A stretch of DNA of 64,000 bases, from assembly GCA_015179125.1 (NCBI GenBank), contig WHVA01000006.1:496001-560000 (forward strand). Reading direction: 5' to 3'. The notes under the pieces are model-generated. The model saw only the letters and a program-made list of their open reading frames with translations. It made no database searches and was not told the origin of the DNA. Each line of letters opens with the position of its first letter. Within the stretch, counting starts at the first letter, position 1. This DNA is from Gautieria morchelliformis. Lineage: Eukaryota; Basidiomycota; Agaricomycetes; Gomphales; Gomphaceae. The translations under genes and the position numbers were made by a program. Positions 1 through 64,000 of the stretch are shown one piece after another.

Positions 1-512
1 CCAATTTCATAAGATAGGAAATGTTGAAGAAATGTGGAATATCCTCAAGATTTCCAGTAGATTTCCACAATCAGGAAATCTTGCCATGCCTCCAGTGAGT
101 GTTAGTCTGGGTGGCTAAGTAGAAAAGCAACTATTTAACTGAGAATTAATACACTAAGTAAGTGTAATAACCCTAGGAGGTTGTTCGGAAACTATAAGAA
201 GTATCAAACTCTAATATCTCCTTAAGATCGTTTAAATACTTGAACTCTATTCTAAACATAATTTGGATTTTAAAACTTTGGGAATTTTTAAAACCTATTT
301 GTACATCATGAAACAAAGCTTCTTTTAAGAGCTGAATAGATTATGAAACACTGTGGTGAGTTAGAACCTTAAGAATTTTAAAAGGTATACTCCCTTAGAT
401 AGTACATTTCATACACATGTATGTCATTGACACCTTCAAATACATATGTGTTACTTCAGAATGGGTGAGTTACCTAGAAGATATTTCTATTTGATTCAAC
501 ATACTAAGAATA
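1..512. other. AT-rich flank with an LTR-B scrap
   Basis: No gene is visible. Positions about 95-178 match the reverse complement of the middle of LTR-B (compare 35270-35350). The rest is AT-rich sequence that I cannot assign. Confidence 0.6.
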
Positions 513-1292
513 CCGTCATGACCCATTTATTTCCCTTACCCAGCTATCCCTACATTCCCTTTCACCATTCCTCCTGTATGTTCGCTTGAGTTCACCCTTC
601 CCTTCCACCACTCCTCGTCTATGTTCACTCCATTCGCTCTTCACCGCATTCACGGAACGACCATTCGCTACTCGCATTATTCGCCAGTAGGCACGCCATC
701 AAACATGATCGTCACCCTCTACCCAGCATGATGGTTCATCACTAGCCCCATCATCTTCCCGATCTAACCGCTTTAGGTGTTCGTATGGCCGGAATGCATT
801 CGTGGGACGTCCCACCCGTAGGTCATGTGGGATCAACCCAGCAGATGAAGAGTCCGTGCAGGGTGGCGTATATGCAGGTCCCAAGGCGTGTTTTCGTACA
901 TAAGTACCTTCGTCCCCTTTCCTCCCTGTCATTTCATGTTCGCACTCCTCTTTCATTCTATTGTATCTGTGTTTCATCTATTTGTATCATGACTGCGCAC
1001 CCCTATCCAACCCTGACTTCAGATGGCCTCTGTCCTATTCGCTGATATCATACGAGCATTCAATATAAGTAGGTTCCATTCGCATGTATATTCCCCAGTT
1101 CAATTATCATATATCTATCTTGTGCAAAACTTGACTTCACTGTGACCATTGTCTTGAGCCCTCTCCTCTAGATTTCTATCTTCGACCAGAGGAAGACTTA
1201 AGCACCACTGTGAGTTTTCATAGTTCACCTTCGTTACCTTAGCCTTCGAACTATTATCTGTGCTGTTGGCGAAGGGCTCTGAAGGAGCACCG
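513..1292 (-). repeat. LTR-A copy, reverse, truncated
   Basis: The stretch begins GTCATGACCC and matches the reverse orientation of the complete LTR-A copies at 9438-10652 and 33764-34953. It stops inside the LTR at the GAAGGAGCACC stretch, so the other terminus is missing. It belongs to the shorter LTR-A form. The small frames open in it on both strands are not genes. Confidence 0.8.
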
Positions 1293-1713
1293 ATTCCATG
1301 CTCCCACGTATGATGGTCGCTATGGCCTGCAGGATGATTTCCCCTCCAGCTATCTTTGACAGTATTCCCGAACTCCACACTGCCTCGATGCTTTCTCCAC
1401 CGTCAGTTCCTGGTTTGCATTTGTCCCTGCCATCCTTGGGCAATGTGGTGATTGGACCTCTCTCTCACATCCCGGTCCTTCCACCAGATGTCACTTCTTT
1501 GCCTGCTCCTATTCCAAACCTTTCTGGTTATGAACAGACGTTCAACGTGGATGGCGAACCATTACTTCTCTCAGCCAAGCCTATTGAGAATCACTCCTCT
1601 GAGTCCTCCATATTGCTTCCTAATACTCTCATCCATCATTTTCAGCCACGGGAGAAAGCATAATAGAAACCGAACCTATTTGATCAAAAACAGTGCCCGT
1701 TCCAAACCACTGT
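1293..1713 (+). mobile_element. gypsy-A copy 1, segment 1 (upstream of RT)
   Basis: A proline- and serine-rich open stretch in plus orientation starts right where LTR-A is cut. It runs to the ACTGT target site of the next insertion and is collinear with the gypsy-A sequence that resumes after 3164. I read it as the protease-proximal part of a Ty3/gypsy polyprotein. It is old and broken. Its assignment rests on collinearity, because no diagnostic motif is present. Confidence 0.55.
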
Positions 1714-3159
1714 TGTTTTGGAACCCGTTGAACTAAACGTAAAACTGTGGTGTTAAACACAATTCTAAAGTTCAATCAGAGATTTGACTTTACAAGCACA
1801 CGCAAGCTTCGAAACTATTTTAACGGAGAACCCAATTAAGAAATTATACTCCAGTGAACAATCAGAATCAGTATTGGTTCAGGAAGTGTAGCAATAGAGA
1901 TTTAACTGGACACGTGTAGTTCTCAGATTGTGCAATACTTTGTGAGGTCAAAGAATGTTATTAGGCGTCCAAGGGTCCAGATACTTTAAGGGGGAAAGCT
2001 ACCTAGAGTCTTAGGACCGCGGGTCGAGTGAATTAAAGACAACAATAATCCCCAAGACGTGAAAAGATAGTTCTGCACTTGAACTCTTCTTCAGTTCAAG
2101 TATGTCACTATTCTTGTGGCTTTTCTGGTTTTCCAACTCAACAAACGTAGGATATTAACTCACTTACCCTGAGTTAGGTTAATATCTGCAGTGTGTTGAT
2201 TGATCAAGAAAGATCAATTACTCAAAAGGCTATTAACCCACTTAACTCAGAGTTAAGTTAATAATCTATTGCGTGAATTGAATAACTAATAACCAAGTCT
2301 ATTAGATCACTGCTCAGAGTGGCGTCTAATGGTACAGGATTACTAATCAGTTACTCTTAGTAATGTTGCTGTTCGCAGCACGATTAGTCAGAGCCTGCTG
2401 CAATTAAAATAGAGCACTCTTGTACTTCTCAGAGCCAATCAGAGTTGCTGCAATCTTAGACTGTAGCCAAGTCAGTGAGCCAGTACTTCGGTACAAAGCT
2501 GTGTTGAAGTCACACTTCAGTTACTCAAGGTATGAGTGGTTTGGTTGAAAGATGATTGATTGCTTCACTGCTAAAACTGCAGGCTATTTATACTGCATCT
2601 ATCTAGCTTATGTAACTACTGCCAGGAACCTTGTAGAGGCTTCTACTACTGTGAAGAACCTTGTGGAAGCTTAGAGAAGCATCAGGAAAGGTTTGGAAAC
2701 TATTGGAAGGCTGTGGAAGGTTCTATTGCTATATTGGGTTAAAGTCACAGCTCTGTGACAGTAAAGCTAAGAGTATGTAAGAAACTCCCATGCTCATGTG
2801 ATTATCATATGACGAAGGAAAGTCATGTGACTTCAAGCTGGATTGAGGTCATGTGACTGTGTCATGTGATAGTCAGGTGATAGTCAGGTGACTGCAGATA
2901 ATCAGGTGACTTTGAGGTCAGGTGATTGTCAGGTGACTGTGGATGATCAGGTGACTTTGAGCTGTTTTGAGGTCATGTGATAGTCATGTGACCATGGGGG
3001 ATTCTTAGCTAAACTATCAAGAGATTGTTGTATCTTGTGGACCCAATGTGAGTGTAGCATAGAAATATTAATACAACCTTCCTTGAGGACATTTGAAACT
3101 AATTAACTACCTAGTAAATGTTCATAAATAGGTAGCTACTTTGTGGACGATCCCTAACA
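1714..3159 (-). repeat. Solo LTR-B, reverse, TSD ACTGT
   Basis: A 1446-bp LTR starts TGTTTTGGAACCC and ends CCCTAACA. It is flanked on both sides by ACTGT (1709-1713 and 3160-3164). No internal region accompanies it, so it is a solo LTR left by recombination. It is inserted in gypsy-A copy 1. Compared with other LTR-B copies it is diverged and carries an unusual motif cluster near its far end. Confidence 0.85.
2790..3000. promoter_or_regulatory. Dense CANNTG (E-box-like) cluster in LTR-B
   Basis: About a dozen copies of CATGTGA or CAGGTGA, most preceded by GT or T, occur in roughly 200 bp of the LTR. All fit the CANNTG core bound by bHLH factors. A role as an LTR enhancer is inference. Simple tandem drift of a short unit could also produce the pattern. 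Confidence 0.45.
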
Positions 3160-3164
3160 ACTGT

Positions 3165-3528
3165 ACACCACATATAGAATCGCTAGCCGATGACCACCTC
3201 CCATTCTATTCTTCACCTCCTGATCCACCCCCAACACGAAGGACAACACCGCATATAAGCCTAATCAGTGTGGGCGCCTTCGAGCTAATCATGAAACTCG
3301 GCGAAGAAGAAACCTTCATGTTAAACATGCACCCCATCCCCGCGACTACACTTCTTCATGAAAACCCCCTACCGAAGGACGAGTTAGAGATGTTCAGAAC
3401 TGTGGTACCAGAGGAGTACCACAACTTCTTCGATATCCTCTTGCATGCTAAAGCCAAGGACTTACCCCAACATCACCCTTATGACCACACCATCGAGATT
3501 GAGAACGATGGCACACCACCTCATGGTC
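3165..3528 (+). mobile_element. gypsy-A copy 1, segment 2 (PR to RT linker)
   Basis: This encodes the region just before reverse transcriptase. The motif PEEYHNFFDI is followed by an HHPYDHTIEIE stretch, typical of the entry into RT in fungal Ty3/gypsy elements. It ends at TGGTC (3524-3528), the target site of the 13-kb insertion. The sequence resumes after the second TGGTC at 16592-16596. Confidence 0.85.
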
Positions 3529-4918
3529 TGTGTGGGAACCGTTGCTAATGAAAAGCCTCATGAAAAAAGGATTAAAATCGCTTTAAAACCTTTTTTTCCC
3601 AGCTGATAGTAGCTAATATATGTAGCTATTGTTGGGAGAACTCTATTCAAATATTCCTTGAATTTCCTCTTATTTTTTCGCCATTTAACTTGGCTTCCCT
3701 GGCTCAAAAACTCCTTATTCTGTCAGGCAGAGTTATGAACCCATGCACGTCCACAACTCTGCCACAGCCGCTCAGTTTCAAACTCCGACCTGAGCTTCCT
3801 ACGAACCATGAACTCGGAGTTGCAGGCACTCAAGCACCTACAACTCTGGTACCTTGGCTCACTCAAACTCAGCCACTGAGACTGAATGTGTCCGCTACCG
3901 CTTACACAAGCCTGTGCAAGGCTGCATATAAAGTCACACAAAGACGTACAAAGCCAAAACTAGGGTGCAGGTTTGATAAAGCCTATTGGATGAATGGATC
4001 CTCCAAACGCAACGCTACGACACCAAATAGGCCCCTTGATGTCATAGCGGCTGTGTAGGGCTGTGCAGGGCAGTGCAAGGCTGTGAAAGGCTGTGCAAAC
4101 CAGGGAAGGTGATTGGCTATCTATTTCCAATTTCTTTGCACAAACATGCCGCAATAGTTACGAAGGTGTGTTTCAGCAGTGCAAATATTTACTTATGACA
4201 TCACTCGCCTAATAGATAGAAGAACCCCATTTTATGTAATCCTGTCTATTTTACAATATAAAAGGAGGCCATTCTGACCTCCTTGAATCATCATTCTAGC
4301 AATCTAACATCTTCTATCCATGTGACCTCATGTGACTTGCATCTTACTAAGCTGCTAATCCCAGCTAGGGTTATTCACTTACTTTAGTGTCTAATTCCTT
4401 GTTAAGTAGTTACTTTTCTGCTTAGCCACCTAGACTAATCCTCCAGGTGTAATTCTACAGAGTGAGTCTGTCAATTGATAGTCTTGCCATTCGCACTCCA
4501 ATACCCGAGACGATCTGATCAGTTGATTTTCCTGATTAGGGACTTTCACAAGTCACTTCTAAAAACTCGTTCATCCCTCGTTTTATTGCTGTGCGCTGGT
4601 AGATTATCAGGGCAGTCCATTTATAAACTCGCCTGCTAAGTACATTCCTTTATATTTTGGAATACGCTTGGACCCTGATAGTGTCCTTGAACCTACAGTC
4701 TTTTAGTTTATTGTTCAGTGCTGCTAAGAAACGCATTGCCTTCCATCCGTATTAACTTGGACTAGTTTTTACGTGGATTGCAACCAAGGTACAAATATTA
4801 AATTATTTCCGGAGTTGTGCTGCAGCATTGTTTAATATTCTTTGAGTCTCATAAACGACACGTTCTGATAGATTGAAGTGTTAGCAATAACACCAAAGTC
4901 TTGAAGGGTTCCAAAACA
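3529..4918 (+). repeat. LTR-B, forward, left end of the composite block
   Basis: A 1390-bp LTR starts TGTGTGGGAACC and ends GGTTCCAAAACA. It contains the ATATAAAAGGAGGCC segment shared by all LTR-B copies (4254-4270), a plausible TATA-type core promoter. It carries many CAGCCTTGCAC-like short repeats around 4050-4095. Confidence 0.85.
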
Positions 4919-4960
4919 CCATCCCTGATCCGACTTCGCTTCGCGCTGTAGGCACTGCCC

Positions 4961-5991
4961 TGTCAAGATTGGTTTTTAGGCGTTAATATCGTGTATTAGT
5001 GAACACAGCAAATGCCCGAATAACTTGTGCGAATAAGTATGCCGTTCGGCGAATAAGTGAACCGATGAATGTTCACGAAACAAGAGGGTTGCCCGAATGG
5101 GGCTCGCCCTATCTACAGTCGTAGCGAAATAGCTTGCAGCACTTGACGACGTAACGTGCAAGATATCGCGGAAGGGCTGTCTGAGTTTCGACGGTCCCTT
5201 TGCTGGCGAAGGTGCTCCTTCAGAGCCCTTCGCCAACAGCACAGAAAGTAGTTCGAAGGCTAAGGTAACAAAGATGAAGTATGAGAACTCACCAGTGATG
5301 CCTAGGTCCTTGGCTGGTTGAAGATAGAAATCTTCAAGGGGAGGCTCAAGACGATGATCACAGCGAGGTCAAGTTTGCACAAGATGGACGACGTATGATA
5401 ATTGAACTGGGGAATATACATGCGAATGGAAACTACTTATATTGAATGCTCGTAAGGTATCGGCGAATAGGAAAGAGGCCGTCACAAGTCAGGGTTGGAT
5501 AGGGGTGCGCAGTCATGATACTAGGTAGATGGAATAAACATACAATAGAGTGAGGGGAGAATGCGAACATGAAACGACGGAGAGTAAAGGGAGCGAAGGC
5601 ACTTATGGACAAAACCATGTCTTGGGACCCGCATCCATGCTACCCTGCACGGGCTCTTCGTTTACTGGGTTGATCCAGCACGGCCTATGGAAGAGACGTC
5701 CTGCGATCACACTTTGACCATACGAACACCCAATGGGGTTGGATTAAGAAGATGATGGGGTTAATGATGAACCATCATTCCGGGTGAATGGTATCGATCA
5801 TATTCGATGGCGTGCCTGCTGATGAAATGTGCGAGCAGCGAATAGCGGTTCGGAGAATGGGGCGAACAGCGGGTAGGGTGGACGTAGAGGGGAAGCGGTT
5901 GGTAGGTGCGACGAACTCTGGCGAAGATGTTAGGGAGTGACGAGGGGGAACATAGAGGTAGTGCGGTAGGAGAAATAAACCGGTCATGACA
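4961..5991 (+). repeat. Solo LTR-A (short form), TSD TGCCC
   Basis: It starts TGTCAAGATTGG and ends CGGTCATGACA. TGCCC flanks both sides (4956-4960 and 5992-5996). At 1031 bp it lacks about 245 bp found at the end of the 25114-26389 copy. It interrupts the gypsy-A-type pol fragment that resumes at 5992. Confidence 0.9.
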
Positions 5992-7741
5992 TGCCCCAGC
6001 CCCGACTACACTCCTCCACGAGAAACCCCTACCGAAAGACGAGTTAGAGATGTTCAAGGCTGTGGTACCAGAGGAGTACCATGACTTCTTCGATATCTTT
6101 TCACCTGCTAAATCCAAAGCCTTTCCCCCACATCATCCCTATGACCACACCATCGAAATCGAGAATGATGGCACACCACCTCATGGTCCCATATACCCAC
6201 TCTCGAACAGCGAATTAGAAGCGCTCCGCGAGTATCTCAACGACATGCTTGGCAAGGGATTTATCCGCTCCTCCTAATCACCTGGTGGCGCCCCTGTTGT
6301 GTTCGCGAAGAAGAAGGATGGCACACTGCAAATGTGTGTGGACTATCGAGGGCTAAATCGTATCATGCGAAAGAACAAGTATCCTATCCCACTGATTCTG
6401 AGCCTTATGGACCAACTCAAAAGTGCGAAGGTCTATACCAAATTCGACCTTCGTGCCGGGTTCAATAATGTTCGGATTGCCTCTGGCCAAGAGTGGAAGA
6501 CAGCCTTCCGAACTTGATATGGGTCCTTCGAATATCTCGTCATGCTGTTCGGGTTAACGAACGCTCCGGCGACATTCCAGCACTTCATGAATGATATCTT
6601 CCAAGACATGGCTGATGTCTTCATTGTAGTCTACCTCGACGACATCCTTATCTTTTCCAAGAATAAGAAGGATCACTTAGAGCATGTCCGAATGGTCCTC
6701 GCCCGTCTTCGGAAGCACAACCTGTTCATAAAGCCAGAGAAGTGCCTTTTCCATTCGAACTGGGTTGAGTTTCTCGGATTCATCATCTCTCCTGCTGGGG
6801 TCTCCATGGACATCGAAAAGACAGCTGCAATCACAAAGTGGCCTGTACCGACGAACGTTCGTGAAGTCCAATCATTCCTAGGCTTTGCGAACTTCTACAG
6901 AAGATTCATCATTTCATTCTCAGACATTGTACCACTCACTCGCTTGACCAGAAAGGATACTCCATTCGCCTGGGACGCGAAACAGCAGGAGGCTTTCGAA
7001 GCACTCAAAGCCGCATTCTCACAGGCCCCAGTCCTCATCCACTTCGACCCGAGTAACCCGATTGTCATAGAAACAGATGCCTCCGACTACGCCATTGCCG
7101 CCATCATCTCCCAGATCACCCCCTCCGATGGTGATATCCACCCGATCGCCTTCTATTCACAAGGGATGGCACCTGCCGAAATGAACTATGAGATCTATGA
7201 CAAGGAGCTGCTCGCCATCTTTTGTGCCTTCAAGCAATGGCGAAACTACCTCGAAGGGGCATCCCACATCATCCTTATCTTCTCTGACCACAAGAACCTT
7301 GAGTACTTCGCGACTACAAAGCAGCTGACCCGACGACAGGTTCGATGGTCCGAACACCTGTCAGGGTTTAACTACATCATTCGCTACCGAGCTGGGTGAC
7401 TTGGCACAAAGCCGGATGCATTGACCCGTCAGGGCGATGTGTACCCTAAAGGGGGGGATGGTGCTTACGCATTGGCGAATCCCCACAACTTCCAGTCGAT
7501 GTTTAAAACCGGGCAACTCATTCGCGCCATCATCCTTGACTCTGCATCACTGTTGACATCCATCCAACAGGGCCAGTTGACTGATCCCTTGTCCTCAGCC
7601 CACATCACCCATCTTCAGTCTCAGTCCATGGTGGTCCCACTTCCGAACGCGAAGCCAGACCCTTGGGCATTTGGAGAAGATGGCAAAATGCTGTTATACA
7701 AACAGCGAACGTATGTCCCTGATCATAATGATATTCTCTTG
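5992..7741 (+). mobile_element. gypsy-A copy 2: RT and RNase H region
   Basis: This is Ty3/gypsy pol in plus orientation. RT shows the [20 protein letters not shown] block and the YLDDILIFS catalytic box. It continues through the connection and RNase H regions ([33 protein letters not shown]) and stops before integrase, where the MITE begins. It is broken, with a few interruptions. It is close to copy 1 but distinct from it, and much closer to copy 1 than to gypsy-D. Confidence 0.92.
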
Positions 7742-8306
7742 GGAGGATGTTTATAAATGTCATATATATGTATATATAGCTTAGCTCATCTATATTTCAT
7801 AAATATATCAAAATTGTTGCCAGCACCTGTAAGGCATGCTTAATCCTAGCCCCAAAGTTCTTTCTCACAGTCTGCTGCTCCCCCAGGAAAGGGTGTATAC
7901 CCCATTGTCTAAACATCAATAGTTACATATCTTTGTACTATACATGCATATTATTTTAAACATACCTTCTAATCAGATCTCTCAACCATATATAATAATA
8001 TAGTACAGGTATTGTCCATACTTGCTTCTTTATTCTGTGATTGTACATCTAACATGTTTCATGTATACTTTTAATATATAGTCATCCACATCCTCTCTGA
8101 AATTGCTCTGTTATATCAATACACACCATGCTTTAGCACATACAACCATATTTTTAAAATATCAGAACATTCAAAAAAATTTAGGATGTCCACAATATAC
8201 AAGTTGCTCAAAATGATGGATTATGAATGTGGTTAGGGTTGATATTTTAAAAGATATCTAATATATCCTAGAAGAATATACATTGTTGTCAATGTGAACA
8301 TCCTCC
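7742..8306. mobile_element. Harbinger-like MITE, copy M1
   Basis: This 565-bp AT-rich element has terminal inverted repeats GGAGGATGTT and AACATCCTCC. An inverted, nearly full-length copy lies at 36493-37064. It encodes nothing. Its right end coincides with the stop codon of the chromodomain-transposase gene, and I see no matching 3-bp flanks here. At least one flank has therefore been rearranged. Confidence 0.85.
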
Positions 8307-10918
8307 TAGTAGTGTCTATCCTTCTTCTTTTGACGTCTAATGTAGTCCTGTATACACTGCGTTGTATCAAAATCTTCCTCCCTTACCCAAGTGTGATCTT
8401 CATAGTTTTTCCATTGAACTAAGTATTCTTTTCTCTTTCCTTTTGTCCTATGATCTACTATTTTGTTCACTTCATATGTATCTTCAATATCTTGGTCAGA
8501 TTCATTTGTATCTGTACCTGCTAATAATCGTGCTTGATACTTAGACATTTTCTTTTAGACATTTTCTTTGCATCCTCTGTAATATCCTTTAGAGTTGAGA
8601 TTCTCAGTGACTCAAAGTCGAGGGTATCAGTTGATGGATAGTCAAAATGGTTCTCCATCCATGACATATGATTAGGTTGTGCTTGGAGCTCTCCTAATTT
8701 AACAAACCGTTTGATATTAAGCAGCAAGCATGCTAATCTAAACTGCAAAGAGAATATCTTAGGATTTGATGTTTGGACAGGCTTCTGATTATTTAACTTC
8801 TTAAATGTCATTCCTAACTCTCCAAATAAGCTTTCTATCTTTGATCTGAAACTACCAAATCTTTCATTGTAGCGCTTCTCCATATCTGATAGTTCAGCAT
8901 TCTTCTGCTTCCGAATTGGATGGCAGAAATTCATTTCTTTCAATCTACCTTGCTTTACTACTTGTTTCACAAATAATGTATAGCCTCCATCAAGAGCCAT
9001 ATGATCTGCCTTATCCATCTTATCTCTTAAGTTCATTTCTGTGAACATTGCTCCATCAGAGTGGCTACATGGCAATGAATCAGAAACAAACAAAGCCATC
9101 TCATGAAAATCCATAATTACTTGAGTTCTCATTCCAGATTTTCTGTGTTTATGTGACCATTGTACTTTAGATGATCTTCCTATTTCTGTTCCTCTTGTGT
9201 CATGACCATCAAGGAATAAAGTTATTGTGTTGAATAGTTCTTCCTTATTATTATCCTTTGCAGATAATATTCTAATCCTTATGTTGGAAAACATATGAGC
9301 CAACAAATCAATGATTTTGTCATTTAAGTCATTATTAAGGTCCTTTTAATGTCCAAAAAAACTCTGATGGATCGCATGAAAAGTACTCCCAGGTATAAAT
9401 CTGTTCATATCATCAAATGTACAACCTTCAAGCATATTGTCATGACGCGTTTATTTCTCATATTCAGGTGCTCTGTCCTACCATTTGTCACTCCAACTCC
9501 GTGTTCGTTCCAATCGCCATTGTCATGTTCGGCAACCAATTCTCGCTGTTCGCAACAATGACCATGGTTATGCCGTCAACAAGCGATCGATGTCCTTGGA
9601 CTAACTTAGCAGTCATTGTTGGGCCTATCACCTCCTCTGCTCGACCCTCTTCCGATGGTGTTCTGACAATCGGATTGTCATGACCTATGTATTTCCTGCA
9701 CCTTGTTACCCCCATTCCCTCGTTCGCTACTCCTCCTCCGTGTTCGCTCGGCTTCGCCCCTCCCTTCCACGCCTCCTCTATGTTCTCTCCGTTCACCCTT
9801 CGCCGCATTTTGCCGAACCGCTATTCGCTGCTCGCGCATTTCGCCAACAAGGCACGCCATCAAACATGATCGATACCATTTACCCAGTGTAATGATTCAT
9901 CACTAACCCCATCATCTTCTTAAATCCAACCCCTTTGGGTTTTCGTATGGCCAAAGTATGTTCGTGGAGCGTTCCTTCCGTAGGTCGTGTGGGATCGACC
10001 CAGTGGACGAAGAGTCGGTGCAGGGTGACATGTATGCGGGTCCCAAGACATGGTTTCGTACATAAGTACCTTCGCCACCTTTACTCTCCATCGTTTCATG
10101 TTCACACCCCTATCCAACCCTGACTCATGACGGCCTCTTTCCTATTCGCTGATACCGTACAAGCATTAGATATAAGTAGTTTACATTCGCATGTATATTC
10201 CCCAGTTCAATTATCATACGTCGTCCATCTTGTGCAAACTTGACCTCGCTGTGACCATAGTCTCAAGCCTCCCCTTGAAGATTTCTATCTTCAACCAGCC
10301 AAGGACTTAGGCATCACTGGTGAGTTCTCATACTTCATTTTCGTTACCTTAGCCTTCGAACCATTTTCTGTGCTGTTGGCGAAGGGCTCCGACGGAGCAC
10401 CTTCACCAGCGAAGGGATTGTCAAGACTTAGACAGCCCTTCCGTGAGACCTTGCCCGTTACATTGTCAAGAGTCACAGGCTATTTCGCTACGACTGTAGA
10501 TAGGGTGAGCCCCGTTTTAGCAAACCCTCTTATCTTGTGAACATTCATTGGTTCACCTATTCACCGAACGGCATACTTATTCGCACAAGTTAATCGGGCA
10601 TTCGCTGTGTTCACTAATACACGATATTAATGCTTGAAAACCAATCTTGACACAGATGATAGAGTATTAATAGTCCCTTCTCTACATTTTGATATGGACC
10701 TGGATGGTGCTTGAATGGAAACAACACTACTAGGAGGAAAAACACTGGTATTGGTCCAAGCTACTCTAATACTCTTTTCTTGACGAGATCTATTTCAGAA
10801 ACAGGTTTTAGTCCTGATCTATGAAATTTAGTTGGCTTCAACAAAGGCCATTTTTCATCAAGAAACCCCCAATGTCATTCATCAACATTTGATATTCTTC
10901 AAGGAGTGACTCGTTCAT
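8306..10918 (-). CDS. DDE transposase (Harbinger/DDE_Tnp_4-like) with C-terminal chromodomain, disrupted
   Basis: The main open stretch (8521-9306, 261 residues) shows a DDE_4-type nuclease core: FLDGHD with D33, ALDGGYTLF with D106, and FRSKIESLFG with E158. The frame beside it (8306-8548) encodes a chromodomain: an EVNKIVDHR strand, then YLVQWKNYEDHTWVREEDF with the usual aromatic positions, then a basic tail. A tandem 14-bp duplication near 8540-8567 (unit AAGAAAATGTCTAA on the minus strand) separates the two frames. Counting one unit puts nuclease and chromodomain in a single polypeptide. Upstream there is an in-frame stop near 9348, and a reverse LTR-A copy splits the N-terminal part, which resumes at 10653-10918. 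I expect a cut-and-paste transposase targeted by chromatin marks. The N-terminal limit is uncertain. Confidence 0.75.
9438..10652 (-). repeat. LTR-A, reverse, inside the transposase gene
   Basis: The 1215-bp LTR starts TGTCATGACGCG and ends CCAATCTTGACA. It is flanked by CATAT on the left and CAGAT on the right, a 5-bp target duplication with one later change. It is a solo LTR of the long form. Confidence 0.88.
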
Positions 10919-11347
10919 TATAAAGGAAAGTTCTCAGCTACAACTATGAGTTGGCAAAAGGAGTGTTGTATAGTTGAGTTCGTTGATAAGACGACGACTT
11001 TATATATTTCGATTTTATATTGCATTCACTATTCAACTCTCTAAATAAAACCATAAACAACATAAAGGGAATATAGAATTTTACTGGAATTATATTCTCA
11101 ACTACTGGTCTAGATTACCTTCCACAATAACTGATGACATATACACTAACAGATGGAGATAAATCAATCAAACCAAACTTTGTAGTTAGCAAGCATGATT
11201 ATAATAACAGTCTTTGTGATGATATGTAATTTAAACAACAGTGCTAGCAATGACAAGGACCTAGTTGACAATTTAATTATAAAACCAGATTAGATGAGTC
11301 AGTATTGAAAATTGATTCTGTGAAATTGTAAATTGGGTCTAGTAGCC
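10919..11347. other. AT-rich spacer between divergent genes
   Basis: This lies between the start of the minus-strand transposase and the plus-strand repeat protein. It is very AT-rich, with several TATA-like runs (TTTATATATTTC near 10991). No open frame of note was seen. It may be a shared bidirectional promoter. Confidence 0.4.
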
Positions 11348-12659
11348 ATGGAAGCCCAGATTGTTAAGCTCTCTAAAAGGATTGACAGAATCACAGAATG
11401 GATAGAAGAAAAAGATGAGATAATATCAAATCTCAAACAGATATCTAAGGAACAATGTAGAGAGATTATAGAATTAAGAGAGCAGATTAAAAATAATAAG
11501 CATGTAGGATTGCGAATTAGAAATATGGCTGGATGTTTTATATTTTATGATTCACAAGATAATTGCTATAATCTAGAGGATATGCATGTTTTTATAGATG
11601 AAAAACCTCGCAAGTTGTCTACAGTGTACCGTAAAAAGAAAGACCTGGTATCATATAATATCATAGATAATCGAATCAATTTTATGACAAAACAACACCA
11701 CAAACCAGAACCAATGGTTCATGCTCAAAAGGAATCTCAGCTTACTCAAGAAGAAATAAGCGGTAGAAACATTAAATTTGATATCAATAGTATCACAGAA
11801 AATTGTAGGGTATATAATTCAGAAGATAATTACTTTGAGTTAGCAGACATGGATGTATTTATAGATGGAGAAGAAATATCCCCTTTAACGGCACATGATG
11901 AAGAGGATGATCTAGTATTGTATGAGGTCAATGATAATAATCAAATAAACCTCCTGACAAAACCAGATAAGAATCGTGCAAAGGATAGTTCAGCAAATAA
12001 GTCTCTTCAAAGGAGTAAAACTAGATCAAACCCAGATAAGCAATCAAAACTAGTTGAGATCTCAAGGGATGGTTTGGTAAATAAGTCTCCTCAAATGAGT
12101 AAAACTAGATCAAAACCAGATAAGAAGCCAAAGCAATCTACTCCCGATGAGATCTCAATATTTGATACTCTTGATGAGAAAGAAATCAATTGGGGAAACA
12201 TTAAATTTGATATCAAAAATATCACAGAAAATTGTAGGATATATAATTCAGCAGATAATTACTTTAGAGTTAGCAGACATGGATGTATTTATGGATGGAG
12301 AAGAAATATCCCCTTTAACAGTATATGATGAAGAGGATGATCTAGTATCATATGAGGTCAATGATAATAATCAAATAAATCTGTTGACAGAACAACCAGA
12401 TAAATCACATCATGCTAGAGATATCAAAAGAATCTCAGCAAGTTGTAGAATACACGATTTGGAAGATAGTTACTATGAGTTGGCAGATATGGATGTATAT
12501 ATAGATGGAAAAGAAGTATCCATTTTAACAGCATATCTTAGACATAATGATCTAGTATCATATCAGGTAATCAATGATAAGAATCAAATAAACCTCCTAA
12601 CAAAACAACAAGATAAGAATAGTACAAAGGATAGTTTGGTAAAAAGTTTCCTCAAATGA
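11348..12659 (+). CDS. Orphan coiled-coil protein with four ~65-residue repeats
   Basis: I do not recognise this protein. It begins with about 55 residues of charged heptad-like sequence (AQIVKLSKRIDRITEW onward), probably a coiled coil. Four related units follow, built around CRVYNSEDNYFELADMDVFI, then a DGEEISPLT turn and an acidic segment, then NQINLLTK. Unit 1 is the most diverged and unit 4 intermediate. Units 2 and 3 are nearly identical. Between units 2 and 3 lies a basic linker in which a KTRSKPDK-type motif is itself repeated. The frame is not continuous throughout, and related sequence trails on to about 12880. Codons are strongly AT-biased compared with the GC-balanced host genes. 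The alternating hydrophobic pattern suggests small beta folds. A scaffold or binding protein of the mobile island is inference. Confidence 0.6.
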
Positions 12660-13389
12660 GTAAAACTAGATCAAAACCAGATAAGCAATCAAAACTAGCT
12701 GAGATCTGAACATTTGATACTCTTGATGAGAAAGGAAATATCGATACTTAATCAATATTTGAGATTGATGATGAGATACGCAAGCAGAATAGATTAGATT
12801 CCAATAATGAGAGATCAATGTTAAATATTCTTCAGGATAGGTGCCCACCAATAATCCTAGAAGATGAGGTATTGTGACCTCTACATTTGTGAGTCATAGA
12901 ACCTTGTCCATCCATTGATAAAATGTTGGAACAGCATATAAGCTGAATTTCCAAATGACCCATAGAGTATAAAGACATAAGATGGTATTATTATCATGGA
13001 ATCTGAATCCACTCTCCTCTTTAACCAGGAAGTTGAATTTAAATCCTATTAGATTGATGAATTATGTATCATACATGTTTGTTTCTAAATATTAATTCAA
13101 GTACTGGAATTATCATCATATTCCATGGTAACTGATATATGAATGTATTTCTACCAAAATCAGATCTTATGATGTTAGAGATAGAATAAAGTATAATTAC
13201 TACTCATGAAAGTGAATGTATTGGTTATATAAGTCATTCTATATGAAGAGTCAAAATCATAATATTTAGCAATGTTACTATTAAGATCCTTGATGATAAA
13301 TATCAAAATGTAGAAACTAAGCTTTTAAACAAAGCTTGTACACTATCTTATGACTCATATATTACCTCACCAAGTTGTAAAACATAATA
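12660..13389. other. AT-rich, decayed tail of the repeat gene, then no gene
   Basis: To about 12880 the sequence still resembles the linker and IFDTLDEKE motifs of the preceding gene. From 12890 to 13389 I see no coding or repeat signal. Confidence 0.45.
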
Positions 13390-13459
13390 GACCAAATAGC
13401 TTAGTTGGTAAAGCACCCTATATACTAACAGGGTCCCAGGTTCGAACCCTGGTCTGGTT
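13390..13459 (+). tRNA. tRNA-like gene, anticodon uncertain
   Basis: It folds as a cloverleaf. The acceptor is GACCAAA with TCTGGTT (one mismatch, one G-T). The D arm is GCTT/AAGC with an AGTTGGTA loop. The T arm is CCAGG-TTCGAAC-CCTGG, giving a perfect B box. The anticodon arm can pair as ACCCT/AGGGT with a 10-nt loop or as CCCTA/CAGGG with an 8-nt loop, so the anticodon cannot be fixed. No CCA is encoded, and no T-run terminator follows within about 40 bp. It may be a tRNA, a tRNA pseudogene, or the Pol III head of a SINE. Confidence 0.6.
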
Positions 13460-13468
13460 AATCAAGAT

Positions 13469-14086
13469 TTAGAGAAGGTTTGTACTACTTCTGATTATAT
13501 GCTTAAGCATATATTTGACAATGTCACAGACCTCCTTTGAATCTTCTATGATTTTTAATGGTCTATATAAAATAATAGGAGTTCGATGTCTCCTTTCATT
13601 ATTTGTTTTGTAGACCTTCATCCTTCCATCTTGTAGTACAAGTATGCCATAGACGGTAATTGTCTCTTGTGGTTGAGAGTTAGAATATAAGGCAATCATC
13701 ATGCCTTTTATCAGATTATCATATATACAGCATTCATTACATTTATCATATCCTACAACTAAAGGATACTTTGTTTTACCATCCAATATAACCTTTGCAA
13801 CAATTATACAATGGGAATAAGGACTTAACACCCATTCCAAAACCCTAAAACCTGAGATGCTGCCTATTATTAAATTATACAGCTCATCAGAACCGTAGTG
13901 ATTTGGAAGGGTAAGCCATTGTGCACTAGAAACTGACCATTGTTCAAAGCAAACCTTTTTGTCATTACAGAAGGAGACTTCTATATTTATTATCAGATCT
14001 CCTATTTTAACAACAGACCTGTCTCTGGTTGTCTTGGTACTACCAAAAAAGGTAGATATCTTACGAACAATGCTTTTGATAACCAT
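13469..14086 (-). CDS. Orphan 205-residue protein
   Basis: This is an uninterrupted frame starting MVIKSIVRKISTFF and ending RSSTNLL. I do not recognise it. The first 20 residues are basic and amphipathic. The rest alternates short hydrophobic strands with polar turns (for example VVKIGDLIINIEV and ETITVYGILVLQDGRMKV), suggesting a mostly beta protein. It contains a KCNECC cysteine cluster near residue 120. The first few codons follow a CC-rich start context. It faces the transposase direction and lies beside the tRNA-like gene. An intact frame of this size in about 33% GC DNA is unlikely by chance. The function is unknown. Confidence 0.6.
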   Translation of the reverse strand: MVIKSIVRKISTFFGSTKTTRDRSVVKIGDLIINIEVSFCNDKKVCFEQWSVSSAQWLTLPNHYGSDELYNLIIGSISGFRVLEWVLSPYSHCIIVAKVILDGKTKYPLVVGYDKCNECCIYDNLIKGMMIALYSNSQPQETITVYGILVLQDGRMKVYKTNNERRHRTPIILYRPLKIIEDSKEVCDIVKYMLKHIIRSSTNLL

Positions 14087-14688
14087 GGTTCATCTATATG
14101 AATTGACAGCTTTGTGAAATCAGTTTTTATGTAGTATGTCATAGGTTTATATCATCAAACCTGATAGAAATGCATTTATCTACATGCCCATAGTTGCCTA
14201 GTGTATAATATTATGTCATTCTGTGATAATAGGCACTAAAAAAATATTATCTACAGCGCTAAGATACTCTTTAATATCAAACAAGGCCATGCAAAAAGGT
14301 ATGTTAATGAACTATAGATAAGAAAGAAACCCTTACACATATCAGCAGACACCAACACATATACAGTAACTGAACATGACAGTGTCTTACTGTTTGATAT
14401 TATTGCCGTTGGGTCACGTATTCCTCCACCTCATGAAAAGAGGACTACCACAATTTATAAGAAATGTCAGTCTGAAACTTTAGGTCCTTCATGCTGACTG
14501 ATCTCATAATTAGCTACTTACAAGCTGAAATATATAGCAAAAGGCATACAAAAAAGAGTCAAGTCTATTCTGCGACTGTAGATAATAATCATATGATTCT
14601 ATAACTAATAGAGGGTAGGAGCTGAATCCTGTCAAAACAACAAATGAATACAAACTGAGTTTAATATAATATACAAGCTGGATTGACA
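14087..14688. other. AT-rich intergenic DNA
   Basis: No gene is supported. The TTTAATATAATATACAAG stretch just before 14689 could act as a core promoter for the small gene that follows. Confidence 0.4.
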
Positions 14689-14901
14689 ATGACATATATC
14701 CCTACAGCAGGAGATAAAGTGATATTTATACATCCAGTGACTGGGGAGGAGATGAAGGGTGTTGTTACAGTAGTAGATATTCCAGGGAGGACAGCAACTA
14801 TTCTTTATGATAAAAAGGGGCGGAGAGCGGGACCTTATCAGTTAATGCATCGAATACCAATAAACCAAAATTTTGAAGCACTAAAACAAATAATTGACTA
14901 G
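14689..14901 (+). CDS. Small beta-rich (SH3/KOW-like?) 70-residue protein
   Basis: The frame starts at ATG 14689, preceded at 14661-14680 by a TATA-rich tract. The protein opens MTYIPTAGDKVIFI, then GVVTVVDIPGRTATILYD, then GPYQLMHRIP. The GDKV opening, the glycine-valine turn and the repeated beta strands resemble small SH3-barrel proteins (KOW or Tudor-like). I cannot assign a named family. A role in nucleic-acid or histone-tail binding would suit the chromodomain transposase next door, but that is inference. Confidence 0.5.
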   Translation: MTYIPTAGDKVIFIHPVTGEEMKGVVTVVDIPGRTATILYDKKGRRAGPYQLMHRIPINQNFEALKQIID

Positions 14902-14999
14902 ACTAACCCTGTTTATATACTAGAAAAGAATAAAATTTTCAGGTTGGTGAGCTTTGAAAAACCTCTTTATACAACTATATTTTTGTAAGGTGATAAGCT

Positions 15000-15207
15000 A
15001 TACACCTTGCATGTTGCATCGTCAAGTGCCACAGGCTATTTCGCTACGACTGTAGATAGGGCAAGCTCCGCTCGGGCAGCCCTCTTATCCTGTGAACATT
15101 TATTGGTTCACCTATTCACCGAACGGCATACTTATTCGCACAAGTCATTCGGGCATTCGCTGTGTTCACTAATACACAATATTAACGCCTAAAAACCAAT
15201 CTTGACA
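15000..15207 (-). repeat. LTR-A fragment, reverse
   Basis: It matches the last ~205 bp of reverse LTR-A (TCGTCAAGTGCC to CCAATCTTGACA). The other end is missing, so it marks a deletion or recombination junction at the right edge of the AT-rich island. Confidence 0.85.
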
Positions 15208-15926
15208 TTCAGACATGATTTCATGACCGAATTCACTTCAAATTTGTGTCCTTCATGAAACCCCTCTCCGTATCTGTGAAATTTAACAGCAAGGCCAGCT
15301 TGCACAGCATACCAACAGCAGGATGGCATGTTGTAGCTGTAATGTTACATTTAGTAATTACATGCCCAATGCTCCCACCGATGTTTCGGGACATCCGTCA
15401 TCAGCCTGATGAATTAAGATGAGGTGGTTGGGACATTTGCGTGAACCAGATGGCTCAGAGGGTGGCAGACGGCTCAGAGAGGAGGATATATATGTCATCT
15501 ATCTCTACCATACCATCTCTAGCATTCCCAGCATCTCATCTCTCCTCTCTTGTACTCAGCTTCCCTGTCATCTCATATGATCTTGATTAAGAGGAAGAGA
15601 CAAGGTACTTACTTTCAAACGGCAGCACTGCGGTGTACCGTGCAAAAGAAAAGGATCGAAAGAAAAGGAAAGCAACTTGAAGAAAATGGTCTAGTACTAA
15701 TTAATTTCTATATTGGACGTCAGCTGTATGTGCCACAGAGTGGCATGCTTGGGACCGAGTTGGGGAGCGAGTTCACAGACGAGTGCGCGAGCGAGTTTGC
15801 TGCGAAAGGAGGGTCAAGGCTGCTTTCGCAAAGTCACGGAATCCACGAACTCTGGGAGTTCGTGGCGGAGTTCGGGACCGATTTCAGTACCGATTTCACG
15901 TCGAATTCACCTTCGTGAAATGCCCT
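15208..15926. other. Unassigned, short inverted motifs
   Basis: No convincing gene. Both edges carry related TTCATGA / GAATTCAC / CGTGAAAT motifs (15215-15260 and 15895-15921), so it may be a small inverted-repeat element. The open frames at 15550-15928 lack any recognisable domain. Confidence 0.35.
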
Positions 15927-16591
15927 AATATAAAAGGAGGCCATTCTGACCTCCTTGAATCATCATTCTAGCAATCTAACATCTTCTATCCATGTGACCT
16001 GGTGTGACTTGCATCTTACTAAGCTGCTAATCCCAGCTACGGTTATTCACTTACTTTAGTGTCTAATTCCTTGTTAAGTAGTTACTTTACTGCTTAGCCA
16101 CTTGGACTAATCCTCCGGGTGTAATTCTACAGAGTGAGTCTGTCAATTGATAGTCTTGCCATTCGCACTCCAATACCCGAGACGATCTGATCAGTCGATT
16201 TTCCTGATTGGAGACCCTCACAAGTCACTTCCATAAAACTCGTTCATCCCTTGTTTTATTGCTGTACGCTGGTAGATTATCAGGGCAGTCCATTTATAAA
16301 CTCGCCTGCTAAGTACATTCCTTTATATTTTGGGATACGCTTGGACCCCGATAGTGTCCTTGAACCTACAGTCTTTTAGTTTATTGTTCAGTGCTGCTAA
16401 GAAACGCATTGCCTTCCATCTGTATTAACTTGGACTAGTTTTTTCGGGGATTGCAACCAAGGTACAAATATTAAATTATTTCCGGAGTTGTGCTGCAGAA
16501 TTGTTTAATATTCTTGAAGTCTCATAAACAACAGGTTCTGATAGATTGAAGTGTTAGCAATAACACCAAAGTCTTGAAGGGTTCCAAAACA
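15927..16591 (+). repeat. LTR-B 3' part, right end of the composite block
   Basis: The sequence matches 4254-4918 of the left LTR-B closely, from AATATAAAAGGAGGCC to GGTTCCAAAACA. It is followed directly by the second TGGTC target duplication (16592-16596). The first half of the LTR is absent. Confidence 0.88.
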
Positions 16592-16596
16592 TGGTC

Positions 16597-16689
16597 CCAT
16601 ATACCCACTCTCAAACACCGAATTAGAAGCGCTCCGCGACTATCTCGAAGATATGCTTGGTGAGGGATTCATCTGCTCCTCCCAGTCGC
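16597..16689 (+). mobile_element. gypsy-A copy 1, segment 3
   Basis: This 93-bp piece corresponds to the IYPLSN and EALR..L region before RT. It is bounded by the TGGTC duplication on the left and the GTCGC target (16685-16689) on the right. The homologous stretch in copy 2 is about 6190-6280. Confidence 0.85.
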
Positions 16690-18222
16690 TGTAGGGGAAC
16701 GGCTGTTCAACCAGCCAAGGAAGGCTGCTCACCCAGCCCTAGTCTTTTCTTTTTTGTCTTGACAACATGTAAAAACACATTTGAGGAATTAACAGTATTT
16801 GTATGCTGTTAATATAACTGGGGAAAGGCTTTTCAAACATTCCTCTAGTTATCTCATATTTTTCCTTATTTGTCCAAAGTCTCCATGGCTCAAACTACCA
16901 TTTTTCTGTCATTACAGAGTTGTGGATCCTCTAGCACCCACAACTCTGTTCTCGGCGCTCTATTTCAAACTCCGCCGGGCACCTCGGCGGTGGCCGCATT
17001 TTCGGACTTATGGTCACCCAAGCACCCACAAGTCCGGCAGGATGGCTCTCTCAGTATTTCCAGCTGAGTCCCAAACAGTTGCTATATGCAGCCATAGCAA
17101 CTGTGCAGCCTGTTTGGCTTCACCAAACAATGGGGATCATGGTCAGTCATGGCAACAAGGCTGTACCAGGCTATGCCCAGCTGTGCTAAGCAGTGCTCTT
17201 AGTAATTATGGCTACAGAGCCCTAATTGGCTCAGGACTGCTTACTCAGCTTCTGAGTGCCAAATACATGGTTATCTGGAGATACAGCCTCAATGACTCAA
17301 CCAATCCAGGCACAACTTGGTGAGTCAGGAGTACATGACTCAGCCAAGCTGTGCTATGGCACATGACCCTTTTCAGTGAGTCATTCCTGACAAATCAAGC
17401 TCTGATTGGTAGGAAGCATGGTAGAGTCCCCTGGAAACAGCCAGTTTCTTCCAACCCTTTCTTCCATCTTCCACAAGCTTCTTCCCCCATTCCCTTAATA
17501 GATAGAAGGTTCTACCTGCTTACTAAGCTCCTGTACATTACAATATAAAAGGAGGCCCTTGGCCTGTCCTTTGAGCAATCAATCTACCCATCTTCTATCC
17601 TACACAGCTTGTGTGACTTGCACATCTTACCTAAGTTCCTAACCCGAACTAGAATACTACTCTTGCTTAGAGTAACTATTCTTAGTTAAGTAGTTGCTTT
17701 ACTGCTTAGCCACTTAGCCTAACACGCTGGGTGAAACTCTACAGAGTGAGGTTGGCAATCGATTTTCTTGTCAATTAGCACTCCAATACCCGAGACGAGC
17801 TGTTCAGTTGATTTTCCTGTTCAGTGACTTTCACAAGTCAAGTCAAGTTGTGCGCGAAAGCCACTTCACATTACTCTCTCGTTATTGCAGTGCATTGACG
17901 TTGGTTGACCCAATCCACTTACAAACTCTCCTGCGGAGCCTATTCCCTCTTTATTAAAAGGAATACTCTTGGACCCCGATAGTGTCCTTGAACCTACACA
18001 CTCTTTTAGTTTATTGTTCAGTGCAGCTAAGAAATGCATTGCCTTCTATCTGTAATAACTTGGACTAGTTATTACACAGATTGCAACCAAGGTACAAATA
18101 TTAAATTATTTCCGGAGTTGTGCTGCTGCATTGAATTGGTATTCTACTAGTCATGTAAACGACACGTTCTGATAGACAGAGGCGTTAGCAATAACACCAA
18201 AGTCTTGAAGGGTTCCAAAACA
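16690..18222 (+). repeat. Solo LTR-B, TSD GTCGC
   Basis: The 1533-bp LTR starts TGTAGGGGAACGGCTG and ends GGTTCCAAAACA. It has GTCGC on both sides (16685-16689 and 18223-18227). It shares the ATATAAAAGGAGGCC promoter-like block at 17543-17558. No internal region is present. The 174-residue frame inside it is not a gene. Confidence 0.92.
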
Positions 18223-18568
18223 GTCGCCCGGTGGTGCCCCTGTTGTGTTCGCAAAAAAGAAGGACAGTACACTGCAAATGTGTGTGGACTACCAAGGGTT
18301 GAATCGTATCACACGAAAGAACAAGTACCCTATCGCACTGATTCCGAGCCTTATTGACCAACTCAAAAGCGTGAACGTCTATACCAAATTTGACCTTCGC
18401 GCCAGGTTCAACAATGTTCGGATCGCCTCTGGCCAAGAGTGGAAGACAGCCTTCTGAACTCAATATGGGTCCTTCGAATATCTTGTCATGCCGTTCGGGT
18501 TGACGAATGTCCCAGCTACTTTCCAGCACTTCATGAACGATATCTTCCAAGACATGGCTGACGTCTTT
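18223..18568 (+). mobile_element. gypsy-A copy 1, segment 4 (RT fingers/palm)
   Basis: This encodes the [17 protein letters not shown] part of reverse transcriptase and continues to the point just before the catalytic YLDD box. An AT-rich element with TTT flanks interrupts it. It is broken. Confidence 0.9.
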
Positions 18569-19123
18569 GGTGGATGCTCACAACTTTTTATTACCTGTAG
18601 CTTCACCCATTTTTTTCTCAGATTATAGAAAAGAAGAGACGAAAGTATATGCCAATCTTATTGTTGGGCTATAAATAAAATTTCTTTTGTCCCTCCCCGA
18701 GCAGCCACTCCGCCGACGAGAATGCCTCTTCTTATTTTTACGTCTCTTCTTATTTTTTCTACCCACTTTTAATATACACTATATCATTATAACTATTCAT
18801 ATATATTACAAATATCTACACAACTACTATTACTCCATATGGTAGTCTAATACTCTCTCATTATAACTAGTCATACTAATACTCCTACTCATATCTGTTA
18901 CAAGTATCTCTCCAAGTATCTGTTACTCTATCTTGTAGTCTAATAATCTCTCATATGTATATATATCTTCGAGATGTTTAAATATATACATAATCATCTA
19001 ATAACATCTATTATTCTCCTCATAAATACTACTATATATTCCTATATGTTGTTATTAATACTCTTATAGTCTATATTATATACTCATATATGCTGTATTA
19101 TATAACCATTATGATTATCCTCC
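18569..19123. mobile_element. Harbinger-like MITE, second family, TSD TTT
   Basis: A 555-bp, very AT-rich, non-coding insert splits RT with a TTT duplication (18566-18568 and 19124-19126). Its ends are GGTGGATG and ATTATCCTCC, imperfect inverted repeats close to the GGAGGATG ends of M1 and M2. Three-base target duplications with such ends fit the PIF/Harbinger superfamily. The sequence between the ends differs from M1/M2. Confidence 0.7.
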
Positions 19124-19126
19124 TTT

Positions 19127-19561
19127 GTTGTAGTCTACCTCAATGACATCCTGATCTTCTCGAAGAACAGGAAGGATCATTTAGAGCATGTCCGAATGGT
19201 CCTTGCCTGTCTTTGGAAGCACAACCTCTTCGTAAAGCCAGAGAAATGCCTCTTCCATTCGGATTGGGTCGAATTCCTCGGATTCATCTTCTCTCCTGCT
19301 GGGGTCTCCATGGACGTCGAAAAGACAGCTGCCATCACAGAGTGGCCTGTACCGACGAACATTCGTGAAGTTCAATCGTTCCTGGGCTTCACGAACTTCT
19401 ACAGAAGATTCATCATTTTGTTCTCAGACATTGTCCTGCCACTCACTCGCTTGACCAGAAAGGACACTCCGTTTGCCTGGGAAGCGAAGCAGCAGGAGGC
19501 CTTTGAAGCACTCAAAGCTGTGTTCTCCTCATCCACTTCGACCCGAGTAACCCCATCGTCA
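19127..19561 (+). mobile_element. gypsy-A copy 1, segment 5 (RT thumb to RNase H linker)
   Basis: It resumes at the catalytic box region and runs through the WPVPTNIREVQSFLGF motif. The LINE insertion cuts it off at the AACCCCATCGTCA target (19549-19561). Confidence 0.9.
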
Positions 19562-19699
19562 AAAACTTTCTCACGCTAACCACCATACCAAAACTTTACA
19601 AAACGCTATCCTCTACACATCCAACACCCAAAACCGAGTACAGAGCATCGCTAGCACATCGCTGTGATAACTCGCACACACTCGCCACAAAAACGCGCC

Positions 19700-21391
19700 A
19701 TGCCATCCAGCACGGACCCCCCGCCAAACGCGGCGTTGCAACCCCGAACTCGAGCCAGCAACCAGCAAGGCGGCAGCAAGTTCAGAGCAGAGTTGTTAGC
19801 AGATCCGTATGCAGCCGTCCGCACCAAAGAAGGAGCACGCACCTATCTAGACAGGAACGGCTACTTCGCAAGAGACGAACCCATTACCACGGAACTACTC
19901 AGCTACACCCTCCTGTCGCTAGCCCATAGCGCAACGGTCAAAACTCTGCAAGAGGGCGCCAGAGCAATAGCCATTTTAATGTTGGAAGAAGCAGCGAAGA
20001 GTATGGGGGAGACAGTCGCAATGTACGTGGGTGAGAAGATGAAGTCGGTCTTGGACAAGATGGAGGAGGTCTCGGAGACGGCGATGAATCTGACAGAAGC
20101 CGCCCAAGTAACGGCGCAAGAGGCAGCCAGACAGATGAGCGAAGCACACGGGAGCCGAAGAGAGATGAGCAGAGAAGAGGAACACGGGGGGAGCAGAGTG
20201 ACGTACACGGCTGCACTACGAGGTAATGTACCACTTTCACACCCCACCAATCTTGCCAAAGCACGGGCTAGAGAACGCCAAATCCTGATAGACAGCGATC
20301 CACGGGCAGAGAAAAATGCCTTCGATGAACTCAACGAGCAGGAGCTCATCGCCAAAGCAAACGAAGCTGCGAACGAGATCGAAACGCCGGAGAACGTGGG
20401 AGAGATGTGCTTCATAGGGGTCAAGAAGTTAGCGAATGGAGGGATTGTCTTCGATCTCACCACAAACATGGCGGCAAGATGGATACAGGCCAACAAGGTG
20501 ACATTCCTGGAAAAATTCAGCGCGACGGCCACAATCAAAGACAGGGCGTTGTCAGTCATCATAGAATACGTACCCGTCAGCCACTCACCGGAAGCCTTCG
20601 CCGAGATGAGAAAGATAGAACATGACTCCAGGCTGCCAAGCGGCACCCTCATAGTGACGTGATGGATAAAGCCGGCCCACAGAAGAACAGCTGGACAAAA
20701 AACGGCGCACCTGATCGCAAAATTCGCCACAACTGAAGCGGCGAACCAAAGCATCCGAGAGGGAACGATAATAGCTGGGAAACGTACCTGGGCGAGAAGG
20801 ATGAAGAGGGAGCCCCGTCGGTGCCTCAAATGCCAGAAGTACAACACCAGGCACATGGCAGCTGACTGCCCTGACCCCAACAGGTGCGGGACGTGTGGAA
20901 AGGAGCACAGGACTGCGGACTGCGAGGAAACTGACCCGGACAAATTCCATTGCGCGAGCTGCGACACGCACGGCCATGCATCATGGGACTGCACCTGCCC
21001 CAGCTTCAGAGCCGCATGCCAGACAGTAGAGAGAAACGACCCTGAGCACACGTACAAGTATTTCCCTGATGAGAATCCGTGGACGTGGGAACAGCAGGGA
21101 ACTGCGGACACAGGCGTAGAAACGGGGAACCCTACCAATATGACAGGCCTGTGCAGCGTACCGGGATGGCATGCGCCGCCAGATCCTGTTAACACCCGAG
21201 GCCTGAGCACCAACACAGGGAGGCACAGCCGCAACGAAGGAAGAGGGGCTAACCCGCCGAGGGGGCACAGAGACCAGGGCTGGACTGGACAAGGAGACAG
21301 ACAGCGAAGGCTAGACGAGTTCGGAATAGGAGGGAGCCAGATAGACGACCAACAACGAGAGGAAGACCACCAAAGCCTGCGCCACGGATGA
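19700..21391 (+). CDS. LINE ORF1: nucleic-acid-binding protein with three zinc knuckles
   Basis: The first ATG of the frame is at 19700 (MPSSTDPPP). The N-terminal half is charged and helical, with a likely coiled coil around KSVLDKMEEVSETAMN. The C-terminal part carries three CCHC-type knuckles in a row: CLKCQKYNTRHMAADC, CGTCGKEHRTADC and CASCDTHGHASWDC. This is the chaperone/RNA-binding protein expected of Tad and related LINEs. One in-frame TGA at 20660-20662 splits the frame, just before a WIKPAHRR stretch. The CG context suggests a CGA to TGA change. The stop codon overlaps the ORF2 start as ATGA. The long open frame on the opposite strand is a shadow of this gene. Confidence 0.88.
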
Positions 21392-24300
21392 ATAACAAGG
21401 CACAAGAGAGAAAAACCTTGCGGATAAGACAACAGAACACGAATAAATCCCTCACCACAGTCACAGACTTACTGACAAAATGCCCACCCGACAGGTATGA
21501 CATAATAGCCATACAGGAACCATACGTGGACTTCCTAGGGAACGCTCGAGCATCGCCGCATTGGTACTCCGTCTACCCAGGATCCCATTACAAGGACAAG
21601 GGCAAGCGCACCAGATCTACCATGCTCGTCAACAAGAAAATCGCAACAAGTGCATGGACGGCAATCGAAGTGGGCTCATCAGACATTACAGCGATAAAAA
21701 TGCACACAGAAACAGGTGTAGTCCTAATTTTCAACATATACTGTGATTGCACTAACTCAGACAGCGTACGTGACATACGACGATACATGCAAGATCGAGC
21801 AGAGCAGAATCAAACAGAAGAGGAGAACATCGAAGGAGTCATATGGCTCGGCGACTTCAACCGCCACCACCCGCTGTGGGACGACAAGCGAAACGCACAC
21901 CTCTTTACCAGAAGCAATCTGGACGCAGCACAACTGCTACTAGAGGCAATTGCAGAACAAGACTTGCAAATGGCGCTACCTAGGGCCATACCCACGTTGC
22001 GAGCCCTGTCCACAGGAAACTACACGAGAACCGATAACGTCTTCATTTCCACTATACTATTAGAGAGGCTGATCAGTTGTAAAACAGTGCCGGAGGAGAT
22101 GCCAGTGAAGAGCGACCACCTTCCAATAGACACGGTAATCGACACGTCCTTCGCAACGGTCAGCTACACCCTGAGGCCCAACTACAGGGAGGTAGACTGG
22201 AAGGTTTTCAATGAAAAGCTCGGAGAACGCCTGCAAGACAGCATCCCCGAGCCGACACCCACAGACAAACTGGCTTTTCGACATCACCTCAGGGAGATAA
22301 ACACAGCAATACTGGAAACGGCGGAGGAACTTGCGCCCAAGACTAAGCCATCCCCTTATATGAAAAGATGGTGGTCCAGGGAACTAACTAAGCTTAGATC
22401 CAATTCCAGGAGTCTGGGAAGAAAAGCCTACGTGAGGCGGGGGGAACCGACAGACAAAGCCCACGAAGACTACAAAATCACCAGGAACCAGTACGCCGAT
22501 GCCATAGAAAGAAACAAAAAGCTGCACTGGGACGCCTTCCTCAAAGAGATAGACAAAAAAACCGTATGGACAGTGCACAGGTACGCGTCGGCAGACGCGA
22601 CTGACGGCGGGCAGGCGAGGGTCCCGACACTCACAGCCAGGCGCGACGACGGCACCAAATGGGTGGCCAGCACAAATGAACAAAAAGCAGAAATGCTGTT
22701 CACTGCTTTCTTTCCAACGACCAGAGCAGAGGCGGAACAAGTACCAGCAGATTTCGAATACCCCACCCCCGCATTCGATTTTCAGCCCGTTACCGACGAC
22801 CAAATACGTCGAGCCGTGGACAGGCTGAACCCCTTCAAGGCACCGGGGCCCAATGGTATCCCCAATATCGTCATTAAGCAGTGTATTGACATGCTACTAC
22901 CGTTTCTAGGCCCTTTGTACAGAGCTACCTTCAGTCTCGACACATACCCGTCGGAATGGAGGGACTCAATCACCAAAGTACTAAGAAAGCCGGGGAAGGC
23001 CGATTACGCAGTCCCCGGGGCATATAGGCCCATAGCGCTCCTCGACACGATAGGGAAGGTCCTGTCGGCTTGCGTCACAGAGGACCTGGTCAAGATGGCT
23101 GAAAGATACCAGTTACTCCCGGACAACCACTACGGGTGCCGCCCTGGAAGAACAACCACTGATGCCCTGCACTACACCATAGGGGCTGCAAAGCGCGCAT
23201 GGAGGAAGGGGAAAGTACTGGGGGTGCTTTTCCTGGATATAAAGGGAGCTTTCCCGAGCATTGTCCTCGACCGATTAGTGCACAACATGAGACGGAGGGG
23301 TGTTCCCGAAGAATACACTAGGTGGATACAAAGAAGGGTGGAGGGAAGGAGCACGGTCATCAGCTTTGACGACCATAGCACACAGGCCATGCTGATAGAG
23401 CGAGGGATGGACCAAGGATGCCCGGTATCCGCAGTAGCTTACCAATTCTACAATGCTGACCTTCTCGAAGTAGTGCGGCGCGGTGAGGGCGAAGGTTGCG
23501 TGGGTTTCGTAGACGACACCACTATCATGGCAGAAGGCGTCGATCTCGAGGAGGCCTTCGGCAAACTGTCAGACATCATGACAAGGTCCGGGGGCACCAA
23601 TGAGTGGGCCAGCGTGCACCAATGCAACTTTTCCCTGGACAAATTCGGGCTGATGGGCCTGACTAGGCGCAGAGGAAAGGACCCCACCAATGCCAAGAAA
23701 ACCAGACCGATCGTGAGGCCAAGCATAACGATCGGGACTCACTGCATAAAGCCGGCAAGCTCGCACAAATTCCTGGGAGTCGTCGTGGATCAGGAACTAC
23801 GTTTTAAAGAGCAGGTCAACTACGCGCTCAAGAAAGGTGACAAATACATCACCCAGTACCCAGTACAGGAGACTATCGAGGCCAACGAAAGGAGTCTCAG
23901 CTAAGTACATGAGACGATACTACTTAACAGTCGCAATTCCGAAGATGATGTACGCTGCTGACGTTTTCCTCGTGCCAGGTTCAGAGCACACAAAAGGGAC
24001 CAGGGGATACATAAACAAGCTGGCTAGAATACAGCGGCAAGCGGCGATCATGATAACGGGAGCCATGAGGTCAACGGCGAACGACGTACTAGACGCACAC
24101 GCGAACCTTCTGCCCTTCCCACTACTGGTCTCCAAGCTAGTTCACAGAGCCGCACTAAGACTCGCCGGCCTCCCCGACAGCCACCCTCTGGCCTCCGATG
24201 TACACACCGCGGCCAAGCGATACATAAAGAGACATAGAGCGCCCATCCACGAAATCCTGCACGCGTTCGAGCTCCAGCCAGAGAGGATGGAAAAGATCAG

Positions 24301-25131
24301 AACGGTAATCTACGGGCCCAAATGGACCCCAGCCTTCAAGACCCGAGTCCCGCCGGATAAAGACCAGGCTGCAGAAGAAAACAACAGAGAGGCAGCGGAT
24401 GTCAAGGTCTACACGGACGGCTCGTGCATGGAAGGAGGTGTGGGAGCGGCAGCGGTGTTATACAGAGGGGATAGGGAAGTGAAGGTGGTTAGGCTGTATA
24501 TGGGCACCGAGCGTGAGCACACTGTATTCGAAGCTGAGCTGACAGCCGCGGCAATAGGTGCAAAGCTCCTCAACACTGAGAGGGGAAAGAAGTATGTCAT
24601 CGTCACCGACAGTCAAGCGGCGATACAGACGACGAGGAAGGAAAGGGTGATCTCGGGACAATACCTGGTAGAGGCTTTGCACAGGCAAATCGAAGGAGTG
24701 GTAAGCCTGCAGCCAGGCGTCAACGTGCTCATGAGATGGGTCCCCGGGCATGCAGGAATCGCTGGGAACGAGAGGGCCGACGCAGAAGCCAAAAAAGTGG
24801 CAAAGGGGTCATCGAGTGAAGAGAGGCTGATACCAATCGAGTGCAGAGGAATATTTCCCAGAAGCAAAGCAGCCGAGCTCCAGGGACATCACCAGGACAC
24901 TAAACGGACAGCCAGAGCAGCCTTTGCAAAGTCACCTAGAGCTCCGATGGCGCACAAGACCGATCCATCCATGCCGTCCAATGCGTATGACAAGCTAAGC
25001 AGAGATTTGCCTCGGAAACAGGCCAGCTTACTAGTGCAGCTCAGGACAGGACATATAGGCCTCAACAAACACCTACATAGGATCGGAAAGGCGAACTCAC
25101 CGTTATGCCCGACTGTCAAGATTGGTTTTTA
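21388..25131 (+). CDS. LINE ORF2: endonuclease, reverse transcriptase, RNase H
   Basis: It begins at ATG 21388, overlapping the ORF1 stop. Domains in order: APE-type endonuclease (IQEPY, WLGDFNRHHPLWDD, SDHLPID), reverse transcriptase (AYRPIALLDTIGKV, FLDIKGAF, GMDQGCPVS, catalytic FVDD near 23508-23519), a thumb region, then RNase H (YTDGSC, FEAEL, VTDSQAA, WVPGHAGIAGNERADAEA). The reading frame changes between about 23840 and 23905, after KKGDKYIT. The RNase H part is open again to the solo LTR-A at 25114, and the last codons of the open frame belong to that LTR. The C-terminal zinc-binding tail resumes at 26395. This copy is damaged but young-looking. Confidence 0.92.
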
Positions 25132-26389
25132 GGTGTTAATATCGTGTATTAGTGAACACAACGAATGCCCGAAGAACTTGTGTGAATAAGTATGCCGTTC
25201 GGCGAATAAGTGAACCGATGAATGTTCACGAAACGAAGGGGTTGCCCGAACGGGGCTCGCCCTGTCTACAGTCGTAGCGAAACAGCTCGCAGCACTTGAC
25301 GACGTAACGTGCAAGATGTCGTGGAAGGGCTGTCTAAGTTTCGACGGTCCCTTCGCTGGCGAAGGTGCCCCTTCGGAGCCCTTCGCCAACAGCACAGAAA
25401 ATAGTTTGAAGGCTAAGGTATCAAAGATGAAGTATGAGAACTCACCAGTGATGCCTAAGTCCTTGGCTTGTCGAAGATAGAAATCTTCAAGGAGAGGCCC
25501 AAGACGATGATCACAGCGAGGTCAAGTTTGCACAAGATGGACGACGTATGATAATTGAACTGGGGAATATACATGCGAATGTAAACTACTTATATCGAAT
25601 GCTCGTACGGTATCAGCGAATAGGAAAGAGGCCGTCACAAGTCAGGGTTGGATAGGGGTGCGCAGTCATGATACAGCATAGATGAAATAAACATACAATA
25701 GAATGTGAGGAGAGGGGGAACATGAAACGATGGAGAGTAAAGGGAGCGAAGGCACTTATGGACAAAACCATGTCTTGGGACCCACATACATGCTACCCTG
25801 CGCGGACTCTTGGTCTACTGGGTCGATTCCGCACGACCTATGGAAGGGATGCCCTGCGAACACATTTTGACCATACGAACGCCCAATGGGGTTGGATTAA
25901 GAAGATGATGGGGTTAATGATGAACCATCATGCCGGGTGAATGACATCGATCGTATTTGATGGTGTGCCTGCTGGCGAATGATGCGAGCAGCAACTAGCC
26001 GTTCAGCGAAATACAAGGAAGGGCGAACAGCGGTGGCCTGGTGGAGGAGAGGTCGAGGTAGAGGGCAAAGCCGAGCGAACATCGAGGAGGAGTAGCGAAA
26101 GGGAAAATGGGGATACCAAGGTGTAGGAAATACACTGGTCATGGAAATCCAACTATCAGAACACCATCCGAGGAGGGTCGAACAGCGGAGGTAGTAGACC
26201 CAGTGATGACTTGTCAAGTCAGTCCAAAACCGTTGGTCGTGCGTTTTAACGGCGTGGCGGTGGTAGCGGGTGCGAATCAGCGAATATCGGTTGCCGAACA
26301 TGACAATAGCGATCGGAACGAACACGGAAATGGGGTGAGAAATGTCAGGACAGAGCACCTGAGTTATGAGGAATAAACGCGTCATGACA
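25114..26389 (+). repeat. Solo LTR-A (long form), TSD CCGAC
   Basis: The complete 1276-bp LTR runs TGTCAAGATTGG to CGCGTCATGACA, flanked by CCGAC (25109-25113 and 26390-26394). It sits in the cysteine motif at the end of LINE ORF2. It is rich in GCGAA/TTCGC words. Confidence 0.95.
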
Positions 26390-26394
26390 CCGAC

Positions 26395-26495
26395 GTGCAA
26401 CCGAGCCCAAGAAACCGTCTACCACTTCTTGTTCAGATGCCCAGGTTATGACGCGCCGAGGAAGGAGCTCGAGAGACAGATGCGAAGGGAGGCGA
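26395..26495 (+). mobile_element. LINE ORF2 C-terminal zinc tail
   Basis: This encodes CNRAQETVYHFLFRCPGY, the C/H-rich tail found after RNase H in Tad-like LINEs. The same motif occurs in the truncated LINE at about 44158-44225. Gypsy-D cuts it off at GGCGA (26491-26495). Confidence 0.9.
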
Positions 26496-26975
26496 TGTCA
26501 GGGGACACCCTGTTTTCCATTTCCAGTTCCGACACCACACCCAGTTCCGACTCCATTTCCGACTCCGCTTCCGGTTCCGATTCCATCTCCGCCTCCGCTT
26601 TCGGGAACAATTCCGCTTCTGGGAGAACTTCCACCAGTTCCGTTCGCCTTGCCGGTTCCACTCCAATTTCCGACTTCCGCCCCGGAACAGTGTTGGAAAT
26701 CAAGCGACTCGCATAATAGGTGGCATCAAGGGTCGATCAAGGGTCAGGGGGATGCAGGGTTGATGGCGGGTGCCAAGCGTTGTCCCTGGCTGCGCAGCGT
26801 AGTATAATACGGGCTCGCTGACATTGGGGGTCCTTAGACTTTTCTCTTTGGATTTCCCCTTGTCAGGTGAGAACCCCCTCTCTTGTATGCTCTGTTCATT
26901 TATACATACTTTGGATTTCCCCTTGTCAGTTGTGTGGTAGTGTGATCTCCACGACTAGCCAGGGTTGCCCTTACA
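26496..26975 (+). repeat. gypsy-D 5' LTR
   Basis: The 480-bp LTR runs TGTCAGGGGACACC to GCCCTTACA. It contains a run of TTCCG-based short repeats (about 26515-26690) and a TATAATACGG stretch near 26803. Confidence 0.95.
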
Positions 26976-27162
26976 GCAGAAAAGTCTCTCCCCTAGAGGA
27001 CCGGCGGTCGTACTGCGCGTTGCATTCGCCATAGGTGCGTTCGGAATCGGAGACAGCGACTCGGAGATCGCAACCTCTTCCGCACATACAGCGTACGACA
27101 GCCCCTCTTCTTACGTTGAGCTCCCAACCCCGGAAATCCCGTCCCATATTTCTCCTTCCAAC

Positions 27163-28338
27163 ATGGATCCGGACGATCGTCTTCGGAATATGGAGGAGGA
27201 ATTGACGCGGAACCGGATGAAGACCGACGCGATTGAAACAGCCTTACAAGCGATTTTGGCTAAGTTAGATATTCCACAAGGTGGTGGAAATGAAATGCTG
27301 GATGATCCGGATTTCGGAAAAGCGGAACTAGCGGAAAAGAGGATGTCCGCGAAGTTAGCAAAGGTCAAACCCGCAACTCCGGCGGACTTTGACGGAGATC
27401 GGGAGAAGGGACGCGCATTCTTCAACACATGCAGCATCTACTTCGCAATTGTCGGAGACCTCTTTCCGAACGACCAGGCTCGGATTCACTGGACGTTGTC
27501 CTTTTTCAAATCGGACCGCGCAGCCCGTTTTGCAAACAAGGTGATCCAACATGAAGCAAAGGGCAAGGGGAACTACTTCCGGGACTGGGACGCGTTCGAG
27601 AAAACATTTTCCGACCAGTTCTGCCCGAAAAACGAGCAGCTCACAGCCCTTACAAAGCTCGAGGGGACGAGCTGGTACCAGGCCAAAGATCCGGTCGATG
27701 ACTACATCGATCGCTTCCAGGAGCTCATCGACCTTGCGGAATATGACGACGACAAGACGATTGTCATCAAATTCCGACGAGGACTTGATCCGACGCTCCA
27801 GAACCAAGTTGCGCTGCTTGGGGATGGAGCTCCGGATTTTGATGACCCGGAAGGGTGGTACCAAGCTGCGCAGAAGGTTTCTCGGAACAGGGAGGCAAAT
27901 GAGGCCTTTGTGGAGACGAGCCGGAACATGACACGCAGTTCCACTCGTCCTACTCCACCTGTGCCAAAACCCGGAAGCGCATTCATTCCCACACGGAAAT
28001 TATTTCCGATGCTTGCTCCGCCTGCTCCTATTAGGAACCATAGCCCTCCTCCCTCGAAGAGTGGCCCTGCCCCAATGGATGTTGACCGCATGCGCGGAAA
28101 AGGCCACGGAACTATCACCTGCTTCCGCTGCCGACAACCAGGCCACTACGCTCGCGAGTGCCCCCAAGCCTTTGATATCCGGCTTATGACCACAGAGGAG
28201 AAACTCGAGATCCTTCCAGAGTTCCTCGCGCTTGCAGACATAAACGGAGTGCCCACTGCGGAAGAGCTTTCCGAAAATGCGGAACATGGTCTACCGGAAG
28301 CGGAAGATGCGTCGGATTTTGTGACACGCAGCGGGTGA
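27163..28338 (+). CDS. gypsy-D Gag
   Basis: The open frame extends from the LTR edge (26965). ATG 27163 ([14 protein letters not shown]) is the first clear start with a coiled-coil-like beginning. The core resembles fungal retrotransposon Gag ([48 protein letters not shown]). The nucleocapsid CCHC knuckle is [14 protein letters not shown]. The end overlaps pol, which lies in the -1 frame, so programmed -1 frameshifting is possible. It packages element RNA in the cytoplasm. Confidence 0.9.
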
Positions 28339-31300
28339 GATGTGTGCCCCTGCTGCCTGTACATAACCGGTTTGCCTGTCTTGAAGTAGAGAATGAAAAG
28401 CCCCCACTCCCCTCACTTCGTACAGACCCACCGGATAAAGTCACACAAAAACCAAATCTGACACCCCATCCATCCCGCATCCGCCCTTGGGAGAGACGCC
28501 TTCCGAAGCGCTATGTTGTTGCTGCCACCCCTGGCCCCAAGTCACTAGTCATTAAGCTGGAGATCCAGACGACAGATACGGCGGAAGTCAAATCCGGACC
28601 CGCCCTTGTCGATTGCGGGGCCACTGGTCAGTTTATGGACCGGGACTATGTGGAACGGAACCGACTGACCACGCGGAAGTTGCAACGTGCAATCCCGGTG
28701 TTCAATGTGGATGGAAGCCCCAATGAGGCAGGGTCCATCACGGAGATAGTAGACACAATTCTCCGCTACGATGGACACTCAGAACGCACTTCCTTTGCAG
28801 TCACCAGCCTGGGGAAGCAGGACATCATCCTTGGGTTTACCTGGCTTCAGGAGCACAACCCGGAGATCAATTGGCAGACTCGGAAGGTACTGATGAGTCG
28901 ATGTCCAGCCAAGTGTCACATGTGCAGGTCGGAACTGCGGAAGGAGCGCCAGGAGCAGCGGAAGACCGAACGGCTCATACAGACATGTCGTTCTGGCCCC
29001 CATCCACTGCTTGCAGAAGAAGACTCGGAAGCGGAATTTGAACCGGATCCCACTTCCGATTCCGATTCCGATTCCGACGTCATCCGACTCGGCCCGGAAG
29101 ACATTCTGGCGGAAGGGGAGCGCTTGCTGTACGTAAACCTTCCGCCGGAAGCGGAACACATCCGCGCCACCGGAAATATTTCGCAACGCCTTGCTGAAGC
29201 CTCCAAGAGGCATGATAGAGTAGAGGCGGAAATTCCGGAGTACCTGCGAGAGTTCGAGGACGTCTTTTCCAAGGAGTCGTTTGATACCCTGCCTCCACGG
29301 AAGCTGTGGGACCACGCCATCGAGTTGGAGCCTGGGTCAAAGCCCACCAACTGCAAGGTCTACCCGCTGTCACCCAAGGAGCAGGTAGAGCTCGATGCGT
29401 TCCTTGCGGAAAACCTCCGTACAGGGAGGATCCGCCCCTCCAAGTCACCCATGGCATCTCCGGTGTTCTTCATCAAGAAGAAGGATGGCTCGCTCAGACT
29501 TGTGCAGGACTACCGGGCCTTGAATGCGATCACGATCAAGAACCGGTACCCCCATTCCACTCATTTCCGAACTGATCACACAACTCCGCGGGGCGAGGTA
29601 CTTCACTAAGCTGGATGTCCGCTGGGGCTTCAACAATGTCCGGATCCGGGAGGGAGACGAGTGGAAGGCCGCATTCCGCACCAATCGAGGACTCTTTGAG
29701 CCACAGGTCATGTTCTTTGGCCTCACCAACAGTCCCGCCACATTCCAGACGATGATGAATGACATTTTCCGTGACATGATAGCAGAAGGGGTTGTCTGCG
29801 TCTACCTCGATGACATCCTCATTTTCACGAAAACAATGTCCGAACATCGGGAAGTCGTGCGGAGAGTGCTGGAACGGCTCCGGGAGTACAACCTGTGTCT
29901 CAAGCCGGAAAAGTGCGAATTTGAGCGGACGCGGATAGAGTATCTTGGGGTGATTGTGTCGGAAGGAAAGGTGGAAATGGACCCAGTCAAAGTTTCCGGT
30001 GTATCGGATTGGCCCGTGCCGCGAAACAAGAAGGAGGTCCAGTCCTTCATTGGGTTTGTCAATTTCTACCGGCGGTTCATCAAGGACTTCTCCTGCCACG
30101 CCCGTGCCCTCTTCGACCTCACCAAGAAGGAGGTTGGATGGCGGTGGGGAGAGCCGGAACAGACTTCCTTTGACAAACTCAAGGAGCTGATCACTTCCGC
30201 CCCGGTCCTGATCTTTCCCGACGACTCTCGCCCTTATCGAGTCGAGGCGGATTCTTCCGACGCAGCTACCGGAGCGGTCTTGTCACAGCAGTCATCGGAA
30301 GATGGTGGGGGGTGGCATCCGATTGCCTTCTTCTCTAAGAGCCTTAGTCCGGTCGAGCGGAACTATGAGATCCATGACAAGGAGATGCTGGCAATCATCC
30401 GAGCGCTGGAGGAGTGGCGACACTTCCTCGAGGGTGCTCTATGCCCTTTTGAGATCTGGACAGACCACAAGAACCTCGAGTATTTCCGCACGGCTAAGAA
30501 GCTGAACCGACGACAAGCACGGTGGTCCCTACACCTGTCCCGGTTTGACTTCATGCTCCACCACCGCCCCGGCCACACCATGGGCAAGCCCGATGCCCTA
30601 TCCCGCCGCGCGGATCACGGAAGCGGAAGTGGAGACAACGCGGATATGACACTGCTCCGCCCAAGTCTCTTTGCAATCCGTGCCCTAGAAGGAGTAACTG
30701 CAGTTGGGGCGGAAGCGGAAATGCTCCGGGATATCCGGAGGCAGTACCGGAATGGAGAGAAGGAGGAGTCGGTGGTGAAGGCAGTGGAGGAACTCCGGAA
30801 GGGGCACTCACGGTCTGTACGGGCAGCGGAATGGTCGGAACGTGATGGACTGCTCCACTTCAGAGGCAAGGTCTATGTTCCGGGTGGGGCGGACCTCCGC
30901 CGTCGCATCGTGTCCCAGCACCATGACACACGGGTCGCTGGGCATGCTGGCAGGTGGAAGACGCTGGAGTTAGTGGCTCGGAATTACTGGTGGCCTCAGA
31001 TGTCCCGCTACATCGGACAGTACGTGAAGACGTGTGACCTTTGTCTCCGAACCAAAGCGCAACGACGTCCGCCCGTCGGAGAACTTGTTCCGCTCCCGAT
31101 TCCCGAATCCCGCTGGGACACCATCAGTGTCGACTTCATCGTTGAACTCCCAGAGTCTCATGGCTACGACGCGATCATGAACGTCGTGGATTCGGTGAGC
31201 AAGGTGTCCCACTTCATTCCGACGCACACGACGATCACAGCCCTCGGAGCGGCCCGCCTGTTCCTTGCACATGTCTGGAAGTTGCATGGGCTCCCGAAGC

Positions 31301-32250
31301 AAGTCGTTTCCGACCGAGGTCCGCAGTTTGTCGCGGAACTGACTCGGGAGCTCTACCGCCTGCTCGGCATAAAGCTGGCTACCACCACAGCGTACCATCC
31401 GCAGGGTGACGGACAGACGGAACGGGTCAATCAGGAGTTGGAGCAATATCTCCGCCTCTTTGTCAATGAGAGGCAGGATGACTGGGATGAGTTACTTCCG
31501 CTGGCGGAATTCCAATACAACAACCATGTCCATTCCGCCACGCAACAGACTCCCTTCAAGCTTGACTCCGGACGACACCCGCGGATGGGCTTCGAACCAC
31601 GCCAGGCTGACTCCCGACTCGAGACGGTCAATGAGTTCCGAGACCGCATGGACTCCACCCTTTCGGAAGCCAAGTCGGCCCTTGCGAAGGCCAAGGATGA
31701 CATGGCAAGGTACTACAACCGACGCCGGGTTCCTGCCCCAGAGTACCAAGTTGGAGACAAGGTGTACCTAGATGCAAGTGACATCCGCACCACACGCCCT
31801 TCGCAGAAGCTTGCCCACCGCTACCTTGGGCCCTTCACAGTGACGCGGAGGGTTGGACGGAATGCATACCGCCTCCGACTTCCGATGTCCATGTCCCGCC
31901 TCCACCCCGTCTTCAACGTGGTGAAGTTACTCCCTATGCTTGAGGACCCAATTCCACGTCGGAAGGCTCATCCGCCACCTCCGCCAGAAATTGTAGATGG
32001 GGAAGAGCACTACGTGGTAGAACGGATCCTGGACAGCCGGTTTGTGCGAGGACGACTCCAATTCCTCGTGAAATGGGAAGGGTATGGGTACGAGGAGAAT
32101 TCGTGGGTCCCGGAGCAAGATGTTTCCGCTCCTGACAAACTCCGGGAGTTCTACAGGACACATCCAGGTGCCCCTCGCCGAATCCGCTCGCTGGCATTTC
32201 AATCCCTTGTGTCCCGTGCTTCGAGGACGCAGCACGCTAGAGGGGGGTGA
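28335..32250 (+). CDS. gypsy-D Pol: protease, RT, RNase H, integrase, chromodomain
   Basis: Order of parts: aspartic protease ([17 protein letters not shown]), RT ([19 protein letters not shown], then VYLDDILIF), RNase H ([18 protein letters not shown]), integrase with an HHCC zinc domain (TCDLCLRTK) and DDE core ([17 protein letters not shown]), and a C-terminal chromodomain ([32 protein letters not shown]). The chromodomain makes it a chromovirus, a class known to steer integration toward marked chromatin. There is about one break. It is otherwise full length for the family. Confidence 0.92.
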
Positions 32251-32754
32251 TGTCAGGGGACACCCTGTTTTCCATTTCCAGTTCCGACACCACACCCAGT
32301 TCCGACTCCATTTCCGACTCCGCTTCCGGTTCCGATTCCATCTCCGCTTCCGGTTCCGATTCCATCTCCGCCTCCGCTTTCGGGAACAATTCCGCTTCTG
32401 GGAGAACTTCCACCAGTTCCGTTCGCCTTGCCGGTTCCACTCCAATTTCCGACTTCCGCCCCGGAACAGTGTTGGAAATCAAGCGACTCGCATAATAGGT
32501 GGCATCAAGGGTCGATCAAGGGTCAGGGGGATGCAGGGTTGATGGCGGGTGCCAAGCGTTGTCCCTGGCTGCGCAGCGTAGTATAATACGGGCTCGCTGA
32601 CATTGGGGGTCCTTAGACTTTTCTCTTTGGATTTCCCCTTGTCAGGTGAGAACCCCCTCTCTTGTATGCTCTGTTCATTTATACATACTTTGGATTTCCC
32701 CTTGTCAGTTGTGTGGTAGTGTGATCTCCACGACTAGCCAGGGTTGCCCTTACA
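32251..32754 (+). repeat. gypsy-D 3' LTR
   Basis: The 504-bp LTR is a near copy of the 5' LTR with one additional 24-bp TTCCG-type unit in the variable repeat (about 32335-32365). Confidence 0.95.
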
Positions 32755-32759
32755 GGCGA

Positions 32760-33090
32760 AGTCCACGAGGACGCTCCTGGAAGACCCAAAGCGATGAAAC
32801 ACCTGTTCAAGTATATCAGCGAAACACGCAGGTTTGAGAGGACACATGGGGACCTCACGCTACAACAGGAGCAGGGCAGAGAGAGAGGTTGAAACACAGG
32901 GAGGCACAGCAGAGGCGCAAGGTGCAAAGATACAAACCCTCGCCCACACAGGCACGGAATCGCTCGGGGCCTAGCCCACTGAGCGCAAGTAGAGACTGAT
33001 AACGAAAGGGGGGCAAGGAATCACTTGTCGACTGGGTATTTGTAGAATCCGTCTTACATAGGGCTCGGCTCCAAAAGACGATAAATTGGA

Positions 33091-33119
<29 letters not shown>
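32760..33119 (+). mobile_element. LINE 3' end and poly(A)
   Basis: It holds the last ORF2 codons (LFKYISETRRFERTHGD, matching the truncated LINE at 44315-44365), a 3' UTR ending ACGATAAATTGGATAT, then a run of about 26 A at 33094-33119. The same 3' motif (ACGATAAATTGAATTAT plus A-run) ends the second LINE. Confidence 0.93.
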
Positions 33120-33123
<4 letters not shown>

Positions 33124-33132
33124 CCATCGTCA

Positions 33133-33704
33133 TCAAAACGGATGCCTCTGACTACGCCATCGCCGCAATCATCTCTCAGATCACCCCCTCTGATGGCGAT
33201 ATCCATCCAATCGCCTTCTATTCACGAGGAATGGCACCGGGCAAGATGAACTATGAGATCTACGACAAGGAGCTCCTTGCCATCTTCTGCGCCTTCAAGC
33301 AATGGCGAAACTACCTGGAAGGAGCATCCCACATCATCCTCATCCTCTCCGACCACAAAAACCTTGAGTACTTTGCAACTACGAAGCAGCTGACCCGACG
33401 CCAGGTTCAATGGTCCGAACACCTCTTAGGGTTCAACTACATCATTCACTACCGAGCTGGGCGACTCAGCACAAAGCCTGATGCATTGACCCCTCGGGGC
33501 GACATGTACCCTAAAGGGGGGGATGGTGCTTACACATTGGCGAATCCTCACAACTTCCAGTCGACGTTTAAGACCGGGCAACTCATTCGCACCATCATCA
33601 TTGACTCTGCATCACTGTCGACATCCATCCAACAGGGCCAGTTGACCGACCCCTTGTCCTCAGCTCACATCGGTCACCTTCAGTCTCAGCTGATGGCGAT
33701 CATC
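33133..33704 (+). mobile_element. gypsy-A copy 1, segment 6 (RNase H)
   Basis: It resumes after the LINE target duplication with TDASDYAIAAII, then YEIYDKELLAIFCAFKQW and SDHKNLEYF. It continues toward the integrase zinc domain and stops at a reverse LTR-B. It is close to copy 2 (7070-7625). Confidence 0.92.
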
Positions 33705-36264
33705 TGTTTTGGAACCCTTCAAGACTTTGGTGTTAGAACTAATGCCTTGGTCTATCAGAATGTTGCCATGACGCGTTTATTTCCCATACTGAGATGCTCT
33801 GTTCTCCCATTTCTCACTCCACCTTCATGTTCATTCCAATCGCCCTTGCCGTGTTCGGCAACCAACCCTCGCTGTTCGCGCCATTTACCATAGCCACGCC
33901 GTCGAAGCACGATCGACGTCCTTGGACTGACTTGGCAGTCATTGCTGGGCCTATCACCTCCTCTGATCAACCCTCTTTCGATGGTGTTCCTATGATCGGA
34001 CTGTCATGACTTGTGTATTTCCTGGACCTTGTTATCCCCATTTCCCCTTCAACCACTCCTCCCCTATGTCATCTCCATTCGCCCTTCCTCACATTTCTCC
34101 AAACCGCTATTCACTGCTCGCGCATTTCGCCAGCAGGCACGCCATCAAATACGATCAATACCATTTACCCAGCATGATGGTTCATCACTAACCCCATCAT
34201 CTTCTTAATCCAACCCCTTTGGGTGTTCGTATGGCCAAAGTGTGTTCGCAGGACGTCCCTTCCGTAGGTCGTGTGGGATCAACCCAGTAGACGAAGAGTC
34301 CATGCAGGGTTGCATGTATGCGGGTCCCAAGACATGGTTTTGTACATGAGTGCCTTCGCCACCTTTACTCTCCGTCATTTCATGTTCGCACTCTTCCCTC
34401 ACTCTATTGTATGTTTATTCCATCTACTTAGTATCATGACTGCGCACCCCTATCCAACCCTGACTCACGACGGCCTCTTTCTTATTCGCTGATGCCTTAC
34501 GAGCATTCGATATTATCATATGTCGTCCATCTTGTGCAAACTTGACCTCGCTGTAATCATCGTCTTGAGCCTTCTCCTGAAGATTTCTATCTTCGACCAG
34601 AAGAGGACTTAGGCATCACTGGTGAGTTCTCATACTTCATCATCGTTACCTTAGCCTTCGAACCATTTTCTGTGCTGACGGCGAAGGGCTCCGAAGGAGC
34701 ACCTTCGCCGGCGAAGGGATTGTCGCTGCTCAGACAACCCTTCCGTGACACCTTGTACGTTACATCGTCAAGTGCCACGGGCTATTTTGCTATGACTGTA
34801 GATAGGGCGAGCGCCGCTCGGGCAGCCCTCTTATTTTGTGAACATTTATTGGTTCACCTATTCGCCGAACGGCATACTTATTCGCACAAGTTATTCGGGC
34901 ATTCGCTGTGTTCACTAATACACGATATTAACGCCTAAAAACCAATCCTGACAAATGTGTCATATACGAAGCTGCAAGAATATTAGACACTACTGGCGTA
35001 ATGAATAACAAACTATTAGTTTGTAGGTTCGAGGACGACTATCAGGGTCCAAGTATTCCAAAAAGAGAGGAATGGGTTTCGCAGGAGAGTTTGTAAGTGG
35101 GCTGACCTGATTAACATCAACACACTGCAATAAACGAGTGACTGGTTTTTGGGTAGTGACTTGTGAAAGTCTCTGAACAGGAAAATTAACTGATCAGATC
35201 GTCTCGGGTATTGGAGTGCTAATTGGCAAGAAAATCAATCGACAACCTCACTCTGCAGAATTTCACCTAGAGGGTTAGTCTGGGTGGCTAAGTAGAAAAG
35301 CAACTACTTAACTGAGAATTAATACACTAAGAAAGTGTAATAACCCTAGCTGGGATTAGCAGCCTGGTAAGCTGTGCAAGCTTGGCAAGTCACGCAAGGT
35401 GCGTTGGATAGAAGATGGTAGATTGGCTGATGAAAAGGCAGGCAAAAGGACCTCCTTTTATATTGTAATGTACATAAGCTTAGTGAGCAGGTAGAACCTT
35501 CTATCTATTAATGGAATGGGGGGAGCAGCTTGTGGAAGCTGGAGGAAAGTATAGGAAGGTTCTGGGTGGTTCCAGATGACTCACAGTGTTTCCTACCAAT
35601 CACAGCTTGATTTGTCAGGAATGACTCACTGATCAGAGTCATGTGACTTGGCACAGCTTGGTTGAGTTATGTACTCCTGACTCTCCAAGATATGCCTAGT
35701 CACTGAGGCTGTACCTTCAGTTATGACTTTGGCACTCAGAGGCTTAGTAAGCAAACCTGAGCCAATTAGTGCTCTGTAGCCACAATAACCAAGGGCACTG
35801 CTTAGCACTGCCTTGCACAGCCTGATACAGCCTTGTTGTCATGACTGACCAAGATCCCCACTGTTTGGTTCAGCCAAACAGGCTGCATAGTTGCTATTGC
35901 TGCATATAGCAACAGATTGAGGCTCAGCTGGAATTGCTGGGAGAGCCATCCTGCCGGACTTGTGGGCGCTTGAGTGACCGGAAGTCCGAAAAGGTACCCC
36001 CGAGGTGGCTGGCGGAGTTTGAAATGGAAAGTCCGTGACAGAGTTGTGGGTGCAAATGGACACACAACTCTGCAATAGCAGAAATAAGGCAGTTTGGGCC
36101 AAATAAATTGCGGAAAAAATATGGAAAATGGGGGAACGATGGAGGGATGTTTGAAATACTCCCACAATTTCTTATAGCTTCGTGTATATGCTATAACTTG
36201 TGAAAAAGTGGAAATACACCAGTATGAGCCCTTTGTAGCTGGTTGAACAGCTGATTCCCCAACA
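33705..36264 (-). repeat. LTR-B, reverse, carrying a nested LTR-A
   Basis: It starts TGTTTTGGAACCCTTC and ends CTGGTTGAACAGCTGATTCC followed by CCAACA. The LTR-B sequence is continuous across the nested LTR-A (33764-34953). I find no matching 5-bp flanks (TCATC left, CCTCT right). This copy may be a recombination product or one end of a larger rearranged element. Confidence 0.85.
33764..34953 (-). repeat. LTR-A, reverse, nested, TSD AATGT
   Basis: A solo LTR of 1190 bp is flanked by AATGT (33759-33763 and 34954-34958) inside the first 60 bp of the reverse LTR-B. It therefore post-dates that LTR-B. Confidence 0.93.
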
Positions 36265-36492
36265 CCTCTACACCTTCCGCCTCCTGCCTTCTGACTTAGT
36301 TTCCGACCTTTGACTTACCTTGATACTTTCCGACTTCCAACTTCCAAGCTGAAATACTTAGGACCATAGTTTATTGGGGGTGCAACATATAAGTTGAAGC
36401 CACTGTCCTTTCCAGTTCCAACTTCTGGAAATCACAATACGTAACAGTATTATCTGATTCCCACCCAACAACTATCACTGTGCCTCCTCATA
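36265..36492. other. Unassigned spacer
   Basis: It contains several GACTT/TTCCGAC short repeats (36285-36345). No gene is visible. It ends at the ATA flank of MITE M2 and is probably continuous with the sequence resuming at 37068. Confidence 0.4.
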
Positions 36493-37064
36493 GGAGGATG
36501 TTCACATTGACAACAATGTATATTCTTCTAGGATATATTAGATATCTTTTAAAATATCAACCCTAACCAAATTCATAATCCATCATTTTGAGCAACTTGT
36601 ATATTGTGGACATCCTAAATTTTTTTGAATGTTCTGATATTTTAAAAATATGGTTGTATGTGCTAAAGCATGGTGTGTATTGATATAACAGAGCAATTTC
36701 AGAGAGGATGTGGATGACTATATATTAAAAGTATACATGAAACATGTTAGATGTACACTCACAGAATATAGAAGCAAGTATGGACAATACCTGTACTATA
36801 TTATTATATATGGTTGAGAGATCTGATTAGAAGGTATGTTTAAAATAATATGCATGTATAGTACAAAGATATGTAACTATTGATGTTTAGACAATGGGGT
36901 ATACACCCTTTCCTGGGGGAGCAGCAGACTGTGAGAAAGAACTTTGGGGCTAGGATTAAGCATGCCTTACAGGTGCTGGCAACTGCCTCAATTTTCATAT
37001 ATTTTATGAAATATAGATGAGCTAAGCTATATATACATATATATGACATTTATAAACATCCTCC
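36493..37064. mobile_element. Harbinger-like MITE, copy M2, TSD ATA
   Basis: The 572-bp element has ends GGAGGATGTT and AACATCCTCC and ATA on both sides (36490-36492 and 37065-37067). It is the inverted counterpart of M1 (7742-8306), with high similarity along the whole length. It is non-coding. The three-base duplication supports PIF/Harbinger-type mobilisation. Confidence 0.9.
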
Positions 37065-37756
37065 ATACCATAGCTACCTCAACTCACGCAGGAGCTGTTG
37101 AAGCTCTCTCTTATTTCAGAATACTTAGGTCTACAGCATCACCAAGATGTGCCGATCATTCCAGCTCCCATGCCAACGACCCGTTTACTGATGATCTTCC
37201 ACCCAGCCACATTAACGATGTTACCAATATCAAAAGTTATGACAGAAACTCCTTGAGTAGCAGCAGCGAACATACAGCCATGTCATCTTGGCACTCAGCA
37301 CCACCTCCACCACCACCCCCAGGTCCTTGAGGCAGCGGTCCCCAGGCGATCCTCCACCTCCAAATCCTGCCAACCCAGTTCCACCCACCCGAACACCAGA
37401 CCTCACGCAGGCTATTGCCATGCTTGTCAGCAACCTCCAACACCTGGCTCTAGCACTGCATCCCAAGACCAAAGTTTGTGAACCCGACCAATTCGACGGC
37501 TTCGACCCAAAGAAGCTTCAGCTCAATTTTTGTGACCATCCTGACGCCTTTTCCGATGATGAGAAAGGTCAACTATGCCCTTTCCTACCTCCGCGGCATG
37601 GCTCTCGACTATTTTCAACTGGCCCTCATGGACCTCTACACTGTCATTGACTGGGCAGATGATTTTCCCAATTTTGTTTCTGAACTCCGCAACAACTTCG
37701 GACCTTTCGATATGGAAGCCAATGTGGAAAATGAACTCGAAATGCTTCATATGGAC
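37065..37756 (+). mobile_element. Ty3/gypsy gag fragment
   Basis: A proline-rich leader is followed by a fungal Gag core (TKVCEPDQFDGFDPKKLQ, then VNYALSYLRGMALDYFQLAL, then FVSELRNNFGPFDMEANVE). It ends abruptly where the NLR gene begins on the other strand. It is broken and partial. It may be the gag of gypsy-A, but no overlap proves this. Confidence 0.85.
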
Positions 37757-37759
37757 CCT

Positions 37760-40700
37760 CTTCCTTGCCCAAGGACTTGAACCTGCAGCTCTTCAGCATC
37801 CTTCCACTGGTCCTGATTCCAATAGGTTGAAGCAAGGGTTCCCATAGCAGTTAGGGTGTCAGGATGCTCCTCACCAAGGACCCTCTTCCTTGCCTCTAGG
37901 ACTTGAACCTCCAGCTCTTCAGCATCCTTCCACTGGCCCAACCTCTGATAGGTTAAGGCAAGGTTGCCTATGGCAGTCAGGGTGTCAGGATGCTCCTCAC
38001 CTAGGACCCTCTTCCTTGCCTCCAGGACTTGAACCTCCAGCTCTTCAGCATCCTTCCACTGGCCCTGATTCCAATAGGTTGCAGCAAGGTTGCCCATGGC
38101 CATTAGGGTGCCAGGATGCTCCTCACCAAGGACCCTCTTCCTTGCCCCAAGGACTTGAACCTCCAGCTCTTCAGCATCTTTCCACCGGCCCTGATTCCAA
38201 TAGGTTGCAGCAAGGCTGCCCATAGCCATCAGGGTGCCAGGATGCTCCTCACCAAGGACCCTCTTCCTTGACCCCAGGACTCGAACCTCCAGCTCTTCAG
38301 CATCCTTCCACTGGCCCAACTTCTGATAGGTTAAGGCAAGGTGGCCCATAAGGGTTAGGGTGTCAGGATGCTCCTCACCAAAGAGCCTCGTCTTTGCCTC
38401 TAGAACTTGAACCTCCAGCTCTTCAGCATCCTTCCACTGGCCCTGATTCCAATAGGTTGCAGCAAGGTTGCCCATGGCCATTAGGGTGCCAGGATGCTCC
38501 TCACCAAGGACCCTCTTCCTTGCCCCAAGGACTTGAACCTCCAGCTCTTCAGCATCTTTCCACCGGCCCTGATTCCAATAGGTTGCAGCAAGGCTGCCCA
38601 TAGCCATCAGGGTGCCAGGATGCTCCTCACCAAGGACCCTCTTCCTTGACCCCAGGACTCGAACCTCCAGCTCTTCAGCATCCTTCCACTGGCCCAACTT
38701 CTGATAGGTTAAGGCAAGGTGGCCCATAAGGGTTAGGGTGTCAGGATGCTCCTCACCAAAGAGCCTCGTCTTTGCCTCTAGAACTTGAACCTCCAGCTCT
38801 TCAGCATCCTTCCACTGGCCCTGATTCCAATAGGTTGCAGCAAGGTTGCCCATGGCCATTAGGGTGCCAGGATGCTCCTCACCAAGGACCCTCTTCCTTG
38901 CCCCCAGCACTTGAATCTCCAGCTCTTTGGCATCCTTCCACTGGCCCTGATTCTGATAGGTTGAGGCAAGGTTGCCCATAGCGGTCAGGGTGTCAGGATG
39001 CTCCTCACCAAGGACCCTCTTCCTTGCCTCCAGGACTTGAACCTCCAGCTCTTTAGCATCCTTCCACTGGCCCAAACTCTGATAGGTTAAGGCAAGGTGG
39101 CCCATGGCCATCAGGGTGTCAGGATGCTCCTCACCAAGGACCCTCTTCCTTGCCTCCAGGACTTGAACCTCCAGCTCTTCAGCATCCTTCCACTGGCCCT
39201 GATTCCGATATGTTGCAGCAAGGTTGCCCATAGCGGCCAGGGTGTCAGGATGCTCCTCACCTAGGATCCTCTGCCTTGCCTCCAGGACTTGAACCTCCAG
39301 CCCTTCAGCATCCTTCCACTGGCTCAAATTCTGATAGGTTAAGGCAAGGTGGCCCATGGCTATCAAGGTGTCAGGATGCTCCTCACCAAGGACCCTCTTC
39401 CTTTCCCCCAGCACTTGAACCTCCAGCCCTTCAGCATCCTTCCCCTGGCCCTGATTCCGATAGGTTGCAGCAAGGTTGCCTATAGTGGCCAGGGTGTCAG
39501 GATGCTCCTCACCAAGGAGCCTCTTCCTTGCTGCCAGGACTTGAACCTCCAGCTCTTCAGCATCCTTCCACTGGCCCAAATTCTGGTAGGTTAAGGCAAG
39601 GTGGCCCATGGCCATCAGGGTGTCAGGATGCTCCTCACTAAGGACCCTCTTCCTTGCTTCCAGGACTTGAACCTCCAGCTCTGCAGCATCCTTCCAATGG
39701 CCCTGATTCCGATAGGTTGCAGCAAGGTTGCCCATAGCAGTCAGAGTGTCAGGATGCTCCTCTCCCAGGACCCTCTTCCTTGCCTCTAGAACTTGAACCT
39801 CCAGCTCTTCAGCATCCTTCCACCATCCTGCTTCAAAGAATACTTTTGTAAATTTATCTGCAATGTATGGCTTTGCACCTTTTGTATATAGCTTAATATG
39901 AGATAGAAGAGATCTTCTAAATGCATAGTCCTCTTTCCTCTCTCCATTTGGGATAGAAAGTGCTAGTATCTGCATTATGCACCCTTGGTTATTCTCCTGC
40001 TCTGCCAGCTCCAGTCTTTCTCTAGCCCAAGCATGCACTAGTGGATGAAGGAAAAATGTGCTATCTCCCTCATCAAGGCTAATCAGTGAGTAAGAAGTCA
40101 ATTCACCTCCTGGAATTGAAAGTCACTCCAGCTACCATCTGTGTTTTGGAAGTTGTGCAGAAACTGTTTTGTACTGTCAAATTGTCCATCTGAATCCATG
40201 AGAGCTGCATTTTGAAATATGCCCTTGGAAATACCCCTATCATGCAGAAATGCACATAGGTGTAGGAAGCTTGCTGCTATGAGACTTAGCCTTTTAAAGC
40301 TAATTTCCCAAGTTGCATATACTGCCCAAGGATAATCATCCACCATTTGTACTGAGTGCTTGCTCATCAGTTGAGCCCGGTCCTTCTGAAAAATCTTCAG
40401 ATATTCATTTAAGCTGCATCCCTTTGAGATATAAGTGCCTGCTTGTACTAGGGCCAGGGGAAGATAGCCAAGTTCTTTGGCAATCAAAGATACCAAGCTA
40501 AGGTTCTTTCCAGAATCTATGGCTGTAACAAACATGAGCAGCAAATCTATAGCTTTCTCTGCTTTCATGCTTGATACATGACAGTTGAAGCTAGGTGCAT
40601 GCACACGACACTCTACATTGCGACTTGTCACAATGATGTTTCCATGCTTGCATGCTGGGAAATACTTTCGAAGGTTTATGTCTCGATCATCAGCATTGTC

Positions 40701-42620
40701 CAGGAACAGCAACCACCCTTGGTGTTGTCTGGAAAGCCAGAGAAGAGCATCTTTCGCAGTCTCACCAATACCCTCTTCCCAAGCAATATCTTCAAGGCCA
40801 GACTCCATAGTGGTCACACTACTTGCATCCACATAATAGACCCTCCAAAAGCTAAATATAAAACAGATTAGCCAAAACATAACAGACCCAAGTAAACTAC
40901 GCCACCGTTGATAAAACCTTTCAATGAATGTCAATGCAATCTGCGTTTTTCCCACCCCACCAAGCCCATACAAGAGAAAGATACACTGTTCCTCCTTAAC
41001 AGTAGATGTCAGCTTTGGGAAGAAGTATCCCTCAAGTTGCAAAAGGATGTCAACTCTTCCAGTAAATCTGCTTGTTGGTGGAGGACAGGCCCTATGGCGA
41101 GCTCCACGTTTACCTGATAGCTGGCCAACAGTGCCTGCACCTATGGTGTCTACAATAAAACATATGTCATCAGCTGTGAGGCATTGCAAATTGTACGCAC
41201 TGAGGTGTGTGGCAGCGATCACTTCCCGGCGCTCTCTGAGAGCAATAACAGCTGCAGTTACCACCTTGTCCACTTTTCTTTGCCGAAGATGCTGCAATGT
41301 GTGTGTTGTCACCTCAGGTAACCTTTCCCACTGTGCCAATGTTACACTTTGCATCCCTTGCTCCACATTGAACCGAAAATAAACGTTCGCTACAGATCCA
41401 AAGCGCCGCTCGGTTTCCTCCGCTGTTGCCTCACATTCTGTCGTGATATTCTTCAATACCTCAGCGACACTTAGTGGTATGACATTGTTAAACAGGCTAG
41501 GTGCTGGTAGGCTGGCAGTGGTGACATGTCCAGTGCCGATACTGACAACGCAAGCAATATGTCGGTGCGGAAATATGTGTTCTGCTTCATTGAGGATTTG
41601 CTTGATAGGATTGTTGCAACCCAGGCCGGCATCGACGAAGGGTTCACGCATAGGTGGAATGCCGATGAAAATCCGTTTGAAAAAAGTAGGAGCGGCAGAC
41701 GTGGCACGAGCGACCTCCCATATAGCGCAGTCGAATGATTCGTACTTGCCTACGCTGTACGTACGAAAAAGGCGGGGTGCACTCATGTTATTTGCGGGCA
41801 TCGCGCAGATGAAACTGGGCTCTGGTCAGCTATATACCAAGTCAAGAAAAAGCGGCAACATGAACATACGTTTTGCACACTTCGCTGCTTGGTCTTGGAT
41901 CAAGCATGGGTGTGTCAGGGTAACCAGTCGATTCCTGGATGATCGCCTTGATAGCCTTCTCCAAATTACTTGCCTTGAACATTCCGTCCTTCCAAAATGG
42001 TTTCTTCTCCGAGAACACTTGTGAGGCGAATGTGCCATAGGCCTCGATCGCTTTATCTACGGGCAGGCGGAGGCGGCCCAGCATGAGCGCTATGAGCCTG
42101 CATGAAACGTATTAGGGAGCGACGGCGATCGAGAAGAAAGCAACTTACCCGCCTGTACTCGTGCCGCAGATTAAGTCGAAATATTCGCAAGGAAGAGGGG
42201 TCGTGGGTCGCCCTTCTTCGTGCTGGATTCTTTCATGATTTCTTGTAGGATGATAAGTTCGGACAAGCCACGAATGCCGCCCCCGTCTGCTGAGGGAGTC
42301 AGAAGGTGTCACATAACAAGCCTGAAGACATTACCGAGTGAAAGCAACCTAAGCCCGGCGCCCTGGTGCCTATCGGTTTGTGTGGCGGGGGTAGATTCGA
42401 TGCCTGTTATCCTTGCCGCAAGACCTGAAGTAGGCAGCGATATGGTCTGCATCCATGAAAATTCGTCAGACAGTCCCCTTGATCGCATCCTAGAATAAAC
42501 TTTGCTTACCGTTGAGTGTACCGAAGACGGCTTTACGATTGGCGGCGTTTCGTCATGCCTGGATAAAGGGACAACTTTGGCGATCTGCGGGTTATGGCCC
42601 TTGGAGGAGTTAAAGGTCAT
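37760..42620 (-). CDS. NLR-type receptor: patatin - NB-ARC - 16 TPR repeats, 3' end lost
   Basis: The N-terminal domain is a patatin-like phospholipase. DGGGIRGLSEL is the oxyanion loop, FDLICGTSTGG holds the GTSTG serine, and FVDAGLGCNNP holds the Asp of the dyad (DAG rather than the common DGG/DGA). Then NB-ARC: P-loop LYGLGGVGKTQIAL, Walker B WLLFLDNADD, GYLPLALVQAG. Then 16 TPRs of 42 residues (KDAEELEVQVLEARKR, GEEHPDTL). Introns I can place on the minus strand: 42334-42287, 42148-42098 and 41869-41815, all GT-AG. One in-frame shift lies between NB-ARC and the TPRs near 40098, which is either a tiny unspliced feature or a true frameshift. The start is uncertain: ATG 42620 is followed by a possible further intron. 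The array stops inside a repeat at the gag junction, so the C-terminus is missing. Such proteins are thought to act in fungal allorecognition and regulated cell death. That role is family knowledge. Confidence 0.85.
37764..39830 (-). repeat. 126-bp coding repeat array (16 units) with a 378-bp higher-order duplication
   Basis: Sixteen 42-codon units lie in tandem. Units 9-11 and 12-14 (counting from the N-terminus) encode identical residues. The DNA blocks starting at about 38033, 38411 and 38789 are nearly identical at exact 378-bp spacing. This points to recent unequal exchange or gene conversion. Confidence 0.95.
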
Positions 42621-43170
42621 GGTGGTATCTGGGAGCGTGCGAGAAGTACTGCGGCGGCTCACAGCATGTCTTCTCATTCCCACGTTCTCACCCACCTACA
42701 TGTAGGTAGAGTGTTGTAAGCAACTGATGGAAAAGAGATAATAGACACTCGTTCGAAATCTGAACTTTGAACTATCAAGTTTGAGCTTCGGCTCCAAAGA
42801 ACGTAGCGGGACCATTGAAAACCCATAGGACGACCCACCGGCTTTCACTTTTCACTGCTTCTGACACTGAAACAGCACCCAATGAAAAACCCACTGAAAC
42901 AAATTCAATAAATTTGTTCACTGAAATTATTACTAAAATATTTTAAGTGGTTTTGGCATTGAAAATTTCCATGATATTTTAACGACGTTTCAGTGTGACA
43001 TGCACCGGTAATTTACATGCAAGGCCTTATGGAATTTTAGTGAAAAGTGCATAGGAACTCCAGAATATTATAGTCACAGAAAAAAATGATTAAAAAGAAG
43101 TAACGTTGATGAAAAGTCCATAAAAACCTCACTGAAAGTCCGTGCGGTCAGCCGGGAAAGTAATGGACGA
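42621..43170. other. AT-rich tract with recurring CACTGAAA
   Basis: No gene. From about 42820 to 43150 the sequence is AT-rich, with at least four CACTGAAA or TTTCAGTG words and related ACCCATAGG / CCATAAAAACC ends. It could be a degraded small element upstream of the NLR gene. Confidence 0.35.
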
Positions 43171-43199
43171 GGGACGTACAGTAAGGACAAGCAAGCTTG

Positions 43200-43612
43200 T
43201 CTAAGCTTGAAACCAGCAGTGTAGGTGCAGCAATTAGTAGGGCAGCGGTCATAGAGTTCGGGTACGATTCAACCAAGGGTAGCGATACGCCTATGCATCA
43301 CATAGAGCGATTGCAGCCATACCTCTTCGGAGAATGCGACCCTAATCCGTTCATGATAGCAGCGCGTCAGGTGGAATGAAAGTCGCAGTGCAAACATTTT
43401 GATGTTGCGCATATCTTCATCTGTAAATATACCTTGAACTGTTGGTAATTAGTGAATGAATGTCAATAATGCAAGGCTAGTACTCACACTTGACATTCTG
43501 CTCAATCTGCAGCGTATCATTTTGCCACTCCTCCAAAAATTTTGCGATCCCTTCGGCACCAAGCTTTTCGTCAGGTTCTTCATCCCAATCAGACTCAGGA
43601 GATTCGCTGTTT
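43200..43612 (-). CDS. Two exons of an unrecognised host gene, 5' part lost
   Basis: On the minus strand an acidic exon (SESPESDWDEEPDEKLGAEG, then IAKFLEEWQNDTLQIEQNVK) is followed by a GTGAGTACTAG donor. A TACCAACAG acceptor near 43435 leads to a second exon (GIFTDEDMRNIKMFALRLSF, then HLTRCYHERIRVAFSEE) that ends at a stop near 43212. I do not recognise the family. The upstream part is replaced by the truncated LINE at 43613. It may be a pseudogene remnant. Confidence 0.5.
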
Positions 43613-44571
43613 GAAAAGCTACTAAACACCGAACGCAGCAGGAGTTACATGATTGGTACGGATAACCAGGCAGCTATACTGACCACACTAAGAGAAAAGC
43701 AGATGACGGCGCAGTACTTGGTCAATGCGCTACACAGGCAAATAGAAGACGTCATAGAGAGCCAGCCAAGCACCAAAGCCAAAGTAATGATGAGGTGTAC
43801 ACCAGGACACAAGGGTATCAGAGGAACGAGAGGGCCGACGAGGAGGCGAAGAAAGCAGCAAGGGAGAAAAACAGCGAGGAGAGGTTCATCCCATTAGAGT
43901 GCAGGGGAACACTACCGACTAGCACGGCCGCCGAGCTGCAACGACACTAAAAAGAGCTCAAGACCAAGGCAAGGTTGACTTTCGCAGAACCCCCGAGAGC
44001 AGTAAACGCACCAAAATAGACCGCACAATGCCTTCAGCAGCTTATGCCAGGCTCTGCGAAGACCTGGCACGCAGAGAGGCAGCGCTACTCACCCAGCTCA
44101 GGACGGGACAAAGCTCTAAACAAACATCTGTTCAGAATAGGAAAGGCAGAAACACCGACCTGCCTGGCGTGCAAAAGAGCTGAAAAGACGATCCACCGTT
44201 ACTTAGTACGATGCCCGGCCTATAGAGAACAGCGCAAGCAGATCGAAAAGACACTGCGGAGGGGAGCGAGGGCCGCCAACACACTCCTAGCAAAACGGAA
44301 GGCGATGAGACCTCTCTTCAAGTATATTCACGGCACGCAGAGATTCAAGGAGGTGTACGGGAACCTAGCTATGCCGGAGGAGAAGCGATAGAGAGGAGAG
44401 GAAATGAGAAGCGACAAGCGCCGCGCAACGCGCAACGACGGTACCACCGTCGCACAGCACGGAGCACAAGTGGAGACCGAGGCTAGATAGAAATCATGTG
44501 GACCGGGGATTTGTAGACGCGTAGGGCCGTGCCCCAAGAGACGATAAATTGAATTATAAAGAAAAAAAAAA
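43613..44571 (+). mobile_element. 5'-truncated Tad-like LINE
   Basis: It begins inside RNase H (KLLNTER, then GTDNQAAI) and runs through the C-terminal zinc tail (CLACKRAEKTIHRYLVRCP) and LFKYIHGTQRFKEVYG. It ends ACGATAAATTGAATTATAAAG plus an A-rich tail. It is related to, but not identical with, the LINE at 19562-33119. The frame is interrupted several times. I see no clear target duplication. Confidence 0.88.
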
Positions 44572-46630
44572 CAGGGGGAGGGTGTCCAGTCCTCGTCTCA
44601 CCATCGGTTAGCTACGCATCAGTCACTGTAAATTGCTCACAATTCATTGCCTTGGATTCTGTGCCTAGATTCATATTAACTGACTATTAATTATGTATGA
44701 TGGATAGAAAATGAGAAACCGAGTCGCACTGATCAACGTCCCTGCATATAAGCTAGGGAGCAATGCTACCTAAAGTTAGACTCGGAGCACTTCATTAAAT
44801 CATGTACTTACCCGGACGCCGCTAGACACCCTAAGTGACGTCACGCTTCTCCATGTGCTGCAAATTCTCATGAACCTTCCACACTAAATTGTGCGCTTTG
44901 AGCGTGGAGCAGAGCATTCACGATTAATCAAAGTATTAGATCATGCTGCGAAATAGGGCGTTCCTCTCACCATCGCATTCAAGGCAGATTCTCAACTCCG
45001 TCATGAAATGATACCTGATCAGCTATGATGGTAGCCTACAAACTTTCAGCGCACTTGGTGACCGTATGACTTCATACCCGTCCGGTCCGGATCACCAACT
45101 CGACCGGGGACTCAGCGCCCGGTATACGACAAATACATCAGAGCAACAGCTGTAGTGGCCGCCCAGACGGCATATGCACGAAGTACAGGGGGATTTCCAA
45201 TTCTTTCTCGCGCCCAGAACTCGTAGGATCAAGATTGGGCGATGCATGATGAGCTTTGGACTCAACTCGTCCAGCCGCTGAGCTCCTGATCCAGCTGATG
45301 CGGGTGCGCCACAGAACTCTACGACCATGCTAGGAAGCTTCCAGGGGCATCGTCATTAAGATGGGTACCTCGACGTTCGCGCTGACTGCGAGCACTCCTG
45401 TGCTTTGCTGAATTCAATCGACCTTACCACGTTCCTTTCATGCAACACGAAGTGCGGTCAACTGCAGTCACGCACTGGTCACGTACGCAACTTTAGCTAG
45501 CGCCGACGGGCGCGGTGGCTCTGCGGTCGGCCGAATGGTTCTGGCCTGCGCGTGGCGCATAGTTTGAAGAATGTTCTTGCCTACTGTATGGTTCTGAGCA
45601 TATGGCCCTGTTTCAGATATTTTTCAGCGTAACCAAACGCGATAACCATCCGAGCGCCACAACTTCTCTCCAAGTTCTATTACACGAGCATGTTCGCGTT
45701 TCACGTTACACTCACCATGCTATGGCGCCGTTCTTCATTCATTACAGGAGTTTGTTGTCGCGTGGACATCATTGAGGCTGGTGTTGGGCGGTCGTTGGGC
45801 GGTCGTCTCATGAGGGAATAACGCCTGGTCTTCCAATCCTGCCGTCTGATAGGCAACGCGTGGGCTGATCGGAGTGCTGGAAAGATGCAAGGTACAGCAG
45901 TCCCTCGTCATCTCGCGTGTCGGTGCCAAACCACGGCCGCTCACTGGGACCTCGTGGCAGGGATAGTTGATGATACTTCGTCAGATGTGAGTCAAAATCT
46001 AATGTATTGGTTTCAATGGCAGCTCATGTAGAGCCATACCTTCTGTAACACCCATTGCATGGCACGTATTCACTCTCCGAGGCTTTAATATTTGCACCTG
46101 ATATCACCTCGTTTCAGTATGTGCCATGAATTTTCGCTTCCCCTCGCCCTCCGGGACCGAGGCAGCCAATTCTTTCCTTTGGCACTATCAACCCCTGACA
46201 ATGCTGGTAACGGTAACACACTCACCTCAAAGATACACCCAACGCTGCAAACTCTCACATGCTGCTCATTTGGTATTCAAGCAGGATGATCGAGAATCTC
46301 CTACGTACTCTGCTTCTAGTGCAACCGTGGGTCCCCTATGCATCAATAAATCCGGACATTGTGTAGACTGATTCGCCATGGTCGACCCTTGGTCCGTTTG
46401 CAGCGGCATGTACGTCGTCAGGGTTTTGATCAGTACCAGCTGGGGGGGAATGCTGGCTTGTATGTTGTGGACTATAGCTGACTTTCTGATCCTAGAGCGG
46501 CTAATTTGGCCAGACCAGGTCTCTGACTCAGAACCTCGTAGAATCGATACTGAAGTGCCACAGAATACAAGCGTCAAGCGAGCCAAGGGTCTTTCTGATG
46601 GCTTACCATAATAATAGCAAAGGTTTCAAA
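44572..46630. other. No supported gene
   Basis: Balanced base composition, only short open frames on either strand, and no recognisable domain or repeat. It may contain decayed genic DNA. Confidence 0.5.
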
Positions 46631-46966
46631 TGTCTCGCTCGCAGCCGACTCTCCCACCGTCTCTGAACTAAGTGCCATCCGCCATCCCCGAAACCAAGCC
46701 GGTCGGTACCGTTAAATCGCTGCCGGGACGTGGTGCTCGCCATGGGATCTGATCTTTCCTGTATGCGTGGAGGCTAATGTCCAAAAACCCCGACAAGGCT
46801 ATCATGTCTGGCTCGCAACCGACTCTCCATCGTCTCTGAACTAAATGCCATCCGCCATCCCCGAAACCAAGCCAGTCGGTATCGTTAAATCGCCGCCGGA
46901 ACATTCTGCTCGCTATGGGGTCCGATCTTTTCTTGTAAGCGTGGACGCCAATGTCCAAAGAGCCGG
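46631..46966. repeat. Diverged ~174-bp tandem duplication
   Basis: The unit starting TGTCTCGCTCGCAGCCGACT at 46631 recurs at about 46805 as TGTCTGGCTCGCAACCGACT and continues to about 46966. Both share the CTCTGAACTAA, GCCATCCGCCATCCCCGAAA and CCAATGTCCAAA-type blocks. Many substitutions separate them. Confidence 0.85.
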
Positions 46967-48500
46967 AGAGGGCTATCCCTTTGTCCGATACATTGGGGTT
47001 CGGGTGGTAAAGTCGACACAGTATACCTCAGGGTTCTGTGACAGTATGGGCGCATCTGCTGATATTTACAGAATGACACCGCAATAGGAGCATTACGTTG
47101 ATGCCGGCAGACAAATGGTGACGCCTTCAGGAACGCCCGCCCGCCAAAAATATGCACAGTGGCTGGCGAATGCTTCCCTCGTCCCTCCACTTAGGGCAAA
47201 CCTTTGGGTAAGGACTAAGGCTGGTTTAACGCTTGCAGCACTCCCGCGGTGACAATCAGCCTCAGTGGCCACTGTGCTTGCTAAACATGCTTCAATCGAT
47301 TTCCCCATCAATACCCACGATCTGGCCGTTCTACATATCTCTACCCCAGGTTCTCCGATGAAGCCCAGATCGGCTCGCCTTAAGCTCCGTGTATGAGATC
47401 AATTAATATATATCTACGACCGTCATAGCATGTCACTGAATGGAATTTCCGGATTGTGCGGCAGGAACTGCTGTGGATGACTATTCATCCCATTCGCCAT
47501 TCAACAACGAAGAAACAGCCATAACTTAGACCACAATCAGGAAGTGCGTTGACATGGTGGACTCGGGGCTGAAACCATGATGTCTACTCCGTACTCGAGC
47601 TCGCATAGTTCCAGGAGCTGGAGGTTTCCAGCCCCCGCCCGCGTGCTTTCGGATTCTCATCACACGCCACAAAGGAGAACAGCCTCCGAGCTTGATATGC
47701 GCTGCCTGTATATGCCCCGCCATGGTGGACCGCCTACACCGGATCCTTTGGTCTGCCATTGTCACCATTTCGGTCGCCGTTCTGCTGTGTTGCAAAGTGC
47801 TGAAACACTGGTCAATAATACGACAGTGCGCAACCTTCAGCCCATTGTGAAAATGCTTCAGATGGGACGTAGTCCTCTCAAACTAAAAGTTTATTCCATG
47901 CCTGCTGGCATGCTGCGGGGTTATAGTGATCAAAAACGCTTGACATGGATGTTAAGCGTTGTAGATCTAAGTGCATATTCTGGCAAGCGATACGGTAATT
48001 CGAAACCCGGAGTACACGGATCGATCCTTGCGAGCATGAGGCTAAGACAGCCGTACGCAGCGTGCCGGGAATACATAATGAAAGCGCCCATGATTCAACC
48101 CCCGGATGATCTGGACCAAAAAGGTAGTTGCGTGCGACAGAGGTGCCGCCCCTAAACGACAGGTCGATGGATTCATTCATGACCAGGACGGCGTTGGCCG
48201 CCTGGCGAGTTCTTGGGAAGATTCCCAATCGCAGTCCCCACAACCTTGTGTGGCGTCATTATTATGTTACCGCCTTTCTTCCCAGTCACAGAAGATTCTC
48301 ATGGAAGGGGGCGGAAACGGCTCGGAGGATGCTTGTCTGCAAGCAGGGCAAGAAGTTCCCTGTAGATCCACACGCAAGGGAACTGCCCCATGACTGAGTC
48401 GTGTCGCCCACATTGGGAGAAAGAGGACGCAAGCCATGTCATCAATTTCAAATCAGATTAGTGCGGGCTGTGCGAGGTTTACCATATGCTCTAGCGGGCG
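46967..48500. other. No supported gene
   Basis: The longest plus frame (47577-48155) has no recognisable motif and overlaps minus frames of similar quality. I do not call it. Confidence 0.45.
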
Positions 48501-48626
48501 CTCACCTGCACCGTGCTCCGCCCCAAGTGGTGCTACCGTATGGCTCGCAGAGGGCGTCGGAGCTCTCGGTGGTGGTTGCCAGATGCATATGCTCGCCATC
48601 TTTCGTCGACAACGACGGTCCCGGTG

Positions 48627-49845
48627 ATGAGCTCAGTTGAGACAATCGAGGATTTTCAACACGTGGCGACTCCGGCGCTCGTATTCACGACGTACGTGGG
48701 TAACCTAGAGTTAGCCGAGGGGATCTTAAAGGCAGTACATAACTCAGTCCTGGCTACTTCTCGATCAGATGGGATCTGCGATGCGGCCAACATTAAATAT
48801 ATAATGGCCTATCCTCGCTCTGCTACACGAGCAACGCTTCACCTCGCCAGCAACTCCTCCCCCATGGATTTCGGGCTAGATGACTCGCACTGCCAGCCTA
48901 CGTGGTCTTACGCTGCTCAGCAAAATACCGTAGACGAGCCGGCGTCGCTCTTCTACGACTTTCAGTACGGCAATGTCCTTAATGGTCACCACACGGACCA
49001 GTTTCCCGTTGTCGTCCTCGAAGGTCAGCCAGGGTATTACCCTGCGTGGCAGCAGTCTCCTTCTGCTTCTCCAACCAGCTCGAACTCCCCGACGTCGTCC
49101 GGTAAGCATTGTGCACGCCTAGACTCCAGCATGATGCTCATCAACATCTTCAGGTTCCGAGGAACCGATGGGCAACTTGGCTCCTTCAATGCAGTCTTTC
49201 GTACCCTGTCAGTAGCGAGACACTCTCACATTAACCTCCTAACAAAGTAACTCTATTCAGTGGACGGAAGCAGTCGATCAACTTCTTGCCCTCCTGTTCC
49301 CGTGCATCCTCACTACTCTCGCCCATTCCCCCGAGAGCCAGATCCACCTGTCATCCACGAGACATTCGAAGTGGTGACTGGTGAAGAGGAGGTGGTCAAG
49401 GCAGTCATACATCGACTAACAGACGAAGAAAAAAGAGGCCTCAGCTTCACAATGGCGAACCCTCGCCCGACGTTTTGTTGCAAGGTTCAGGGATGTGGGC
49501 GATGGCTATTGCACAGGGCTCAGGTCAAGCCACATCTCTCAGAGCACGGATACCGATTCTGCAAGCCATTCAAATGCTCCTGGTGAATTATTTTGGCTCA
49601 AGTGTCCCGGACCAGCTATTCAATACGTCTCTTTCACAGTGGCGCTGAATTTGGACGTCAGGTGGAGGCCGCAAGACACGTCGAAGACAAGAAATTATGC
49701 GAGCACTGGTACGTCTTATCGTCGCGCTTACCGAAACGGGCACTCATGAGCCGCCATTGTCCTCAGCCATCGATCTGGGCGGAAATACAAAGGCGGCGCA
49801 GTCTGCCTTCGATGCCTTCGGCGCCACGGTCTTGCTGCAAAATGA
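48627..49845 (+). CDS. C2H2-type zinc-finger protein, three exons inferred
   Basis: Exon 1 (ATG 48627, MSSVETIEDFQH) reads an acidic and serine-rich region to a GTAAGC donor near 49102. Exon 2 follows a TTATTCAG-like acceptor before 49261 and carries a classic finger, CKVQGCGRWLLHRAQVKPHL, completed by SEH. Its end KCS joins across a GTGAAT..CACAG intron (about 49584-49640) to a second cysteine finger (GAEFGRQVEAARHVEDKKL). A last GTACGTC..CCTCAG intron leads to CLRCLRRHGLAAK and TGA at 49843-49845. Joining at these signals gives sensible Cys/His spacing. It is probably a DNA-binding transcription factor in the nucleus. The upstream start is uncertain, because the frame stays open to 48513. 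Confidence 0.65.
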
Positions 49846-50396
49846 AAACGAAGATACTCTTTCTCCGTTAGGATTTTAAGTTTCCTATAAGCTGTAGCCC
49901 TAGCATGAACCTTATACCCACCAATATTGTGTTTATTACTCCCATCCTGCCAAATATACCTGCTCCGGAGCAATTATGAGCGTCAGATCGGGGCTGACAC
50001 CCGGAAGGCAGCGGTTGGCAATCGTTCTCTCATACTTGACAGTTCGCTCTGAGCGTGATCCCGTGACTTGTTAAGTCCGCTTGTGTCGTGATCACCAGAC
50101 GGTCCGGTAAGTCGATCGAGGGGCTCGCGTTAAGTACTTACGGAGCTCCGTCCGGGCGCTGCCGTTGGCGTGTTCAATGCAGCGCTTGAAGCCTCTGAAG
50201 CGTTCAATGCAGCGCTTGAAGCCTCTCATGGCAGCACCCTCTCACGCCATGCAACCGATAAAGTAAACACCACGGTTCCCCGGACTGGTACGTGAATACG
50301 TGGACAAACACAAGCAATAATACACGGCCTTCCTGTCACACACAGCCCTGACATAATATCGAACATCTTGTCAATCGGAACTCAGGGAAGTTATGC
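49846..50396. other. Intergenic, 30-bp tandem repeat at 50170-50229
   Basis: A 30-bp unit (GTTCAATGCAGCGCTTGAAG core) occurs twice in tandem at 50170-50199 and 50200-50229. Otherwise no feature is seen. It lies between the convergent zinc-finger and ALDH7 genes. Confidence 0.6.
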
Positions 50397-52634
50397 CTAT
50401 GGTAGGGAAAAACTGACGCCCTGTGCAAGCGGTGCCTGGTTCGAATAGTTCACAGTACACGTACTCCACCGCACGTATTGCTTCCAAGCATCGCCTCCCG
50501 ATTCGCGACCCCTGGAAGAGTGAACGTGTTCCAACAGAAAGTGGGGATGTCGAAGAAGAGAGACTTACCAGCCAGTGCTCTGCAAGGCAGGTAAAAAGGA
50601 ACGGAGGAAGTCAGTGCACAGCGATCAAATTTGGGCTATGAAAGCAATAAGTACCTTATTTCCGCCAAATGCCGCACCAATTTCCGCCCCACTAGTGCCT
50701 ACATTGACCTACAACAGCAGGTTATTCGTCATTATATGGTCAGCAGCAGAAGGATACACACGTTCACGATCCCGCAATCTGACCCAGCAGGGCCAATCCA
50801 TTTCCCAATATTTCTCACGTCTCTAGTCCATAGGCTGCTTGATAGACCCTGGGGAACTGCATTGTTTAATGCTATGGCTTCCTCCAGCTCATCAAACACA
50901 GCAACATTCACTATCGGGGCAAAAGTCTCCTTGCTCCACAGTGGCTGGCTTGGATCTGTCGATTTCGGTTGTGCGATGGTCGGGCGAACATAAAAACCCT
51001 GAGCAAGATCGCCATCAATCTCAGAAACATCAAAGTGTCCCCCACCGGCCAGAATTTCGGCTCCAGAAGAACGTAATGCTTTGATTGCTTCATCATATAC
51101 TGACGTCGCTTTCTGCGTGTGCAATGGGCCCAGCAATGTACGTTCGACTAAGGGATCCCCAGGTCGAAGAGTCTTGTAGGCAGATTGGAGGCGGGAGATA
51201 AAGGCAGGTGCGATGGAACGCTGCAGGAACACTCGACGTGTCGAGGTGCACCGTTGTCCAGCTGTACCGATTGAACTGAAAAAGATAGCCGGGAGAGCAA
51301 GGTCGAGATCAGCATCAGAGAGGACAATTGATGCTGGGTGGTGTACATATTGAGTTATCAGGAAGCAGGTGATGGTATTATTCATACCATTGTTACCGCC
51401 AAGCTCTAGTAGGACCTTGCCAAAGCGCGACTGGACGACTTTCCCAACCCGACGACCGACGTCTTCAGAGCCGGTAAACGACACTAGGAGAGCGCCATGT
51501 CAATATGCCGGATACGCGGGCAGGGTTACAATATATGAATGGACTACCGAGATCAACTTCGCTGCTTTCGACTATGGCCTCTCCTGTGTCCTTACCGCCG
51601 ATGATAAGAGCTGCTACAGCACCTGGTACTCCGTTTTTTTCCAGGACACTTGCTACTATCTTGGTTACGGCAATTGAACACAGCGGCGTTGTGGGCGATG
51701 GTTTCCAAACTGTTGCGTTGCCAGCGGCCATGGAAAGAGCAACGTTCCTGCATGCCGGGCCGGGAATAAGTATCCAAGAACGAAATTAAACAGGAATGTA
51801 GATGATCCTGCTGCACATACCATCCGTATACAGCCACGGGGAAGTTGAAAGCACTCAAGACAGCAACCACCCCGAGTGGATTGGGAACTGAAGCATCGAG
51901 CAATTATATTTCCTGAGATAAATTTGAATAAAATTAATGCCTGCCTTCTAGGATCGAATGTCCGGGCCTTTCAGAGCTGATTACACGACCATTCATCGTC
52001 CGTGAGAGGCCGACAGCGTAGTCACACTTTGCAATAAAGGGTATGTTTGAAAGAAGGACGGATGTCGAGAAGTCGTACCTACAATGTCCACAAACTCTTG
52101 AACTTCTCCGACACCCTCAGTTCGAATTTTCCCCATCTCCAGAGACACCAGGGCTCCAAGCTCATTTCGCTAAAAAGGGGCGTAAGTTGATACTTTAGGA
52201 ACGACGACCGTAATAGACACTGGGACCTTTGCGGCGATGGCTTCTCGGATCTGGCGCACAATCTCTCCGCGGCGAGGTGCTGGTACGTGTCTGAACTGAA
52301 GGTAGGCTTCTCTTGCTCTCATCAGAGCATACTGGAGTTCCTCAGGTGTACACTTTGCATTCAAGAAGTTGGCACACTGCTAATTGCATACTAAAGCACC
52401 ACACACCGAGCGAACACGCCCGATGATCTCTTTCGTAGAAGGGCAAACACTCTCAATGATCTCTCCTGTACCCTTCCACTCTCCATCATAGACGCCTGGA
52501 ATCTCGTCGCTTGTTCCTGGAAACTCGAGGGCAGAGAGGACGGTAGAAGCCCGCGAGGAATGATACCTGCGCTTTAAAGATCTCAGTGTTAATCCTCTAG
52601 TGGCAGGCTTCAGGGTGGGAATGGATAACAACAT
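50397..52634 (-). CDS. Aldehyde dehydrogenase, ALDH7 (antiquitin) family, mitochondrial-type
   Basis: The start at ATG 52634 gives [20 protein letters not shown] and an arginine/serine-rich leader, like a mitochondrial presequence. Family landmarks in order: [86 protein letters not shown], catalytic-base LELGGNN, catalytic cysteine [55 protein letters not shown]. The stop is TAG at 50397-50399. Many introns of about 50-70 bp interrupt it (for example 52406-52353). One, 51944-51888, appears to use a GC donor. ALDH7 enzymes oxidise semialdehydes such as alpha-aminoadipic semialdehyde with NAD+. The lysine-degradation role is family knowledge. All catalytic residues are present, so it is probably functional. 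Confidence 0.93.
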
Positions 52635-53269
52635 TGAGCAAGCGCAAGTTCCATAAAGTCCGCTACGGCTATTTACGTCAACCTTGGTCTGGGCCGAAGT
52701 TCCCGACCCCCACATGCAAAGTATTCGCTTATATTCTATATAATATTCAACATCGTGAAGATACGTAATAAGGATTACTGGAATTGTGGTCAAGCACTAC
52801 AGGTTTCAACTTTCAAGTTCAAAATTGCAAGGTAAGCGTGATGATAAATAATAGTGACAACTTGTACCGGTACTTATCGATTATCTCCACGTTCCCACTG
52901 ACCAGGCTTCGACTATATGCACCTTATCGACATTACCAACCGGCATTTAGAGCGAGAGAACGTCTAGTGTAGGCCATATTTTGATCCGCACTGGGTCCTG
53001 TATTTACCTAGCGACTGTCTATGTCTGCTCAACTCGATGGCTGTCTCCAAAGGATTGACTTCTGGGGTCTTCGTCTAGCATGTCCGGGGTACGTGTATTT
53101 CTGATGATTGCACAGCAGCACATGGTACAGAATTACCCGATTAAAGTAAGTAGTTAGGCAGCACCATATGCCTCATACCATAATCTCTTTACGGCACGGC
53201 CAGGTGGAGGTCGAGCCTATATAAATATGGCGACGTACGCAAATGATCTCCCCGGCTCTGAAGCTCAAG
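52635..53269. promoter_or_regulatory. Divergent intergenic region with a TATA box
   Basis: It separates the divergent ALDH7 (minus) and S41-family (plus) genes. CTATATAAATA at 53216-53226 is a strong TATA-type element. Transcription about 25-30 bp downstream would begin after the ATG at 53243. That favours ATG 53270 as the translation start of the S41 gene. Confidence 0.6.
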
Positions 53270-56200
53270 ATGTTGTCTTTACACCTGGCTCTAAGCTTAG
53301 CACCAATTGCACTCGTTCTCGCAGTTCCGAATGTTAAAGAACGTTCAGGAGCAGCAGATCCTTGTGTAAAGGTTGCGGGACAGGCTTTCTCTCCCCCTGC
53401 CGATGCTCTTGCTTGTATGAAAACGTTCCCGTTCAACGAGACGATTCGACAGAACGTCATGGCAACTGGTAGGCCCAATACACTAGTAGTGCAGACATAC
53501 CGCCTGATAGCTTTTGTTTGATCCTTTAGTCTCTGGTGTCTTTGACTTCTTCACCTTTGAGGATTATTACCTAGACATCGCACCTCCTTTCGAAGAGTCA
53601 ACCGCGAACATTAGAGCAGAGCTGCAGAGAATCAATACCACCACTTACTCAGTGAGGGTCAACTTGATGCACATTCATTAAATGCGGAGTTAATGTGTGC
53701 AGACCGATTTTGACTTCTCCAAAGATTTATATGACTTCATTACTCGTCTGAACGATGGACATACGCGTGAACAGCATATTTGCTCACGGCAGGGGATTGA
53801 TAGCTGATTTTAGTCACAGGCTGGTTCCCCGCTTGTTATTGGTCAGTCTGGCAGAACATCCTTCCAACTCCACCAGTGACGGCAAGTGTTTCACGATCCA
53901 CCCTCCATCCCGCTAACTTGTCTTATAGCTTGAGGTTGACGGTGTCCAAAATGTCTTCGTCGCTCCCGATGCCGTCGAATTCATTGAGCAGCTTGGCACT
54001 GAGTTTACATCCTTTTTTGACTCTATGCACTTTAATTGGAGGCGTCTGGCGGGCGCCAAAGTGTTGAGAATAAATGGATTGGACGCTTACGATTATGTGG
54101 ATCGCATCGCCTCGAACACCAGCGGAAACTACTTGGACCATGGAGTTCGAGTCAACAGCGTATTTTCGAGCTACAGGATCGATGCCACCAATGCCTTTTC
54201 GCAGCGGCTCGGAGACTTGGCAGGGCCTGTGTTTCCAGATCCAGAAAGCGTCACGTTCACACTTATTCCAGTGAATAGTACGCAACAGGAGACCATAACC
54301 ATTCCATATCTTGCCTCGTTTCTTGGTCAGCCATTCACGGATTCTGCATCCTAGTCTGCGTTCCTCTACTTCCCCGAGATGTATGAGGGCTGACGAATTG
54401 TTGCCCTTTATATGTAGTTGGAAGAACAATTGTGCTGCCAACAGCGCGACTAATGGCGTAGACAACTCACCTCTTGGCGGCTTAGCACCTGAAGTTATAG
54501 TACCTCTGCGCATGCGTGGGGAAATCATGGATGCATCGCTCAAACAAGCGATTGGGTTACCTCCACCGTTCCAGCCTAATTTACCCATCGTCGCTGGCCA
54601 GAATGGGACCGTAAAGTCATTTATCTTATCTGACAATGCTACTGGAGTGCTCTTTGTTGGGAGCTTTGGGGGCGATGAGCAGACATTCCAGCAGGATACT
54701 GTCACGGCGGTGAATACTTTCAAGCAGAGGGGTGTGACACGGCTCATTGTGGACCTTTCAAATAATGGAGGTAGGTTAAATCAGGCATTCCTATTAGGGT
54801 AAGCTAAATTCTCTTAGGCGGGTTTGTGTGCCTTGGACAATGGTTGCACAAGTTCCTTGCCGGCTCGGCTGCAGTTCAAATTCCGTACGTTTAAACAGTC
54901 ACTCTTCCTCGCCTATCTACTCATGCAAGCCGACAGAGGCTTCCAATCGAGCTCCCGTGCCAACCCCCTCGCACAGAAGATCGTCAAAGGCGACATCTCC
55001 AGAAACATCTCTAGCAATGTGGTGCGTCTTTCTCACACTACCGGACAATATGTGGTAACTGAGACGTTTAATAGGCTTTCTATCCCCCTACAAACTGGAA
55101 TTTCTTGAACGATACAGCTTTCCCGCCGTCATTCGATTACAATGACCCATCGTTGCCGTTCCACATCAATGGCCAGAGTGAACCGACATCACAGCGTTTT
55201 TTGGTACAGTAACTTCACTTAGAGTGGTTCAGGATGAATTACTTACGAAATACTATGGCAGGACAATTGCAACGCCGAATTCTTTCAGCCATTCCCTGTT
55301 GAGCCACCTTTCGACCTCACGTGAGTCGAAACTGCCAAATATACTAGTCTTTCCTCAGACTCTCGTGCTTCTAGCAAAGTAATTCTGGGTATGACGGCTG
55401 CACATCAACATATCCCGCACTGATGCGGTTCCTCACTTTATTAGTCGGCAATGGGAACTGTGCATCTACATGTGCCATGTTCAGCACGCTAATGCACGAA
55501 AGACACAACATAAAGAATGTCGTATTTGGTGGCAAGGCTAGTAACCTGTTAATCACATTGCAGCTCATTTCCAAAGACAATTGCGTCTAGCCCGGTGAGC
55601 AATTGCAGTACAAAGGTATGGCTGGAAACCAGGTTTTGGAATGGGCGGACCTCGATTCTGAGATCAAGGTACTTTGACCTGAATATTAAGCTTATTTCTG
55701 AGCTTGACGTGGCATATATATTTCCAGACGGCTGGTGTCAAAAGTGTGAGCTGGATGTTAACGGCTTATAAACATGCACATTGTCTGATATTCCTTTCAC
55801 TTCCCTAGGACCTACTTGCTCCACCCGACCTGTAAGTGACTTGAGCGCTAGGTTATCGTGCCTACATTGATACGTATGCTACGAAGGATCGTCAACGCAA
55901 ACATGCGGTGAGTGCCGGTGTTGTTGTTTCAATCATGATGTATGTATAACTTCCCGTCAGCGTGAACTGGAGAACTGGTGAGTATTGAGGCTGCTTTTAC
56001 CCCTGAATGACGCTACACATTCGCAATATTCTTAGCATATAGTTTCTTCGACGAGTCCAAACCCATTGGTAAGTGCTGTCATCGCTCAAGTTCTACGTCC
56101 CACCAACATCATCCCAGCATTCGTCTCTGAGCCTGCCTCAAGTAAGTCTTACTGATTAGAATTGAGCACAACCCTCGATCATGCTTCTCTTCCATAGTTC

Positions 56201-56391
56201 AATTCCCGTACACCATGGAAACGTACAACAATCCACAGAAAATCTGGTGAGTCGTTTTGTGATATGATGATCAACTAGCGTTCTATTATTATCGTTTTAG
56301 GGAGTTTGTGTACGTGCTCATTGACATGCCCGATAAATATCCTAGCCACCTGACATATCTACGTTGAATCAGGGCGGCGACAACCCTCTAG
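53270..56391 (+). CDS. Secreted S41-family (C-terminal processing protease-like) protein, many introns
   Basis: It starts at ATG 53270 with MLSLHLALSLAPIALVLAVP, a clear signal peptide. Recognisable blocks of fungal S41-like peptidases follow: DPCVKVAGQAFSPP, FDFFTFEDYYLDIAPP, DFDFSKDLYDFITRLNDGHT, VDGVQNVFVAPDAVEFIEQL, TRLIVDLSNNGG, and VGNGNCASTCAMFSTLMHER with the probable catalytic serine in NCAST. The end reads EFVAATTL with TAG at 56389-56391 after short GT-AG introns. At least a dozen introns are needed, some next to very small exons near 55830-56340. Around 54350 the frame meets a stop and I cannot place a clean splice, so the gene may be damaged there. Expected location: cell wall or extracellular space. 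Confidence 0.85.
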
Positions 56392-57589
56392 GCTACTACA
56401 TGTTCATATAAGGCTCTATCGGAAACTCCGTCCAACATATGGTTATCTCTACGAATCTTGGACGTCGTCGGAAGGAGCAGCTACATTTAGTTCACTTTGA
56501 AACCATGTCGGCTCGTTACAAGAACCGTATACAGTATACCAGTCCTGCTCAATTCAAAGTGTCGCCATCATCTCTCATCCCTTAAGCTAGACTAACACCG
56601 GCGGCCGGGCCATGCTAGACTAGTGGCAAACACGTTAGGTGAATGACGGTGTAAGATGAATGAAATAACAATCGGTAGCCCGGTGGCATGACTGAACTTG
56701 ACTCGTTACTTGGAGGACCTACCATGGAAAAACATGGTTGAACATTGAAGCTTGAAGTTGAACGAGTCGCGTGGACTCGATGTCGGAGGAGTCGGCCAAA
56801 CCTGGTATTTTTTTTGACAACCGATTAATAATCAAGTAATTAGGTTGTCAAGGAATTTGAACATGTTTGCTATGAATCTACCAAACAGGGGAAGGGGTCT
56901 CACCTAGCAGAGAGGAATCCAAAGCGACAAGTCTGGGGATCCTCTCTGCCAGTGAGCCTACTATATACTCTACAACTACTGAGTTGCTAATTACAGGGCC
57001 TCTTGCTTACTAGTTGCCATCAGCCTGAAGCCTAAAGCAAGCCCAAAGCCTGTGCTGACCCTGATGCCATTCCAGAAGTGCTACTGAGACCAGAAACTTG
57101 GAAACGAAGCCCTGGGCTCAGATTGGGTGCAGGAGGGGGCTGGAAGCTGGGGATGGGCTCAGAAATGAACTGGAAACAGAAACAGAAGTGGGTTACCCTG
57201 ACATTAATTGCCTGTGATTGCCAGGTGATCATGACTGATCACCACATTATGGGGAATAATTGCCTGACCCTGTAGTGACCTGGTACTCAGTGCAACCTGC
57301 AGAGCCTTGGGACCCTTGGAACTGGTTGGTAAATGTATAGAACACTATAATCTCCAATGATTCATTCAAGACCATTACCACTTTCATGTCTAGAGTTGCT
57401 GGGAGGACCATCACAGATGTCAAGAGGGAGGTCTGCATGTTCGGCTGTTCCATGGGTACATACATGATTCGTGATACTATATGGGGATATATTTCCATGA
57501 TGCATTTTATTTACCGCAATGCACTTGACCTTACTGATTCACTTGACCCTACTGATGTGTTTGATCTCACCGCCATGTGAAGCATGGGT
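56392..57589. other. No supported gene
   Basis: Mixed sequence. A GATTGG-GTGCAGGAGGGGGCTGG-rich patch near 57120-57160 and a short plus frame at 57386-57580 have no recognisable domain. The right end, GCATGGGT, is the target site of the copia element. Confidence 0.5.
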
Positions 57590-58011
57590 TGTTGAAAAAC
57601 CGGCCATACTTGACCAATCACTGACCCTTTGTCCACTTAGCGCGCTGTCCCTTTCCGCAGCCCCTTTTGTATTTTCACCCCATTGTTTTACTCCATTGTT
57701 CTATTCCTCTTTTAGAGTACAAAAGGTCTCTCTAGCTAGTATAAGTAGAGCCCTGATTGTACGACGACCTCTCAGCTCCTGACGTCATCTTAGGTATTTA
57801 GCCCTTTCCACTAATAGCATCAGCTTCTCCTGACGTCGTCTTAGCCTTAGAGTCTTTATCTCAGACCTCTGCGCCTACAGGTTATGGGCCCCGCACTCTA
57901 AATCGCCCTAACTGATACCACGCACTCTAAGCTATCTCGACTACGCACGAACTCTTGCTTCTTGTCTGATCCCCATCCATGACCGACCTTGCCATTTAGC
58001 GACCTTCCATA

Positions 58012-59025
58012 ATGGTCAAGAAGTTCAACGGTACAAACTGGAGCACCCGGTCCTTCGGTATCCATGCCAGTCTGCTCTTCACCAACGCACTCGGTATTGC
58101 TGATGGCACCGAGACCATCCCAACTAAGTCATCACCGCCGACCGATGAAGAACTTGCAAAACTCGAGGATTTTCACAAGCGCTCTCGTCAGGGCCTATCT
58201 ATCGTTCTGTCAACTTGCCATCCCTCGGTTTATCAGTCTCTTGACCTTGCTAAATGGCTGCGTGAAAACTGGGTTTCGCTCTCTGACAGATACGGCACCA
58301 CCACCGGTCTCAACACTTGGGTTGATTTCAACAAATACATTTCGACCAAATTCACTACCGACACACCTCTCACCAAACAGATTGATGGCATGTCAGAACT
58401 CCGCACTCGCATCGTTGCATCTGGACTCGCCATTAGCGACTCTTTCCACGCCCTTTTCGTCATCCAGGCCCTTCCCACCTCATACGAAGTCGTCCAGCAG
58501 ACCATTCTCGCTACCGTCACCGACTTCAAGAACATCTCGTGGTCTGACGTACGCACTCGGATCCTATCCGAGGAGCTTCGTCAGGGCTCACAGGTCGAAG
58601 TCAGCGCAATTGCTGTAGGTGGTAAAAAGAAAAAGGACGCTTGCAATTACTGCAAGGGAGCTGGACATTGGGAAAAGGATTGCCGACGCAAGGCTCGCGG
58701 CCTCTCACGAGAGGAGGCCCAGTCCGAGGCACGAAAAGGAAAAGGAAAGAAAAAGGAGAAAAAGGATAAGGGGATGGCGCCCTCTGTGAGCGCCGTTATA
58801 TCAGACAACCCTGGCTCAGTTGCTCAGGCAGCACCTGTATCTATCACACCCCAAACGACACTGTTTGCTTCTATATCGCGTGTGAACACGAGTGGATGTT
58901 GGACTCAGGTTGCGCTGACCACATCACCAACAATATTTCGGATTTCTCGGAATACCGCTCACTACCCACACCCAGACGCACATACCTCGCCGATAAGATC
59001 ACCTTCGTCTCTTTCATCGGCATAG
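58012..59025 (+). CDS. copia-E Gag region
   Basis: It starts MVKKFNGTNWSTRSF. The middle matches the copia-type UBN2/gag domain (LSDRYGTTTGLNTWVDF, then QALPTSYEVVQQTIL). The zinc knuckle is CNYCKGAGHWEKDC, followed by a lysine-rich tail. It forms the virus-like particle shell in this family. The protease region begins in the neighbouring frame. Confidence 0.88.
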   Translation: MVKKFNGTNWSTRSFGIHASLLFTNALGIADGTETIPTKSSPPTDEELAKLEDFHKRSRQGLSIVLSTCHPSVYQSLDLAKWLRENWVSLSDRYGTTTGLNTWVDFNKYISTKFTTDTPLTKQIDGMSELRTRIVASGLAISDSFHALFVIQALPTSYEVVQQTILATVTDFKNISWSDVRTRILSEELRQGSQVEVSAIAVGGKKKKDACNYCKGAGHWEKDCRRKARGLSREEAQSEARKGKGKKKEKKDKGMAPSVSAVISDNPGSVAQAAPVSITPQTTLFASISRVNTSGCWTQVALTTSPTIFRISRNTAHYPHPDAHTSPIRSPSSLSSA

Positions 59026-60467
59026 GCACGGTCACTGGATCATCGAGAGTCAACGGCCAAGAACGAAAAATTACGCTCCATGACGTGCTGCATGCACCTA
59101 AGATTGGAGGAAGGTTTTTCAGTGTGCGAAAAATCAGTTTAAAAGGTTTTACAACAGCCTTTTCGGGCTCTAAAGCTACGATATCTAAGGATGGGACAGT
59201 CATTGCGGAAGGACAGGCAAATGGACAGCACTACTGGCTCTCCTTGCGTACCAATGCCCCATCCGTGTCACATATCCATGCCACGCCACTCAACATTCTC
59301 CACACTCGACTCGGACATCTATCTTGGTCATCTTTGCGGCACATCGATGACAAGATCGAGTCAAGTACGAGGCGCGCACTAGCTACATGTGAAGGCCGTC
59401 TACTAGGAAAGTCTACCCGTTGAAAATTTGTTCCCTCCACTCATCGCTGCACTGAACCTTTTGCGCTTGTCCACATGGACCTAGCAGGCCCCATGAATAC
59501 CTGCTCGATCCAAGGTCACTATTACCACTTTATATTAGTTGATGACTATACACGCCACAAATGGATTTACTTCTTAACGGCAAAGAGTGATACCTTTGTG
59601 CAGTTCAAGAATTTCCATGCGTTAGTCGGAAACCATTATAACAGATCGCTCAGAGCTATACGCACTGATCGCGGGGGGGAGCTCCTATCACAGGAATTTA
59701 CTCAGTACCTGGAAAAACAAGGTATACATCATAGTCTCACTGCGCCGAACACACCTCAGCAGAACAGAGTTGCCGAACGGGCAAACTGAACAATAGCTGA
59801 GGCAGCCCGAGAAATGATGTACAGTGCAGGCATATCGCAAGGGTTCTGGGAATTCGCAGTGGGTGCTGCGGTACATGTTCGAAACCGAGCCCCATCTCGC
59901 GTTACCTCAAATATCTCCCCATATGAATTTTTGACAGGATGCAAACCCGACCTCTCCTATCTCTGTGTTTTTGGATGTCTCGCGTATGCCCACATAACGA
60001 CAAATCGAACAAAATATGATCCTACCTCACAGAAGCTCGTGTTCGTAGGGTATGACAATTCCACTAAGGGGTATAAGTTGTGGAATCCATCGTCCAAACG
60101 GACTGTCATATCTACTGACCTTGTTTTCGAGGAAACAGTTTTTCCTCTCAAATCTACCCCAAAGCTCCCACTCAACTCTCCTACGCCCGCTCCACCTCTT
60201 CCTTCACAACCATCATCGCCATCTGTGCAAATAAATCTAGCTCTACCAGAGAGCGACAATGAAGATGAGCACCCTTTACCACCAGCGCCACCTGGTACAG
60301 CTGACCAGCCTCCCACGGCCCCGTCAGCATCACCACCACCCAACATTCCCGACGCAGCGAGTGCTCCACCGGAAATTGACCCAGGCGCAGCTCCTGATGA
60401 AATTCACGCACCACCTGGACCTCCTGAACCCCTCATCCGCCAATCTCAATGCATCCAACAGCGTGTA
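58896..60467 (+). mobile_element. copia-E protease and integrase region
   Basis: The protease motif MLDSGCADHITN, the GAG-pre-integrase motif LHTRLGHLSWSSLR-like, then integrase (HMDLAGPM, YYHFILVDDYTRHKWIYFL, IRTDRGGELLSQEF, NTPQQNRVAERAN). A proline-rich linker follows before the solo LTR-C. The region is broken. Confidence 0.9.
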
Positions 60468-60962
60468 TGTTGGGTGCATTTATGCTCCTGCACCAAAATC
60501 AAGCATAATATATTCGATTTATTGTATGGTGTTTCAATTTCTTCTCACATTGTTCTTGTACCATGCATCCATTTCTCTGATTATTTTCGAAATTTTCCAG
60601 TCACTCCCTATCTCTCCATTTCATTCTGTTATTTCTATTTTCAAGGCGGCTGCACCCAGCGGAGTTTGAAATGACTTCGACGCGAGCTCTTGAGCGCTAA
60701 AGAGCCGGGTAGTAGTACATGCACAGTGAGACAAAATTCCCCCTCTCTCAGTGACAACTAAATTCACTGAGAGAGGCAAGTAAATTAGTCTAGTATTCTT
60801 TCGATTTATTGACCTAGAAATCCTCTGTAGTGAATTAATTTCTAGGTAGTGTATAATATATTTAAAGTGACAACTAAATTCACTGAGAGAGTGAATTAAT
60901 TTCTAGTCTATTCTTTTGAGCAACAAGTCCAAACCTACTGCCTATAATTCCTGTCTACTACA
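60468..60962 (+). repeat. Solo LTR-C inside copia-E
   Basis: The 495-bp LTR runs TGTTGGGTGCATTTATGC to CTGTCTACTACA. Flanks are GTGTA (60463-60467) and GTGTC (60963-60967), a 5-bp duplication with one later difference. It holds three copies of a TCACTGAGAGAG / GAATTAATTTCTAG motif set (60745-60905). It sits in the linker between integrase and RT. Confidence 0.88.
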
Positions 60963-62684
60963 GTGTCGTAGCCCCACAACCGGACAATGTCAGCCCAGAT
61001 GCGTACCACAGCCATAGGGCCAGCCCATCTATCTTGCATGATTCATCATCAGCATCTGCAACATGGGACGACTCGATCGTTGCGTACCTGGCATCTGCGC
61101 AAACGACACCTACCGGTGACCCGAACACATTTGAGTACGCAATGTCATGCCCAGATGCGGACAAATGGCATCCTGCCATAAAAGAGGAGATCAGATGCCT
61201 TCTAGAGAATGGCACCTGGGAATTGTGTGACCTCCCACAAGGTCACAAGGCGATTAAGTGTAAGTGGGTATACTTGACAAAGTGTGATACTGCTGGCCAT
61301 GTCACCCGTTACCGCGCACGTCTCATCGCCAAGGGTTTTTCACAGACCGCTGGCATCGATTTTGAAGAAACCTTCGCACCCGTTGCAAGACTCGACTCCT
61401 TGAGATTGCTGCTCGCGCTCGCAGCCTGGCTGGATTGGGACATCCACCACGTTGATATCAAATCAGCATATCTCAATGGAGACTTGGACGAGGAAATTTA
61501 TATGGATCAACCGAAGGGTTTCACGATCCAAGGCAAGGAAGACAAGGTGTGTCACCTCAAAAAGGCCATCTACGGCTTAAAGCAGGCAGGTTGGCAATGG
61601 CACATCCACCTGAATGACACACTGGAGGGACTCGGTTTTCAGAAACTCATTTCTGGCGATACTTCAATATTTATCAAACATCACGACAGGGGGGGACCCG
61701 CTCATAGCGCTGGTCTATGTTGACGACATCGCTCTTTTCGGTATTCTACCAACAATCCAGGACTTCAAACGTGCAATTGCCACGCGCTACAAAGTAACTG
61801 ATCTAGGGGAGATTAGTCAGTTCCTCGGTCTACATGTGACTCAAAACCATCCGAAGAGATCACTTACCATCAACCAGTCGCACTATATTGAACGCATGCT
61901 GACGCGTTTTGACATGTCTGGCTGCAAACCCAATTACACCCCACTCGCTACAGGGACGCAGCTGGTCGCAAACATCGAGAGGGACTCAGATGTGTCCCTC
62001 ACCTCCAAGTACCAACAGATCGTCGGGTCGCTCATGTACGCCATGCTAGGCTCTCGACCCGACATCTCTTTCACTGTCAACCGCCTCTCTCAATTCGGTT
62101 CTAAGCCTGCCCAAGAGTATCTCTTTGCTGCACAGCATGTACTCCGTTACCTATCTGCTACACAAAATGTCATGCTGACATATGGATCGAATGATTCTAC
62201 CGAATTGGTCGGGTACAGCGACTCTGACTGGGCCTCAGATACCGACAACCGCCGCTCAACCACTGGCTACATCTTCATCCTCGCTGGGGGCGCCGTTGCT
62301 TGGGCCACACAGAAGCAACGCACACCAGCACTCTCATCCACTGAAGCCGAGTACATGGCTCTTTGTGAGTGTGCTAAACATGCGCAGTGGACACTTTCCC
62401 TTTTAAAACAACTCGACTTCACCGTTGCCCTCCCACTCGAAATCTTTTGCGATTCCTCTGGAGCAAAAGAAATCGCAGCTAACAGCGTTTTTCACAAGCG
62501 GACCAAGCACATAGATATTCATTATCACTACATTCAGGAATTGATCAACAGCCACACAATCAATATCCTACCCGTTTCATCAAAGGAAAATATCACTGAT
62601 CTTCTGATGAAATCTTTGCCTCAGACCCAACACCACTACCTCGCGAAAAATTTTGGTCTTGTTGATAGCTCAAGTACAGGGGAG
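60963..62684 (+). mobile_element. copia-E reverse transcriptase and RNase H region
   Basis: RT of the copia type (WVYLTKCDTAGHVTRYRARL, then VDIKSAYLNGDLDEEIYMDQ, catalytic YVDDIALFG), followed by RNase H (GYSDSDWASDTDNRRSTTGY, then LSSTEAEYMAL, FCDSSGA, KRTKHIDIHYHYI). It ends just before the purine tract and 3' LTR. There is about one break. Confidence 0.92.
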
Positions 62685-62926
62685 TGTTGAAAAACCGGTC
62701 ATACTTGACCGATCACCGACCCTTTGTCCACTTAGCGTGCTGTCCCTTTCCACAGCCCCTTTTGTATTTTCACCCCATTGTTTTACTCCATTGTTCTATT
62801 CCTCTTTTAGAGTACAAAAGGTCTCTCTAGCTAGTATAAGTAGAGCCCTGATTGTACGATGACCTCTCAGCTTCTCCTGACGTCGTCTTAGCCTTAGAGT
62901 CTTTATCTCAGACCTCTACGCCTACA

Positions 62927-64000
62927 TGGGTACCCACCTAGTTAGACCCTAAAGTAAGTGAATAACCCTCGCTGGGGTTAGCAGCTTAGTAAGATGTGTA
63001 GTAACTCGGTTTGGGCAAGTAGGAAATTATATGCCAGATATGAATGATGGGACTTGCAGGAGATTAATAAACTATTTAATGATCTCCTCAGTGATAGTCA
63101 ACACTCATAATATAAAGGAAAGCTACCTATTTAATGTTATACATAGTTTTTCAGTTAAATACTATGAAAGTACACTATTAAACTCACCTCCTCAGTGATA
63201 GTCAACACTGAGGAGGGGAGGCTGTGCATGGGTTTGTTTCACTCGCATATATGAAGTTCCGGCACTTAAGCGCCCTTCATGCAATGGTGTGCAATGATAA
63301 GTGCCCATAGAACGTAGCGTGTTAGTGAACAGCTGCAGCTCAAAAAGGAAACTTGTCCACAACCACCCACAAAGGGTCGGTTGGACAGAACATGAAAAGG
63401 AGTAGTAATACAGCCTTGAAAAAATCAAAGAAAATTGTGAAAGGCATAGAATGAATGTCAGCATAGTTTCAGGTCAAAATCGAAAGGAAGAACAACAGAA
63501 ATGTTAGGTTTGAAGTCTGGTGCACATATGCACCCAACAAGATGCAAGTCACATGAGTCACATGTAGGACAGAGGCAGTAGATTGCTAGATTGGATTATT
63601 CTCCTAGGGGGTCAGAATGGCCTCCTTTGATATTGTAAATTACCCAGGATTATGTAAACTGGGGTGCTTCTATCTATTAGGTGACTGATGTCATAAGTAA
63701 ATATTTGCACAGCTGTAACACACCCTCATAACTATTGTAATGTGTTTGTGCAAGAAACTAATAATAGATAGCCAATCACCTTCACTGATCCACACTGCCA
63801 TGCATAGCATTTACACAGCCTTGCATAGCCTTGCACAGCCCTCTGACATCAGGTGACCTGTTAGGGGCTGTAGCAGTACATTTGGAGGCTTCAGTTGTCC
63901 AATAAGGATTGCTGAATTTGTACCCTAGTTTTGGCTTTGTATATCATTGCACAGCTTATACACTGCTCAGCCATGGTTGCTAGGAAGCAAGTTATGTGCC
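62927..64000 (-). repeat. LTR-B, reverse, cut by copia-E and the window edge
   Basis: The sequence from CACCTAGTTAGACCCTAAAG onward matches the reverse of LTR-B (4060-4400), including GGCCTCCTTTGATATTGTAA and the CAGCCTTGCATAGCC repeats near 63820. LTR-C is inserted at 62997-63539. Copia-E lies at its left edge. Confidence 0.85.
62997..63539 (-). repeat. Solo LTR-C, reverse, TSD AGATG
   Basis: It starts TGTAGTAACTCGG and ends GCACCCAACA, with AGATG on both sides (62992-62996 and 63540-63544). It has two copies of CTCAGTGATAGTCAACACT (63087-63105 and 63193-63211). It is diverged from the copy at 60468-60962, with which it shares terminal sequence. Confidence 0.85.

Follow-up and report, generated by a model that had tools for sequence, protein, structure and literature searches.

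A transposase-chromodomain fusion in a composite-like DNA transposon with long terminal direct repeats from Gautieria morchelliformis

The genome of Gautieria morchelliformis encodes a transposase with a DDE_Tnp_4 core that ends in a chromodomain, and the reading frames of intact copies establish that this fusion is real and forms one protein in this genome. The gene is part of an element with a composite plan, in which an interior is enclosed by long terminal direct repeats (LTDRs); sequence comparison establishes this plan for the copies read of three subfamilies (A, B, and C). The element is probably a decayed, composite-like and Harbinger-like DNA transposon with a chromodomain-tethered transposase and LTDR pairs that each descend from one template. 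We infer the capacity for histone reading, the targeting of insertions, and the one-template origin of the LTDR pairs.

The copy in the window, i.e., the entire 64,000-nucleotide stretch of DNA analyzed, is damaged (Table 1). The first-pass annotation had described a DDE transposase and an adjacent chromodomain frame on the minus strand. Pfam recognizes both domains, and the acidic residues then numbered D33, D106, and E158 show the same spacings (73 and 52) as D46, D119, and E171 of the 274-aa frame. A tandem duplication of a 14-bp unit, seen by eye, puts the two domains out of frame with each other. The start codon at 10918, beyond the inserted LTR, opens the sequence MNESLLEEYQ with which the intact copies start. 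About half of the span originally assigned to the gene (8306-10918) is foreign LTR (9449-10656), and the element is larger than this span. Five stretches related to this solo LTR occur elsewhere in the window, and a 5-bp duplication (CATAT/CAGAT) flanks it by eye. The element extends from its 3' LTDR, which adjoins gypsy pol DNA at 7741, to about position 15003.

Table 1. Features of the window copy, its interior, and a solo repeat of the same family.
Feature	Position	Strand	Remarks
3' LTDR, 565 bp	7742-8306	-	ends GGAGGATG / CATCCTCC; 96.5% identity to the 5' LTDR of C448 over 568 bp
Transposase-chromodomain gene	8306-10918	-	broken by a frame shift and an inserted LTR; intact relatives elsewhere in the genome
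Chromodomain	8333-8476	-	residues 27-74 of frame 8306-8554; Pfam Chromo 1.1e-10, above the curated cut-off
Catalytic frame, DDE_Tnp_4	8521-9345	-	274 aa; Pfam 3.1e-13, above the curated cut-off
Acidic residues of the 274-aa frame	D46 9208-9210; D119 8989-8991; E171 8833-8835	-	frame 8521-9345
Tandem 14-bp unit (2 copies)	8542-8569	-	site of the frame shift; by eye
Foreign solo LTR, 1208 bp	9449-10656		interrupts the gene in its N-terminal part; sequence comparison within the window
Interior ORF; starts as a coiled coil, contains repeats of about 75 aa	11324-12328	+	C448 version: no Pfam match above the cut-off
Interior ORF, 206 aa	13469-14089	-	relative of the 217-aa MKEMM protein found in other copies; C345 version: no Pfam match
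Small interior ORF (MTYIPTAGDKV...)	14665-14901	+	C448 version: no Pfam match
LTR fragment truncating the element	15004-15207		5' LTDR missing in the window
Solo LTDR, same family, 572 bp	36493-37064	+	ATA at both sides

A tRNA-like sequence is located inside the element at 13390-13460 (ARAGORN, with an unclear anticodon), and a similar stretch is visible by eye in the translations of subfamily B copies; it may serve as a promoter or be a captured tRNA. Other parts of the window, also judged by eye, comprise a LINE-like ORF pair (20663-25129), a chromodomain-bearing gypsy chromovirus with ORFs for gag and pol (26959-32247), two long minus-strand ORFs of NLR-type appearance with an NB-ARC-like motif and many TPR-like repeats (37750-41825), and copia-like ORFs (58000-62687). 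The gypsy, LINE, and NLR-like genes have a basidiomycete appearance.

A search of the genome that contains the window (122 Mb, 1113 contigs) with the 261-aa core as query found 78 matched stretches, some of them whole and others partial, and 30 loci were cut out for the reading of frames. Single-frame homologues with both domains, for which the first-pass annotation had recommended a search, are present at 7 of these 30 loci (L003, L004, L006, L009, L011, L016, and L018), each with one open frame of 464 codons that encodes a protein of 459 aa from the first Met. Pfam, run on L003 among the seven, identifies DDE_Tnp_4 (3.1e-13; 50.1 bits, cut-off 24.8) and Chromo (8.9e-10); the other six align with L003 over the full length, including both domains. 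In subfamily B, represented by five of eight more distant loci, three copies have a frame that spans the catalytic part and the chromodomain, and in one more it extends as far as the chromodomain start; in subfamily C, represented by the other three loci, it reaches the chromodomain start in one copy and is interrupted ahead of it in the other two. Identity to A is 46-50% for the long rows of B and C. As judged from these frames, the two subfamilies retain the fusion at about 50% identity, and a fusion common to three subfamilies is neither a neighboring gene nor an adjoining gypsy fragment.

Over the whole gene, the seven intact copies have a pN/pS of 0.45, compared with 0.33 over residues 396-459. 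The value for residues 151-330 is 0.96, with no sign of constraint on the catalytic part. The predicted structure of the fusion protein (mean pLDDT 36) is too poor for a fold search. No relatives were found in viral_contigs or genome_contigs, which cover viruses and prokaryotes and are silent on other fungi.

The first-pass annotation had regarded the gene as a cut-and-paste Harbinger transposase. The DDE_Tnp_4 core is indeed Harbinger-like, but that description overlooks the accessory genes and the composite plan, in which, across the three subfamilies, interiors of 5.6-7.4 kb lie between LTDRs of about 550-680 bp. Past the chromodomain, the homology among A copies breaks off abruptly at CATCCTCC or CATCCCCC; in the upstream direction it continues for several kb. 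The 3' terminal sequence recurs still further upstream in direct orientation in five A copies (C448, C284, C345, C701, and C771), with interiors of 5.6-6.9 kb, and the 3' LTDR of this subfamily begins within the stop codon of the transposase. The A repeats start with GGAGG and finish with CCTCC, with TG and CA located six bases inside the ends; each LTDR has short inverted ends, which are exact in A and imperfect in B and C.

The repeats of the B element (C249) are 94.5% identical over 529 bp, and one segment of this copy is inverted. Those of the C element (C175) are 99.85% identical over 680 bp, with TTA outside both ends; the interior also begins with TTAT, so that the repeat proper is about 675 bp. 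A further copy (C202, locus L015) has a tandem arrangement, in which two interiors share one common LTDR. Two palindromes were encountered in these elements. One, of 543 bp and 94% identical to its own reverse complement, lies just interior to the C element's 5' LTDR (L083, oriented positions 432-974) and is a possible replication or recombination site. The other, of about 497 bp, lies at one end of the inverted segment of the B element (L080, L041, and L081; oriented positions 8514-10246); this segment splits an ORF (MSHKAHLKKC...) that by eye has an apparent relative in C.

Besides the transposase, subfamilies A and B have a protein of about 207 aa in common, with 53 matched stretches in the genome. 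It has no Pfam match, and its predicted structure (mean pLDDT 41) is too poor for a fold search; by eye, the sequence LIPDFTV...LIVEIKRS makes it look like a PD-(D/E)XK nuclease. The A interior also encodes the 217-aa protein and a long repeat protein. Comparison of four proteins with PHROGs gave no convincing accessory function.

Target duplications of 3 bp accompany many of the repeats. LTDR-end candidates in the genome numbered 399 and 420 in first looks, and 40 of each were scored. Among 21 LTDRs read with short flanks, 13 had both ends and eight had lost one by cut or damage. An identical 3-bp duplication is present at 9 of the 13, a 4-bp duplication at none, and mispaired flanks agree in 11 of 156 cases. 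The 13 include two 5' LTDRs of full elements (L066 and L072), where no duplication is expected, and one duplicated flank is common to three of the nine duplicated LTDRs. Nine full A elements were tried and eight scored, with C245 left out as its 3' end was not found. Four have exact duplications (C260, TAA; C284, AAG; C345, ATA; C242, TTA) and four do not (C448, GAG/AAG; C133, ATA/TAT; C701, TAA/ATC; C771, TAG/TAA). The B element has AAG/AAT flanks and no exact duplication; the C element has TTA. The duplicated triplets overall are TTA and TAA but also AAG, ATA, TAG, TAT, CAT, and TTG.

The two LTDRs of an element are mostly closest to each other. The comparison covered 17 sequences from nine elements, without solo LTDRs, a minority of the several hundred candidates. 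In six of eight A elements (C133, 98.4%; C242, 96.7%; C260, 99.5%; C284, 99.3%; C345, 98.9%; C448, 99.0%), the two LTDRs are more alike than in any other pairing compared, with a margin of only 0.2 points in C133 and C242. The two exceptions, C701 and C771 (94.2% each), combine an LTDR of a long type with one of a short type. Neither has an exact duplication, so both may be recombinants. Long-type LTDRs occupy both ends of C345 and C242. Four of the eight pairs are sisters in the LTDR tree. LTDRs do not group by side, with mean identities of 95.5% for 5'-5', 94.8% for 3'-3', and 95.2% for 5'-3' comparisons across elements. A composite that moves purely by cut-and-paste should let its 5' and 3' repeats diverge as two lineages, which is not seen.

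The chromodomains of subfamily A are 36-40% identical to those of B and 55% identical to that of C. Over the whole domain, two A rows share 28-32% identity with two gypsy chromodomains of the same genome. The first 34 residues reach up to 61% identity with one gypsy group, so that an older, more distant gypsy source is possible. The aromatic residues Y, W, and Y occupy what we take, by assignment from HP1, to be the cage positions in all five rows compared, which represent three subfamilies; in the subfamily B copy L048, C replaces the first cage Y. The best PDB matches of the domain are cpSRP43 and HP1/CBX, followed by CDY and MPP8. HP1/CBX chains match at 1e-6 to 1e-10 and, like other histone-reader chains, over more of the domain than cpSRP43; two residues of an HP1 loop are absent, as in cpSRP43, which is not known to be a histone reader. 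The domain has both an HP1-class sequence match and a predicted aromatic cage.

Other transposable elements adjoin some of the copies. Pieces of five TE proteins derived from the window occur in 8 of 23 3' flanks (from 30 loci, with one positive being the window copy's own flank) but in only 1 of 17 random pieces, which came from contigs that had not themselves been chosen at random. After removal of one tandem unit and one duplicate, the ratio is 7/21 versus 1/17 (one-sided p 0.045). DNA matches to the window's other sequence are present in 10 of 23 flanks versus 2 of 17 random pieces. Heterochromatin targeting would explain this weak enrichment, and retention in gene-poor DNA would do so equally well.

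The element, about 7-9 kb long (LTDR - interior - LTDR), encodes a transposase that ends in a chromodomain, together with accessory proteins of the interior. In the mechanism that we consider probable, the transposase would cut at the GGAGGATG ends and join them to the target with a 3-bp stagger. The chromodomain would recognize a methylated histone tail, with H3K9me as the likeliest mark, and keep the complex at heterochromatin, where copies would collect in other transposons. Both LTDRs of a copy would descend from one template and be alike for that reason, either via recombination between repeats or via a circle or concatemer that consists of (LTDR-interior) units. A bolder version is possible but less likely: the elements may have reached the retroviral plan without reverse transcription, by circle or concatemer replication with the aid of their own nuclease and, in one lineage, of a virus-type helicase, followed by chromodomain-guided insertion of LTDR-interior-LTDR units into heterochromatin, with both repeats of a new copy derived from a single template.

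Alternatively, the chromodomain could be a protein-protein module, as in cpSRP43, with LTDRs kept alike by gene conversion in an element that moves by ordinary cut-and-paste, which we regard as rather unlikely. The rank of cpSRP43 chains among the best PDB matches would suit such a module, but the cage aromatics retained across three subfamilies, the broader coverage by histone-reader chains (HP1/CBX included), and the greater abundance of TE pieces in the flanks argue for a histone reader. Ordinary cut-and-paste agrees with the solo LTDRs, whose own ends and 3-bp duplications imply that each could move alone, and no replication intermediate was seen.

Descent from an integrated DNA virus or virus-like replicon, with the transposase and LTDRs as its integration system and a D5-type helicase as the remnant of its replication genes, is improbable. 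It is suggested by a 469-aa ORF of subfamily C with a D5_N domain (Pfam, 3.5e-9), whose closest PDB chains are those of the ASFV primase-helicase C962R (2.9e-10). In C175, C451, and C179, the helicase is matched on the strand of the transposase match and 2.5-4.4 kb upstream of it; one more match is located in C180. The helicase is, however, seen only with subfamily C, its location between LTDRs is demonstrated only in C175 (loci L082, L045, L083, and L091), and Pfam recognized no capsid, packaging, or polymerase genes among the 16 ORFs submitted.

It is very improbable that the elements are LTR retroelements that lost their reverse transcriptase and captured a transposase gene. Long direct terminal repeats, solo repeats, and element-matched pairs would all be expected of such a descendant, but the transposase and the LTDRs have stayed together in three subfamilies at about 50% identity, and membership among the LTR retrotransposons is ruled out by the GGAGG..CCTCC ends (rather than TG..CA), the 3-bp duplications, and the lack of reverse transcriptase, protease, and gag matches among the 16 ORFs (Pfam).

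A chance neighborhood of a Harbinger-type transposase and a piece of gypsy chromovirus, which the out-of-frame window copy beside gypsy DNA and the local identity to one gypsy group might suggest, is refuted: the separate neighboring gene and the gypsy fragment, both named as alternatives in the first-pass annotation, are excluded by the single-frame copies at 7 of 30 loci, the occurrence of the fusion in three subfamilies, the LTDR that begins in the stop codon, and the absence of a gypsy integrase tail ahead of the chromodomain (in comparison with two gypsy elements of the same genome, L098 and L099).

The Gautieria element combines features of several known systems. A full-text search of the literature, with Repbase and most subscription papers outside its reach, found no Harbinger-like transposase with a chromodomain, and KolobokP of animals as the only DNA transposon with LTDRs. 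Its authors describe KolobokP as different from all other DNA transposons (Kojima and Bao 2022, PMC9587614). Both elements enclose an interior between two LTDRs, each of which has short inverted ends of its own, and both have solo LTDRs, tandem units that share an LTDR, and a DDD/E transposase with an accessory nuclease, which in Gautieria is PD-(D/E)XK-like by eye. KolobokP differs in that it belongs to the Kolobok superfamily and encodes a His-Me finger nuclease, of which Pfam found no match among the 16 Gautieria ORFs; the word chromodomain has no occurrence in the accessible text. The Gautieria element, by contrast, has a DDE_Tnp_4 core, a fungal host, 3-bp duplications, and a chromodomain on its transposase. 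The Kolobok signature C/DxxH between the second D and E (PMC9587614, accessible text) is by eye absent between D237 and E289 of L003 and likewise from the B and C rows, and its absence and the length of the duplications rule out membership in Kolobok.

The DDE_Tnp_4 core and the 3-bp target duplications, including TTA and TAA, are shared with PIF/Harbinger elements. The latter typically duplicate TWA and have a second gene with a Myb/SANT domain. The Gautieria element differs by its chromodomain, its LTDRs, the short inverted ends of 8 bp, and the further duplications AAG, ATA, TAG, TAT, CAT, and TTG beside TTA and TAA; a Myb/SANT partner was not recognized among the 16 ORFs of A, B, and C (Pfam, up to E 1).

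Chromoviruses (Ty3/gypsy), for which the available text of PMC12477314 reports heterochromatin targeting, resemble the Gautieria element in the C-terminal chromodomain on a DDE recombinase and in the long terminal direct repeats. Here, however, the recombinase is DDE_Tnp_4 and not a retroviral-type integrase, the ends are GGAGG..CCTCC, the duplications have 3 bp, and reverse transcriptase, protease, or gag was not recognized. Maverick/Polinton elements have a retroviral-type integrase, long inverted repeats, and polymerase and capsid genes. They, too, are DNA elements whose integrase bears a chromodomain (PMC10799480, in the part available), whereas the Gautieria element has DDE_Tnp_4, direct repeats, and only a helicase (subfamily C).

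A chromodomain on a Harbinger-like transposase, unrelated to the integrases of chromoviruses and Mavericks, suggests that the same aid to targeting may have been adopted by another class of enzymes. As a second case of LTDRs, in another superfamily and with mostly element-matched pairs, the element makes the question of how such repeats stay alike testable, and a transposase of 459 aa with a possible histone reader would be a handy model for the chromatin steering of DNA transposons.
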